Shown piece after piece: positions 1 to 64,000 of a DNA stretch of 64,000 bases. The first letter of the stretch is position 1. The number at the start of each line of letters is the position of its first letter. The notes under the pieces are model-generated. The model was not told the DNA's origin, did no database searches, and was given only the letters and a program-made list of their open reading frames with translations. Source of the stretch: Acheta domesticus (lineage: Eukaryota; Arthropoda; Insecta; Orthoptera; Gryllidae); NCBI GenBank assembly GCA_031308135.1, contig JAHLJT010000631.1:227046903-227110902 (forward strand), in the 5' to 3' direction. A program made the translations under genes and the position numbers.

Positions 1-1592
1 GACGGCTCGGGCTATTATGGCGCCCACCCAGGACTGAGGAGGACGGAGGTCTCCCATACATCGAGCTGCCGCGAGAATTCGCCATCCGCAAACCGTCGCG
101 CCGCGCCACTGTGGAGCGGCGCGGTGACGCGCTGAATGCGGGGGCGGATGAGGACGACGACGACGGAGAGCTACAAATCGACGGCGCAGAACAAGAGGAA
201 TGGTTCGCCGACGTCCGGATTCCGTGGGACTTCCTCACTGGCCCTTCCATTGATCCGTCTCCCCCTGACGCCCTGGACCCTGCTATGAACGGGGAGCCTC
301 CCACACTGCCTTTTGCAGCCGGCAGCACCGCCCCGGAGCAGGCATGCGTCGGTGACCCTCCCGATGCTACCTGCGGCGACGCCCCGGAGAGAACGTGCAC
401 GGTGGACCTACCTGACGCAAACGGCTGCAGCGGCCCGACCCGAGACGTAGACGCCCCGGAGCAGGAGCGTCCCGCAGATCTGTCAAGCAGCCGATGGCAC
501 CGCCCCGGGCCGGAGCGTGGACGCTGCGGCGGCCGTGCCCATCACAGCGGAGAACACTGACCCAACCGGTACGGTAGGCGCCACGGCGCCGCCCGCTCAT
601 GACCCAATTCAGCCCGAGGCGGATGAGGATGGAGTCATCCCCTTCCCCACCTTGACGGCAGCCCCAGCAGAAGTAATACGTGGTGGAAGTACAGAGGAGT
701 TAGAACAGTTTCTCGCAACAGTCACTGATACCAACGGTGAGGAAGAAGAAGAAGAAGATGGCCCCGCCCGGGTCAATCTAAAGTCGCGCCATCTATTAGT
801 TAAACTAATACGTTCGTTCATTCATAAAGCACATACGAAAAGGTGGCGGGAGCAGGAGCTGCAGAGCATCTATGCCTCGGCAACCATGGGCGTAGGCCGT
901 GAGTCCACTTATGACCTCCTCTCGGGCGAAAATATGAGGCAGCCCGTTTACAAATTCATACACGCCCCGCTCCTCAACAGCTCAAAGAAATTAAATTTCC
1001 AACCTCAGAATGAGAAAGTAAACAGCCATCGCGGCTGCAAGGAGAAAAAAAAATCCAGAAATACCTACTGCAGAGACGATCGGACATGTCATTTCCGAAT
1101 ACCTGACACACAGTGCCATCCTCCAGCTGCGGCACAACCGCGTGCTATTGCACCTTAAAAACGCGGCCGTAGCGAACGCATGGTCTGTGCTGTAGGAAGA
1201 CCAGGCTGTAGGAGGCCGGCGACGCCCAGACCTTGTAATGGTGCGGGGCAATCAAGCTGTCTGTATCGACGCCGCCGTAAAGACAGCCACCATTGGGAAG
1301 CTAGAAGAGAAGTATGCAGAAAAGGCCGCCAAGTATCGGGAAGAAGTACGCCCCGAACTATTAGCCAGAAACTTCAGGGAGGTCGAGTTCCTGCCACTTG
1401 TAGTAGGAGCCCTGGGTGAGTGGTGCCCAAGTAGCATGGCGGTACTAAATAAATTTCTAAAGACCAGCGCGGATCAAAAACACTAGAGAGCGCATTATCG
1501 CAGAAGCTATCAATGGACGTGCCGCCTGCTATTACAAGCACACCGCCCAAGTAGACCTGGTCCCTGCCCAGTACCGCCGTGTGTGTAAATAA
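1..1592 (+). pseudogene. R2-like non-LTR retrotransposon, C-terminal part, decayed; runs off the left edge
   Basis: The 3' half encodes the C-terminal region of an R2-like reverse-transcriptase protein. Around 1070-1190 the frame reads ETIGHVISEYLTHSAIL and then RHNRVLLHLKNAAVANAW. After an in-frame TAG at 1193-1195 come GGRRRPDLVMV and AVCIDAAVKTATIGKLEEKY, then a block ending PLVVGALGEW (to about 1420). This order (zinc-knuckle/ETLGHV-like, RPDLV, VDVTV-like, VGALG-like) is the usual end of these proteins. A one-base shift near 1480 moves the frame into ERIIAEAIN...AQYRRVCK, ending at TAA 1590-1592 beside AATAAATAAAG. Upstream, 780-980 (KRWREQELQSIY, STYDLLSGENMR) fits the thumb/linker, while 111-760 is acidic and proline-rich with imperfect APEQ/DLPDA repeats and no reverse-transcriptase core. 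That core is either deleted or was never part of this copy. The stop and frameshift make it non-functional. Confidence 0.72.
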
Positions 1593-2100
1593 ATAAAGCG
1601 GTGCCCGGCGGGGGCCGCCTCGGCCGATGCCCGATCGTCTGGCGGAGGCCAATCCGCACCTGAAGACTCCCGCGCCACCTCCCGGAGCCCCTCGATGCCC
1701 CTACACCCTGTCAAAGAAGATAATGAAGTGATAGAGCAGTTAAAATGTAAATAGTGTAAATAGTAATCAGTGCACAACAAGGACGTGACAGTGACACTTC
1801 TGCTTAGTATTAGGCCATTTCAGGATAAGAGAATTGCGCTAACATAAAAGCAATAAGGACGCGATAGAGTCGCCTATGAAGTAATTTTAATTAGATGTAG
1901 GTTGTTGAAGTCATAATAATGTAAATAATACAAAAGAGGTGCGTCATGACACAAGAGAAGAAAATCCTCAGACTATTACAAATAACGCAAGAAAGGTCAA
2001 AACAATCTTGAACTCTCCAACCATCCAATATATAGATACTGTGTAGTGCAAAACTACCACCATGATAAAAATTGTTCTCTCGACAATAAACGCTACTTAA
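1593..2100. other. AT-rich sequence without recognised features
   Basis: No credible exon, RNA gene or repeat structure was seen. It may include the 3' untranslated tail of the retroelement to the left. Confidence 0.5.
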
Positions 2101-5100
2101 ACACGGAATCTAGGGAAAGTTATGTAATGCTGCGAGAAAAAATGGCCAATTTTCGGCGAAAAAAAATTAATTACCGGACCGTGAAAAGGAAAAAGTGGAT
2201 GAAACCAGTGGCTAAATTAAGAAAAAAACCTAACACGTGCTGTAGCCAGAAACCCTGCTTTGTGGGTCCTTGATACCGAAAAACCAATTGAAAGGAAAAC
2301 GTCCGTCTGTCTGTCCGTCCGTACGTCCGTCCGTACGTTCGTCCGTCTGTGAACACTGCTAGCGCCTAAACCATACGTACGATTTCTTCCAAAATGGATA
2401 TTCCCCGGTCGATCTGCTTCTAGTCAAAGCTTTGAGATTTAGAAAAAGATACTTCAAAATTTGGGGGTACTTTATATAAAGCCCTCCGGGGATTTTCAAA
2501 ATTTGAAGATAGAGATTTTTCCTTCAAATAAAATTTTTTCTTCATAGTGAGTTCTTTCTTTAAGATCATCAACATTTTTAAAAATTTTAGTATTTTTCGC
2601 GCAATATTGCGTGCAATATGTGCAATTTTAAAAAATTACAAAAACAAGATTTTCTCAAAAACGGCTCCAAATTTTTTCTTTAAACTTTTGATAGGATATA
2701 GTGGTAAATGTACTCTATCAGATGACATAAAAGCCATATTGCTCTTTTGGTTGGTTTTTTCAAAAATTACAAAAATGTAATTTTTTTACATGTCTCTCAC
2801 GTCGTTAATATTTACATTATCGGCGATTTTTTCACATTATTATATTTACGAGTACATGTGCTTTAAATAGTGTGAAGTAAAGTTTCTCGAAAACTTAACC
2901 GTTTTCTGTGAAAAGTACCTCAAATTTCGGCATTTTCAGAAATGCTCAAACGCCATTTTCTCATATATGAATGCAAATTGTTTCTTGAAACTTGTGTAAC
3001 GGATAGTGATAATTACAGTCTTTAATATAACGTAAAATTAATTTTGAATTTTTTTTTTCAAAAATTACGCACTTTTAGTAGCGCTAAAGCGCCATGGCGT
3101 TTAAGCGCTACTGTATTGCGAAAATTAAAACTCTTTCTCACAGGAATCTTTTGTGATTTCGATAAACTTCATCAGAAGTCATTTGAAGCACTTATACTCA
3201 CAAATAGAATAGTGTTTACAAATTCCTGGAAATGTGCATATTAACGGTGTGAGAGATCTTTAAAAAAAATTACATTTGCGTAATTTTCGAAAAAAACAAA
3301 AAAATATTAACTTAACGTCATATTAGAGAGTGCACTATCTCTTCGAAAAGTTTGAAGAAAAAAAATTGAAGCCATTTTTGAGAAAATGGCGTGTCTGAAA
3401 ATGTGGAATTTCGAGCTAGCTTTCACAGAAAACGGTTGAGTTTTCGAGAAACTTTACTTCACATTATTTAAAACATATTTTCTCGTAAAATAATGTAGCG
3501 CGAAAACTACTAAAATTTTTTAAAAAAATGGACGTGACCTTAATGAAAAAACTCACTATGGAGAACCAATTTTATTTAAAGGAAGAATCTCTATCTTCAA
3601 TTTTGTAGTTGGAGGGAAAGGCCGAAAACAATTCAAACTTTTGCGATTTTCAAAAATTCAGAGTTAACCGTGAAATTAGGACCTATGCAACCTTAATAAC
3701 TGTAATGTATTCTTACAATGAATTCAAAGAAAAAATATGGAGCCGGTTTTGAGAAAATTTTGAAAATGTCCGGGGGTTTCATGTAAAGTACCCCCAAACT
3801 TTAAAGAAAGTTTTTTGAAAATCTCAAAGCTTCAATTGGACTCAGATGGACAGAGGTTTCTTCAATTTGAAAAAAAAATATCTGATTTATGGTGAGTGGT
3901 GTTCACACCACTAGGTGTTCATAGGCAGACGGACTGACGGAGGTTTTGTTTTCAATTGGTTTTTCGGTGTCAAGGACCCATGAAATAGGGATTAAGGCTA
4001 CACCACGTGTTGGGAGATTTTTTCTTAATTTAACAACTGGATTTAAATACTTTATTGTTATTATTAAGCTGCGAATTTTTGCCTATTTTATTCCTTCAAT
4101 GGAAAACGCAATACTTTAGGTTACTTATTCATATTGATGCATTAGGAGCATTACATGCGAATTTTATAGTGCCTATAAATGCCTGTTTCAGTTATAAATG
4201 CCTATTTTGTGTTTAAATGCCTAAACGTTACCTATTCTCGTATTTATTGTTCGAATATCGTTATCTCCAAAATGTTCTCCTCGTATGTGTACAAGGATGA
4301 TATCAAAATTGGTGACGGTTCCATTTTTCGCGATCATTGTATTTCGAAAATTGTAAAAAGGTAACATTGCAAAAGCACAGTATTGAATACAGAGCTTTCT
4401 GTCTTAAACGAATTATATTCTAAAAAAAATATTTGAAAAAAAAGTGTATAATTTTTTAACGAGTACTTATTGCGGAATTTCTGCTTCATGCAAATTATAA
4501 AAATAATTCTCAGAAATCATTACAAATATTTGCTTCAATTTGTTCCCATTGGATACTTAATGGAACGGACATTTAAAAGAATAGCACGGGTCTAATTTTT
4601 GTTGAACTCTCTGAATTTTTGAAAATTGCAAATTCTGATTTTTTAGATATAATGCGAGAAAGTATGTGCTATTAAACACCACTAGTTACCTTCGTGTTAT
4701 GCTTGGCGATTAAAACAAATCATACAATATTTTCACTTATGCTTAAATTAAATGTGAGAAAGATAATACTGTGCAACTTTTGTGAAATTCATGAAAAGCA
4801 AAAAGGTACTCGTAGCTACTGCAATTCAGCCTTTTTTTCGAATTGCCGAACAATAAAATAATGCATTTCTATGGAGTGTTCGTCAGAACAATGATGAAAG
4901 CAAACATTCCGTGACGGTAAGTCCTTTATCATTACTTCAGAAGCTTTCTATTCAAGATCGTAAATAAGGATAAGAAGAATATATAATGACTTTTCAAATG
5001 CCTATTTTACATTTTTCAATGCCTACTTTACATTTTCAAGTGTCTATTTTGCCTGCCTATTTCTACAGTTTTTCGTGCCTATAAATCCACAGCTTAGTAA

Positions 5101-5260
5101 TCAGTGCCCGGCAATGAATTTGTTTCTGCCGAAAATCCGCCGTTTTTTCGCGGAGCATTACATACCTTTCCCTCTACTACGAATATTACTCCGTATATAC
5201 GTGCGTATACGGGAAACTAATACGGGAATGTCTGTGCTACTTTGTAGCACCACTAGTTTG
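2100..5260. mobile_element. AT-rich foldback element, copy A (interrupted)
   Basis: The left arm starts near 2120 with GTTATGTAATGCTGCG and continues through GTGGGTCCTTGATACCG and a run of GTCCGTC-type repeats (2300-2350). The same words return in reverse complement at 3940-4045 and again at 5096-5170 (CGCGGAGCATTACATA), giving a long foldback with many internal inverted segments. The far side is split by the TGCCTATTT element. It ends with a palindromic stretch (5168-5215, TTTCCC...TATACGGGAAA) and GTAGCACCACTAGTTT. Related copies lie at 14.3-15.3, 23.8-24.5 (inverted) and 45.1-46.4 kb. No transposase was found, so the superfamily is unknown. Confidence 0.6.
4062..5095. mobile_element. TGCCTATTT-rich insertion inside the foldback element
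   Basis: The segment is bounded by dense repeats of GTGCCTATAAATGCC and TGCCTATTTT in both orientations (4165-4225 and 4995-5085). The same vocabulary occurs inside the hAT element at 11875-11945 and 12475-12560. It separates two parts of foldback copy A that would otherwise be contiguous, which indicates insertion. No coding capacity survives. Exact ends and target duplication were not resolved. Confidence 0.5.
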
Positions 5261-5261
5261 T

Positions 5262-6130
5262 ATTGTATTCAAACTAGTATCATGCTAGCTTGCATGCATG
5301 CTTCATACTAGATTGTATTCAAACTAGTATCCTGCAACAGGTAAACAACTGATAAACGAAACCACGTAAAATGTTTCCCAAAAATTTGCAGGCACACTGC
5401 TGAAGAACAAAAATAAAATACTCTCGTTTAGCGTGGTAATAAAATTAAATATTTTAACAAACGCTGTGTCAGGAATGCTGCAATAACATTGTATAGTGTT
5501 ATGTACAGTATAACTGTTCTCTAAATACCCAGAATATCAAAAACGCTGTTCCAAAGTGCATGGCGTGGAAAGCAAGTATTTAATAGCGGTCGACCTTTTC
5601 CATGAAGGCCTGTCGCTGTCGCAAGAAGTAAGCTGACTCAAACAATGTTGCACTGAATATGAGCATTCAGCTGGTACGGGCAGTATAATAATAGGTAGGA
5701 CAACAAAATCATGTATTTGTATTCTGCAGTAAAAATCGAATCTGGCTCATTGTTTTTAGATTTTCCGGAGTCCCTTGTCATTTAACTAAACCATAAGACC
5801 GAATTTCAGAAGGCCAGACAGTTTTCTTTCAATTTCTGCGCGAATTGAAAATTAATAATTTATAAATTTTTATGCAAAATATACTTTTTAACCACTTTGC
5901 CAAACTTTTAATATAATTTTATTATTGTTATTATTAAACAAGCGCGTTAGTTATCAATTTTGTTCTGTGAATAATTTTATGTAAATCACATGAAAATATT
6001 CATCTTTTCGTTTTGTTCTTGAAATAAAGACAACTGTTACAGCAAAATCCAAGTGATTCGCCTTCTTGAAATTTTGTACCTTTTTGTGTACATTACCGAT
6101 TACTTATTAACCGAGTATTATTTCTGTCTA
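5262..6130. other. Intergenic AT-rich sequence
   Basis: Two near copies of TTGTATTCAAACTAGTATC lie at about 5265-5330 around GCTAGCTTGCATGCATGC. Beyond that, no gene or organised repeat was seen. Confidence 0.45.
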
Positions 6131-6136
6131 CTTTAC

Positions 6137-6480
6137 AGCTGGGGTGGGGTAGAGCGATGCCACTGCCACAAGAGCGATGTTGCCATTTTCTCGGGCAGCA
6201 GGTGCGTGGTCGTGTGGTTGTTCTTGCGTCAGATCACAACAGTAGCAACAAAAACAAATCGCAGTAAGAGCACACAAACGTAGACGACACAGAACCACTC
6301 ACACGATGCATAACCAAAGAAATAAAAAAGCACTCTTCAATTTACAGTATAGCTAAGCGCATTAAGATTTCATTTTTTTCCCTTCCCAAGTACCAGGAAC
6401 TGCAGTGACGTCAGTGGAATTTGAAACCTCTGATTGGATAACGGAAGCCTCTCTCCCAGTCAGTCGCTAGCTGTATAGTA
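6137..6480. mobile_element. Diverged copy of a ~415-bp inverted-repeat element
   Basis: It shares an ordered set of blocks with 19943-20357: GAGCGATGTTGCC, TCGGGCAGCAG, GCGTCAGATCA and CCTCTGATTGGATAACG. The termini (CAGCTGGGGTGGGG at left, GTCGCTAGCTG at right) are a worn version of the termini of that copy. It is non-coding. Confidence 0.5.
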
Positions 6481-6529
6481 AGATATTACATATTTTAAGG
6501 GTGTGTTTTGCAAACTGGAAGTCTTTATA

Positions 6530-7722
6530 TTGTAAAATCTGTCTAAATCGGAACCTACACAAGCCGGAAACCTGCTTTAACTGGAAAATTTCAATCGCTC
6601 GTAAAGTTGATGGTATTTTATATAGCATAAAAGGGAACCTGTTCAAAGCGGAAACGGAACGGTTTTTCTTGCCCTGTAATGGGGGGGGATCTTTATAAAA
6701 TGGAATTACTGTGAATTTAATACGATTGGCAGTGACGTGAGATATTCTTAATGTAATGTTTTAAATTCTCTATTCCACACGATTTAGTCGTGGCAGCCGC
6801 TCTGCAAAGGAGAGGGGTTTAACTGACTGCGAAGAAATCGACCTTGCGGTCACGTTTCTCGCAAGGCACAGACCTTAGGGCAGTGTTGTCAAGGTCGATG
6901 CCACGAGCGGGTCTGTGGCACGATTGCCACGACGAAATCGCCCTTCCACGCAGTTCATCACCCTGCCAACAGTGACAACGCCATCACTATTGTAAAACGG
7001 CGGGGTCACTACTGATTGTTTTCTTGCCCGAGTTGTTCCAGTTAGTTACGCAGAGAAGCTGGTGCCACGAAGCGTGCCACTGCCACAAGTAGAAGACCTT
7101 GACACCACTGCCGTAAGGGAATTCTCTGCCCCCCCCTCAACTCGCTGAGCTTGGGAAGATGTTAGGGCGTGGTTTCTATTCGCGCCTCTCCCTGCCCTAA
7201 ATTCCCTGCCCTAATCGTAACGCCTGCCTTAAAAAAATTCGTAACCGCTCGGCCAGGGACGCATTGCTCGAGGTATCAGAAAGCTATGGTTCTCTGGGCA
7301 GTGACGCATTGAGTCAGCACGCAGTCCGATTGCAGCCCTTAGGCAGTGTCGTGGTCTGTAGTTTCATGAGTATCACAACCAACTTAACAATGCGAAAAAA
7401 CATAAAACTCTAACAGAAGATGAAAAGGTCAAAAATATGGAAGCAAAAAAATCTCAGAAGCTGTCAATGTAGAATGTTTCATATTCATTTATTGATTATT
7501 TCTTCCATAAATACTTTACATGTACTATTTTAATAACCATAATAAAATATAATTTTCACTTTACTTTAATTCCTTCTTTACTTACATTATTCTACTGCTT
7601 TCAGAACGGAAATATCAATATCACGAGTATCGTAAAACGGACAACCGTTCATAAAACGGAACCTTCCTAAACCTGACTTTTTTTTGTCTCGATCACTTCC
7701 GGCTTAGACAGATTTTACTGTC
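6530..7722. mobile_element. Tigger/pogo-like inverted-repeat element (non-coding)
   Basis: The left end GTAAAATCTGTCTAAATCGG (6532-6551) is matched in reverse complement at the right end (TTCCGGCTTAGACAGATTTT, to about 7718). The same end sequence occurs alone at 38868. The CAGTAAAATCTGTCTAA.CCGG style of terminus resembles pogo/Tigger families. No transposase was found in the ~1.2 kb interior, which has a GC-richer stretch at 6780-7350. Confidence 0.5.
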
Positions 7723-7770
7723 CTACTCTCAACGACTTGTTTATCCCCCGAGCGGTGGCGTGTGCCGCAG

Positions 7771-7918
7771 GTACGTGCTGGTGTCGGCGGCGATGACGGT
7801 GCTGCCGTGGCTGACGGCGCGCGACACGCCCTCGGGGCTGCCCCCGCTGCTCGTGCCCTTCGTGCTGCCCGTGGACCCCACCCGGCCCCTGGGGTACGCC
7901 CTCACCTTCGTCTGGCAC
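7771..7918 (+). CDS. Odorant receptor exon (transmembrane 2/3 region)
   Basis: Insect ORs are seven-helix ligand-gated cation channels that work with Orco in the dendrites of olfactory neurons. This GC-rich exon follows the acceptor TGTGCCGCAG and ends at the donor GTACGT. It reads (G)YVLVSAAMTVLPWL, then PPLLVPFVLPVDPTRP, then LGYALTFVWH. A hydrophobic helix, a P-rich stretch and an 'S/LGYxLxYLYQ'-like end is the usual OR pattern just before helix 3. It begins with one base of a split codon and ends in phase 0, matching the phase-0 start at 13882. GC content stands out sharply from the surrounding AT-rich repeats, as in the other OR exons here. Upstream exons encoding the N terminus were not found in the window. 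Confidence 0.7.
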
Positions 7919-8120
7919 GTACGTGGCGCACGCGCCTTCGCCCCGTTGCCTCTTTCACAAACAATACTCGGGTTTTTATTTCTTGGCGCGTGGAGTGAGT
8001 CATCACTATGGAATATCTCACGGTATTTCGCGTCGTTTCTACGTCGTGCCGCCTGGAGTCGCATGATCGCGACTGTATAGAGTAGTGCTGGCGATCCTGC
8101 CACTCCTAGCGGTACAACCG

Positions 8121-8136
8121 AGAACAACGCGAAATA
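8121..8136 (+). repeat. Target-site duplication, left copy
   Basis: AGAACAACGCGAAATA is repeated exactly at 13430-13445. It bounds the LINE insertion. Confidence 0.8.
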
Positions 8137-8739
8137 ATAATTAAGAAATGCGCACAAGTGTGCATGGAGTTTACAGTTCAGTCTTCCGAGTTGAGTTCCG
8201 TAATCGTTTTGTTGTTTTCCTTGCATGAAAGCACATGATACTTGGTACAGTTTTCGTTACACAGTTCACTGGCGATGTGATATGTGGTTGTCTTGCAGAG
8301 TTTATGGTGGAATCCATGCACCGCTAATCTGTTTACTACACTCCTTAATTTCCTGGTTTGGTTTTGTCCAGCTCCTGTCAATCATGGCACTCGTGCAGTA
8401 GAAAAGTTCTTCCACCTCTTCTCTCTTCTGTTGCCTTTCCGCTAGCAGTTTGTTGTACGCTGTGGTAGATGGTAATAATAGATTATATCTTAGGTCCTCA
8501 ATTAGGAAGGGCTCTCTGGTTACTAGATATACGTATCTGGATGGTGTGTATTCTGATACACGTAGTACTTTCTTCAGGTACAGTGCCTTGATGTTTTCTA
8601 GTACTTTTAGATCTCTAAGTTTCAGGTGTTCTCCTATTATGTGGATTCCATATGTTAATATAGGTATCGTCTCCTGTATTATTTCAGTAGTATACCTTTG
8701 GGTTCCGGCTCTCACACGCAACCAATCTTTATAAATGAG

Positions 8740-10790
8740 GGCTCTAAAGAAGAGAAGTTCACGGAGACTTGATTAATTCCACTTTGACTCTAAAAATATG
8801 AATGATTTCTTTAAAAAACGCATCCAAATATTCATGTAAAATGCAATCCGCATCACATGTCAACCTATATCGGCAAATAACTCATAAACAAAGCGTTTTA
8901 GGGCCTTAAAATATAAAATATTGAGGCCAATGGCCTCAAAGAAACGTTTTTCACACCATAATCTACAAGATGAGACATTCTCCGATCCATTCAATTAACT
9001 TTTCGGTTCCACGCTTCTATACTATCAAGGCCACCTCAGTATTTTCAGCGCTTCCTGCTGGTAGCAATTTTTGAGGCGACACGCTTAGAAGGATTAGATT
9101 CGACAATCTTTATTTACGCTTTCTGTTAACACCGTAGTTTGTGCAGTATGACGAGCTTTATTTGCATAATCATTAATTCAAGATTTGCTCTCCAGCAACA
9201 ACAAGAAGTACTATTACAGTTGCTTGATACCTATACTTATGAAGATTGTTTCTTATGCGTGTAGTGAAACTATTCAATTAACGTTTTTTCATAGTCTGTA
9301 TGTGCTGTGTACTTAATTGTGGAGGAATGTGGGTGTTCAGTGTAGAGTAAAGACAGTGTTTGTGTTTTACCTGCACCAATATTTTCGTTATCATTCGATG
9401 AAATTTTCAATTCAACAGGTTCAGACACGTAGCTTTCTCAAAAGTAAAAAGCTAATATTTTTGTGACTATCACGAAAAACTAAAACCTAACTGACAAAGA
9501 ATATTGAATAATTACTTCAAATGTCTTTAAGTAAGTTTTGGGAATTGTTCCAAGCAAATTCTTCATTCTCCATGAATAAATATTTATTGAAAATTCCTTT
9601 TACACATTAATTGCATTGTTTTTTATTTTTATTTGTAATTGTTTTAGTACATTGCAAGATACCTTCATAGATTTTAAACAAATAAACACGTTTCGTTAGC
9701 TACTTTCCCTCTTAGAATGAAAATAGAAGGATAGGGATGAGTGTGGTGTCTAACATGCGAGAGTTTTCGCACGAGTACGCAGAGGTAGTGGGGGAAAAAC
9801 TTGTGCTATGGCACAACACAAAGAACAAACTTTTTAAAGTAGCTAAAGTAAAATAGCTTGAAATAAATGGAAAACAAAAATCAAAACGCGCTAGCCTACA
9901 ATACTACGTGAAGTAGTTGAATTAAAAAACAACTAAATTTAAAATTATAGAAAGAATAGTGCAAGTCACCCGACAACTGCCAACGATCGCAGTCCAAACG
10001 CACGATTTAAATGTTGGCGGTATCTTGAAGTATGTACCCAACGCCCAGCTGCAAACTTATATTGTAAATAAAACACCGTTAGATATTAAACTCAAGGTGT
10101 CGGTTCGTTAAGATATTAAAAATGCCAACATCGTTTGAGCAACATTTCCATGTACCGAAGTGGGCTTACTAATGCCTACTAAACTGTTTCTAATGCTAAC
10201 AAATGGTATTTAGTACTCAAAGGTGAAAAAGGTACTGAAAGGTTAGTTTGATTATTTTTTGGCTCGGAATTGCTTTTCTTGAGGTCCGTAAGGACGCAGA
10301 AAATAATTCAATACTTTTTAGTATACAAATAATTTTTCAATTTTCTCGCCCCAGCAAGCTGGCAGCCTGACTCTCCAAACCCACTCGGTTCTTCATAGCA
10401 AATCAAGAAAAGTTAAATAATATTGCAATGAGTAGGTCTGTTCTTGCCCGATCCAGTATTTTCGCACTATTTTACTTGGCTTTCTCAAGAGTAAAAACCT
10501 TTTCTATTATTTGACTATCAAGGAAAGCGAAAAGCTAACTCTCAAGGAAGATTGAAATATTTCTTCAAATGTTGTTTTTAAAGAAGTATGAATTGTTCAA
10601 AGAACGTCTCTCTATAATGTTGAATAAACTTTAATTGAAAATTTGTTTCAAACATCAATTGCATTGTTATTTTGCTTGATATTCTATAAGTACATTAGTA
10701 GTTCCTCTCCTTTATGAAAAGGATAGACAAATGGATAGGGAAGGGGGGGGATTTAATATGCGAGAGTTCTCGCACGGGTACGCTAGTTAT
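8740..10790. mobile_element. Insertion within the LINE, containing an internal ~350-bp duplication
   Basis: LINE reading stops near ITSV (10790) and resumes near the ALIYKDWLRVRAG peptide (about 8735), so this ~2 kb is foreign to the LINE. Within it, 9420-9790 and 10470-10790 are diverged direct copies: each has a CTTTCTCAA.AGTAAAAA block, a TTAATTGCATTGTT-like block and an end like ATGCGAGAGTTCTCGCAC. The shared end is palindromic (GCGAGAGTTCTCGC). The direct copies could be long terminal repeats or a tandem duplication; no coding region supports either. Confidence 0.5.
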
Positions 10791-11301
10791 CTTTGTTTTG
10801 AAAATGTTCATTGCCGTTTGTAGAGATATTTCTCTTATTTGTCTGACGTCTCTCATTGCAGCTATGGCAGCGATTGCTTTTTGTTTTACATGTTTGTTGA
10901 AGGTGGTTCCTGATGTTTGCATGGCAATTCCTAAATATTTGTAGTCATTAACTACTTCGAGTTTTTCGGTTCCAATCTTAAGCTTTTCTTTCTCCGCTAC
11001 CTTTCCCCCTCTTCTGAAGATCATTAGCGCGCTTTTGCTGATGTTGATTTTCAGTCCGTTTTCCTCGGCCCATGTTGCGAGTTTGTTTAAGCTATTTTGT
11101 AATCTTCGTGGTTTTTGGAGGATAAGGCCATGTCGTCGGCATAGAGGTATGCTTTGGACCTTTCTGTGGTTACCGCTTGTATTATATCAGCTGTTGCAAA
11201 GTTGTGCAATAGGGGGCTCAGGGGATCTCCTTGTAGTACCCCGTTAGTTTGAGTGGCTGCTTTAGATCTTTCAATGTTGTTGTCAATGGTGATGGTGTTG
11301 T

Positions 11302-13248
11302 CAGAGTTGGGCAGTATCGAAAATACTTGTATTTAAAATACGTATTTTCGATACTTTTGTAATTTGTATTGAAATATGTATTTTGTATTTGTATCGAAAA
11401 TACTTTCTGATAGTCTTTTGTATTTTCAAAATACAAAAATACTTTTTCTTAATCTCACAAACATTGATTGGGCCAGTAAATGGAGAGGATCCCGCCACGT
11501 GGACGAGTGCGACCGGACGTCCGGTTCCTCCGATTACGTTTTTTTCCCTCCGTCGGTTCAACTGGAGATAAACGGAAAAGCGCTGTAATCATTGTGTAAG
11601 ATATATTTCTTACACCATAGCTGTAATCGTGAGCTCAGATTTAATTTCTCGGAGAGCAGCCTCCGTGTGCCAGAACGAGTGCTGCCCAAGTGTGTGCCTT
11701 GTGGCCCTGTGGTTGTGTGCAGTGATTAAAAACTTGTGCTTGCGGTGTTTTTAAGAGATGATATTTCGTTATGGTATATTTAGGTAAAAATCTATTTTTT
11801 TCCTGAGTACCTTGTACTAAATGAAGCTTTATATATACATTTCAAGTTTATTTGAACTAAAACCCGTCAATTTTATAGTGCTTAAATGAGCCTATTTCAA
11901 CATTAATGCCTATTTGTGCCTATTTTACGTTTAAAAAACTAAAATGAAACTAATTTGCCTAATTTCTTTTGTTTATGGCTCCTTTTACCTTTTTTCTTCT
12001 GTGTCTCCACAACGGACAAGGATGATATTAATTTTAAGTTACTTTTAACAACCTAAATTGCATTCGTCCTCTTGTACCTTTTTATCCGCTTGTCTCATTT
12101 TGTCGCCTGTAAGAGAGCGAGAAATGAATATACCGGACAAGGATCTAGCGATAAGTCTCCGCGCCACTACTTCCTGACTTCATGGAGAAGCTGCCTCCGT
12201 TTCTAAGATAAAGCGATTGAATTTCCCCGAAAGCAAAGTGATCTTGACCGATAAGAAACATTCATTTGCTCTTGAGAACTTGGAGAAGGTATTAGTAATT
12301 TATTGTGAGGCAAAATACGGTAGGAATAATTCTAACTATAAACAAACTTGTTCATAAATAGTATTATCGCAAAATGTTCAAAGCTAATTCTACGTAATAT
12401 TGATTTATGTTCTTATCTTTGAGAAATAAAATAAATGGTCAAAAAGTGAGTTTTCTTGTCAGTTTCGAGTTTTATTAGTGCCTATTCTACCATTTAAAAA
12501 GCCTAACAGATGCTGGAAGAACCTATTTTAGGCACCTAAAACGCATATTTTAAAACCTAAAAATCCTCGGTATTCATCAGATATTCATATCATTTGTGAT
12601 GTATGTTCATACTTTAAGTCTGAAAGTATCTTGGTTAATTGTCTATTACCTGCAATATTTGTCCCCAACTATCACCTCCCAAGAACTCATGGTGAGATCT
12701 TTATACTCCGAGTATTCCTTCGGCTCTTAGCATGGACAAGATGCCTTTCAGACTTAAAATATGAATATACATAACATCACAAATGATAGGGGCTGTCCAT
12801 AAATTACGTAACGCAAATTTCCAGTATTTTCAATACCCCCTCCCCCTTGTAACGCACTTCCCTATCTCTTTGTAAAGCAGTGTAACGGTGCCTCAGACCT
12901 CCTCCCTCCCCCTTTGGCGTTACTTAATTTATGGATGACCCCATACGGATACCTGAAATAGGTTGAAAATTTCATTTGAAACATTTTTGTATAAAAAATG
13001 TTATATATTTTTAGTAATACAATTTTGTATGGGATGTGATCTTTTATATTGAACGTGAATGATTGTTTAAAAGAGAAAAAAATAGGATAGAAGATATTAC
13101 GTGTATGTGTAAAACACCCTTGGTTGTATTTTGTATTTTCAAAAGTATTTTAAAATACTATTTTGTATTTGGTATCTAAAATACTTTCGGCGAAGTATTT
13201 TGTATTTTGTATCTGAAATACATTTTTCAAGTATTTTGCCCAACCCTG
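11302..13248. mobile_element. hAT-type element (1.95 kb) inserted in the LINE, non-autonomous
   Basis: The termini are CAGAGTTGGGCAGTATCG (left) and the reverse of CAGGGTTGGGCAAAATAC (right), a CAGxGTTGGGCA hAT-style inverted repeat. The flanks GGTGTTGT (11294-11301) and GGTGTAGT (13249-13256) are an 8-bp target duplication with one mismatch. LINE coding sequence continues on both sides. Subterminal regions are full of GTATTTT/AAAATAC repeats. The interior has the TGCCTATTT word family and a 154-bp MITE but no transposase. Confidence 0.8.
12789..12942. mobile_element. 154-bp MITE with 27-bp inverted ends
   Basis: The left end GGGGCTGTCCATAAATTACG and right end (reverse complement GGGGTCATCCATAAATTAAG) match over about 27 bp. 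ATA flanks both sides (12786-12788 and 12943-12945), a likely 3-bp target duplication. The interior is pyrimidine-rich. It is the innermost of the nested insertions. Confidence 0.75.
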
Positions 13249-13429
13249 GGTGTAGTGTTTTAGCATCTTTATTGTGGTGGTTGCGAGATAGTTTTCTGGT
13301 CTAAGCAATTGTTCCAGTTTTCCTTTTATATTTTCGCGAACTATGGAGTCAATGCCTTGCTGTAATCGATGAATGCTGTATAGAGTTTTTCCTTTGGGTA
13401 TCCTGAGGGCATCTCGTATGTCTGCTTGA

Positions 13430-13445
13430 AGAACAACGCGAAATA
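13430..13445 (+). repeat. Target-site duplication, right copy
   Basis: Identical to 8121-8136. It marks the 5' (truncated) side of the minus-strand LINE. Confidence 0.8.
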
Positions 13446-13881
13446 CCGTGAGATATTCCATCGTTAAGACAAGCCCCCACGCGCCTAGAAAAGAAAACTC
13501 AAATATTATTATTCGCAATTAAATAAAATTTACAGGATATACTCTTTATTGGTAATATTGGTAATAAAGCGACATTTTCATATAAAATTCTTTGACAAAA
13601 AATATTTGTACAAATGTTTGTGCAAAAATGCTTAAAAACCAATTACACAAAACAAAAGTGAAATTTTAAAAAATTACAACATCAAACGATGTCAAAATAA
13701 TGTGTCTTTAAGTCAGCAAAATATCAATATTTTATTTAATTAATTATTGTATAATTAACAAATTTTTACAAAAGTTACATCAATCACAATTTAACTTTGG
13801 CTGAATATATGGTACGGTCTTCCCTTTACTAATTTAAAGATGAAAAACCATTTGAAAACGCGCGTTTTGGTCCCCGCACAG

Positions 13882-14076
13882 TGGACAGTGGCGTCTGTGT
13901 TCATCGTGGCCATCCCCACGGTGGAGTGCGCGTCGGCCACGCTTTTGGCGCACGTGGCGCTGCGGTTTGCGCGCCGTGGCCGACGAGCTGCGCCACCTGT
14001 TCCGCGACGGCAGCGATCCCGGCGGCGCCCGCGCCCGCCTGCGCGCCTGCGTGCGCCACCACCAGGCCGCGCTGAG
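13882..14076 (+). CDS. Odorant receptor exon (helix 3 to intracellular loop) with a frameshift
   Basis: Following the acceptor CCCCGCACAG the phase-0 frame reads WTVASVFIVAIPTVECASAT then LLAHVALRF, a typical OR helix. From about 13967 the OR-like reading moves one base, to RAVADELRHLFRDG and ARLRACVRHHQAALR, which matches the conserved 'LxxRLxxL...CVxHHxxIL' loop. The exon closes at the donor GTGCGT (14077) in phase 2. The shift lies between roughly 13955 and 13975, so the exon is either a pseudogene or carries a one-base sequence error in a GC-rich tract. The join to 7771-7918 is phase-compatible. The next OR exon (helix 4, usually with an SPxLLxQL-type motif) was not found before 36.9 kb. 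Confidence 0.7.
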
Positions 14077-14299
14077 GTGCGTAGCGCATGCGTGGCCAAG
14101 CCCCCGCACCTGCGGCGCTGGTTGGCGCTATACTCTAAAAGTGGATTACCTGGAACGTAGCAGCGTTGTTTCGCGTGGGTGAAGATTTAAATCAGATTGG
14201 GAAATAGGTGTGAAGGGCAATGGGCGTCAAAAATTTTTGGCGATCCACTTGGTTTAAAATGTAAGAAAATTGCCATGTGACCTCACTGGTAACATTGCG

Positions 14300-15310
14300 T
14301 CGAAAATATAAGTATTTTTACTTTCCCGTATACGACGTGTATACGGAGTAATATACGTAGTATACGGAAAGTTACGTAATGCTGCGTGAAAAAACGGTGG
14401 ATTTTTAGCAGAAAATATTCATTGCCGAGCCCTGACAACGAAAAAGTGGATAAAACTAGTTGCTAAATTAAGGAAAAGTAATCCCCCAACACGTGGGTTA
14501 GCCAGAATCCCTCTTTTGTGGGTCCTTGGTACCGAAAAACAAATTAAAAACAAAACGTCCGTCTGTCCGTCCGTGAACACTATGCCTAAACCATACGTGG
14601 GAATTTTTTCAAATTGAAGAAACCCCTGTCGATCTGGCTCGACTCGAAGCTTTGAGATTTTGAAAAAGATTCTATAAAATTTCGAGGTACTTTATATGAA
14701 GCCCCCCGGATATTTTCAAAATTTTCTCAAAAACGGCTCTAAAGTTTTTCTTTAAATTTCTTGTAAGAATAGAGTAAAATACACTTATAAAGGTGGTATA
14801 AGTCCGAATTTCACGGTTATCTCTTTCAATTTGAGGTATTTATTCATTTTTTTAAAATTAAACAAATGTATTTTTTGAAAGATCTCTTAGGCTACACTTT
14901 TAATATGAACATTTCCTGCAATTTATAAACAATATTGATTTTTGAGAGTTCATGTTCTTCAAAAGAGTTCGAATGATGTTTTTCGAAAACTCAAACATTT
15001 TCAGTGAAAAAGACCTTCAAATTTCGCATTTTTATTAGCGCTTAAACGCCATTTCCTTAAATACGACTCACAATTTTTCAAGGAAAATAGCCATTTGGAA
15101 CGAGATTTTACTGTTCTTTAATATTCTTAAAACAATATTTCTGTTCTACTTTTAGGAAATCGGAAAAGTAAGAAATTGTCAAAAAATGTACTTTGGGCGG
15201 TTATAGATGGCAGCTGGCCAGAGAATTTGGCAATACCAAATAGCTAGCCGGGACCAAAGAAAATAGAAAAACTAATACGGGAACGTCTGTTCCATTCTGT
15301 AGCACCACTA
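14300..15310. mobile_element. Foldback family, copy B
   Basis: It opens with a near-palindrome (14322-14372, ACTTTCCCGTATAC...GGAAAGT). Then come GTTACGTAATGCTGCG, AACACGTGGGTTAGCCAG, GTGGGTCCTTGGTACCG and GTCCGTCTGTCCGTCC, in the same order as copy A. It ends at GTAGCACCACTA near 15308, preceded by AAATAGCTAGCCGGGACC as in copy D. Confidence 0.6.
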
Positions 15311-16440
15311 TTTTTCTCTTAAGTAATTTCTTCCAAGTAATTAGATTAATTTTTTAATAAACGCTAGTATATGGATGAATAAAGAGTAGAGGCGATTTTT
15401 CAGGGCAGGGAAGAGAGAAAAGTCTTCATCCCATATTTTCTTCTTCCGAATGTCATTTCAAACAAATATTTTATTTTTCACTTTCTGGCCTTACAAATGT
15501 ATTTAAAAAAGGTAGTACTACTAACCTATGTGTATAGTAAACAGGATGTGTTGTAATTGTGTCGGAAACCGGCAACCGGCGACCAAAAAACGTACATTGT
15601 CCTAATAACGAAATGTGGATTAATAAATTTCTAATACGTAGTAAATTTTTTCCTCTAACATGTTGTGTAGTAAGAACCATGTTTTGTCGGTCCTTGATAC
15701 CAAAAAATCGATTAACGGAAAAACTCCGTCCGTCTGTCGATTTCAACGAACTCCAGGTCCTGCTAGTATGAAACAAATATTTAGATATTTTCGTTACTTG
15801 ACGTGGTCTCATTTACATTTTCAAAATTGTTCGGGGCTGCTGCACTTGTTTTGAAATTAAGTGGACTGTATTATCGGATTGATTCATCAAGCACCCTTTG
15901 ATACCTCATGCAGGGTGGATGGCACATGATATGTTTTCGGTTCCACAGAAACAAGTTATTGCAACAGAAACAAGTTATTGTAACAGATTTAATCTTGGTC
16001 AATCTCACTTCACTGGCGTGGATAGAAAATGGCGTGGATAGAAATGTCTAATTACACTTTGTACCCAATTGATAGTTTCGTTGCAGTTAATGGCGTAATG
16101 TTCGTTATGATACGTTAAATTTACGTAAAACTATTTCCTAATACAATACTAAGGCGGCTGTAATCATAGCATTACCGTATTCAACTCAGCCTTGCGATGC
16201 ACAAACTAGCATTTAAGTTACACAATTAATTATTGCTCTTTTACGAGACTTGAAACATTTACGAGCAAAGATTTTACATGGAGATCAATGGACACGAATC
16301 CGCTTAAGGTCCACTCCAGAACTGATCTGATGATCTCGGCGACACTAGCGTCGCGAGATCTACTGCGCACGGCGCTTTAGAGTGGGGTAAGAAATTGGCC
16401 TATCACAGATTGTTATTTGAATTGGTTCACAAATGTTCTG
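15311..16440. other. No gene recognised; AT-rich with foldback-family fragments
   Basis: A fragment at 15640-15745 resembles the TTGGTACCG/GTCCGTC region of the foldback family. A duplicated phrase (ACAGAAACAAGTTATTG) lies at about 15945-15982 and a local GTGGATAGAAA duplication at 16019-16044. Nothing coding was supported. Confidence 0.4.
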
Positions 16441-16959
16441 GAAGGTTCGTCCGTTGAGGACGGTTTCCAGTTCGTTAGGGTGGCGTGATCAGTGGTGTGC
16501 CACTAGATAGGCTGGAGAAATTCCTTATTCAAATCCAATACAGCAGCCAATCAGAGCTCTCTTTCCCTCTCCCTCTGTCTCAGAGCAACGCCATATACAT
16601 CTGTACTACACGAACTCGCTCTAGCGGGGAATCGGAGAACTACTCATTTTCAAAGCTCTCCGGGTCGGCGCCGGTTGAATTACCCAGGAATTACCGTTGG
16701 ATTGCTTCAACGTCCGCCCGGCGTGGCAGCTTCGTGCCCAAAGGGTATCTGTGAGACTGTGTTGTGGAGTTTCGTGCTGTTTATGGGGCCATTAACGGGT
16801 GCTATCAAAGAATATATCAGTGAATTCAAGAAATTTTCTAATTTACAGCTGCTTTTGTGCTTCAAATGTGTTCGTAATGTGTTGTAATTGACTGTTGTGC
16901 TACAAATGTGTTCGTCAAAAATATGGTGAAGAAAATTCCTGAATAATAGAGATTGGCGA

Positions 16960-17859
16960 ACCATAAGTGTGATAATTCATGGTATGTATTTGTCTTGAAA
17001 GAGCATTCAAATAATTTCATTGTAAATTTTGAAATATTTTTAATGTTCATGTTCACTTGCAGATCCCTTGTTTGGACCAACAGAGGTGACACCCACAATA
17101 CCAATGGGTGTAATCGGTAAGCCATTTTAAAAAAACTTTTAATAAATAAATTTGAAGTTTACCTGAAGTTCAATTGTCAACAGACAATAGAACTTCAAAT
17201 AGGACAGATGTGTTTGAGATTGCAAAAGGGGGGATACAATTTTGTTTTTGTGGGATTAATTTTAATTACACAATAGTTCGATGGAATTCTTTCTTACCAG
17301 CATTTTTTAATTTTCAGGTCTTTGTACTCAGGCAGCAATTCAAACTGAAAATGGTAAGTTTCTTTATGTGCGTGAAATAGAAGCATGCTATTAAAAGCGA
17401 AATGTATAAAATAGGATAATAATTCGTTGTTGATGAATACAGGTGGCTCTGCCATTCAGTGTCCTGCTACATGAAGTGCGGCAGATGCATATGCTAGCCT
17501 TGTTCATGGTAAGTGTTTGCTATAATCTTTAAGCAACTCAATTATCACTTTGTTGCATGTTTTAAAGGTGGGAAAAATTCATATTTGTCTCCATTTTCAG
17601 ATCTTTTTCACCCATGAGAGGTGTCACCTAATGTTGTGGATAGTTCTCATGGTAAGTTTTTCCGTTGAATATACAGTTATTAGTACCAATTGAGTGTGAA
17701 TTAGAGCAAATAAAAAAAACAAATGTTTTTATGGTTGATTAATAATCAACAGGTGCTGAAGTCATTCCGGAAGATGAATCTGTGACTTCAATGCATTTGC
17801 GTCACTTTATTAGTGATATCAGATTGGTGTGCAGGCACTCTGGTATGAAGAATATGTGA
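16960..17859 (+). CDS. Candidate micro-exon transcript (four to six very short exons)
   Basis: A series of short segments is bounded by good splice sites: a first exon ending TTCATG/GTATGT at about 16980; 17063-17116 (54 nt); 17318-17353 (36 nt); 17443-17508 (66 nt); 17601-17651 (51 nt); and a terminal segment from 17753. All internal lengths are multiples of three, and four donors read ATG/GTAAGT or ATG/GTATGT. Two reading schemes are possible. In phase 1, exons 17063, 17318 and 17753 give PLFGPTEVTPTIPMGVI, LCTQAAIQTEN and EVIPEDESVTSMHLRH..., ending TGA 17857-17859; the two middle exons would be skipped because each has a stop in this phase. In phase 0, exons 17318, 17443, 17601 and 17753 give VFVLRQQFKLKM, VALPFSVLLHEVRQ..., IFFTHERCHLML... 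and VLKSFRKMNL plus stop. The family was not recognised. A non-coding spliced RNA is also possible. Confidence 0.38.
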
Positions 17860-19940
17860 AAAGTTATTGCTGATAATCTTAATATTTTTCAGTTAAAAAC
17901 GATGGAAAATATTCAAAAATGTGAAAATAATAGTGATCTATTACTTCTTAATGTTAAAAATATTCTCCAATAATGTCAATTGACCTGGAGAGACCATTTT
18001 GTCTGTAACTTTAGGTTCTCTTTGGAGAGTTAATTTTAAAGAAGAACTCACAGAACTAATTTTAAAGAATAATTGTTATGTTCAGTGAATGACTTTCTTC
18101 ATTCTGCACAAAATTTCTGCTCATACCTCTTTTACGCAGACAGTTTGTAGTGATACGAATAATGAGTTTTTTAAGATCAATGGGTATTCTGTCATTTGGA
18201 TGCTACATAAACCATATTTTCCGCATCTGATTTGGAAAGTTCTAATAAAATTTAATTTTATTTGAAGATGAAATTCATTCTGTAAAAGACAAGTCATTTT
18301 CTCAAATTTGGAATCCCTCTTGCTCTGTGAAGACAATTTATTTGGAAATTATGAATACAAAATTTTTGAGTCCCTGTTTTAGAGCCTATTTTCATGCAAT
18401 TTTAAGATTTCTTTTTGGCTTAATATCTGGTCTAATATTTTTTTATTGTTAGTAGTGCCTATTAATTGGTTTTTATTATTGGAATTGATATAAGTTGCAT
18501 ATGCAATGTTCTACTGTTCCGGCAATAATTGTTTCTCATGACAAACTCTGTCTTGATTGAATTTTTATTCTACAATTGGTGTATTATTGTGTTTTGTGAA
18601 TCTTCATGCCAATTACACTGTTAATGTGAATGCTGATCCCTATTAAATTGTGAATTATCTTGAGTCATGAATGCAATGTTTGATTTCACAGCTCGGTTGT
18701 TACAATAAATGTCCAGTTGTCAGAAAGTTCCAGGCTCGGTTCTTAGTGCAATTAAATATTTGCACTTTCATAATCCCTTTTCAGATTTAAATTATGGCGC
18801 ACAAGCTTCTTGGGACTGTTACATTCCACTCTTCATAAATAATGTTTTAAAAGTTAATGTAGTTTCTCATTTAAGCCCATCTTTGGACAGCCAGGCCACT
18901 AACTGTGCATGTGTGAGATGGACATGGGTAAATATACAAATTTTGTCAAATAGTTATTGACTAGTAAAAAAATTTTTTTATGCTGCAACTAGTAAAAGCA
19001 GATCTTTCAAGGTATGCATAGAATGCTAAAAGTTCAATTTTTGGCACTAGTGTTAGAAGTGGGACAGCGCTCAAATGTTCTGATAAAAGCAACATAGAAA
19101 ACAAAATACTTTTGTGTGACTTAATCAGGTACTACTGTAACATAGTACATAATTACATTATCTGTACTCTTGAATTAAAATAAAATCAAAGGCAGTAATA
19201 CTGTTTAAAATTGATGGAGAAAGTGATTTTATTTTGCTTGTAGGATTGGGGCACCTGACATGCCTTGTGATGCTATCTTTCCTACTCGCAAAATAAAATG
19301 GCATTTGTATCATAACTATTTGTTTTACCAGGGCAAAGGTGTGGTATTGTTTTCATTTGTTCCTTTTCAACACTGTTCATGTGTAATGCTCTGTAATAAT
19401 GCAGTATTCCATAGTATTCACGTTTATTTGGCATGTCTACAAGCAAGTAAAGTTGCATTTCAGCTGGTGTACTGTGTTTATTGCCTTGTGTAATACAAAA
19501 TTGTTAACACTAATGAAATTAAAAAAAAAGTGTAATATCAATATGCTGAATAAATACTTGATTTTTCTGCCCTAATTTTGACTTTTTTCCCATAAAATCC
19601 TTGCGTAGTTTTTGATAATAAAATGATTGTGTAGTTTTTGATAAATTAATGCCAAAATATGGGAGTGAAATTTTAAAATTCCCGCGTATCTGGTTTATTT
19701 CAAATTTACCGCTTACTTCTACGCTATTGGCTGTCCTTTAGCCCAATAGTAAGTAATACAAACCAACGTGGCGGACCGGATGCTGACAAATAAGGCTCCT
19801 CCGTTTAACATTGAGTGCCGTCTCTAGGAAATACTCTTTGGGCGTGATAGCACGCAGAAATTCCGCGAAGCGCCGGTCGCTCGCCCGGCGGAGCCGTGGG
19901 CGTGAGGCGGCCGGCGCCGCGCGTCCATAAGGTGAGCAAA
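17860..19940. other. No gene recognised; AT-rich
   Basis: Reading both strands found no convincing exon or structured repeat up to the GC-rich shoulder at 19840-19930, which leads into the inverted-repeat element. Confidence 0.4.
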
Positions 19941-19942
19941 AC

Positions 19943-20357
19943 TTCTGCCGACTTGACAGCCGGGAGTGGGGGAGAGCGATGTTGCCGCTTACTCGGGCGG
20001 CAGACACGTGTTCATTCATGCGTCAGATCAGCTGTTGAGGCATACACGTCCAGCTTATTGTATTTTTGGTAGAATTGTAATAATGACACTAGTTTATTTG
20101 ATGAAATTCTGTTACACAATTTTATCGCAGTCCCTTATTCCCTATCGCAGTCGCTATAATTCTACCAAAGCAAGGAATAACGAAACATTTTTCCATAACA
20201 CGCGCAAAGCAGATGAAAGTAAGTACAGCGACAGCGAGATGCCGTAAGTACAGAAACGTCGGCAACTCTGTAGTGACATCATTATAATTTGAAGCCTCTG
20301 ATTGGATAACGAAACCCCCTCTCCCCTGTCAGCCTGGAGCTGTCAAGTCGGCAGAAA
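19943..20357. mobile_element. ~415-bp inverted-repeat element (MITE-like)
   Basis: The left end TTCTGCCGACTTGACAGC is the exact reverse complement of the right end GCTGTCAAGTCGGCAGAA. GAGTGGGGGAGAGCG at left also answers CCCCCTCTCCCC at right. A diverged copy is at 6137-6480. No transposase. Confidence 0.65.
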
Positions 20358-21469
20358 TATTACTCACAGTATATGCTGTATCCTGTCTGTAGCAGTAACG
20401 CTCGCGAATCAACGGTTTCAGCTTTGAAGAATGGAAAAAAAATTATATATATTGTGATATACAAAATGGCGGTTTAAACATTAGACAGTAAACGCCGGAG
20501 CTCGCTGTACATGGCGCATATGCGTTGCCAAGGAGTTGTTGATATTGAGTAATGGGAGAAAAACAAACGGTATGTCACTTTCATATGCAATGTCCTTAAT
20601 GAAAATTAATGAAAAGAGCTCTCTCTTCATCCAGACACGGAGGCGGACGGATCGTCTGATAAGAACGCGGAATCTAACTTCGATTTTGTTTGATAATAAC
20701 GCTGTGCCATAATACCGATACAGAAAATTAGTCAGGAGATTGATTCGTGAAGTTAATTAATTGAATTAATTCGGTTGCAACTATTTATCATTCATTGAAA
20801 AAACTTTATTTACAAAATAAGCTGGTTCGCCGCGTTGTACTGAAGATACGACATTGCAGTTATTATAAATTGATTCGGTGACAACAGCTTGTGATTAAGT
20901 GGAGAACTTTAATCGAATATAACCAGGATAGAGACTATAAAATATGTCCGCAGTGCCGTGGCGGAGCAAATTAGTTGTGAATAGACTTGGCTACGAATAT
21001 TAGTTAGCAGATATACATTTTTTTCGATTTGTTGAGTTCGCGGGTAGGCGCACAACTGTTGCGCATTTTAGGGAAAAATAACTCTGGACGCTAGGTTAGC
21101 TGCCGATGCTAGACAGATACTAGAAGCAACGCTGAAGAATGAAGTAGACGACATTGGGTCCGGCCCAGCCGAACGAAGATCGGAAGACGTCGTGGAAGTT
21201 CCAGGTTGGTTCTTCGGTAGCCATCCGACGACTGAAAAGAGGGCTCGGGGTATTTTATGCTAACGATCGTTAAAATTTAATTCAAAGATCATGACCAAAT
21301 GATAATGCTATTTTTGCATTGATAGATAAAATCTTAAAATCCATTTAACGAAATTAATTGGAAAGTAGTTGCAATAAATTGTGTTCTGTTTTTAAACGAA
21401 TTTAAAAAGATTATTATTGTGCAACATAGCTCGTTATTGGTGCAAGAATTTCAGAATAAGATAAAACTT
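20358..21469. other. No gene assigned; short open stretch at 21080-21260
   Basis: An open stretch (LDARLAADARQILEATLK, then DDIGSGPAERRSEDVVEVPG) ends at a stop near 21260. It lacks a clear start, and no splice site was decisive. It could be an exon fragment or chance. Confidence 0.3.
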
Positions 21470-23282
21470 TCAGATTTCGTGCTTCTCTGTGCAGAAGGCA
21501 GATCCAGTGGCAATTTTGCAGATACAGGTAAGCGAATTGTCATCGAACAGAGAACCCAACGACTGAGCCAGCAAGGCAGTAGTGTAATTTATATACACGC
21601 AATTTTCTTGATACTTGGAATTGTTTTCCTGGCGCCCATAATAATAGGATTCATTGGTTATTGCAATTGAACAGAACCAACGACTAAGATATAGAATTTA
21701 TATAGTTTTCAATAGAATGAGATAGTAGCGTTTCAATATATATACATATATATGTAATCAGGGACTTCAGCGATATATATAGGTATATATATATAGTATA
21801 TAGTATATATATAGTATATAGTATATATATAGTATATAGTATATATATAGTATATTGTATATATATAGTATATATATAGGTATATATATATATATAGTCC
21901 CTGATTTTTCGAAAATTGCAAAATTTGTTCAACATCTTCCTACAACTACAATATTGTACAAAGACAGATCATATCTTTGTCGGAGGTCAAATACAATTTT
22001 AGAAGATATGTGTTTTAAACGTAATTTTTCGTGAAATGTGATCAATTTTTAAACAATTATTTTCTCAAATACAGGTCCACTTTTTTCAAGTTTTCTCCTC
22101 TAAGTATTAAAGAACGCCACTAAAATGTGTTCTAATACAATTTTCGGCGAGCTCCCTTTATATTCGAAAATTGCAAAAAATTAACTTTGTTATAGTACAA
22201 TGTTGATACACAAAAAATATTCTAACAAATAGTTCATTAAAAAATTTCTTGTACAATTTGGTGAAAAAAAAAGAGTAATTTTCGAGTAATTTCTGGTTGA
22301 AGTTAATGAAATTTTTTAAAAAATCTCAAAAGCAGCTCCAATTTTCCTCTTTAAAATTTTCTTCCGCAGTTCATATTACTTGAAAGTATGCTCAGAAAAA
22401 TAGAATATTTCGGTGAACTTAGTTTTCGAATATTGCAAAAATACTATATTCATGCTACTCTAAAATGAAGAACATTTCAATTTTTCCTAACGAAATGTTC
22501 CTCAAAATTAGATCTTTAAAGAACGTTATGTATTTTTTTTAACAGTTTGCAACAGTTTTGCTTTGTTATTGCAAAATTTCGAAATTGCAGATTTGAATTC
22601 TTTGCACTTCTTTTGCAACAAGATTTCAGTTCTAATAAACTTCTAATACAATGAGAACGCCGCAACACGGCGGTATGAAATTTCCAGAATGACTTCTCAA
22701 AATTGGACGGTATTTCTAGATATATGAAAACTGAGTACTGAATTGTCGAATTTGTGTTTATATATGAGGGGTTTAGAGCCCAAGAGATATAAGTGCCCTA
22801 AATGTATTGAGAAAATGGAGTTCAAAGTTGAGTGACTAGAAAATGGTATAGAAGTCATTTTTTCCATGTAGTTTTCACTTTAAACTCCTACTTCTATGTC
22901 AAAATTTGCAAAAAATGCACTTATATCACTGGGGCTCTGGACCCTTCATCTTAGCTTTAAATGAATAAAATTTTCACGTATACTGCGCTACGATTCCTAA
23001 TGAGTTTTTCAAGTGTGTTCGTATGGATAGAAATTACGGTATTACAATTTTACGTAACGTTACTGATGTGAAAAAGAACATGCTGTTGCACAACACTAGT
23101 TATTCTTTAAACATGTGTACTAAGAATCTAACAAATCTGTAATAACTGACAGTTTAACGATGGTATTATTACTTTTTCCAGGTTGGTTGGCTGATACAAA
23201 TAGCTTGTTGTCTGCAGGGCTGGGTGTTCAAGTTATGTTCTGTACAAGCATCTTCTTCTCAATGGCATATCGGGTAACAAGG
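21470..23282 (+). CDS. Two candidate exons of an unidentified gene
   Basis: A segment ending at 21527 (SDFVLLCAEGRSSGNFADT plus one base) is followed by a good donor, GTAAGC. A second segment, 23182-23282, has the acceptor ACTTTTTCCAG and donor GTAAGC, and reads (G)WLADTNSLLSAGLGVQ then VMFCTSIFFSMAYRVTR, with a hydrophobic middle that could span a membrane. Both are phase 1 at the junction, so they can be joined. No family was recognised. AT-rich sequence of this kind yields chance splice sites easily. Confidence 0.28.
21757..21904. repeat. TA-rich microsatellite closed by an inverted repeat
   Basis: About 120 bp of TATATATAGTATATAG units is flanked by AATCAGGGACT on the left and its exact reverse complement AGTCCCTGATT on the right. 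The whole could extrude as a cruciform. Apparent open frames here (YIYTIYIQYTIYI) are repeat translation. Confidence 0.75.
21905..23180. other. AT-rich diverged repeat, no gene
   Basis: Phrases such as TTTTCGAAAATTGCAAAA recur here and in the foldback copies, suggesting older relatives of that family. Confidence 0.4.
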
Positions 23283-23759
23283 GTAAGCACAATCCTTGAA
23301 GTTAGGGTCGCCAACTAATACACGAAATTCACTTGAATGAATCACTTGAATGAATCTAATAAATGAAATTTACATTAAATGCGATATCATTGCTCACAGT
23401 ATTTTTCCACCAGATGGTTAGTTTTCCAGAAATTCAAGAATGACATAAGCAAAACACGTAATTTTGCGTCCAAAATGTACTTAAAGATAATAGTCACGTT
23501 TCATCAGTTATTACACATTACAACTACTGCTATGCCTTCAGTGCTAATGTCAGTGCTGTAGAAGCAATAGTTTAAGAGCTAGAGGGCGTCAAAGTTGTCC
23601 ACTTTTGGCATTCGTTAAAAACCCGCCATTTTTGTAAATATACCTCTCAAGGCACTTTCCTCGTCCGAATGCCGCACAATAATGGGATTTTCTGAGAAAT
23701 TTGCATTTGGAAGAAAAATGAGCCCTGAAACGAATTTGAAACTAGTGATGCTACAGAAT

Positions 23760-24491
23760 GGCACAGACTCTCCCGTATTAGTTTTTCTTGGGTCTTCGCT
23801 AGCTATTCGGAATTTCCTATTGGTAGAACGAAAATATTACATTAAGAATATTAAAGAACACAAAAACCTAGCCGTAAATGGCAATTTTCTTTTAAAAAGT
23901 ATGTGCCGTTTAAGAGAAAATGACGTTTTAGCACTACTAAAAATGCTAAATTTGAAGCTCATTTCCACAGAAAATTTTTGAGTTTTCAAAAAACTTTATG
24001 TGAAGTTATTTGAAGCACTTACACTCACAAATATCTTTACAAATTGCGGATTATGTGCATATTAAAGATGTGAGAGATCTTTCAAAAATTTACATTTATA
24101 TAATTCTTGAAAAAACAAAAAAATTAAAATAAACTTTACGTCATATTAAAGAATGTTAATTATCACTATCCGTTACAAAAGTTTCAAGAAAAAATTTGCA
24201 GCCATATATGAGAAAATGGCGTTTGAGCATTTCTGAAAATGCCGAAATTTGAGCTACTTCACAGAAAACGGTTGTGTTTTCGAGAAACCTTCACTTGACT
24301 TTATTTTAAAGCATACATACTCAGAGGATTTTTTGTTCTTAATTAGCAACTGGTTTTATCCACTTTTTCGTTTTCACGGCCCGGCTATTATTTTTTTCCC
24401 GCCGAAATTGGCCATTTTTTCACGCAGCATTACATAACTTTCCCTATACTACGTATATCACTCCGTGTATGCGTACGTATACGGGAAAGTA
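23760..24491 (-). mobile_element. Foldback family, copy C (inverted)
   Basis: CTCCCGTATTAGTTTTTC and CTAGCTATTCGG at 23770-23815 are the reverse of the right end of copy B. The copy ends with the palindrome 24437-24491 (ACTTTCCC...TATACGGGAAAGT). It sits immediately before the spacer of the 12-bp array. Confidence 0.55.
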
Positions 24492-24493
24492 AA

Positions 24494-25010
24494 AAATGAC
24501 CAAAAATGGCCGGTTCAGTTTTTTGCGAATTACTAACTAACAATCTGTTTGAAAAACGGATTTCACAAGTAAACTCGCATTGCGATTCCGGGCTGGGATA
24601 TTGATATTCAGCGAATTCAGGATTCCGTCCAAAATCGACAATTTTCGTCGATCCATGGATCCACGAAATTTCGTGTTTTTGGCAATGCACGAAAGAATGG
24701 GCCAAAAGACACTTTTCTGCAAAATTATGCAATATATTTTTATTCAGGAAGTAAAATACAAAATCAAACTTTAATACAGAGTTGCAAAATTCCATTATTT
24801 ACCGCATTTGGACGAAAACGATTTTGAAAAAAATGACCAAAAATGGCCGATTCAGTTTTTTGCGAATTACTGGGAAACTAACAATCGGTTTAAAAAACGG
24901 ATTTCACCAGTGAACTCGCCATGCGATTCCGGGCTGGAATATTGATTTTCAGCGGATTCGAGATTCCGTCCAAATCGACAATTTTCGTCGATACATAGAT
25001 CGACGTTTTT
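24494..25010 (+). repeat. Direct duplication flanking the 12-bp array
   Basis: 24494-24655 and 24832-25008 are diverged direct copies: each runs TGACCAAAAATGGCCG, TCAGTTTTTTGCGAATTACT, AACGGATTTCAC, GCGATTCCGGGCTGG and CGACAATTTTCGTCGAT. The part from 24710 to 24905 matches the reverse complement of the spacer at 32860-33060. Confidence 0.7.
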
Positions 25011-28000
25011 TTTCCATGCCCCGTCTTTTTGCCCGTTTTTTCTGACCGCCTCATTAACCGACTTTTTTGACCGTGTTTCTTACAGTCATTTCTAAATGTC
25101 TTTTTTACCATTTTGACAGTCTTACTGGCCGGTTTTTTTGGTCGTCCTATTTGACCGTTATTTTGCCCGTCTATCCGACTGTCTTTCTGTCATTCTGACC
25201 GCTCTTTTCACCGTCTATTTGACCGTCTTTCTGGTTGTCTTATTGACAGTCATTTTTACCGTCTTTTTGATCGTATTTTTCACCAATTTTGTACTGTCTT
25301 TTGGCCCTCATTCAGACAGTCTTTCTGATCGTCTTTTGACCCTCTTTCTGACAGTCTTTTCTGACCGTCTTTTGCCTGTCTTTTTAGCCGTCTTTCTGAC
25401 AGTCTTTTTTGCCCGTCATTTTGGCCGTCTTTTTGACCATCTTACTGGCTGTCTTTTTGACCGCCTTATTGACCGCGCTTTTGACAGTCTTTCTGACCGT
25501 CTCTTTGACCGTCTTCATAACGTCTTCCTGGCTGTCATTCTGGCCGTTTTACGTTAACCGTCTTTCTGTCCATCTTTTTCATTGTGTTTCTGACCGGTCT
25601 TTCTGGTTGTCTTTTTGACCGCTTTTTGACCGTCTTTTGACTGTCCCTTTAACTGTCTTTTTCGCCGCCTTTTTTAGCGACTTTCTGACCGTCTTTTGAC
25701 CGTCATTTGACCGTCTTTTTGACCGCCATTTTGACTGTCTTTTTGACCGTCCTTTTCACCAATTTTCGACTTTTTTCACCGTCTTTTTTGACCATCTATT
25801 TCTGTCTTTTTGACCGTCCTTTTACCTGACCGCCTATTTGACAGCCTTTTTGACCGTATTTTTTGACCATAATATTCAACTTCTTTCTGACCATATTTTT
25901 GACCGCCATTTTGACTGTCTTTTTGACCTTCCTTTTCACCAATTTTCGACTGTCTTTTGGCCCTCTTTTTTTACTTTCATTTTTACCGTCTTTCTGACCA
26001 TCTTTTTGACAGTTTTTTTTGACCGTTTTTCTTTCCGTCTTCTTAAAAATTTTTGACATTTCTTCTTGAATTTTTTTTTCCACCGTCGTATTGATGGTCT
26101 TACTGACAGTCTTATTTACTCTCTCTTTCAGACCGCTCATTTCGCCGTCTGTTTGACCGTCTTCCTGATTGTGTTAGTGACCGTCATTTATACCGTCTTT
26201 TTGACCGTCTTTTCACCAATTTTTTACTGTCTTTCACCCTCTTTCTGACAGTCATTCTGACCGTCGTTTTGCCTGTCATGTTAGCCGTTTTCTTGACCGT
26301 CAGTCTTTCGACTTGTCTTTCCTGGAAGTTTTTCTGGCAGTGTTTTACCATTTTTCAACATCTTAGGACTGCTATTTCATCATCTTTTTAACTGTCGTTT
26401 TGACAGTCTTTGCGACCGTGATTCTTACCGTCATTTTTACCGTGTTATAGTCATCTCTACCGTCATATTTACCGTGTTTTTTTACACGGTATCATCTTAC
26501 CGTCTTTCTGACCGTTTTGACCGCTTTTTTACGGTGCTTTTGACCGTCTATTTCAACGACTTTCTGAACGTTTTTCTGACCGTCTTTCTGGCCGTCTTTT
26601 TGACCGCCATTTGATGGTCTTTTTGAGCGTCTTTTTTGACGTCTCGTGACTGTCTTTTTGACCGTCTTTTCGATCTTCGTTTTTACGTCTTTCTGGTCGT
26701 CTATTTGACTGTGTTTTGACCGTCGTTTTGACAGCCTTTTTGAGCGTCTCGTTGATCGTTTTTCTCACGGCCTCTTTGACCGTTTTTTTAGAACACATTT
26801 CTGACCAATTTTTGACCGTCCTTTTCACCAATTTTGGAATGTCTTTTGGCCTTCTTTTTGACCGTTGTTTCTACCAACTTTCTGACCGTCTTTTTGACTG
26901 TCATTATTACCGTCTTTTTTACTTTTTGGACTGTCTTGTGACCGTCGTTTCGAGCGTCATCATTACGTCTTTCTATCTCTTGACTGTGCTTTGGCCGTCG
27001 TTTTTGACCGTCTTTCTGATCGTCTTTCTGATCTTTTGACGTTGTTTTTGGCCCGTCTTTTTTATCATTATTCTGACCGCGTTTCTTACCGTCTTTCTGA
27101 CACTTTTTGACAGCTTTTATTACTGTTTTTGACCGTATATAAGACCGTCATTGGGAACGTATTTCTGAGCGTTTTTTCTGACCTTCTTTTCTGGCCGTCT
27201 TTTTTGACCGCTATATGAGTCTTTTTTACCTCCTTTAAACCGTCTCTTGACCGTTTTGAACGCCTTGTGACCGTCTTTTCCAGCGTCGTTTTTACGTCTT
27301 TCTGACTGTCTATTTGACTGTGTTTTTACCGTCGTTTTTGACCGTCTATCTGACCGTCTTTTTGACCTTGTTTTTGACCGTCTTTCTGACCGTCTTTTTG
27401 ACTGTCTTTAGACCGACTATTGACTGTCCTTATTACCGACGTACTGTCATTTTCACCCTGTACCTGTCCGTCTTTTTGACCACCTTTCAGACTGTTTTTT
27501 ACCGTCTTTTTGTCCGTTTTCTGACCGTGTTCCTTACCGTCTTTCTGACCGTCATTATGATCATCTTTTTGACAGTCCTACGTGACAGACTCGCTATCTT
27601 TTGGTAGTCATTTTGACCGTACTTTTGCGCGTGTTTAAGTTTAAGTTTAAAGTTTAAGATTGACGTTTTTAAAGCGTCATTCTGACCGCTCAGTTCGCCG
27701 TCATTTTCACCTTTATTTTGTCGTCTTTTGATCGTGTTTTTGATTATCATTTTGAACGCTGTTTGGCCGTCTTTTTGACCATTCTTTCACCTATTTTTGG
27801 CTGTTTTAACATTGTTTGACTGTCTTTTTGACCGCCTCAATGACTGCGTATTTTGAAAGTCTTTCTGACCGTCTTTTTCACCGTCATTTTGATCGACGTT
27901 TGACCGGCTTTTGCCCATCATTTTGACCGTCTTTCTGACCGCCCTTTTTACCGTTTTCTGACCGTGTTTCTTACCGTCTATTTGACCGTTTTTGACAGCA

Positions 28001-31000
28001 TTTCTGCCTTGTTTATGACCTTTCTGAACGTTTTTGATCGCTATTTGAAAGTTTTTTGGCTGGTCCTATTGACAATCTCGTGTCCATCTTATTAACCGTT
28101 TAATGACCGTCTTTGTGACCGTCTTGTCAACTGGCCTTTTTACGTCCTTCTGACTCTCTATTTGACTGTTATTTTGCCGTCTTTCTTACTGTCATTTTGA
28201 CCCTGTCACTGTCCGTCTTTTTGACCGCTTTCTGAGTGTGTTTCTACCGTCTTTTTGGCCGTTTTCTGACAGTGTTCCTCACCGTCTTTCTGATCGTCAT
28301 TATGATCGTCTTTTCGGTAGTCTACGTGACCGTCTTGCTGTCTTTTTGGTGGTCATTGTGACTATTTTTGCGCGGGTTTAAGACAATCTTTTAAACCGTC
28401 ATTCTGGCCGCCTCAGTTCACTGCCATTTTGACCTTGATTTGTCGTGTTTTTATGATTATTTTACCGTGATGATAGTCCTTTTGACCGCTGTTTGGCTCT
28501 TCGTGAGCGTTTTTTTCCATAATTTTTTACTGTCTTTTGACCATTGTTTGACTGTTTTTTTGACCGCCCTGAATGACTGCGTTTTTTGACAGTCTTTCTC
28601 ACAGTCTTTTTGATCGTCTAAAGACCGACATTTGACCGTCTTTTGCCCATTATTTTAACGTATTTTACAGTCTTTTTGACTGTCGTTCTGACTGTCTTTC
28701 TGACCGTCTTTTTCACCGGCTTTTTGCCTGTCTTTTTGTCCGTCTGACCGCCTCATTGACCGCCATTTTTACCGTTTTCTGACTGTGTTTATTACCGTCA
28801 TTCTGACAGTTTTTTGACCGATTTTTACCGTGTTTTTGACCGTCTATTTTCTTTCCCTCTTCTGACCTACTTTCTGGCCGTTTTTTTGATCGCTATTTGA
28901 CAGTTTTTTAATTTTTTGACTGTCTCGTGACCTTTTTGATTGTCTTGTTACGTCTTTTGTGATCCCCCATTCCGACCGTCGTTTTTACGTCTTTCTGACT
29001 ATTTGACTGTGTTTTGACCGTCGTTTTCACAGTCTTTATGACCGTCTCATTGATCGTCTTTCTGACCGCCACTCTGACCGTCTGTTTGAGCGCCTTTCTG
29101 AGCATCTTTATGACCGTCAGTTTGACTGTCTTTTTGACAGTCCGTTTCACCAATTTTCGTTTGTCTTTAGGCCCTCTTTTTGACAGTCGTTTTAATCGTC
29201 TTTTAGACAGTCTTTAGACCGACTGTTTGACTGTCATTAATACCGTCTTTCTGACCGTCATTTTTAACCGCTGTTTGGACATCTTTTTGACCGTTTTCAC
29301 TAATTTTTGCCGGTTTTCTGACCATAGACTGTCTTTCTGTCCGACTCAATGATTGCGTTTTTGACAGTCTTTCTGACCGTCATTTTGACCGTCTTTGCCA
29401 ATTATTTTGACCTATTTTACAGTCCGTCTTTTTGACTGTCGTTCTGACTGTCATCATGGCCGTTTTTTAACCGGCTTTTTGCCCGGCTTTTTGCCCGTCT
29501 TCCTGACCGCCTCATTGACCGACCTTTTTTTACCGTTTTCTGACCGTGTTTTTTAGCGTCCTTCTGACCGTCATTAGATCGTCTTTTTGACAGTTTACAT
29601 GACCGTCTTGCTATCTTTCTAGTGGTCATTGTGACCGTATTTTTGCCCGTGTTTAAGGCAATCATTTTAAACCGTCATTCTGACTGATCTCTTCATCGTT
29701 TTTTGACCGTCTTTTTTACTTTAATTTGGTCGTCTTTTGATCGTGTTTTGACCATTATTTTACAGTTTATAATCATTTTGACAACTGTTTGGCCGTTTTT
29801 TTGACCATTCTTTCACCTATTTTTGGCTGTTTTAACATTGTTTGACATTGTTTTAACATTATTTTACCGTTTTTGTTGGTTATTTTGACCCGCTGTTTAG
29901 CCGTCTTTTTGACCGTTTTCACTATTTTTTTGACTGTCTTTTGACCATTGTTTGACTGTCTTTTCTTACTGCCTTATTGATATAATGTTTGACAGTCTTT
30001 CTGACCGTCGTTTTGACCGTCCTTTGCCCATCATTTTGACCGCTATTTTACAGTCCGTCTTTTTGACTGTCGTTCTGACTGTCATCCTGACCGTTTTTAA
30101 CCGGCTTTTTGCCCGTCTTTTTGACCTCTTCCTGGACCGCCTCATTGACCGACTTTTTACCTTTTTCTGACCGTGTTTCTTACCGTCTTCCTGACCTTTT
30201 TGACCGCCTTTTTACCGTGTTGTTGACCGTCTATTGACCGTCTTTCTGAACGTCTTTCTGAACATTTTTTCTGACCGTCTTTCTGGCCGGTTTTTGATCG
30301 CTATTTGACTGTTGAGTCTTTTTGACTGTCCTATTGACAGTCTCTGTGACCGTGTTTTTGACCGTCTCGGTGACCCGTCTTGTCGACCGACGTTTTTACG
30401 ACTTTCTGACTATTTTGACTGTGTATTTACCGTCGTTTAGACAGTCTTTTAGACCGTTTCATTCATCGTCTTTCTGACCGCCTTATTGACCCGTCTTTCT
30501 TGAGCGCCTTTCTGAGAGTCTTTTTGACCGTTCGTTTAACCAATTTTTACTGTCTTTCTGACCGTCATTTTGACTGCTTTCTGGACTGTTTCGTACTGTC
30601 TTTTTGACCGTCATTAAGACCGTCTTTTTGACAGTCTACGTGACCGTCTTACTGTCTTTCTGGTGGTCATTTTGACCGTATTTTTGCGCGTGTTTAACAC
30701 AGTCTTAAACCGTCATTCTCACGCTCTGTTCACCGTCTTTTTTACCTTAATTTGTCGTCTTTTGATCGCGTTCTTGACCATTATTTTTACCAGTTTATAA
30801 TCATTTTTAGACAGCTGTTTGGCCGTTTTTTGACCATTTCTTTCACCTATTTTTGGCTGTTTTAACATTGTTTGACAGTCTTTCTGACCGTCTTTTTCAC
30901 CGTCATTTTGATCGACGTTTGACCGCCAATTTGTGACTGTCTTTGACCATTGTTTGACTGTCTTTTTGACCGCCTCAAAGACTGCATTTTTACAGTCTGT

Positions 31001-32850
31001 CGTTTTGACCGTCATTTTGACCGACCTTTTGACCATCTTGTCCCTATCATTTTTTAACGTATTTTTCATTTTTTTGACAGTCGTTCTTACTGTCTTTTTC
31101 ACCGGCTTTTTGCTCGCCTTTTTACCGTCTTTCTGACCCGACTCATTGATCGCCATTTTTACCGTTTTCTGGACCGTGTTTCTTACCGTCTTTCTCAATG
31201 TTTTTCCTGACCATCTTTCTGGCCGTTTTATCGCTATTTGGCAGTCTTTTAAACCGTCCTTTTGACAGTCTCGTGACCGTCTTTTTGACCGTCTTGTGAC
31301 CGCCTTTGTGACCGTCTTGTCGAGTGTCGTTTTTACGTCCTTCTGACTGTTTTGACTGTCTTTTTGTCCATCTCGTTGATCATCTTTCTGACCGCCTCTT
31401 TGACCGTCTTTTTGAGCGCCTTTCTGAGCGTTTATTTTAACCCGTCAGTTTGACTGTTTTTGACTGTCCGCTTCACGCATGTTCGTTTGTCTTTTGGCAC
31501 TTTTTGACCGTCGTTTTTAACCGTATTTCTAACCGTCTTTTTGAAAGTCATTAGACCGACTGTTTGATTGTCATTATTTCCGTCTTTCTTACCGTCGTTT
31601 TGACCCTGTCACTGTCCGTCTTTTTGACCGTTTTCTGGACCATGTTTTTTACCGTCATTAAGACCGTTCTTTTTGACAGTCTACATGACCGTCTGTCTTT
31701 TTGGTGGTCATTTGGACCGTGTTTTTTGCGCCTGTTTAAGACAATCTTTTTAACAAGTCATTCTGACCGCTCTGTGAGTCTTATTGACCTTAATTTTGTC
31801 GTCTTTTGATCGTGTTTTTGACCATTATTTTAACGTTCTTGATAGTCAATTTGTTCGCTGTTTGGTCGTCTTTTTTTACCGTTTTTCACCAATTTGTGAT
31901 TGTCTTTTGACCATTGTTTGACTGTCTTTCTGAGCCGCCTCATTGACTGCTTTTTTACCGTTTTTTGACCGTGTTTCTTTCCGTCTTTCTGGCCGTTTTT
32001 GATCGCTATTTGACAGTTTTTTGACCGACTTTCTGACAGTCTCGTAACCGTCTTTTTGACCGACTTGTGACCGTCTTCTTGACAGTCTTTAGACCGACTT
32101 TTGACTGTCATTATTACCGTCACGTAGACCGTCATTTTGACCCTGTCCTTGTCCGTCTTTTTGACCGCTTTCTGACCGTGTTTTTTACCTTCTTTTTCAC
32201 CGTTTTCTGACCGTGTTTCTGACGGTGTTTCTGACCTTCATTAAGACCGTCTTTTTACCGTTGTTTGACTGTCTTTCTGACCGCCTCTTTGACTGCCTTT
32301 TTGACAGTCTTTTTGGACCGTCTTTTGACCGTCTTTTTGACCGTCTTTTGCCCTACATTTTGACCGTATTTTACTTTTGACCGTCTTTTTGACTGTCGTT
32401 CTGTCTTTCTGACCGTCTTTCTCACCGGCTTATTGCCCGTCTTTTTGACTGTCATCTCCGTCATTTTGACAGTCTACCTCACCGTTTTTCTGGCCGTCTT
32501 TTTGAGCGCTATTTATCAGTCTTTGTGACCGTCATTTGGACCGTCTCGTGACCGTCTATTTTACCGTCTTGTGACCGTTTTTTACGCCTTTCTGACCGTC
32601 AATTTGACTGTTTGGACCGTCAACGGTTTTTTCACCGTCTCGTTGATCGTCTTTCTGACCGCCTCTTTGACCGTCTTTTTGAGTGCCTTTCTGACTGTCG
32701 TTTTGACCGTTCATTTTCACCAACTTTCGAATGTCTTTTGGCTTTTTTGACCGTCGTTTTTACCTTTTTCTGGCAGTCTTTTGCAAGTCTTTAAGAGTCT
32801 TTATGAGTGGCATTTTAACGACTTTTGGGCGGTCTTTCTTGCCTTCATTT
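25010..32850 (+). repeat. 12-bp satellite array, GACCGTC orientation
   Basis: About 7.8 kb of degenerate repeats of GACCGTCTTTTT / GACCGTCTTTCT (mostly 12 bp, range about 11-13). Longer landmarks recur, such as a GACCGCCTCATTGACCG block followed by ACCGTTTTCTGACCGTGTTTCTTACC (near 28745, 29505, 30135, 31135) and a GGTGGTCATTxTGACC...TTTTGCGCG...TTTAA block (near 27600, 28335, 29620, 30650, 31700). This implies higher-order units of roughly 0.7-1.3 kb. Because 12 bp is four codons, the array gives long but meaningless open frames (FLTV repeats on plus, KKTV repeats on minus). No gene was found inside. Confidence 0.9.
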
Positions 32851-33070
32851 CACTGGATTAGTTTACTAGTGAAATCCGTTTATCAAAAAGATTGTCAGTT
32901 TTCGAGAAAAGCTGAACCGGACAATTTTGATCTTTTTTCACATTCGCTTCAGAACTCACTTGTCGTCCAAATGCGGTAAATAATGGAATATTCAACTCAA
33001 TTGTACTTCCTGAACAGAATAAGTCTGCATTATTTTGCAGAAAAGTTCATTTCGTCGAACCGCTACAGTA
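32850..33070. repeat. Spacer at the orientation switch of the satellite
   Basis: About 220 bp of non-satellite sequence separates the two arms. Its reverse complement contains ACTTTTCTGCAAAATAATGC, TTCAGGAAGTA, CCATTATTTACCGCATTTGG and AACGGATTTCACTAGT, matching the left flank of the array at 24710-24905. Confidence 0.75.
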
Positions 33071-36000
33071 ATTTTGGACGTCTTTTTGACGGTCAGGTGG
33101 ACTGTCAAAAATTAGTCAGAAAGATGTTGAGAAAGATGGTAAGAAACACGGCCACAAAGCGATCAAAAAGGCTGTCAATGACGCGGTCAGACAGTCAAAC
33201 GACAATCAAAAGACAGTAAAAAATTAGTGAAAACGGTCAAAAAGACGGCCAAACAGCAGTCAAAATGACTATCAAAACACGGTAAAAATATGTTCAAAAA
33301 CACGATCAAAAGAGGGCAAAAGGAAGGTCAAAAAGACGGTCAAAAGACGCTAAAAAGAACAGTCAGAATGACGGTTTTAAAGATTGTCTTAAACACGCGC
33401 AAAAAGACGGTCAAAATGACGACAAAAACACAGAAAAGACGGTCACGTAGACTGTCAAAAAGACGGTCTGAATAACTGTCAGGAAGACGGTAAGAAACAC
33501 GGTCAGAAAACGGTCAAAAATATTGTAATAAACACGGTCAGAAAGCGGTCAAAAAGACTTTCAGTGTCAGGGTCAAAAAGACGGTCAGAAAGACGGTAAT
33601 AATAACAGTCAAAAAGTCGGACAATCGACTGTCAAAACGACGGTCAGAAAGACGGTAAAATCACGGTCAAAAAGAAGGAAAAAGACATTCGAAAATTGGT
33701 AATCAGGACGGTCAAAAAGGCAGTCAAAATGACGGTCAAAAAGACGTTCAGAAAGACGATACAGAAGGCTGTCAAAGAGGCGGTCAGAAAGACGATCAAC
33801 GCTCAAAAATACTGTCAAAACGACAGTCAAAATACAGTCAAATAGACGGTCAAAAACAACGGTCAATAAGACTGTCAAATAGCGGTCAAAATGACGGTCA
33901 GAAAAACGTTCAGAAAGACGGTCAAAAAAAGATCAAAAACACTAGTAAAAGCAGTCAAAAAACGGTCAGAAAGACAGTAACAAAACGCGGTCAGAAAGAT
34001 GATCAGAAATACAGTCAAAGAGACGGTCCAAAAGCGGTCAAAAACGGCCAGAAAGACGGTAATAACGGTCAGAAAGACAGACGAAAAGACGGTAAAAACG
34101 GTGGTTATAAAAACGTTAAAAACGGTAAAAACGGCCAGAAAGACCGCCAGAAAGACGTTAAAAAGACAGTCGAAAGACGCAAAAGGGCGGTCAGAAAGAC
34201 GGTCACGAAAACAGTTAAAATGACGGGCAAAGAGACAGTCAGAAAGACGGTAAAAACGACGGTCAAAAAAGGGCCAAAAGACATTCGAAAATTTGTGAAA
34301 AAGACGGTAAAAAATATGGTCAAAGGGCGGCCAGAAAGACGATTAACGAGACGGTGAAAAAGACTGTCAAAATAACGGTCAAAACACAGTCAAATAGACG
34401 GTCAGAAAGACGTAAAAACGACGGTCGAAAGAATGCCAAAAAGACAGTCACGAGATGATCAAAAGGACGGTCAAAAAGGCTGTCAAATAGCGGTCAAAAA
34501 GACAGCCAGAAAGACGGTCAGAAAAAACGTTCAGTAAAACGGTAAAATAGACAAACGGTAAAATAGGCAAAAACAAGGTAAAAAGCGGTCAAAAAACGGT
34601 CAGAAACTGTAAAATAATGGTAAAAAACACGATCAAAAGACAACAAAGGAAGGTCAAAAAGACGGTCAGAAAGACAGTCAAACAATGATCTAAAGGAGTC
34701 AAAATTTGGTGAAAAAACTGTCAAAAAGACGGCCAAACTGGTTGTCAAAATGACTGCCAAGAACGGTAAAATATTGGTCAAAAACACCAACAAAAGGTCA
34801 ATGAATCGAATGAAGGTCAAAATGACGGTCAAAAAGACGGTGAACAGGGTGGTCAGAAGATGGTTAAAAATATTGTCTTAATCTCGCGAAAAAATAGGTC
34901 AAAATGACCACCAAAAAGACAGCAAGGCGGTCATGTAAACACTCAAAAAGACGGTCTTAATGACGGACAGAAAGACGGTAAGAAACACGGTCAGAAGACG
35001 GTCAAAAAGACTGTAAGAAACACAGTGAGAAAGCGGTCTTTTGACCATTGTTTGACTGTGTCAAAATGACGGTCAAAAAGACGGTAAAAAACGACGGTCA
35101 AAAGAGGGCCACAAGACAAACGAAAATTGGTGAAACGGACGGTAAAGTCACAGTCAAACTGACGGTCAAAAAGTCGTTCAGAAAGGCGCTCAAAAAGACG
35201 GTCAGTAAGACGATAACGAGACGGTCAAAAGGACTGTCAAAACATAGTCAAATAGTCAGAAGGACGTAAAAACGACGGCCGAACAAGACGGTCACAAAGG
35301 CGGTCAAAAAGACTGTCAAATAGTAATAAAACAACCAGAAAGATGGTCAGAAAATCGTTTAGAAAAACGGTCAAATAGACGGTTAAAAACACGAAAATAT
35401 GGTCAGAATGGCGGTACGAAACACGTTCAGAAAACGGTAAAATGGCAGTCAATAAGGCGGTCAGAAAGACGGTCAAAAAGGCTGGCAAAAAGTCGGTCAA
35501 AAAGACGATGAAAAAGACGGTCAGAAAGACTATCCAAAAAGCAGTCAGTGGGGCGGTCAGAAAGACAGTCAATGGTCAAATGAGTCAAAAATTCGAGAAA
35601 AACGAGAAAAAAGACGGCCAAACAGAGGTCAAAATTACTATCAAGAACGTTAAAATAATGGTACAAAACATGATCAAAAGCCCACAAAATAAAAGTCAAA
35701 AAGACGACCAAAAAAACGGTGAACAGAACGGTCAGAATGATGGCTTAAAAGATTGTCTAAAACACACGCAAATATACTAAAACACACAAAAGATGACCAC
35801 AAAAAGACAACGAGACGGTCACGTTGACTGTCAAAAAGACGGTCTTAATGACGTTCAGAAAGACGGTATGAAACACGGTCAGAAAGCGGTCAAAGAGACG
35901 GACAGTGACAGGATGAAAATGACGGTCAAAAAGACAGTCAAAATGACAGTCAAACAGTCGGTCTCAAGACTGTCAAAAAGACGGTAAAAACGAACGACGG

Positions 36001-36480
36001 TCAAAAAGAGAGCAAAAAGACAAACGAAAATTGGTGAAACGGGCGGTCAAAAAGATAGGAAAACTGACGGTCAAAAAGACGCTCAGAAAGGCGCTCAAAA
36101 AGAAAGTTAAAGAGGCGGTCAGAAAAACGATCAACGGTGGAAACACAGTTAAATAGTCAGAAAGTCGTAAAAACGATGGTCGACAAGACGGTCACAAGAT
36201 GCTCAAAAAGCCGAGCACGAGACTGTCAAAAGGATGGTAAAAAGACAGTCAAATAGCGGTTAAAAAACGTCCAAAAAGACGGTCAGAAAATGTTCAGAAA
36301 GACGGTCAAATAGACAATCAAAATCACGGAAAAAATGCGGTCAAAAAACGGTCAGATAGACAGTAAGAATCACGGCCAGGTAAAAATGGCGGTCAATGAG
36401 GCGGTCAGAAAGACGGGCAAAAAAGTCGGTGAAAAAGACGGTCAGAAAGACGGTCAGAACGACAGTCAAAAAGACTGGTA
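33070..36480 (-). repeat. 12-bp satellite array, inverted arm
   Basis: The same satellite in reverse complement (GACGGTCAAAAA / GACGGTCAGAAA), about 3.4 kb. The higher-order landmarks recur inverted (GTCTTAAACACGCGCAAAAA near 33390; similar near 34875 and 35755). The outer end at 36388-36430 (GCGGTCAATGAGGCGGTCAG, GACGGGCAAAAAAG) mirrors the outer left end at 25020-25060. With the plus arm it makes a giant, length-asymmetric foldback. Confidence 0.9.
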
Positions 36481-36682
36481 ATCACACGTGTCGGGAGGTC
36501 CACATCCAACAAAGCATCGTCAGGGAGAAAATGACTAATTTACTAGTTTAAACTTTATTTATCACTCAAAATAGATTAACAATGCAAAAGAACTTCACAG
36601 ACATACGTAACAAACAAAATCCGAGCTCGACTGCCCAACATTTTCCAAGTCCATTCAATCCCGCCAGTACTAGTTTGGCTAA

Positions 36683-36793
36683 TGGCGGTGGGCGCCGCCG
36701 CGCATGCGCAACGACCTGCGCACGGTGCTGCTGCGCGCGCAGCGCACCGCGCGCATCACCGCTCTGCGCGCCGCAGATGTTTCACTCTCCTAA
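36683..36793 (+). pseudogene. Odorant receptor exon-5-like remnant
   Basis: The frame reads RMRNDLRTVLLRAQRTARIT then ALRAADVSLS and stops at TAA 36791-36793. It matches 24 of 29 residues of the intact exon at 38472-38633 (RMRKDLCMVLLRAQRPARIT...). It lacks that exon's 5' part (EAVAAAAW...) and its donor. It lies 107 bp upstream of an exon that should precede it in a normal OR, so it is a duplicated, displaced or second-locus fragment. Confidence 0.8.
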
Positions 36794-36899
36794 TGGCGGA
36801 ATTAAAGTTCAAAGACACTTTGCCTGATGGCGTTACTTGTCTGCTAATTTTATTTTCGTATTATCAAAGACGTCAAAACGCGTTGTGCTGTCGTTGCAG

Positions 36900-37004
36900 G
36901 AGGGGGCGTCGCCAGAGGAGGTGGCGAGCAAGATCGCGCTAATGGCGCCCACCGCGATGCAGCTGTTTTCCATCTGCTTCTTCGGGGAGCGCGTGCGCCA
37001 AGAG
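36900..37004 (+). CDS. Odorant receptor exon (helix 6 region)
   Basis: The acceptor TCGTTGCAG leads a 105-nt phase-0 exon reading EGASPEEVASKIALMAPTAM then QLFSICFFGERVRQE. The 'QLFxxCxFGxxV' signature before the final OR exons is diagnostic of the family. The donor GTCCGT at 37005 is weak, but phase 0 joins cleanly to 38472, giving FGERVRQE/GEAVAAAAW, the expected continuation. Confidence 0.85.
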
Positions 37005-38471
37005 GTCCGTGGCAAAGAGATGTACGGTGGTCCGTGACCGACGAGACGCTCCAACACCCTTTTCTGCTCTGGGCAATTGGACGGTGTTATGTATCAACCG
37101 GCTAAGCGCCATTTTTTGAAAAACAAAAATTAGATATGGACCCCATCAGTTGCATTGGAGTGTACGCATTCTGAGTGTACGCAAAATTTTGGGAACAAAT
37201 CTGTAAAAATAGCCTTATAATTAATGAAAACTGTAAACGTCATCAGTCACATCAGGGATTTTATGTTTCACAACACCCGGCTATAAACCTAGATCTTCAA
37301 ACCTGCTGTTCTTAACTTCACATTATGCAGGTAAGCCCCAGATATTCCACTCATGTTTGTGTAGTTTGGCGCTTCAATGAATGAAATAATTACAGTTATA
37401 GTTTTTGGAGCTGCAAATGTAATAAAACCTTTGAACACGATTATCTCAAAACTTGTATGATGTCGCATAGCCGGTTGATGTATAACACCGTCCAAGTCAG
37501 ACCTCCATGAGACCTCCAAGTTCCCAGTTGAACGAGATGCACATGGCCAAAACCAAATGCAGAAAATCAATACAATCATTTTGACTTTTTCCCCCGGATG
37601 CGATTAAGATAAAGCGAAATAAGTCTGGGATAACGAGTTTTGCCTAATTCGGAAAATTGCTAGCTTATGCTTGCCACGCACTTACAAGATTCGTTTTTCT
37701 TGTCACTTTTGTATGGCCTGGAAGTTGAATCCATGTCAATTCTTGTATTTGCGTCTTTTTTATGGCATTTGGTAACATTTGCAATTAGGAGACTTTTTCT
37801 TTTTGTTGTGCAGAATGGAAACGTTAAATAAAATTTGTTTATTTCTTACTGATCTTAACGTTTTCAAGTATTCATCAAGTATCAACAAGCAAATAAGAGA
37901 TTTTAGATTTTATATATTCCAGCATTATAAATGACCTTTTTCGTTACAAGAAATCGTTCGCCCGAGATTTGCCCGATATTAGATAGAAACTGTTAACGTC
38001 TGTGGTACATATATGCTTTTATTTTTTACGTAGTTTTTAATGAATCATATATACTTATTTGCTAAATTTATTTGCTAAGATTTGTTAACTAGTTGTTAAC
38101 ATGACTCGATCTGTCTTTTTATATTTCCCTCACGTAATTCCCTCCGTAAGAAACCATGTAGTAACATTCAACTGCTTTTATATTTCCCTCCTCATGACGA
38201 TCTTTTCAATCCAGGTAAGTTGTTCAGTGAAAATCGAGCTCCGTTTCAAAGGCAACAACAAGCAATAACGTATCAGTAAAAATAAAATAACATCGTTTAT
38301 GTTGCTTTATTGCATTCGTTCAAATCTGAAAACTTTCTCTTAACGTCGTTGGTCTACAAAACATGTACTCATGCAATAAAGCTTAACATTATGAACTAAT
38401 TGCATAATATTCTATTGCTGGCTGTGAGTTGTTGGGGAGGGAGTGCCTGCTGTATATAAAGAGGTGCGCAG
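37005..38471. other. Odorant receptor intron; nothing else seen
   Basis: AT-rich. GGATTTTATGTTTCAC and CGGCTATAAACC-type phrases are unremarkable, and no organised repeat or exon was found. Confidence 0.5.
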
Positions 38472-38633
38472 GGCGAGGCGGTGGCGGCGGCGGCGTGGGC
38501 GTGCGGCTGGGAGGGCGACGGGGCGCCGCTGCGCATGCGCAAAGACCTGTGCATGGTGCTACTGCGCGCGCAGCGCCCCGCGCGCATCACCGCTCTGCGC
38601 ATCGCAGATGTTTCGCTCTACACGTTCGGGGAG
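38472..38633 (+). CDS. Odorant receptor exon (penultimate)
   Basis: After the acceptor GTGCGCAG the phase-0 frame reads GEAVAAAAWACGWEGDGAP, LRMRKDLCMVLLRAQRPAR and ITALRIADVSLYTFGE, followed by the strong donor GTAAGTG. The 'SEAVAxAAYxxxW', 'LLRAQRPxxxTA' and 'SLxTF' elements are the classic insect OR C-terminal motifs (intracellular loop 3 leading to helix 7). Exon length (162 nt) and phase-0 ends fit the family's conserved last introns. Confidence 0.92.
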
Positions 38634-38776
38634 GTAAGTGTTTCGTCAGTTCCTCAATATAAAGAAAATGCAGTGGAACCATGAAACATTTCTACATGCG
38701 ATTCTAATTAAAAGAGCCCAGATTTTGGATGTAATCGTTCATTAATAAGAATATGTCTTTATTTTCATTATAATAC

Positions 38777-38804
38777 TAACAACAACAACAACAACAACAA
38801 CAAC

Positions 38805-38866
<62 letters not shown>

Positions 38867-38960
38867 AGTAAAATCTGTCTGAACCGGAATCGTTTGGGTC
38901 CAACTTTTTTTTCCATTTTGTACAGGTTTTCGGCTTACTCGGGTTTGAAATAAAAACTAT
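38777..38960. repeat. (AAC)n(AAT)n microsatellite followed by a Tigger-like end
   Basis: About 85 bp of AAC then AAT triplets ends at about 38864. It is followed by ACAGTAAAATCTGTCTGAAC, which matches the termini of the element at 6530-7722. Confidence 0.7.
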
Positions 38961-39429
38961 CAATTCAGAAAACGCAATCGTTCAAAGATGGAATTAGTTG
39001 GATGAGTTGTTTATCTCACCTAAAAACTACATTTCAAAGAAACGAAGACGTCCCAGGAGAGACCAAGAAAATGGCGTACACAAACGTAACATGCAGTCTA
39101 ATAAACCAAAGAACTCCCTAAAGAGTAAAAGAATAGTTATTTATGTCACGAGTCCTCTAAATAGGTCTTTAAGGACGAAGCCGGAAGGTTAACTGCGAGG
39201 CGGAGCTGATAGGGAAGCCGAGTTTTTTTTGTTATTTACGTGTTTACCATTGTAAATAACTAAATATTATTTTTATTTACGTCGTTAAACACGCGCTTAG
39301 CTCCTTACCAACCAACCACATAAACAACGCTTTAAGAACGCGTCCAGTAACAACGGCCGCTAAAATGCTCGAGAGTCCATTAAAAATATTTTAGCGGACT
39401 CTCGGGTTTAGATTTTAGCAGTGACACGG

Positions 39430-39790
39430 CCCTTGTCCTTTTTGTCCCAATTCGTCCATTTTATCCCTCATGTCTAATTGATCCCACTTGCCCCATTTGT
39501 CCCCCTTTTCCGTTTGCCCCTTGTCCCGTTTCGTCCCAATGTTCATCTGTCCCATTTTGACCCATAGTCCCATTTCCCCCCTGGTCCCATTTGCCCCTAA
39601 GCCCCATTTTGTCCCATTTATCCACTTGTTGCATTTGCCTCATTGCCCCATGTTGCCCCGGGTCCCATGTTCCACTTTGTCCCCATAGTCCCATTTTGTC
39701 CCCTTGCCCCATTTTACTCACGTGTCTCATTTTGTCCCCTTGTCCTATTTTGTCCCCTTGTCCCATTTGTCCCAGTGTCCCATTATGTTT
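39430..39790. repeat. GTCCC minisatellite
   Basis: About 360 bp of short irregular units (TTGTCCCATTTTGTCCCC and variants, core GTCCC every 9-12 bp). Long open frames on both strands are repeat translation. Confidence 0.8.
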
Positions 39791-39799
39791 CGGGACGGG

Positions 39800-40280
39800 A
39801 CGGGTCGAAAATGGGGACGGAGAACGAAGGAAAATGTGAAGGCTGACACTGAGACGAGTGACGAAGACGAAGCGCGAAGATAAAGGACGAAGACGAACGA
39901 AACACGAAGACGTAGACGAAGGCAGAAATCGAACGAAAACGACCAACAACAGGGAGACGGAGATGAAGGTCGAAGAACAAAGACAAAGGCGATGCACAAA
40001 GGGCGAACACGAAGACGAAGATGAAGAAGGAATTCTTCTCGTCTTCTCCGCGCTCGCCTTCTTCTTCGTTATCGTCTTCCACTTCACTTTCTGCTTCGCG
40101 GTTGCCTTCTTCCCTTCCCCCCTTCTTCCCGACTGTCTTCACCTTCGTCGTCGCCTTCACCTACGCCTTCCTCCTACGTTGATTTCGCCTTTGCCCTTCG
40201 CTATTTCCATTTCGCCCTTCGCCTCCGTCTTCGCATTCATTCTTCGCTTTCCGTTCTTCGTCTCCCACTCCGTCATATTA
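39800..40280. repeat. GACGAA / TTCGTC foldback purine-pyrimidine repeat
   Basis: 39840-40030 is a GA-rich repeat (GAAGACGAA words). 40031-40280 is the reverse, CT-rich (CTTCTTCGTC words). The switch is at the palindrome AAGGAATTCTT (centre about 40032). Such a tract can form a long hairpin or triplex. The long plus-strand open frame is not a gene. Confidence 0.7.
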
Positions 40281-40409
40281 TTGGTACTGGTCATACTATT
40301 CTGGTCTGAATCTGAATGCATATGCTTGCGAAGGAAGCTGCCTTCAGCTGCCAGTGAAAATTCAGTACGGTATAGTAATGCCTTTCTAACACATCAGGCT
40401 TCTAAGTAA

Positions 40410-42283
40410 AGACTTTTATTTAACATTTATGAAAATTGTCTGACAAAAGTAAAAATTTAACAAATGATTCAAAATATGACATTTATTTCTATCAAACATT
40501 ATACTAGATTGTTCAAGTTGAGCCACAGGTCGTTACTTTTTTAAATATACATTGGAACAATTTGAGAAAAAAAATCTACCTCTATTTCACCTTTTTTATA
40601 ACAATAGGTAATGCAAGGCCTATTTTTAGACACAGACTTTAATGGACACTCTACTTGCTGCTTAAAATTTTGCTCCAGTTAAATGAATTTTGATCAATGA
40701 TTTCCACAAAAATACTTAAAGTTATATTTGAAAACAGTCTCATTTTTGCACAGTTTGCAGTTTACTTCCTTCAGATCCTGGATTTCTGTACAATTTTTAT
40801 TCTTATTGTAACTTGGAAAATTATTACTACTTTTTCATAAACAAGAGCTTTCTCACAAAATTTTATTTTGTGTATTTTTGCATGTTTGGACCTCACTACT
40901 TATTTATGCATATGAAATCAAAGTTAAACATAAAGAAGTATTAATAATTTTGAAAACTTTTTACATTTACCACAACTGATGTTCCATTTGTCACCATTTG
41001 GGCAAATATGGGCATATAACACCATTTGGGCATATATGTATGAGAATGCTATGAAGTTCAAAACAACAATTCATTTTGTAAACATAAAAGTGTTCCTTGA
41101 AATTAGGAAATGCTGTGATTTATAGTTTTCTCAATTCAAGAAATATCCTGACATTGTTAGATCTCTAAAAGAAATGAGATTTCATTTAAATTCAAGAGTT
41201 TCTATCATATGAAAGCATGCCCAAAATACAGACTACAGAACTTAAAATAAAAAAAATATAAATGAATAAATATTATTGTTCAATGAAGAAAACCCATGGA
41301 AAAGTGATGTTTTGAATTATAACTCTTGTGGTAAACATGTTTATTCTGAGTGGAAATTCCAAAATTCCTAGCACAGCCTTACAGTGTTGGAGTGTGCAGT
41401 AGAGGCATGCTACGCTTTCATTATATTTTATTAGCACGCCTTATTATCTCTTACAACTAATCAATAACTAATTTATCAGCTATTCAGAGAAAATTTGCGG
41501 TACAAGACCTATGGCCTGCCTTCTTGCTCTTCAATTTCACTATTTGATTATTTGAAAGAGATGTCAGTTTTCTTTATTCACCTTTGGCATTCTACTTCAA
41601 AAACTATTTTAACAGCAAAAATTAAATCAATTGCAGTGAAACATCTATATAAAGTTTTTTAAGGGACCATGAATTCTGAACACTGGATAGAGGAAAACAC
41701 CATAAAGAGGAACACTGTGTATGTGGGCTTTTGATGTAACGTAGAGGAAAACATTATATCGAGGAACGTTATAAACAAGTTTCAGTGTAATCCTATCAAT
41801 TGATTTCTTTTTGTTTATCACAAAATACCATTTATATAATAATTAAATTCTTTCCAAAACAATTGTTTTTCTACTGATAATTTTTTGATATTTCAAACTT
41901 GTAATTCAACAATTGAACTTCTTTGACCATTGCTTTTTAGTAACAAATATTTGTTTTACTGTACATTTTAAACATTGTTCAAATTTTAAACTTTAAAAAA
42001 AATTGTGCATGATTAAAAAATTACAAGGCACATTTTAAACATTGTTCAAATTTTAAACTTTAAAAAAAATTGTGCATGATTAAAAAATTACAAGGCATAT
42101 TTTTCAGAATATTTTTAGATATTCTTAATACATAGAAATCTAGGCTTCAATTTTTATGTTTGTTAAAATGATTTCACTATTCATCAGAGTTTTAAGAATC
42201 ATGTTTACATCACTTTAAAAGCTTAAATAACAAATTGAATGGATTCTAAACTCAAATAAAATAAGGAATGTGTTTTGTTGCAG
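40410..42283. other. Odorant receptor intron with a small MITE and a tandem duplication
   Basis: 41633-41792 is a likely ~160-bp inverted-repeat element (CAGTGAAACATCTATATAA at left, reverse of CACTGAAACTTGTTTATAA at right). 41963-42096 is two copies of a 67-bp AT-rich unit. The rest shows nothing. Confidence 0.45.
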
Positions 42284-42334
42284 GCACTGAAAATCTCCTA
42301 TTCATTTTACAACCTCCTGAAAGATGCTGCATGA
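42284..42334 (+). CDS. Odorant receptor terminal exon
   Basis: The acceptor TTTTGTTGCAG is followed in phase 0 by ALKISYSFYNLLKDAA and TGA (42332-42334). The 'xLKxSYSFFxLL' end is the helix-7 signature that finishes most insect ORs. Phase 0 joins it to the exon at 38633, giving YTFGE/ALKISYSF. It is separated from that exon by a 3.65 kb intron full of simple repeats. Confidence 0.88.
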   Translation, partial: ALKISYSFYNLLKDAA

Positions 42335-44379
42335 AGTGCATCCAGCATCTTCACAATGTAATTTTCAACCCATTAAGTTGTAAAAAATTATTGTGTTGCA
42401 CTTTACTGTATTCTGCTCTAGAAAAACTGACCAATTTTTCAGAAAATTCTGATTTTCTTCTGAAAACTATCTTTGACTAAAGATTGTATATGACAATATG
42501 AAATTTAGTTAATAAAAGTAGAATAGACAAGTTACAGTGCTAAGCAAAGAACATAACAGAACAAAGAACATATCATGATCACAATCAAGATAATTAAGAT
42601 ATGATGGATGTCTTGTCCTACACTAAAAACATTGAAATTGTGAAGGAGTGCGTACCTTATTAATTATATAGTGGTTACGTAGCAACTATTCTCTGGTCTC
42701 TTTCAAATATTCTTATATCTTCTGATAACAGATAATTTCCTCTGAAGAAAATTAAATAAAAAATATAAAAACAGAAATTAAGAAAAGAACAAAAGTCCTC
42801 ATAAAACAGATTTGAAATAGAAAAAGTAACATGATGTAACAAATGACTTATGTAAACTTTTGTGTGAAGATTTTAATAAATAATAATTTTCAAAATTCCA
42901 ATGCTTGTCTATGAATTTTTAGTTTCAGTACCTATTCAGTTGAATATTCTCCAAATGTGTAAATCTAAGCTGTCTATCAAGAAGGTAACCTACATATTAT
43001 TTCTACGAAACCTTACAAGCCATATTGTTTTTAAGTATATTACTGACCTTATAGAGTAATATTTTAAAACAATGAACAACTTTTGATGAAGCTTGTGTAT
43101 TGTCAAATATATTTTTACAGAAATTTACTTGTGATACGTTTACAAACAAATAATTATTTAAATATTTTCATATAATTTTTAAAATAGATTTGAAATCAGT
43201 TCCTGGAATATTTCTGTTTTGCAAAAGGTCCTGAGAATTAAAAATAAAATCCTACATTATTAAAAGTATCAATGGATATAAGTCTTCCTATTTTCCTCCC
43301 TAATTTATATCCAATAGAATCCAAGGACAGTTAAGTCAATTAATATAACTAGAGTTTAACTGAGGATGTCCTTTGCTTTACATACTTTTGTTCAAATAAG
43401 GGCAGATCCAGAGACAAATTTCAGGAGGAGAAATTTAAAATGTTTTGGTCGAATGTGTCATTATAGATTTTATAAAATGTCACAGACTACACTCAGCTCA
43501 TGCTGCGATATGATTTTATTCATTTTCATGATTAATCAGAAGTTACTTTTGCTTGAGAGTTTCAATGTTATGAATGCTTGCATTAATAGTTACTGAAAAG
43601 TTGTAGTAATAAATCTAGATGGACTCGGAAATAAAGAGATCAAAAAAAGATTAAAGAAAAAAAATATGAGGAAAAAAAGAAGAAAAAGAAATAAAAATGA
43701 AAGTTGTTGCAACACTTGCAAAGAATAGGAAGAAATTACACTACTAAAGCTAGTGTTGAAATACCAACCTACAGATAGAAGAGAGCAAGAACTGAGGACG
43801 ATCAAAAGGAGATGAGATGAATTCCTGGTAGACTAAATACCAGACCTACTGTAAAAGGATTTGCCTAAATTCCTCCAACTGTTACTTCAGGGTAATTTTA
43901 TTCTAATTATTACAAATTATTGAGGCATAATAATAATTTCTGTTTTTCAATATTTAATATATTTACTTAGAAAAATTATATCAGATATACATGAATGAAT
44001 GAAGGAATAAGAGATGTCAATAAACACATTTTATATTATTTCACTATTTGAAGATGGGACATTTAATTTACAGATTTTCAATCTTCTGCATTACATTATT
44101 CAAGTACATTTCTTACCCTAAAACTCACATGTATACATAAATATATTGTACATATTTACATATTTTATAGAATACAGATTTTGAAATGTATTTGTACATT
44201 TACATGTTTGACATATTCAACGTAAATTGGCTTTTGATACCATAGTTCACACTTGAAAGATGTTTATCAATATGAATTCTGGAATGATGAATGAATTATG
44301 AAATAAATTTATAAGAATCACTAAATGTTTTAAGTTCATATTTTTGCTATGAAAATGATTTCTTGGTTTCTCATTTTAT
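42335..44379. other. Intergenic AT-rich DNA between two convergent genes
   Basis: It contains the 3' flank of the plus-strand OR and the 3' end region of the minus-strand gene. No exon or repeat was recognised. Confidence 0.45.
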
Positions 44380-44508
44380 TCATGTAGAAGATGCTGTAGA
44401 ATTTTCTGTTTTGTTGTATAATGATGTGAGATGAGCCACAACATCATTTTCAGCAGAGGAATCTTCATCATTCCCTAGTGTGACAGTCTGCTGTGTATGC
44501 AGAGTATT
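44380..44508 (-). CDS. Terminal exon of an unidentified minus-strand gene
   Basis: On the minus strand a pyrimidine-rich acceptor (TTTTATTTTTCAG) leads an exon reading NTLHTQQTVTLGNDEDSSAE then NDVVAHLTSLYNKTENSTAS and ST, with stop TGA at 44382-44380. An AATAAA lies immediately after the stop (about 44379-44374). The peptide is hydrophilic, Ser/Thr/Asn-rich and of normal complexity in a very AT-rich background, which favours a true C-terminal exon. Phase 0 at its start matches the phase-0 end of the exon at 53195. The family was not recognised. Confidence 0.65.
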   Translation of the reverse strand, partial: NTLHTQQTVTLGNDEDSSAENDVVAHLTSLYNKTENSTASST

Positions 44509-44509
44509 C

Positions 44510-45104
44510 TGAAAAATAAAACATCAAGAAATTTACAAGTTTATTTGATGAAAATAACAACAAGAACATGTGTAAACCAACAAGGAACTAAAAAGAAAAT
44601 TCAGGAGCTGCATGATAAAATATGTAGTAGTAGAATTATAGTACACTCATATTATCAATAGTTATAATCAAATAAGGGCTCTTCTGACAGCTTTAAATGC
44701 CAACAATATTACATTTTAAAGCATCAAGACCCAGATATACACCAAAGTTCCAATAAAGCATTTGATTGGTGGTGAGTGGTGATGTAATCAGTTGATCGAT
44801 TGTATTTTAGTATGATATGTTTGGAATGGATCATACAGTAAAAGAATTTGTTAACTGTATACTGAAGTTGCAGCATGACAAGAATTGTCAAAATGTGATT
44901 TGTTTCAGATATTCTTTCATCAATGACAATGTTTAAAGGTGAATTGCTACAGATTGGGAATAGTAACAACTTACAAATTTCACTTCTTCATAAGTAAATA
45001 ATAACAGATAGGTTAACTATGGGGCAGACTGGTAAAAGAAGTATATTTCCTACTGAAAAATGTAAAAAGAGAATGCAAAGAGGTAAAAAGGGAATGAAGG
45101 TAAA
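44510..45104. other. Intron, nothing seen
   Basis: AT-rich, without convincing splice-bounded open segments. Confidence 0.4.
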
Positions 45105-46384
45105 GGGAGGACCCCCATCGATCTGGCTCGAGTCAAAGCTTTGAGATTTTGAAAAAGATTCTATAAACTTTGGGGAGTACTTTACATGAAGTCCCCCGAA
45201 CATTTTCAAAATTTTCTCAAAAACAACTCCAAATTTTTTCTTTAAATTTCTTGTAAGAATAAAGCAGAAGACACTTATAAAGGTGACATAGGTTGAATTT
45301 TCACGGTTAACTCTGAATTTTTGAAAATTGCAAAAGTTTGAATTTTCTTCAGCCTCTTGCTACAACTACAAAATTAGAGACAGAAAGTTTTCCTTCCAAT
45401 AAAATTTGCTCTCCATAGTGATTTCTTTCATTAAGGTTACGTGCATTTTTTGAACATTTTAGTTGTTTTCGTGCGATATGTGCATTTTAAAAAATAACAA
45501 AAACAAGATTTTCTCAAAAATGGCTCCAATTTTTACCGGTAAAGATAAAGCTAATGCAGAATTTTTATTATGAGATAAATCCTGAACTATTAGATGACTT
45601 GAATGCCATATTGCTCTAATCTTTTGTTTGTTTGATTTTATTACAAAAATGTAATTTTTTGACTTGTCTCTCACGTCGTTAATATTTACACTAGTGGCTG
45701 ATTTGTTCACATTATTATATTTATGAGTACATGTGCTTCAAATAATTTTATATGAAGTTTCTTGAAAACTCAACCATTTTCTGTGAAAACTAGCTCAAAA
45801 TTTTCAGAAATGCTCAAACGCCATTTTTTCAAATACGGCTCCAAATTTTTTTTCCATCTTTTTGAATGGATAGTGTTAAATGCACTCTTTAATACAAACA
45901 TAAAGTTCATTTTGGGGCATTTTTGTTTTTTCAAAAATTTCACAAATGTAATTTTTTTGAAAGATCTCTCACTCTATTATTAAGCACATTTCCAGCAATT
46001 TGTAAACACTATTGTATTTTTGTGTTAATGTACTTCAAATGACTCCTAATGATGTTTTTCGAAAAATTTCTGTGAAAAAGAGCTTCAACTTTTGAATTTA
46101 CAGTAGCGTTGAAACTGCCATTTTCTTAAAAACGGCTCCATATTTTTCAAAGAAAATTTCCATTCAGGACAAAGTTTACTGTCCTTTAATATTATTAAAA
46201 GAATATTTCCTTTCTACTATTAGGAAAGGGAAAAACTAAGTAAAGGTCAAAAAAATATACTTTAGGCAGTGATATATGGCAGCTGGCAAGATAATATGGC
46301 AAGTCCAAATAGCTAGCTGAGATCATAGGAAATAGAAAACTAATACAGGAACCAATACAGTGCCATTCTGTATCACCACTAGTT
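45105..46384. mobile_element. Foldback family, copy D
   Basis: It starts near CCCCATCGATCTGGCTCGAG and runs through the same ordered phrases as copies A and B (AAGCTTTGAGATTTTGAAAA, AAAGTACTTTACATGAAG-like, GATCTCTCAC, AAATAGCTAGCTGAGATC). It ends at TGTATCACCACTAGTTT (46382), the shared family terminus. Confidence 0.6.
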
Positions 46385-47350
46385 TATGATCTGTCTCAGA
46401 ACATGAGATATCCTTAAAAATGGGTCTCAAGACAAATTGTAGTCCTTGTAAATTCTCTACATTTTCCCAAAATTTCGACCTTTTATCTTATAATTTGCAC
46501 CCAACAGCTCAATATAAATAAAACAGTTATTTAATAGTGTCTGTCATTTACATCTACTACAAAATGTCACACACATTACATCTATAGAAGACACATTGAA
46601 GGGCATAGATTATTTATCATCAACTTTCAAGGCAAGATTCAGAAAGCTTATGCCTGTGGTAACTTTCAGAGTCTTTATCAATGTCAGAACCATCATTTCA
46701 GTCAAGTTTCAAGAATCCATCTTACACAATACAGGCTAAAGGGATGTGGAAATATTAATTGAAATGCCTTTCACTGAACCGTTGTTACATAAAAATATTG
46801 TTTCTTGTGCTTTTCAAACACTGAATTTAATTAACATTCCTTCTGAAGCTTGTATTCGTTTTGTAGCGATGTGTGCTTTTATACCAAAAGGAAACCGCAG
46901 TTGATTGTGATCTTAATTTGAAAACTATTGTTTCTTGAACATTTGCATAATTTTAGAGCATTTTCATACATGTGCCAAGTAGAGAAACAAGAGTTAGAGC
47001 TATTATTAAACAACCAAAGTAACGAAAGTATTCTGGTAAGGTGGATAAAGTATAAAAACTCATTATTTTTAGTTAAAATCTTTCAATATTTGTTCAGTAT
47101 TTAATTCACAATGGGGAATAATATTATTCTTACAATTTTGTTTTGTTTTCACTATTTCAGAGAAATTACAAAACTCAATATAACAAAACTTACCTTAAAA
47201 AAACAAATAAGAAACTATTAAAGTATTTAGCTGTCAGGTGCAAATTGTAAGACGAAAGGTTGAAATTTTGGAAAACTGCAGACAATTTACAGGGCTTCAA
47301 TTTGTATTGAGTCCTTTTCTCTCTCTCAGTACATGAGATTCCCCCCCCCC
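46385..47350. mobile_element. ~960-bp element with ~125-bp inverted repeats
   Basis: 46385-46510 (TCAGAACATGAGATATCC ... GACAAATTGTAGTCC ... GTGCAAATTATAAG in reverse sense) matches the reverse complement of 47220-47350 (GGTGCAAATTGTAAGACG ... TTGAAATTTTGG ... TACATGAGATTC). It directly abuts foldback copy D. No coding sequence. Confidence 0.6.
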
Positions 47351-48350
47351 AAAAAAATTCCTTCTGATTTTAACCCTTACAATCAATAAAAAAGAAGTAA
47401 ACACCTGAAAAAATTCTTGAAACGTCTTTATCATCTGTAGAAAATTACAAGGATATTAAGTCAATATTCATTGGTGTAATGTGGTTAAAAAAATTAAACT
47501 TATATTAGAAGCTAAAAAACAGACTTTTTTCATTTGTATAAAGTACTACGGGTAAATTTATTCAAATCTGCCAAAAAAACTGTTTTTTTTTCACTTCAAT
47601 CATGATTTTCAACATTTAAATTTTTGCCCTGGGGGGGGGCAGATTTGCCAGTCTTATTCCACTATGTACCCCTTTGTTGAATTATCTTGATCCTGTAATG
47701 TACTGTTGTTTTTTTATTCTTGATTGGTTGTATGTAAAATTTGCCAAAAAAATCCTCTATTTCACACATGGGTTACTAAAAGAAAAAAAAAGTATTGCTT
47801 TAAAACTAAACAGAAGTTAATATTGATTTGGTAAAAACGTAACTGGTTTGTAAAATAAGAAATGTTACACTCCAAATTTCTTGATTCCAAAATGCAATGG
47901 ATACCAACTTCATAAATTAGAAAGAAGAAGATGGAATGGAAAAGGAGATGAGGTGGAGAAAAGTAAGATGGAGATAGTGAAGATACTGGGCATTAATTAA
48001 ACAGAATACGAAAGAAAGTGAAAAAGATTTGAGAATTAGAAAGTGACAGTGAAATTATGAATTAGTAAAAATGGAAGATGGAGTGATAGAAGGGGAGAGG
48101 CAGGAAAGAAGATATTATAGGGTGAAAGACAATAGGGTGAAAGGTAACTAGCCGTTTTGGGCTCAGTTGAAAAGCTAAATTGATCCCCGCTAAAAAAATT
48201 TTGTCCAACTTAAAAAAAATAAATTGCCGCAAATAAATTGAAAGAAACTTCACAAATCATAATCAAACACAAAATTCAGAATGAAGTTCTGTGGACTTTC
48301 ACTTTGAAAGATCATACTGAAAAAGCTTGTTTGATTCATTTTGGGGGGAC
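47351..48350. other. Intron, nothing seen
   Basis: Homopolymer runs (C10 at 47341, G9 at 47630) and purine-rich stretches at 47935-48130 only. Confidence 0.4.
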
Positions 48351-48383
48351 CTGCGAGGCCAGCACCATGGTACCACTGCACTG
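48351..48383 (-). CDS. Possible 33-nt micro-exon of the minus-strand gene
   Basis: On the minus strand an excellent pyrimidine tract (TTTCTCTTTCACCAG) precedes CAGTGCAGTGG..., reading QCSGTMVLASQ, and a GT follows (CTCGCAG/GTCCCC). Both ends are phase 0, so it could sit between 53195 and 44508 without changing frame. The donor is poor, and a 33-nt match of this kind can occur by chance. Confidence 0.3.
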
Positions 48384-48389
48384 CTGGTG

Positions 48390-49550
48390 AAAGAGAAATT
48401 ATGAAAGAGAATGGATTAATGTGAGAATGGGGAAGAAGAAAGAGTAGTCAAATAATGTGTAATTAGGTACATAATGTAGTAGTAGAGAGTTGTAACAATT
48501 GTACATCAAGGAAGGTATTTTTGATATAGCCTCAATGATGGCAATACATATTGACATATATTGAACTTAAGAAATAGCTTACGGTTATGTGAATTATAGG
48601 AAGTTGTCTTTTGGCATGTAATTCGATTCTGTATAAAGCATCACTTTTTATAGACAACTAGGGCTTTTATTCATGCAAAAAGCTATTAGTACTTAGTTAG
48701 CCATCTTATAAAACATACTTTCTTTTCACAATCTTTCGGAGTCTTCTTAACTCCATCTTCGGGCATAATATTTTAGTAGTACCTACATTGTACAATAGGT
48801 CAACATAGTATGCATAATAATTTATCTATGTAAATAAAATAATTTGTCAAATTAAACTACTAATTTTTTCAAACAATGCAAACAAGATATTTTTTTCTTT
48901 AAAATGTATTTAAAAATTACTAGTTTCTTCAATTGTACCCGAATATTTTTAAAACCTTTTTTTTAAGATCATATTTTATTTAGGACAAAAATCTTTATCT
49001 TCAATTTTGTACTTTTGCAATAATAGTTTTTAGTTATTTTATAAAAAATAGTTTGCAAAAAAGGGGAAGAGCAACATTTTCTCCATCTTTTGATATATAC
49101 GAGGAGAAACATTTACAAAAACATTTGACGAAGTCTTCGAGAAAAAATAAGTGTTAAAAAATCACCTACATTTCGCGCAAAATTACGGGGAAACTTATCA
49201 CATTTTCGCAAAATTTTACTTGACTATTTCAATATCTGTCTTTAATGAAGAGATTCACAGTATATTTTTTTTAGAAGTTATATGATATAAACCACACATG
49301 CCAGAGGAAGTAATTTACATTAGTAAGATTAATTATTCGTTAACAGGGCCTCGCAGTAAGAGTTTTTCTGTCGAAAACTCGCCGTTTTCCGTTGGACGAT
49401 TTAAATACTTTCTCTTCTTACGAAATGAGGCTGGACAACAAAACGTTGTCTCTAGGTTTGTAACAACGCCCATTGTCGTGGAGCGCCATTGTTTGTATCA
49501 GTGGTAACCTCAGAGACAGACTGCTGAAGAGCGAGCGCTGGAAGACAGAG
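48390..49550. other. Intron; worn foldback-family fragments at 48840-49400
   Basis: Phrases such as CGAAAACTCGCCGTTTTCC (49374-49392) resemble the foldback family ends. No gene. Confidence 0.35.
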
Positions 49551-49554
49551 CACG

Positions 49555-50043
49555 ATGCTTCTCTTTTGCGAGATCTTGGGAGCCACGCTGGCTGCTCTGC
49601 ACGTCGCCCGCATGCGCACAGGTACACGCAGAGTCAAATTACTTCAAAAATATCACTATATGAAGATAAATCCAATCACACATTTCTGACTTTTCAAAAT
49701 TCCTTGTAGGGACAATAAGCTCAAAAAGTTTAGATGTGATTATAGGTGTACATTGGACATTTCGTTTTCACAAAAGTGTTAAATTTTCTGAAAATAATGA
49801 GATAAAAAGTCTTGTCTTCAAAATTTGTAAAGTACTATTTAAAGTATTAAAAAATAAAACTCATTAGAAAATCTGTTATCAGTCTTACATTATTTCTCTG
49901 GGGATAGTTGGAAGATAAGCTCGAACACATTTGTAAATATTCCAGAGGAAGACGACTGGGAGGATATTGAGGTGGTTGAGCTGAAGGGCTACGAGAATGT
50001 CAGCGACAACGACGATGATGACGATGGCGCCGACGGAATCTAA
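49555..50043 (+). CDS. Possible two-exon microprotein gene with an acidic C terminus
   Basis: Exon 1 (ATG at 49555, donor after 49621) reads MLLFCEILGATLAALHVARM then RT, a hydrophobic segment preceded by an in-frame stop. Exon 2 (49946-50043, acceptor AATATTCCAG) reads EDDWEDIEVVELKGYENVSD then a D-rich end, GADGI, and TAA at 50041-50043. Both are phase 1 at the junction, giving about 54 residues: one likely membrane or signal segment plus an acidic tail. Exon 2 is much more protein-like than its surroundings. It could instead be the last exon of a longer gene whose other exons were missed. It lies inside an intron of the minus-strand gene. The family was not recognised. Confidence 0.45.
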
Positions 50044-51244
50044 GAAGACCATGCGATGTAATAACACTTTCCGAACAGTGTTGTAAATGGGAAGTAAAAG
50101 GAAATAATCCAAAAGCTGAAGATAAAATCTGCAACACGTCTGAGAAAATGGAACACTGGACTGAAAGAGATCCCTGACATTGCCAGACAAACGTTGGGCA
50201 AATTTGCACAAACCGTGAAGTTGGCAGCATGATATGGGAATGTGTTCAGTAACCATTAATTTAGCGGTGAAAATAAGAACCGCAAAATGTGTAAAACAAG
50301 GAAGGTAAGAAAAAGGAAGAGGGAGGGGGAGACGTAGAGTGGTGAAGGCCAATAATCACGAAATTGAAGAGGGGGAAAAAACTCTTTCTATGAAATGGAA
50401 CTCTGTAACATTGTTAGCTGGATAGCGAAAGTTGGAAATTTGAAGAAAAACAATTGTGTCATTGAACCATACTGTGGGAAGTGACTGCCAATAGAGATGA
50501 ATAAGAGCAACTGAAGTAGGTATTGCACATATGTAGTCCAAAGGCAGAAACAAAAAAGAAAGAAACGAAGAAGAAAACAGATTTACTCCTATAATGATGC
50601 ACGCATTTGCAAAAGTTTAGCGGAAATCGATGTTTTTAATTACATACATTAAACATAATCAGAGGTATAATATAAAGAAGACTGTGAAACATCCATCTTA
50701 ATGGATTGATAAGAAGATATTTCATAAATGCATCCATTAAAAATAAAAAATGTTGACATTATTTGGAAAATTTTGAAATTTATGGAGAAAGTTTGTAGCT
50801 GTGTAAGCAATTATTTTCTGTTAATAAATATTTTACATTAGTGAATGGTTCTGTGTTTCAAAAGAGTTTTTTGTTCCATGTTTTCTATTGTAATATAAAT
50901 ATTCAGGTAAACGTAGAATAATAAATAATTATGAGTTTCATTTTCGGTAGCATCTTTTTAAAAGTTACAAAAAGCATTTTCTTTATTATTTGAAACAATT
51001 ACGAATTAACTGCAAATATTTCAGTACCATTTTGCAAGTCGTGTTTAGTGCTGCTGCTGATGGTAAAAAAAGAATGCTGAAATGATGTATAAACGTCTTC
51101 CAAAATTTATTATTGGAGCGTTTACAAGGATTCAGTTATGGTGGCCGTGCCTGAGGGTTAGCCTGAATCAGCCGTCGGAAGAGTCGGAAAATAAACAAAT
51201 GGGAAGACGTTATCTATATTAATATAAATTTTTTCGAGTAACAA
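50044..51244. other. Flank of the acidic-tail exon; no further gene
   Basis: AT-rich. An AATAAA near 50822 is a possible polyadenylation signal but distant. Confidence 0.35.
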
Positions 51245-51790
51245 CTCGGCAGGTGGCTCAGTCTATCAACTGATATCACGTAGTGCCTCAGGTCGGGAGA
51301 TTCTAGGGTTCGAGTCCCGATGGAGACAGGATTTTCGACACTAGCTATGTAGCTAGGTCGAGTTCAACCTCTGATTGGAAGATAATTCCAGCGGCCGGCT
51401 GCTCTGATCGGTAGTTTTCCGTGGTTTCTCCTATCAACACCATCCGAATGGCGGAGCAGTCTCTAACAAACGGGCCACGGACCATACTTACTTCCTCTTT
51501 TCTTCTCACCCCTTCTTTACACATACACACTCACATGGAATACACTATCAAACAGAAGACCATTCAGGAGCTTAATAGTTTGTACGGAATAGGGCGGTAT
51601 ACTGCTGGTGGGAGATAGCAGAAGAGGAAAATTCTCCAAGTCGACGTGTAGGTCGGTGCGTGATCTCACCATTCAGCGAGAGGGGAAAACTTAGCCTCCT
51701 CTCGCAATAAAACATACACTACCCCTATGGGACTTGTTGCAGTTGACGCATCCGAAAACACGAAATGAACAAAAAAGTAATAAAATAAAA
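51245..51790 (+). mobile_element. tRNA-headed SINE
   Basis: An A-box-like GGTGGCTCAGTCTATCAAC and a B box GGGTTCGAGTCCCG (51306-51319) lie 45 bp apart as in a tRNA-derived promoter. They are followed by GATGGAGACAGGATTTTCG and GCCGGCTGCTCTGATCGGTA, which recur in the inverted copy near 62.4 kb. The AT-rich tail begins near 51770. Confidence 0.7.
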
Positions 51791-52050
51791 GAAGTAATAA
51801 TGAACATTAATGCCAATCCGATGCCAGAGATCGCTAAGACAGTAGTGCAGTATTCATAAATATTTGTTAAATAATAAACATATTGTACTATAGAACATGT
51901 TTGTAAAGTATATGTATACTACACAATATTTTTATTTAAATAAATGATGATGATGAATGAAATAATTTTAATATAAATAAATATTTAAATCAATCTTGCC
52001 AAATAAAGGAAGGTAACAAAGGAAACTCAAGGCCTTTTTTTGGCGGGGGG
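51791..52050. other. AT-rich sequence
   Basis: Nothing recognised. Confidence 0.4.
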
Positions 52051-52099
52051 GCTTGAGTTTCCTTAGTTACCCCTGGATACTCCACTGGTTGGAGCGTTG

Positions 52100-53205
52100 C
52101 CCCGCCTGCGAGGGGTTGACGAGTCCGTGTCTTAGGCACAAGTATCAACATCTAGGCCGCAACCTTCCTCTGTATTTCGCCCTGAAGAAGGTCAGAGATT
52201 GGCGGGCGAAACACTGGCACCTGTGCCTAAGGCTTCGCCCGAACAGCCACGCAGCTACTCGGCAGTCGGTTCGAGTGAGGCCCCACCTGCGAGGGATTGA
52301 CGAGTCCGTGTCTTAGGCACAGGTATCAACATTTAGGCCGCAACCTTCCTCTGTATTTCGCTCTGAAGAAGGTCGGAGATTGGCGGGCGAAACGTCACAC
52401 CTGTGCCTAAGACGCGGCTTCGCCCGGACAGCCAAGCAGCTACTCGGCAGTCAGTTCGAGCGTGGCCGCACTTGCGAGGGGGTTGACGAGTCCGCGTCTT
52501 AGGCACAAGTATCAACATCAAGGTCGCGACCTTCCTCTGTATTTCGCCCTAAAGAAGGTCAGAGATTGCCGGGCGAAATGTCGGCACCTGTGCCTAAGAC
52601 GCGGCTTCGCCCGAACAGCCATGCAGCTACTCGGCAGTCGGTTCGAGTGAGGCCCCACCTGCGAGGGTTTGACGAGTCCGCGTCTTAGGCACAGGTATCA
52701 ACATTTAGGCCGCGACCTTCCTCTGTATTTCGCTCTGAAGAAGATCAGAGATTGGCGGGCGAAACGCTGGCACCTGTGCCAAGACGCGGCGTCGCCCGGA
52801 CAGCTACTGAGGCAGTCGGTTCGAGTGAGGCCCCACCTGCGAGGGGTTGACGAGTCCGCGTCTTAGGCACAGGTATCAACATTTAGGCCGCAACCTTGCT
52901 CTGTATTTCGCCCTAAAGAAGGTCGGAGATTGGCGGGCGAAACGCTGGCACCTGTGCTGAAGACGCGGCATCGCCCGGATAGCTACTGAGGCAGTCGGTT
53001 CGAGCGTGGCTCCACCTGCGAGGGGTTGACGAGTCCGCGTCTTAGGCACAGGTATCAACATTTAGGCCGCAACCTTCCTCTGTATTTCGCCCTGAAGAAG
53101 GTCGGAGATTGGCGGGCGAAACGCTGGCACCTGTGCCGAAGACGCGGCGTCGCCCGGACCGCTACTGAGGCAGTCGGTTGGAGCGTGGCCGCACCTGCGA
53201 GGGGT
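52100..53205 (+). repeat. ~181-bp tandem array (about six units) abutting a coding exon
   Basis: The marker TTGACGAG occurs at 52116, 52297, 52483, 52669, 52847, 53026 and 53205 (spacings 181, 186, 186, 178, 179, 179). Each unit holds an outer inverted repeat (GTCTTAGGCACAGGT and ACCTGTGCCTAAGAC, about 75 bp apart) around an inner one (TTTCGCCC and GGGCGAAA) enclosing CTGAAGAAGGTC. It then continues GACGCGGCTTCGCCCGGACA. The last part of each unit copies the end of exon 53195-53475, including CTCGCAG/GTG on the minus strand. The middle and end resemble the solitary element at 56.1-56.5 kb. Confidence 0.85.
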
Positions 53206-53475
53206 TGACGAGTCCGGAGCGCCAGGCGGTGAGCCAGCGGCTGGCGGGGGTGTCGGGCGCGGGGCCCGAGGGCGGCGCGTCGGGCGGCGGCGCCAGCTGC
53301 GGCAGGCGCAGCGCGGCGCCGGGCGAGGGCGCGCGGGGCGGCGCCTGGCGGCGGCGCTTGGCGTCCGCCTCGGGCCCCAGGCGCTGCGTGTACATCTGCG
53401 GGCCCAGCTCCAGCTGCACCTGGAAGTCGGCGTGCGGCCCGAAGCGGAAGCCCAGCCCGATGCGCGAGTCCGTGC
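53195..53475 (-). CDS. GC-rich exon of the minus-strand gene
   Basis: On the minus strand the acceptor GGTGTTGCAG leads (G)GTDSRIGLGFRFGPHADFQ, then VQLELGPQMYTQRLGPEADA, then a Pro/Ala-rich stretch and ASRWLTAWRSGLVNPSQ, closed by the donor CTCGCAG/GTGCGG. Length is 281 nt: two bases complete a codon from the previous exon, then 93 codons. The phase-1 start fits exon 54975-55055, giving NIPPILK/GTDSRIGLGFRF, a convincing join. The last 20 bases before the donor are shared with the adjacent satellite. The 'GTDSRxGxGFRxGxHADFQ' part looks conserved. A very large scaffold or lipid-transfer protein C terminus is one guess, but no family was identified. Confidence 0.65.
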
Positions 53476-53479
53476 CTGC

Positions 53480-54447
53480 AACACCGCACGGGGCGCCGCG
53501 GCGCCCACGGCCGGGTTCACAATGGGTTTTTGGGACGAGTCCTGTTCACGTCATTCGCTCTTCCACATTGGGAAAAGAAGCTGGTTTTGTTCACTCCGCG
53601 CGCTCTCCCCGGCCGACCTCGTCCCTTCACACCCTGCCCGTAGTTTCCCTCAATTTCTGCATGAAGGTCATACAAAATATAAAAACAAGTTCTCAAATCC
53701 GCTTCTAATTTTTTTCTTCAATTTTTTTTCACGGATAGAACAAGGAACGCTTAAAAGATTGTCTCAGATCTCATTTTCGTCGATCATTCAGAATTTTAGA
53801 GTTAATGCGAGAAATATGTGCTGTGCATCGCTAATTTGTAATTTTATGGGCACCGCAATTTTATGGGCAGTTCCAATATTCTGTGTTACTTGAGAGTTCA
53901 TTAGGTCTGGGTGTAAAGTACGGTAACCCACGTGGAAACGTTTGAGACATATAATCACGTGAATAGTTTTGCTGGAAGGGATTTAAACGAGGTACGTAAA
54001 GATGACAACTATGAGCCATTGTTTGGACTATTTGCGAATCACAGCGCATGGACAGGAAACAACTATGAGCCATTGTTTGGACTATTTGCGAATCACAGCG
54101 CATGGACAGAAGATGGAAGAGTACGGTAATTAGAAATCACAGAAACACTAATTTTGAGGAATATTATCTTTTACTCCGGAGCCCTAAATTTGTGAACTGC
54201 ACTGCAATTCTGACAGACGTGCTGGCGAGGTAAGATCAAATTGACCATTGTGAACGGTGAGAATCGTACGTAATATCTTGAAAGTTTCTAATATTAATTT
54301 TGTATCAGACATGTACGAAGGGTTGCCTATCCTCCTCCACGTACAAAACACCCCTCAGTACTTAGAATTGTATTTCCCAATCTTTTGATTGGTTTCGAGG
54401 TCCTCAATTTTCATTGCAATGCGTTCAGACTCCTGATTAGTTAAGGG
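53480..54447. repeat. Intron with an exact 54-bp tandem duplication
   Basis: ACAACTATGAGCCATTG starts at 54005 and again at 54059. The two copies (54005-54112) are identical except at the boundary. The length is a multiple of three, but no gene was supported around it. Confidence 0.6.
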
Positions 54448-54755
54448 CAGGGCCGTCCAACTTAGAAGGGTTAATGGGCCACATATCAAATTTTAGTTAA
54501 GCCGCGGGCCGCACCGAAATTTAAGATGTTTTTTACCCTAACTACTGAGATAATACTGAAACAAGTACATATTAGATATGACTTATTCAACATACTTAAC
54601 GATTAATTAACATACAACGAGAAAATTAATAAATCAATATAATAAAAATGAGATGAATTGTGCAATTGTCTTAAATTTGATTCGTATAATAACATTTTTC
54701 AACGCAGTAGCGGGCCGCACAAAAAGATCCGGCGGGCCGCCAGTTGGAAAGCCCT
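54448..54755. mobile_element. hAT-like MITE (~308 bp)
   Basis: It begins CAGGGCCGTCCAACT and ends with the reverse of TAGGGCTTTCCAACTGGCGG. Both subterminal parts carry GCGGGCCGC, typical of some hAT families. The flanks GTTAAGGG and GTTTAAAG are only a weak 8-bp duplication (5 of 8). Confidence 0.6.
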
Positions 54756-54974
54756 AGTTTAAAGGTTCTCTGAGTTAGTTAAAAGGCACACTGCACCTAC
54801 CATTCTAAATAGAACATTCTTTTCTTCGGTTCCCAGAAAAGTAATATTGACGTGCAATATTGCAGGTACAACATATATGCATCAAATGGACTCTATTATA
54901 TTTAAATATGCAAGTAGGCATTTTGTTTCTCAAAACTGGTCCTAAAAAGAATCTTTATAGACTACAGATCTTAC

Positions 54975-55055
54975 CTTTCAATATTGGAGGTATATTGGAA
55001 TATATGACCGAAAGAATTGTGGGCAGTTCTTGAGGGACGATAAGAGCTTCAGCAA
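54975..55055 (-). CDS. Exon of the minus-strand gene
   Basis: On the minus strand the acceptor TTTTATTGCAG leads an 81-nt exon reading (x)AEALIVPQELPTILSVI then YSNIPPILK plus one base, with the donor GTAAGA. It starts with two bases completing a codon and ends in phase 1, matching the next exon at 53475. The peptide has ordinary complexity and conserved-looking hydrophobic spacing. Upstream exons were not identified between here and the right edge. Confidence 0.65.
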
Positions 55056-56098
55056 CTGCAATAAAAGAAAAGAGTATATTAAAAATATTAACATATCTGA
55101 TTTTTATATCTGAAAAGCAAAGTAAAGAAAGTGTTATTTTAATTTATAAATTATAATTAAATAATTGTTTAATTAATTACACCAATTTTTACTATTTTCT
55201 TAATTTTTATTAAATTATTTTTTTATTTCTGTAAGTACAGATTCTAGCTTGTCAGTGATTCTTGTGTTTGTAATGATGACGAACATTTAAATTCTTTTTA
55301 TTATTGTTATTTTGTAATTTTATTGTTCCACTGGTAATTTATTAATTTAACTCAAGTTAAATTACATTTGTTAAAGGTATTACTTATCCATATTGTAGTT
55401 ATGTTTAAAATTGTGAATAACTCTCGAACATTTATGGTCTTTATCGTGCACAATCACAGACATCACGACACGAAAATCATTCTCATAAGAAATGTGAAAA
55501 GTTGCAAGAAAAGTTGTAATAACAATGATTGAATCAATGATACACAATTTTCATTTTGATTGCCTTAAAACGTTTGTGGTTACTACTAAATTAAATAATA
55601 TTTTACGTTAAATATATTGTTTATATCAGTAAATTATTTCTCAATTCTCTATTACCTTGTATGGATTAAGAACTTAGTTAAATATTTATTTATGTCAGTG
55701 TTGGTTTTATTTATTTATTTATTTATTTATTAATACTTTTTACCACATATTGTAATATACAAAATGAGGGAGGGCATTCGAAATTGAATAATTTAAGGCT
55801 TTAATGCTAATTTAAATTAGAATTAGGCACCATAGTAACAGGTTGCTAAGGAGGATACCGATGTGTAACATGTCACGATACCGATACGAAACGGGCACCG
55901 TAGTAACAGAGGTAAACAATTTCATGAGCCTGTGGATGCAATGTAGAATCAGTCGAAAGATGCGTGTGTAAGAGTGGAAATTTCACCCCAGAGTGCACCT
56001 TGGTTAGAGGAGTGAATACCTAATAAGAATCCGTTGGAAGGGAATGTAAAATAGAATTTTGGACAAAAATGAACACGAGTTTTCCTGGATTGAAGAAC
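55056..56098. other. AT-rich, (TTTA)n microsatellite at about 55705-55735
   Basis: No exon recognised. A GATACCGATACGAAACGG-type phrase at 55850-55890 partly duplicates itself (GGCACC.TAGTAACAG). Confidence 0.4.
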
Positions 56099-56491
56099 GA
56101 AAAAATTAGTGGTAGATTCGTAGGCTTCCGCGGCCGGAGTCATTATATTCTTGGCTGTCCGGGATGAGCCGCGTCTCAGTAGGTTTTACTCTATCCTGTT
56201 CATTTTTCTATCCTCTTCCCTTTCCAACCACCCTCCCTCCCCCCACATTATCAGGTCTCCCAGTATCGCTCCTTTCCCTCTCCGCCAATCGCGGGCCACC
56301 TGCCCTCCTCCCATTGGTCGCCGCTGCGACCTATCAGCTCCTGCACCCCGTCCTATATCTATGCGACACGCTAGCCTCTCGGCAGCAGTTTAGCTCTGAA
56401 GAAGGCCACAGCAAGATGGCCGAAACGTCAGTAAAACCTACTGAGACGCGGCTCATCCCGGACAGCCAAGAATATAATGAAAAAATTAGTG
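56099..56491 (+). mobile_element. Retro-inserted structured element with 50-bp inverted repeats and a hammerhead-like core
   Basis: Imperfect 13-14-bp direct repeats (GAAAAAATTAGTG, 56099-56112 and 56479-56491) bound a ~366-bp insert. 56142-56191 and 56430-56479 are perfect 50-bp inverted repeats (GGCTGTCCGGGATGAGCC...). Just before the right arm, CTGAAGA (56396-56402), a GGCCA/TGGCC stem (56404-56408 with 56417-56421), GAAAC (56422-56426) and GTC (56427-56429) follow hammerhead order, with TTTAGCT/AGTAAAA able to pair as the outer stem. One extra A lies between CTGAAGA and the stem. The segment after the core resembles the unit of the 181-bp array. Confidence 0.7.
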
Positions 56492-57892
56492 AGTTGCAGC
56501 TCAGATCTCATAGCGAGAGGGTCATTTGTGAATTAGGGTGTGCGTGTCCGAGTTCAGACTTCGTTTATTTTTTGTGATCGAAAGTCGAGACATAAAAATT
56601 CCAGAGATACAGTTCGGGACTTTAACTTGTTTCTTCCGCGAGTGAAAGTGGAACATTGAAACATTTTGGAGAAGCCGTGCATTGACTTGGAATATTTTCT
56701 TACTGATAGGGAGGAACTTTTAAGAATTGCCAACTTAAATTAGTTTTCACCAATGACGAAGGTGAAGCACCAAGCTAAATGAACTTGTCATTATTTTGAC
56801 GAACAAGTGCTGATGGTGATGTGGGAGGCTAATACATTATGTGAATGGGAGTGACTTCGTGGCGTACCGGAAGATACAAGATAGAAGGCATCACGACTGG
56901 TCGAAGGTGATGTTGTGGAGATACGCGGCGTCCGAGCGGAAGCATCCAACGATACAACGGGAAGAGAGCTCAGGTTAACGTTCGTACGAACAATTATTTT
57001 ATTTCTCATGGTCATGATCAAAGCTAATAATTTCAAAGGATGTTGCTTAGATTATAATAAATCTTTAATTATAATAAATTCATACTATTCTAATGCGAAA
57101 GAAAGTACAGAAAAAAACTTGACTATTATTGTGCATTCTGGCACATCATCATTAAAAAAACACTTTCAGGTTTTGTCGTTTTTCGCGAGTCTACAGCGGG
57201 CAGATTGTGGTCGATCGATGAGGTAAGCCGAATTGTGCCCCTTGCATATTAGAAACCACGAAAGAAGCCCAACGTTTGAATAATAGAGATATATTTTGGA
57301 TTGGATAAAACTGGTTTTCAATAGTAAATCTGTTTCAATATAATTAAGTTTTCTTATTTATTTGTTGTAGCACTAAAGGAGGCAATGTGGCCGAAAAAGT
57401 TTTATACCTTCTTAAAAAAATTTGACTGGAACGTGTGAGATTTCTATTTACAAGAGCATCACAATCCTACAACACTTCCTGATATTGGTGATTTACTTGT
57501 GTTTATATTTTTAACTAGGCTCAGTTCATGGCATAAATTATATGACTTTGGTTTATGTATTCATTACTGATAGAGGTTCAAACAAAAAATCAAATATTGC
57601 AGGTAGTATGTTAATAATGCTTACTTTTCATAGACATAAGTGCCACGAAAATAAATATTCTATATAAGTTATTTCGGAAAATACTGCCGTTAAAAAAGTA
57701 AGAAAATTGTATATATAGAAAACAGGTGTGGAAACTTAAGGGATATAGGGTACATTCTGTCGCCTTCACCGATGAAACGTATTAGAAACAAAGATATTGT
57801 CACGCTCATATAGTGTATGCATATCATAACATTGATATTTATTCCTTCTAGATATTTTTAGTGTCCTTAGATGGGAAAAAGATACATACATA
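56492..57892. other. No gene recognised
   Basis: Ordinary AT-rich DNA. A 26-nt splice-like segment at 57206-57231 was considered and dropped. Confidence 0.4.
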
Positions 57893-58940
57893 CGAGGGTT
57901 ATTCCAAAAGTAAGGTCCGTTGTTTTTTTTTAAAGTATCAAATATTTTTTCAAAAACAATTGTTATATTAACATTCCTTACATCTTTATCTATTTTTCTA
58001 CGTAACTTCCATACTTATTTAACCATTTCTCACATCGTTCAACAAGATTTTGAATGCCACTGTCATAGAACTCGGCCGCCTAATCCGCCGAAATATTAAT
58101 ATTCATATTATAAACATAATTCGACTAACAAAACTCCATGTCTATCCCAAAGCACTGTCGCCATAACCTTGCGTGTTGAGATGATCTGCTTTGCTTGATC
58201 TTGACTGGTAATGTCGTGTGACGCCATTCCATTGACTGACGTTTAGACTCGGGGGTTAGGCGAGAAACCCATGTCTTCATCCCCTGTGATAATGTGGTCT
58301 AAAAATAGTGTCACCTTCCTTATGATATCGCTCCAAGAAAAGCCAGAGAGGAAGACAGTCTTTTCATTTTCTGGGACTCAGTAAGCAGTCTGGGAGCCCA
58401 ATGGGTGCACAAGTTGCGAAATTGCAAATTTTCAGACACAATTCTGTACAATAGTTCTGTTCTACTCACGTTCGTAAATTCCAAGTCTAAGTTGGAAATA
58501 GTGAATCGTCGATCATTCACGAATTTTTTCGTCAACGGCATTGACCAAATCGTCTGTGATCACTGATGGCCGGCCAGAGCGTGGTTTATCATGTACATTC
58601 TCCCGTCCTTCATTCAAAAGCTCGCACCCACTTTTGCACTTTACTGTCACTCATTACGTTAGGACCCAAAAACTTCACTTAACTGCCGATGAATTTCTGC
58701 CGCTGAAACGTTTCTTGCTGACAAAAACCGAATCACTGACCTTACTTCAAGTCGGCGAGCCGATTGGTAGTGTTCAACATTACGAACTGACTGTAAACAG
58801 CACACAGCAGCAATAACAACGGTAATGGCGGCGTTTGATGGGCAAAACATGCCGGTAGTCAGCGCGCATTCATGTTTTAATATTCGCGCGAAATTCAGAT
58901 AGTTACGTTCAATCGGACCTTACTTTTGGAATAACTTACG
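57893..58940 (-). mobile_element. Mariner element, internally deleted and decayed
   Basis: The ends GTTATTCCAAAAGTAAGGTC and the reverse complement at right form an inverted repeat, with TA at 57891-57892 and 58941-58942. On the minus strand the start of a mariner transposase is legible (EVRSVIRFLSARNVSAAEI, KVQKWVRAFNEGRENVHDK, PRSGRPSVITDD). Its end lies near 58090-57990 (AAEFYDSGIQNLVERCEKWL, NKYGSYVEK). The catalytic middle is largely missing and the frame is broken. Length is 1.05 kb against about 1.3 kb for intact elements. Confidence 0.88.
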
Positions 58941-58944
58941 TACA

Positions 58945-59579
58945 TTTATTTTTGACATACTTTGAACGGTTTCATTAACTTGTTTTGACCAAGCTGTCAT
59001 GGTGTCGGTTCCACAATTACCGGACAACTTCGCATTTATTCAATTTAATTTATTTAACTTAAAACTTATATTCCGATTAAATCGTTAAGTCCGTTGACAC
59101 TTGGTCAGCTCTGACGCTGTCATTCTATCGGGAGCTTGAACTTCATCACAGTGACGTCACTATACAGACACTTGGTATATGTAAAAGATAAAAGCCATAA
59201 ACTCCGACACCGTGTGACCGATCTCCATGAAAGTTGGCACATCAACGTGTTTTTTCACCCAGAAAGTTTATGTGCGGTAAAGTTTGTTGTAACTCCACTA
59301 GATGATGCTGCAGAATAAAACTTGCGCTTCATTTTAATTAAATTTCATTCAAACTGCTGCTCCATCTGGACATCGATTTTCTTAATTTAAGGAAAATACA
59401 TATATTTGAAACAATGAATACTCGTTTACATACACCCATGAAACAAAACAAAATAAACTCTTAAATACAACGTTTGGGAAAATGTAAATACAGTAAATAT
59501 AAATGACAAAAATGTTCTAGTACATGAAAAGGGTCACATATCACATACAGTGTGCTTAAAAATGTGTTGTCTTTCTACA
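58945..59579. other. No gene recognised
   Basis: AT-rich. Nothing organised was seen. Confidence 0.4.
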
Positions 59580-60200
59580 TTTGCTCTTGTACGTTATCAT
59601 CTTGTACGTCTCTGATCAGCCCCAGATATAATCACCAAGGATTCCCTCATTATACTGTCCCTCGTACTACTTTCAAACAATTGTAAGTCCTGATGGAACC
59701 TTTCACCCTGTTCCCCTGCATATAAATTTATAAGCTATTTCTTGTCTATGTCGTTTTCTACGTTGGATATTAATTTGTCCTAGGATTGTTGGTGGGCTTG
59801 TCTTACTATTTTACGAGCCTAATTACGTTCCTCTTTATAGTTTGCTGCAGATTCATCTGATTTCTTTTGTAAATATTCTTTATATGTCTTTTCTTTCCAT
59901 TTAGAGCATTCTCTATTTCCATATTCCATGTTCTTAGTCATGTACTTTTGTTAGACAGCGTTTTTAGTTGGAGAGGGGATCTTTTGGTTCTCGCCAAATA
60001 CTTGGCACTCTAAATTTCATTTTTCTGTCTTTCTCCTCTGTACACCAGGCCTCGAGAGTGGATCTGCAACATCCACATACGATATGAGGAGCCCAGTTCT
60101 TGTCTTGAGTTTCACAGGCATACCAAAATATGAACTGTATGCTAAGCAAAAGATGTTAGGATCCTTTATTCTATGCTTTACTACTTTCGATCCCAGGAAA
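59580..60200 (-). pseudogene. Mosaic of decayed repeat-family coding relics
   Basis: On the minus strand, 60200-59960 reads KTRTGLLISYVDVADPLSRP in one frame and MKFRVPSIWREPKDPLS in another. This recalls a repeated insect gene family with a 'VPMVWREP' motif. 59940-59755 reads CSKWKEKTYKEYLQKKSDES then ANYKEERN, resembling the linker of LINE proteins. 59750-59600 reads AGEQGERFHQDLQLFE. Stops and frame changes separate the pieces. Confidence 0.5.
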
Positions 60201-60429
60201 ATGTGACACACATAACAAAAACAGTCTGGATTACGCTTACAAACAGGAAGATGCCATTATTCATCAATTATGTGAATGTGAAACAGATAACATATAATTG
60301 GTTACAAAAAGCAACGAAACAAGTATATAAAGATAGGAATACTCAGTGTAGTTTAGTTGAGACCTAACTCATCCAAAACAAGTTTAAAATTCACTTAAAC
60401 AAGCAAAAGTTTTTTGTTTTTTTTTTGTT

Positions 60430-60740
60430 ACATGGTGTAAATGCTCTTGGATCGGGCATTCGTTCCGTGTTTCTCGCTTCTGCTGCGCCCTCCAGGGTTA
60501 GCGTATAACATGTGAGTATCCGGTGAGTATCGAGAAAGCCGTGTTCCACGTGGGCGGCACGTGGTGCCGGCGCGGTCGCCATCCGCCGTCCCCTCCCTTC
60601 CATTCTCCCCTCCCTCCCTCTCCGCCCCCCCCAAGGCCCAGCGAGCGCGTTGCACTTTCTCCGCTGCGTTGCGTCGCGCGGTGGGAGCGGTCGCGCGGGA
60701 ACCCCGGCACAGTGGACCCGGAAGGATGAACGCGCGACAC
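60430..60740. promoter_or_regulatory. GC/CpG-rich island
   Basis: About 300 bp of CpG-dense sequence (CGGTCGCGCGGGAACC, GTTGCGTCGCGCGGTGGG) with a polypyrimidine block (CCCTCCCTCTCCGCCC) stands out in AT-rich DNA. It has a consensus donor-like GTGAGT at 60520. It may be a promoter or first exon, but no coding frame is convincing. Confidence 0.35.
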
Positions 60741-61180
60741 AAATGCAATGTCTCTAACAAGGGGTCTCTTAGATGAAGGGGAGACATGACTGTGCTTTTG
60801 GCTGGAAAATTTGAGAAAATGTCAATTTTTGAATTTTTGTCTTTAAAAAATCTACAATTCTTCTGCTTTGAAAAAATATATATTTTTTGCATATTTAAAG
60901 CCCAATGATGTTCACAAAAGTGATTTTTAAATGCAAAGTTTTCTATTTTGTAGTAGTGTTTTTTTATTATAAGTTCATTTTTAGTAGTTTTCTGATTATT
61001 TTGGATATATTATATCCCGCTTGTACGTGTGTTACGTCCTAAGATCGCGTTACTTACAAATTAGTGAATTGTGATAACGCAGAGAGACAAATCTCGCCGA
61101 AGATCAAGAATAACGGAGGAACGGCCTTCTAGAAGTTTTCTCGCATTTCTTTTGTCAGCATTTTTCTAGATGTAAATGTT

Positions 61181-61506
61181 CTCAAAAGTTGGTTTGAAAA
61201 AATGATTTTTCAGGCAAAAACATGCATTAAAGAAGCATAGGAAACACTCCAGAAACACGTAAATTGTTTGTTATTTACAAAAGAAATGAACATATTTGTT
61301 CAGAAAGAAAAATTAAGCGAGAAACAAAAAAGCACTCAATTTACGCAATTCGACTGCTTTTTTATTTCTCGCTTAATTTTTCTGTCTGTGCAATTATATT
61401 CATTTCTTTTGTAAATAATAAACTATTTACATGTTTTTGGAGTGTTTCTATGCTTCCATAATGCATATTTTTGCCTAAAAATCAGTTTTTCAAATCAACT
61501 TTTGAG
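61181..61506. repeat. Long near-perfect hairpin (foldback), ~150-bp arms and 20-nt loop
   Basis: The left arm 61181-61334 starts CTCAAAAGTTGGTTTGAAA and the right arm 61355-61506 ends with its complement TTTCAAATCAACTTTTGAG. The inner edge is AAAAAAGCA/TGCTTTTTT around a 20-nt loop (61335-61354). Arms are about 90% matched. It is non-coding. Confidence 0.85.
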
Positions 61507-61509
61507 TCC

Positions 61510-62150
61510 TTATTGCGGCTCAACCATTCGGAATATCCACGTAGTTTATTAGAGAAAATACGCTTAGAATTGTCTTAAGAGCTTATTTTCGAAGTTTCGA
61601 CTTTTCCTCCCCGGACACCCTATATAATGAAATATACAATAGAAAATATGTCAAAACGTGAAAAAGGTGATTAAGATATTTTTTCACTTGTCTAAAAAAC
61701 TATTATGCGCTCATTAATAATTATACTCTTGCACTCCCGCGCTTCTGAATAGTCTACATGATGGTTTCTTTTAGTACTTGTAAGATAAATTATTATTACT
61801 ACCCTTCTAAAATGACCTACCATTTGTATGTAACTGTCTGTTACGTAACTATCCTTTACGGCCACACCTGAGATGAATATAATTGATGAATGTGCAATAC
61901 GTGGTAATGATGTTGACATGACGTGAATAATGATCAAAGGTGAAAAGAGAGGCTGAGGAAATTGGAGAAGCTCGAGCAGAAAGCCGATTGCAATCTCACT
62001 TTTTCTACCACAAATTCGAGATGGGTTGACAGGGATTGGCCGTAACTAGGGGAGCAGTTGGGACGTACCCCGAGCTAAATTTAATCTCTTTACTTTTGAA
62101 ACCAATTGTCTTGATCACGTGATATTTCATATCACACCCAGACGTATATC
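61510..62150. other. No gene recognised
   Basis: AT-rich. Nothing organised was seen. Confidence 0.35.
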
Positions 62151-62450
62151 GGAGTAGCCCCTTCACAACGGACCACGGAACATGCGATCTTACCTTTCAT
62201 TCCCTTCCTTTCCTTCTCATTTCCTCCAATCCGGATTGCAAAAAGTGTGGTGGAGAATCTCTCATATCTTCTTCCTGCGGGGAAAAGATCAGTATTCCGG
62301 CATTGGCTTGGTGGGGATGAAACCTCGAAAAACTACAGATCAGAGCAGCCGGTCACTAGAATTCTCCTCTAGACAGCTATCTAACTAACGTCGAAAATTC
62401 TGTCACCATCGGGACTCGATCCCTAGGGTTTCCTAGTTGATTGCCGGTAC
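62150..62450 (-). mobile_element. tRNA-headed SINE, inverted copy of the 51.2 kb family
   Basis: On the minus strand the B-box region GGGATCGAGTCCCGATGG is followed by TGACAGAATTTTCGACG and GACCGGCTGCTCTGATCTG, matching 51.3-51.4 kb. Its 5' head is partly lost. Confidence 0.6.
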
Positions 62451-63280
62451 GAACTATATTGAACGGTTTTATTCTTTTAGAAATGAAGTTCGAATTGTAT
62501 TACTTTTACTTGTAGTATTTTTTTTAGTTCGAGTTGAATTATTTTTTTGAGAAATGAAGTTCTCATTAGTTTTCAATATTGGGTACCCATATCTTTGTTG
62601 GAAAGAGGAAAATTCGATTAAAAGTATCAACATAATATGCTATATTTTCAAGATATTAATTCATAAATTATGTTTCCTTGCAAAGATGTCATCGTAGTGA
62701 ATATTAGACCAAAATGGCAATGGGAAGTGAGAACAGAACACATACAGTTTTTCATGTAGAAATATTGACTTTTTAAAAAAATTGTATTCGGTACCCATTC
62801 AAAAACATAGCTTTTTTTCAATTAAACATTTTTTCGATAAACGAAAACTTCTTCCTTGCACATTATTTTCTGTTACATTCGCAAAACTTTTTCTAAATTA
62901 CATTTCACAAAGAAGACCGACTCTGAAAACGGCAGGTACGTGAAATTAATTAATTAATAGTGTGATTTGGGTACCTGACGTTATACACTTTTACCGTATG
63001 CATATCTGAATACTGAAAATCTGTGAGAAATAAAGCGGCCACAAGAAAGAAAATGCCATAAAATTGAAGAAAAGAAGATATAAAGATATAAATTTTAATG
63101 CCTTCTGATTGATGTAAGTGTTTCATTTATTAACCTTTTTACTCTGAACTTTCTCCTGTCGTTTACCAATAAAGCCACTTTTATTTAAATGTCTATTTCA
63201 AATTCGAATTCAGCAAACCGTAAGCCGAGCATATACAAATGACACGTTAAAGTGATATGTTGATGACGCGTTCTGTTCGT
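62451..63280. other. No gene recognised
   Basis: AT-rich. Two diverged copies of a GAAATGAAGTTC phrase lie at 62480-62560. Confidence 0.35.
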
Positions 63281-63409
63281 CGTGGTCCACTGCGGGTGGT
63301 TGGAGGAGTGGGGGGGGGGCAGAGGCCCCCTTGGGCGCTCCCGCCTGGCGCAACCGCGCGGCGCCGCTCGAGAAAGCCTCTTCCAGGAGATCAGCGAAGG
63401 CAAATCTTG
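63281..63409 (-). CDS. Weak candidate GC-rich exon
   Basis: On the minus strand, after AACCTCTCAAG, the frame reads FADLLEEAFSSGAARLRQAG then APKGASAPPP and a C-run. This is coding-like in composition and similar in GC content to the exon at 53.2-53.5 kb. No good donor was found, and the C10 run is prone to error. It might be an upstream exon of the minus-strand gene. Confidence 0.25.
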
Positions 63410-63559
63410 AGAGGTTTGCGGTGGGGGAAACATTTTAGGTATTGACTGGCAACACGCAATGGGCTCTCGTCTGCGTATGAAATGGAATGAAAAGGAGATT
63501 GTAATATTGGTGATGAATTGTTGGAAATCCAAATATTTGTTTAAAAGAGCGCCTACTAG

Positions 63560-63797
63560 AATTTTATTTATTTATTTATTTATTTATTTATTATTTATTT
63601 TTGTTATTTACGGTAGCATCAACTACTAAGTCATTAGCGACCACTATTGGATGTAACGTTATGGCATGAGGATGAAACGATATGGTGATGAGGGGGTGAA
63701 AGGATGAACGTTTACAACCATGTCCGAGGCGGGACTCGAACCCGCGACCCGACGGTCCAAGACCACTGTCTTAGCAATCTCAGCCACGTGGCCGACA
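63560..63797 (-). mobile_element. tRNA-derived SINE with (AAAT)n tail
   Basis: On the minus strand the head (63795-63720) has an A-box-like TGGCTGAGATTGCTAAG and a B box GGGTTCGAGTCCCG. A ~150-bp body and an (AAAT)n tail at 63592-63562 follow. ATTTATTTATTTTA flanks the head side too, consistent with a target duplication. Confidence 0.75.
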
Positions 63798-64000
63798 TTT
63801 ATTTATTTTATGAGAAGATTTCGATGGCTAAGGCATTGTCATCAGAAGAACGAATTTCTGGCTCCCGACAGAAAATCTGATGACGATGATAGGTAAGATA
63901 TCGAAAGCTGCTCACATAAATATAAATATGATGTTAATATCACCTATCTTTAATAGAGTCGATGAAACATTTTCAGTTCTCTGAAAGTCGTTCCATGACC

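Follow-up and report, generated by a model that had tools for sequence, protein, structure and literature searches.

Opposed arms of a degenerate 12-bp satellite at several loci of the Acheta domesticus genome

A tandem array built on a degenerate 12-bp unit, here called satellite S, runs first one way and then the other in a 64,000-nucleotide stretch of the Acheta domesticus genome (the window; contig C392, 227.05-227.11 Mb, of an assembly of 2.33 Gb in 6511 contigs), and this switch of direction is real. S is a low-copy dispersed satellite with at least eight large loci in the 2.33 Gb, and a major direction switch is present in six of the eight large loci found. The explanation preferred here, to which we give an even chance of being correct, is that S is a mirror-image satellite that grows locally, with copying across its two arms as the main process. 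Two other explanations, a foldback transposon and repeated in-place inversion, have to be weighed against it.

Anatomy of the array in the window

The S unit has a period of 12 and the consensus TTTTTGACCGTC, which is common to the six arms of the three loci compared. Its degeneracy is marked: across the six arms measured, 51-53% of positions carry the same base as the position 12 away, and the match rate reported by Tandem Repeats Finder is 59%. The features of the array and of its left flank are as follows, with the basis of each in brackets.

23703..23741, + strand: A0, a leftover piece of satellite A on the left side of F (32 of 39 positions identical with the spacer)
23742..24488, - strand: F, an unrelated repeat element of ~750 bp nested in A (F-family relatives; nested position)
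24489..24826, + strand: A1, one full A unit of ~337 bp (repeated at 24827, 89% identity)
24827..25005, + strand: A2, the opening half of the A unit that follows, with S starting after it (sequence comparison, segmentation)
25006..32845, + strand: T-rich arm of S (S+), 7.84 kb of the degenerate 12-bp satellite (three-state segmentation)
32846..33085, - strand: non-S spacer at the switch, 240 bp, an inverted A fragment (three-state segmentation)
33086..36477, - strand: A-rich arm (S-), 3.39 kb, S on the other strand (three-state segmentation)
35036..35059, + strand: wrong-way island of 24 bp within the A-rich arm (its 24 bp recur exactly at three sites of the T-rich arm)

A preliminary description of this DNA had given the repeat as 7.8 kb in one direction and 3.4 kb in the other, with a 220-bp spacer between, and the segmentation agrees closely with it. 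All 82 copies of GACCGTC in the window lie inside the T-rich (left) arm, and 41 of the 42 copies of GACGGTC lie inside the A-rich (right) arm, the remaining one being at 63751; neither S arm contains a single copy of the word that belongs to the other. With both arms so strongly oriented, and with the switch recurring at other loci, the switch in the window is beyond chance.

Left of S lies satellite A, a repeat of ~337 bp represented there by one and a half units. Position 24494, earlier taken as the end of the whole element, proved to be the border between F and A, that is, the edge of the F insertion; F is nested in A, since the A0 remnant continues A on its left side. Outside A0 and the spacer itself, no place in the window has more than 22/39 identity to this spacer sequence on one strand or the other, and the forward-strand match of A0 is the real one in its region. 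A-like sequence on the reverse strand in 23500-23745 was considered and rejected, with scores of 44 and 56, at or below the shuffle maxima of 58 and 56. The inverted relationship of the spacer to the left flank, as first described, was confirmed on the reverse strand at 80% over 91 bp and 69% over 224 bp; it holds the second half of one A unit followed by about the first 95 bp of the next, inverted. A is accordingly placed outside S on the left and inside S at the spacer, and the spacer appears to be A sequence caught in a rearrangement.

The F element belongs to a dispersed family with copies in the window at 2086-4059, 5085-5256, 14316-15314, 23742-24488 and 45111-46385 (limits partly by eye); one copy is palindromic over ~1.9 kb, and several end near CACTAG (by eye).

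The array likely lies inside an intron. The piece at 38523-38636 has a match in 7tm_6, a family of odorant receptors, at E 4e-5; its 23.3 bits fall slightly short of the curated cut-off of 25.8. By eye, receptor-like pieces also occur at 7.7 kb, 13.9 kb and 36.9 kb. When three more exon-like pieces were tested, one gave a meaningless weak match and two gave none. Rfam returned 0 matches for the window, and a 24-mer scan returned 0 from viral contigs and 0 from genome contigs, a set outside which the window's own genome perhaps falls. No cellular function is proposed for S. Among other repeats of the window, 36679-36799, just past the right end of S, contains a ~99-bp copy (91%) of the receptor-like exon 38521-38619, upstream of that exon and bordered on both sides by a direct repeat, CTAATGGCGG, which occurs in the window only at 36679 and 36790. 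Farther right are a 179-bp tandem array of ~6 units (52087-53216), an element with perfect 51-bp inverted ends (56140-56480) and a ~326-bp near-palindrome (61181-61506).

Satellite S elsewhere in the genome

The genome was searched with three S words. An exact 19-letter word occurs at 14 places in 6 loci (reversed control, 0); a degenerate 19-letter word at 58 places, of which 37 are forward and 21 are reverse (control, 0 and 4); and a 24-letter word with up to 3 mismatches at 641 places, made up of 375 forward and 266 reverse ones (control, 3 and 13), with loci drawn from the first 100 of the 641. The resulting census is a lower bound, the locus at C1565:104.5M being known from the 24-letter word and missing among the 58 places of the degenerate word. 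Six partly read loci account for 283 of the 375 forward and 145 of the 266 reverse places of the 24-letter word. Four places with few hits (C392:12.92M, C2935:192.23M, C2935:219.80M and C3525:83.91M) are classed as small by word hits alone. Besides the window, the large loci found are these.

C6147:213.85M (E1; L051+L034+L048): T-rich 4848-9279, A-rich 9280-14322 in E1 coordinates, no spacer
C1707:14.86M (E2): T-rich 4111-8829, A-rich 8830 to beyond 19000, no spacer
C1707:88.19M (L054): T-rich 2815-5464 with one interruption, A-rich 5465-6040, no spacer
C1565:26.62M (L055): direct switch, no spacer, 350 bp read
C1565:104.50M (L056): direct switch, no spacer, 1.8 kb read
C5460:46.63M (L052): one-way S with a reversed island at 6261-6726, 466 bp
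C1707:5.04M (L053): S one-way in the part read

The six switched loci sit on four contigs, and at E2 the reverse-strand words extend to 14878723, 16.9 kb from the switch. Copies elsewhere that run one way only had been named beforehand as the outcome that would count against a foldback structure; given the switches at six of the eight large loci, that outcome did not occur.

All six major switches have the same polarity, T-rich and then A-rich. This arrangement is identical when read on either strand, so the polarity is a true class; a two-sided sign test on 6/6 gives 0.03, with the loci taken as independent and with both "major" and the class set after the data were seen. By eye, the switch-point sequences differ among the window, E1, E2, L054, L055 and L056. 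Several switches fall at the GACNGTC core, and switching at this core was considered as a rule; the core fills 7 of the 12 bp, so that its coincidence with switches is uninformative. Small switches of the opposite kind were seen at L052, twice in the cluster at C1565:26.6M, and at one edge of the 24-bp island of the window. In the C1565:26.6M cluster, reverse words at 26617758-26617817 are followed by forward words at 26618110-26622285, by reverse words from 26622549, by one forward word at 26623152, and then by reverse words to 26630972, which includes at least two changes of the kind opposite to the major switches.

Satellite A adjoins the T-rich arm, in the same direction, in the window, E1 and E2 (at E2 as a 125-bp relative of A). 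At C1565:104.5M an A match at 104497519-104497743 stands ~2 kb before the next listed T-rich word, and the left end of that locus (L057) has no A. A or its 125-bp relative is thus found beside S at four of the eight large loci, with A preceding the T-rich arm; it was not found in L052, L053 or L054, nor at the right-hand S ends in the window, E1, L052 and L054. In the window and E1, the two loci that have A and of which both ends were read, A is on one outer side only. An exact phase of A at both S borders was tried as the mark of an insertion point and rejected, with 0-35 bp of slack at the borders (by eye) and with A joined to S at phase ~99 in E1.

A also occurs apart from S. A genome search with 24489-25030 gave at least 78 matches (8 of 786 first-look candidates scored), and one with the spacer at least 49 (40 of 919 candidates scored). 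Tandem arrays of A were found at no fewer than seven further loci (C5098, C2935 at two places, C6147:50.4M, C1565:97.4M, C3352 and C392:222.3M), and no S was found in the stretches of these seven that were read. Two A arrays reverse direction themselves (L036:5109-8074 and L038:4755-7771), one as A->|<-A and one as <-A|A->. The ends of A arrays (L036, L038, L041, L044, L046, L047 and the window at 25005) tend to fall at A phase ~157-181, inside an internal inverted repeat of the unit (phase ~141-194), E1 with its phase of ~99 being the exception. In E1 a copy of F stands to the right of S, and in L053 a sequence resembling F directly adjoins S (by eye); at L052 S has as its neighbour another short tandem repeat, similar to CCACTTCGGACTTTAT (by eye).

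Growth of the arrays

Long segment pairs were collected at three loci by BLAST (+1/-3, score at least 36), and their density was expressed as pairs per million base products. Across the arms of one locus there were 97 pairs in 97.1 million base products (1.00), and within arms 105 in 121.8 million (0.86); between the three loci there were 14 in 414.8 million (0.034), about thirty times sparser than across arms. Long duplicated segments are therefore nearly all private to their locus among these three, which indicates that growth was mostly local and that its products are common to both arms. The densities are uneven at E1 (left 1.42, across 0.67, right 0.24). A second count in the window gave 97 pairs within the left arm, 83 across and 19 within the right, which are equal densities, and tiles of the right arm scored slightly higher against left-arm blocks of the same size (73.5) than against their own arm (71.0). 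The youngest window pairs (score at least 50) comprise 7 within the left arm, 2 across and 0 within the right, a mild shortage across the arms.

Taken alone, the window fits two readings, inversion after growth or copying across the switch. At E2, where the right arm was read for 10.2 kb, 27 of the 41 cross-arm pairs place their right member within the ~3.2 kb nearest the switch and 14 place it farther out; the strongest pairs (left 6100-8246, right 8902-11847) flank the switch at 8830. E2 favours copying across the switch, because the strongest block lies on both sides of the switch and the right members cluster near it; one terminal inversion through this block would have carried its second part to the far end, unlike the flanking position seen. 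The 24-bp island of the window points the same way, matching the opposite arm at 24/24 in three sites and its own arm's orientation at 20/24 at best. Pairing of the arms in mirror register at the switch was also considered; the centres of the pairs scatter by hundreds of bases, and no inference is drawn.

From these observations we infer that the cross-arm pairs were made by copying across the switch rather than by later inversion, with strand pairing as the agent. An S array would then grow locally as two opposed arms, T-rich and then A-rich, pointing at each other, and new segments would be copied within each arm and from one arm to the other. Pairing between opposite strands of the array in replication or repair would probably give rise to this copying, through template switching or conversion; occasional in-place inversions would add small reversals. 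A stronger form of this proposal, which we put forward tentatively and with considerable doubt, is a self-growing palindromic satellite, in which one arm grows longer by copying from the other arm's opposite strand, in a preferred polarity, and mirror-image arrays arise anew wherever the 12-bp unit has been seeded, often beside A. If true, it would represent a distinct directional mode of satellite growth, outside centromeres and without a transposase. The small number of loci, each with segments private to it, makes the mode of growth open to test by comparison between individuals.

Repeated in-place inversion of one-way arrays could give opposed arms with no cross-arm copying, the arms being alike since inversion followed growth. 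The equal similarity of the arms in the window is as expected on this account, and the window arms by themselves could be explained by it. The 466-bp island of L052 has a best match to its surroundings of 29, weaker than those of 12 random pieces of the same size (33-95), and looks like an old inversion and not a recent copy; together with the reversals at C1565:26.6M it indicates that in-place inversion may occur too. As the source of the major switches, however, it is unlikely: both polarities would be predicted, yet none of the six runs A-rich to T-rich (the sign test being the one above, on post hoc classes), and the strongest duplicated block of E2 stands on both sides of its switch.

The preliminary description had proposed a giant foldback of the FB/Galileo type. 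Drosophila FB elements have long, internally repetitive inverted arms of unequal length, and target-site duplications of 7-9 bp are found in foldback elements other than Tetris. In this explanation the S arms would be the terminal inverted repeats of an FB-, Galileo- or Tetris-like mobile element, the copies of which later grew at each site. A single polarity at six of six major switches is what copies of one palindromic ancestor would show; the 12-bp consensus shared between loci and the recurrent order of A and T-rich S also speak for it, and foldback repeats can turn into satellites, as the part of the Tetris report used here describes (PMC4079207). Against this, A is missing from the far outer end of the window and of E1, and in the window it lies outside S on the left yet inside S at the spacer. 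The two outer ends of the array had been described as mirroring each other, and no such mirror was detectable: right of 36478, the best reverse-strand score against the spacer's version of the first half of A is 24, which is not significant (15 of 1000 shuffles reach it, as do 47 of 1002 other pieces of the window), and the score against A1 and A2 is 16, reached by most shuffles and window pieces. By eye, the left ends of the window, E1, L052, L053 and L054 are mutually unalike, as are the right ends compared (window, E1, L052, L054); the best BLAST E value between the right flanks of the window and E1 is 0.08. Pfam gave no transposase for nine reading frames of the window. In a test for target duplications on 7 end pairs at 4 loci, with fuzzy ends, one pair (E1) shared a 7-bp word, which would speak for a transposon, and the other 6 pairs had no common word of 6 bp or more. 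The word, TTAATGT, is found at each of the two outer ends of the E1 block formed by A and S (E1:4012-4018 and ~14315-14325) and may be a target duplication or chance. Shared termini and mirrored flanks were not found where the ends were read, and membership among foldback transposons is thus not supported; we regard it as improbable. What stands of the original proposal is the pair of opposed tandem-repeat arms, at six of the eight large loci, and what falls is the assignment to FB, Galileo or Tetris.

A single inversion specific to the window locus, the first model drawn from the window alone, would suit the order of the spacer, which fits an inverted A-S border, but it was dropped once E1 and E2 showed the same switch, and with the same kind of switch at five other loci it is refuted as the sole explanation of the family and is very improbable. 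An artefact of assembly or reads (hairpin reads, collapsed repeats) has hardly any likelihood either, for although satellites are prone to misassembly and the judgement is made from the assembly, six loci on four contigs agree, and the window arms are only ~64-68% alike over long stretches and so are not one read folded back.

Comparison with known systems

Galileo, in the part of its description drawn on here, has arms of ~0.3-1.2 kb and a P-superfamily transposase (PMC3573991). It resembles S in its long, internally repetitive inverted arms of unequal length, whereas S arms reach 7.8 kb in the window and, by word hits, 16.9 kb at E2, and the nine window frames searched contain no transposase. 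In Tetris, a foldback element of Drosophila virilis, the account consulted describes a flanking domain in both inverted repeats, units of ~220 bp and target-site duplications of 8-10 bp (PMC4079207). Opposed tandem-repeat arrays, and internal repeats that expand to satellite arrays, are common ground with S; S differs in having no flanking domain at both ends and, as a duplication, one doubtful 7-bp word.

The closest match in kind among the sources drawn on is found in Tribolium, where the satellites TmSat1 and TmSat2 show "macro-dyad symmetry", with arrays made mostly of two opposed kilobase subarrays (PMC13081366). In the sections of that report used here, the arrays derive from a ~110-bp progenitor, make up 38% of the genome, occupy megabase, likely (peri)centromeric regions and have conserved inversion points (T. 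madens); its authors, writing in 2026, describe macro-dyad symmetries as documented exclusively in Tribolium and suggest a possible centromere role (PMC13081366). As in Tribolium, opposed kilobase subarrays of S recur in the genome and a transposon is not needed; as there, too, two satellites keep company, in Tribolium intermingled, with the minor one as a cassette in the major, and here with S beside A. In contrast, S has a unit of 12 bp and about eight large loci in a genome of 2.33 Gb, receptor-like exons are close by in the window, and the S switch points are unalike between loci by eye where the Tribolium inversion points are conserved. The S array would be a case of such symmetry outside Tribolium, whose genomes are far smaller than 2.33 Gb, and as a low-copy, gene-side example it suggests that array symmetry can come from the growth mode of the satellite and not from centromere function.
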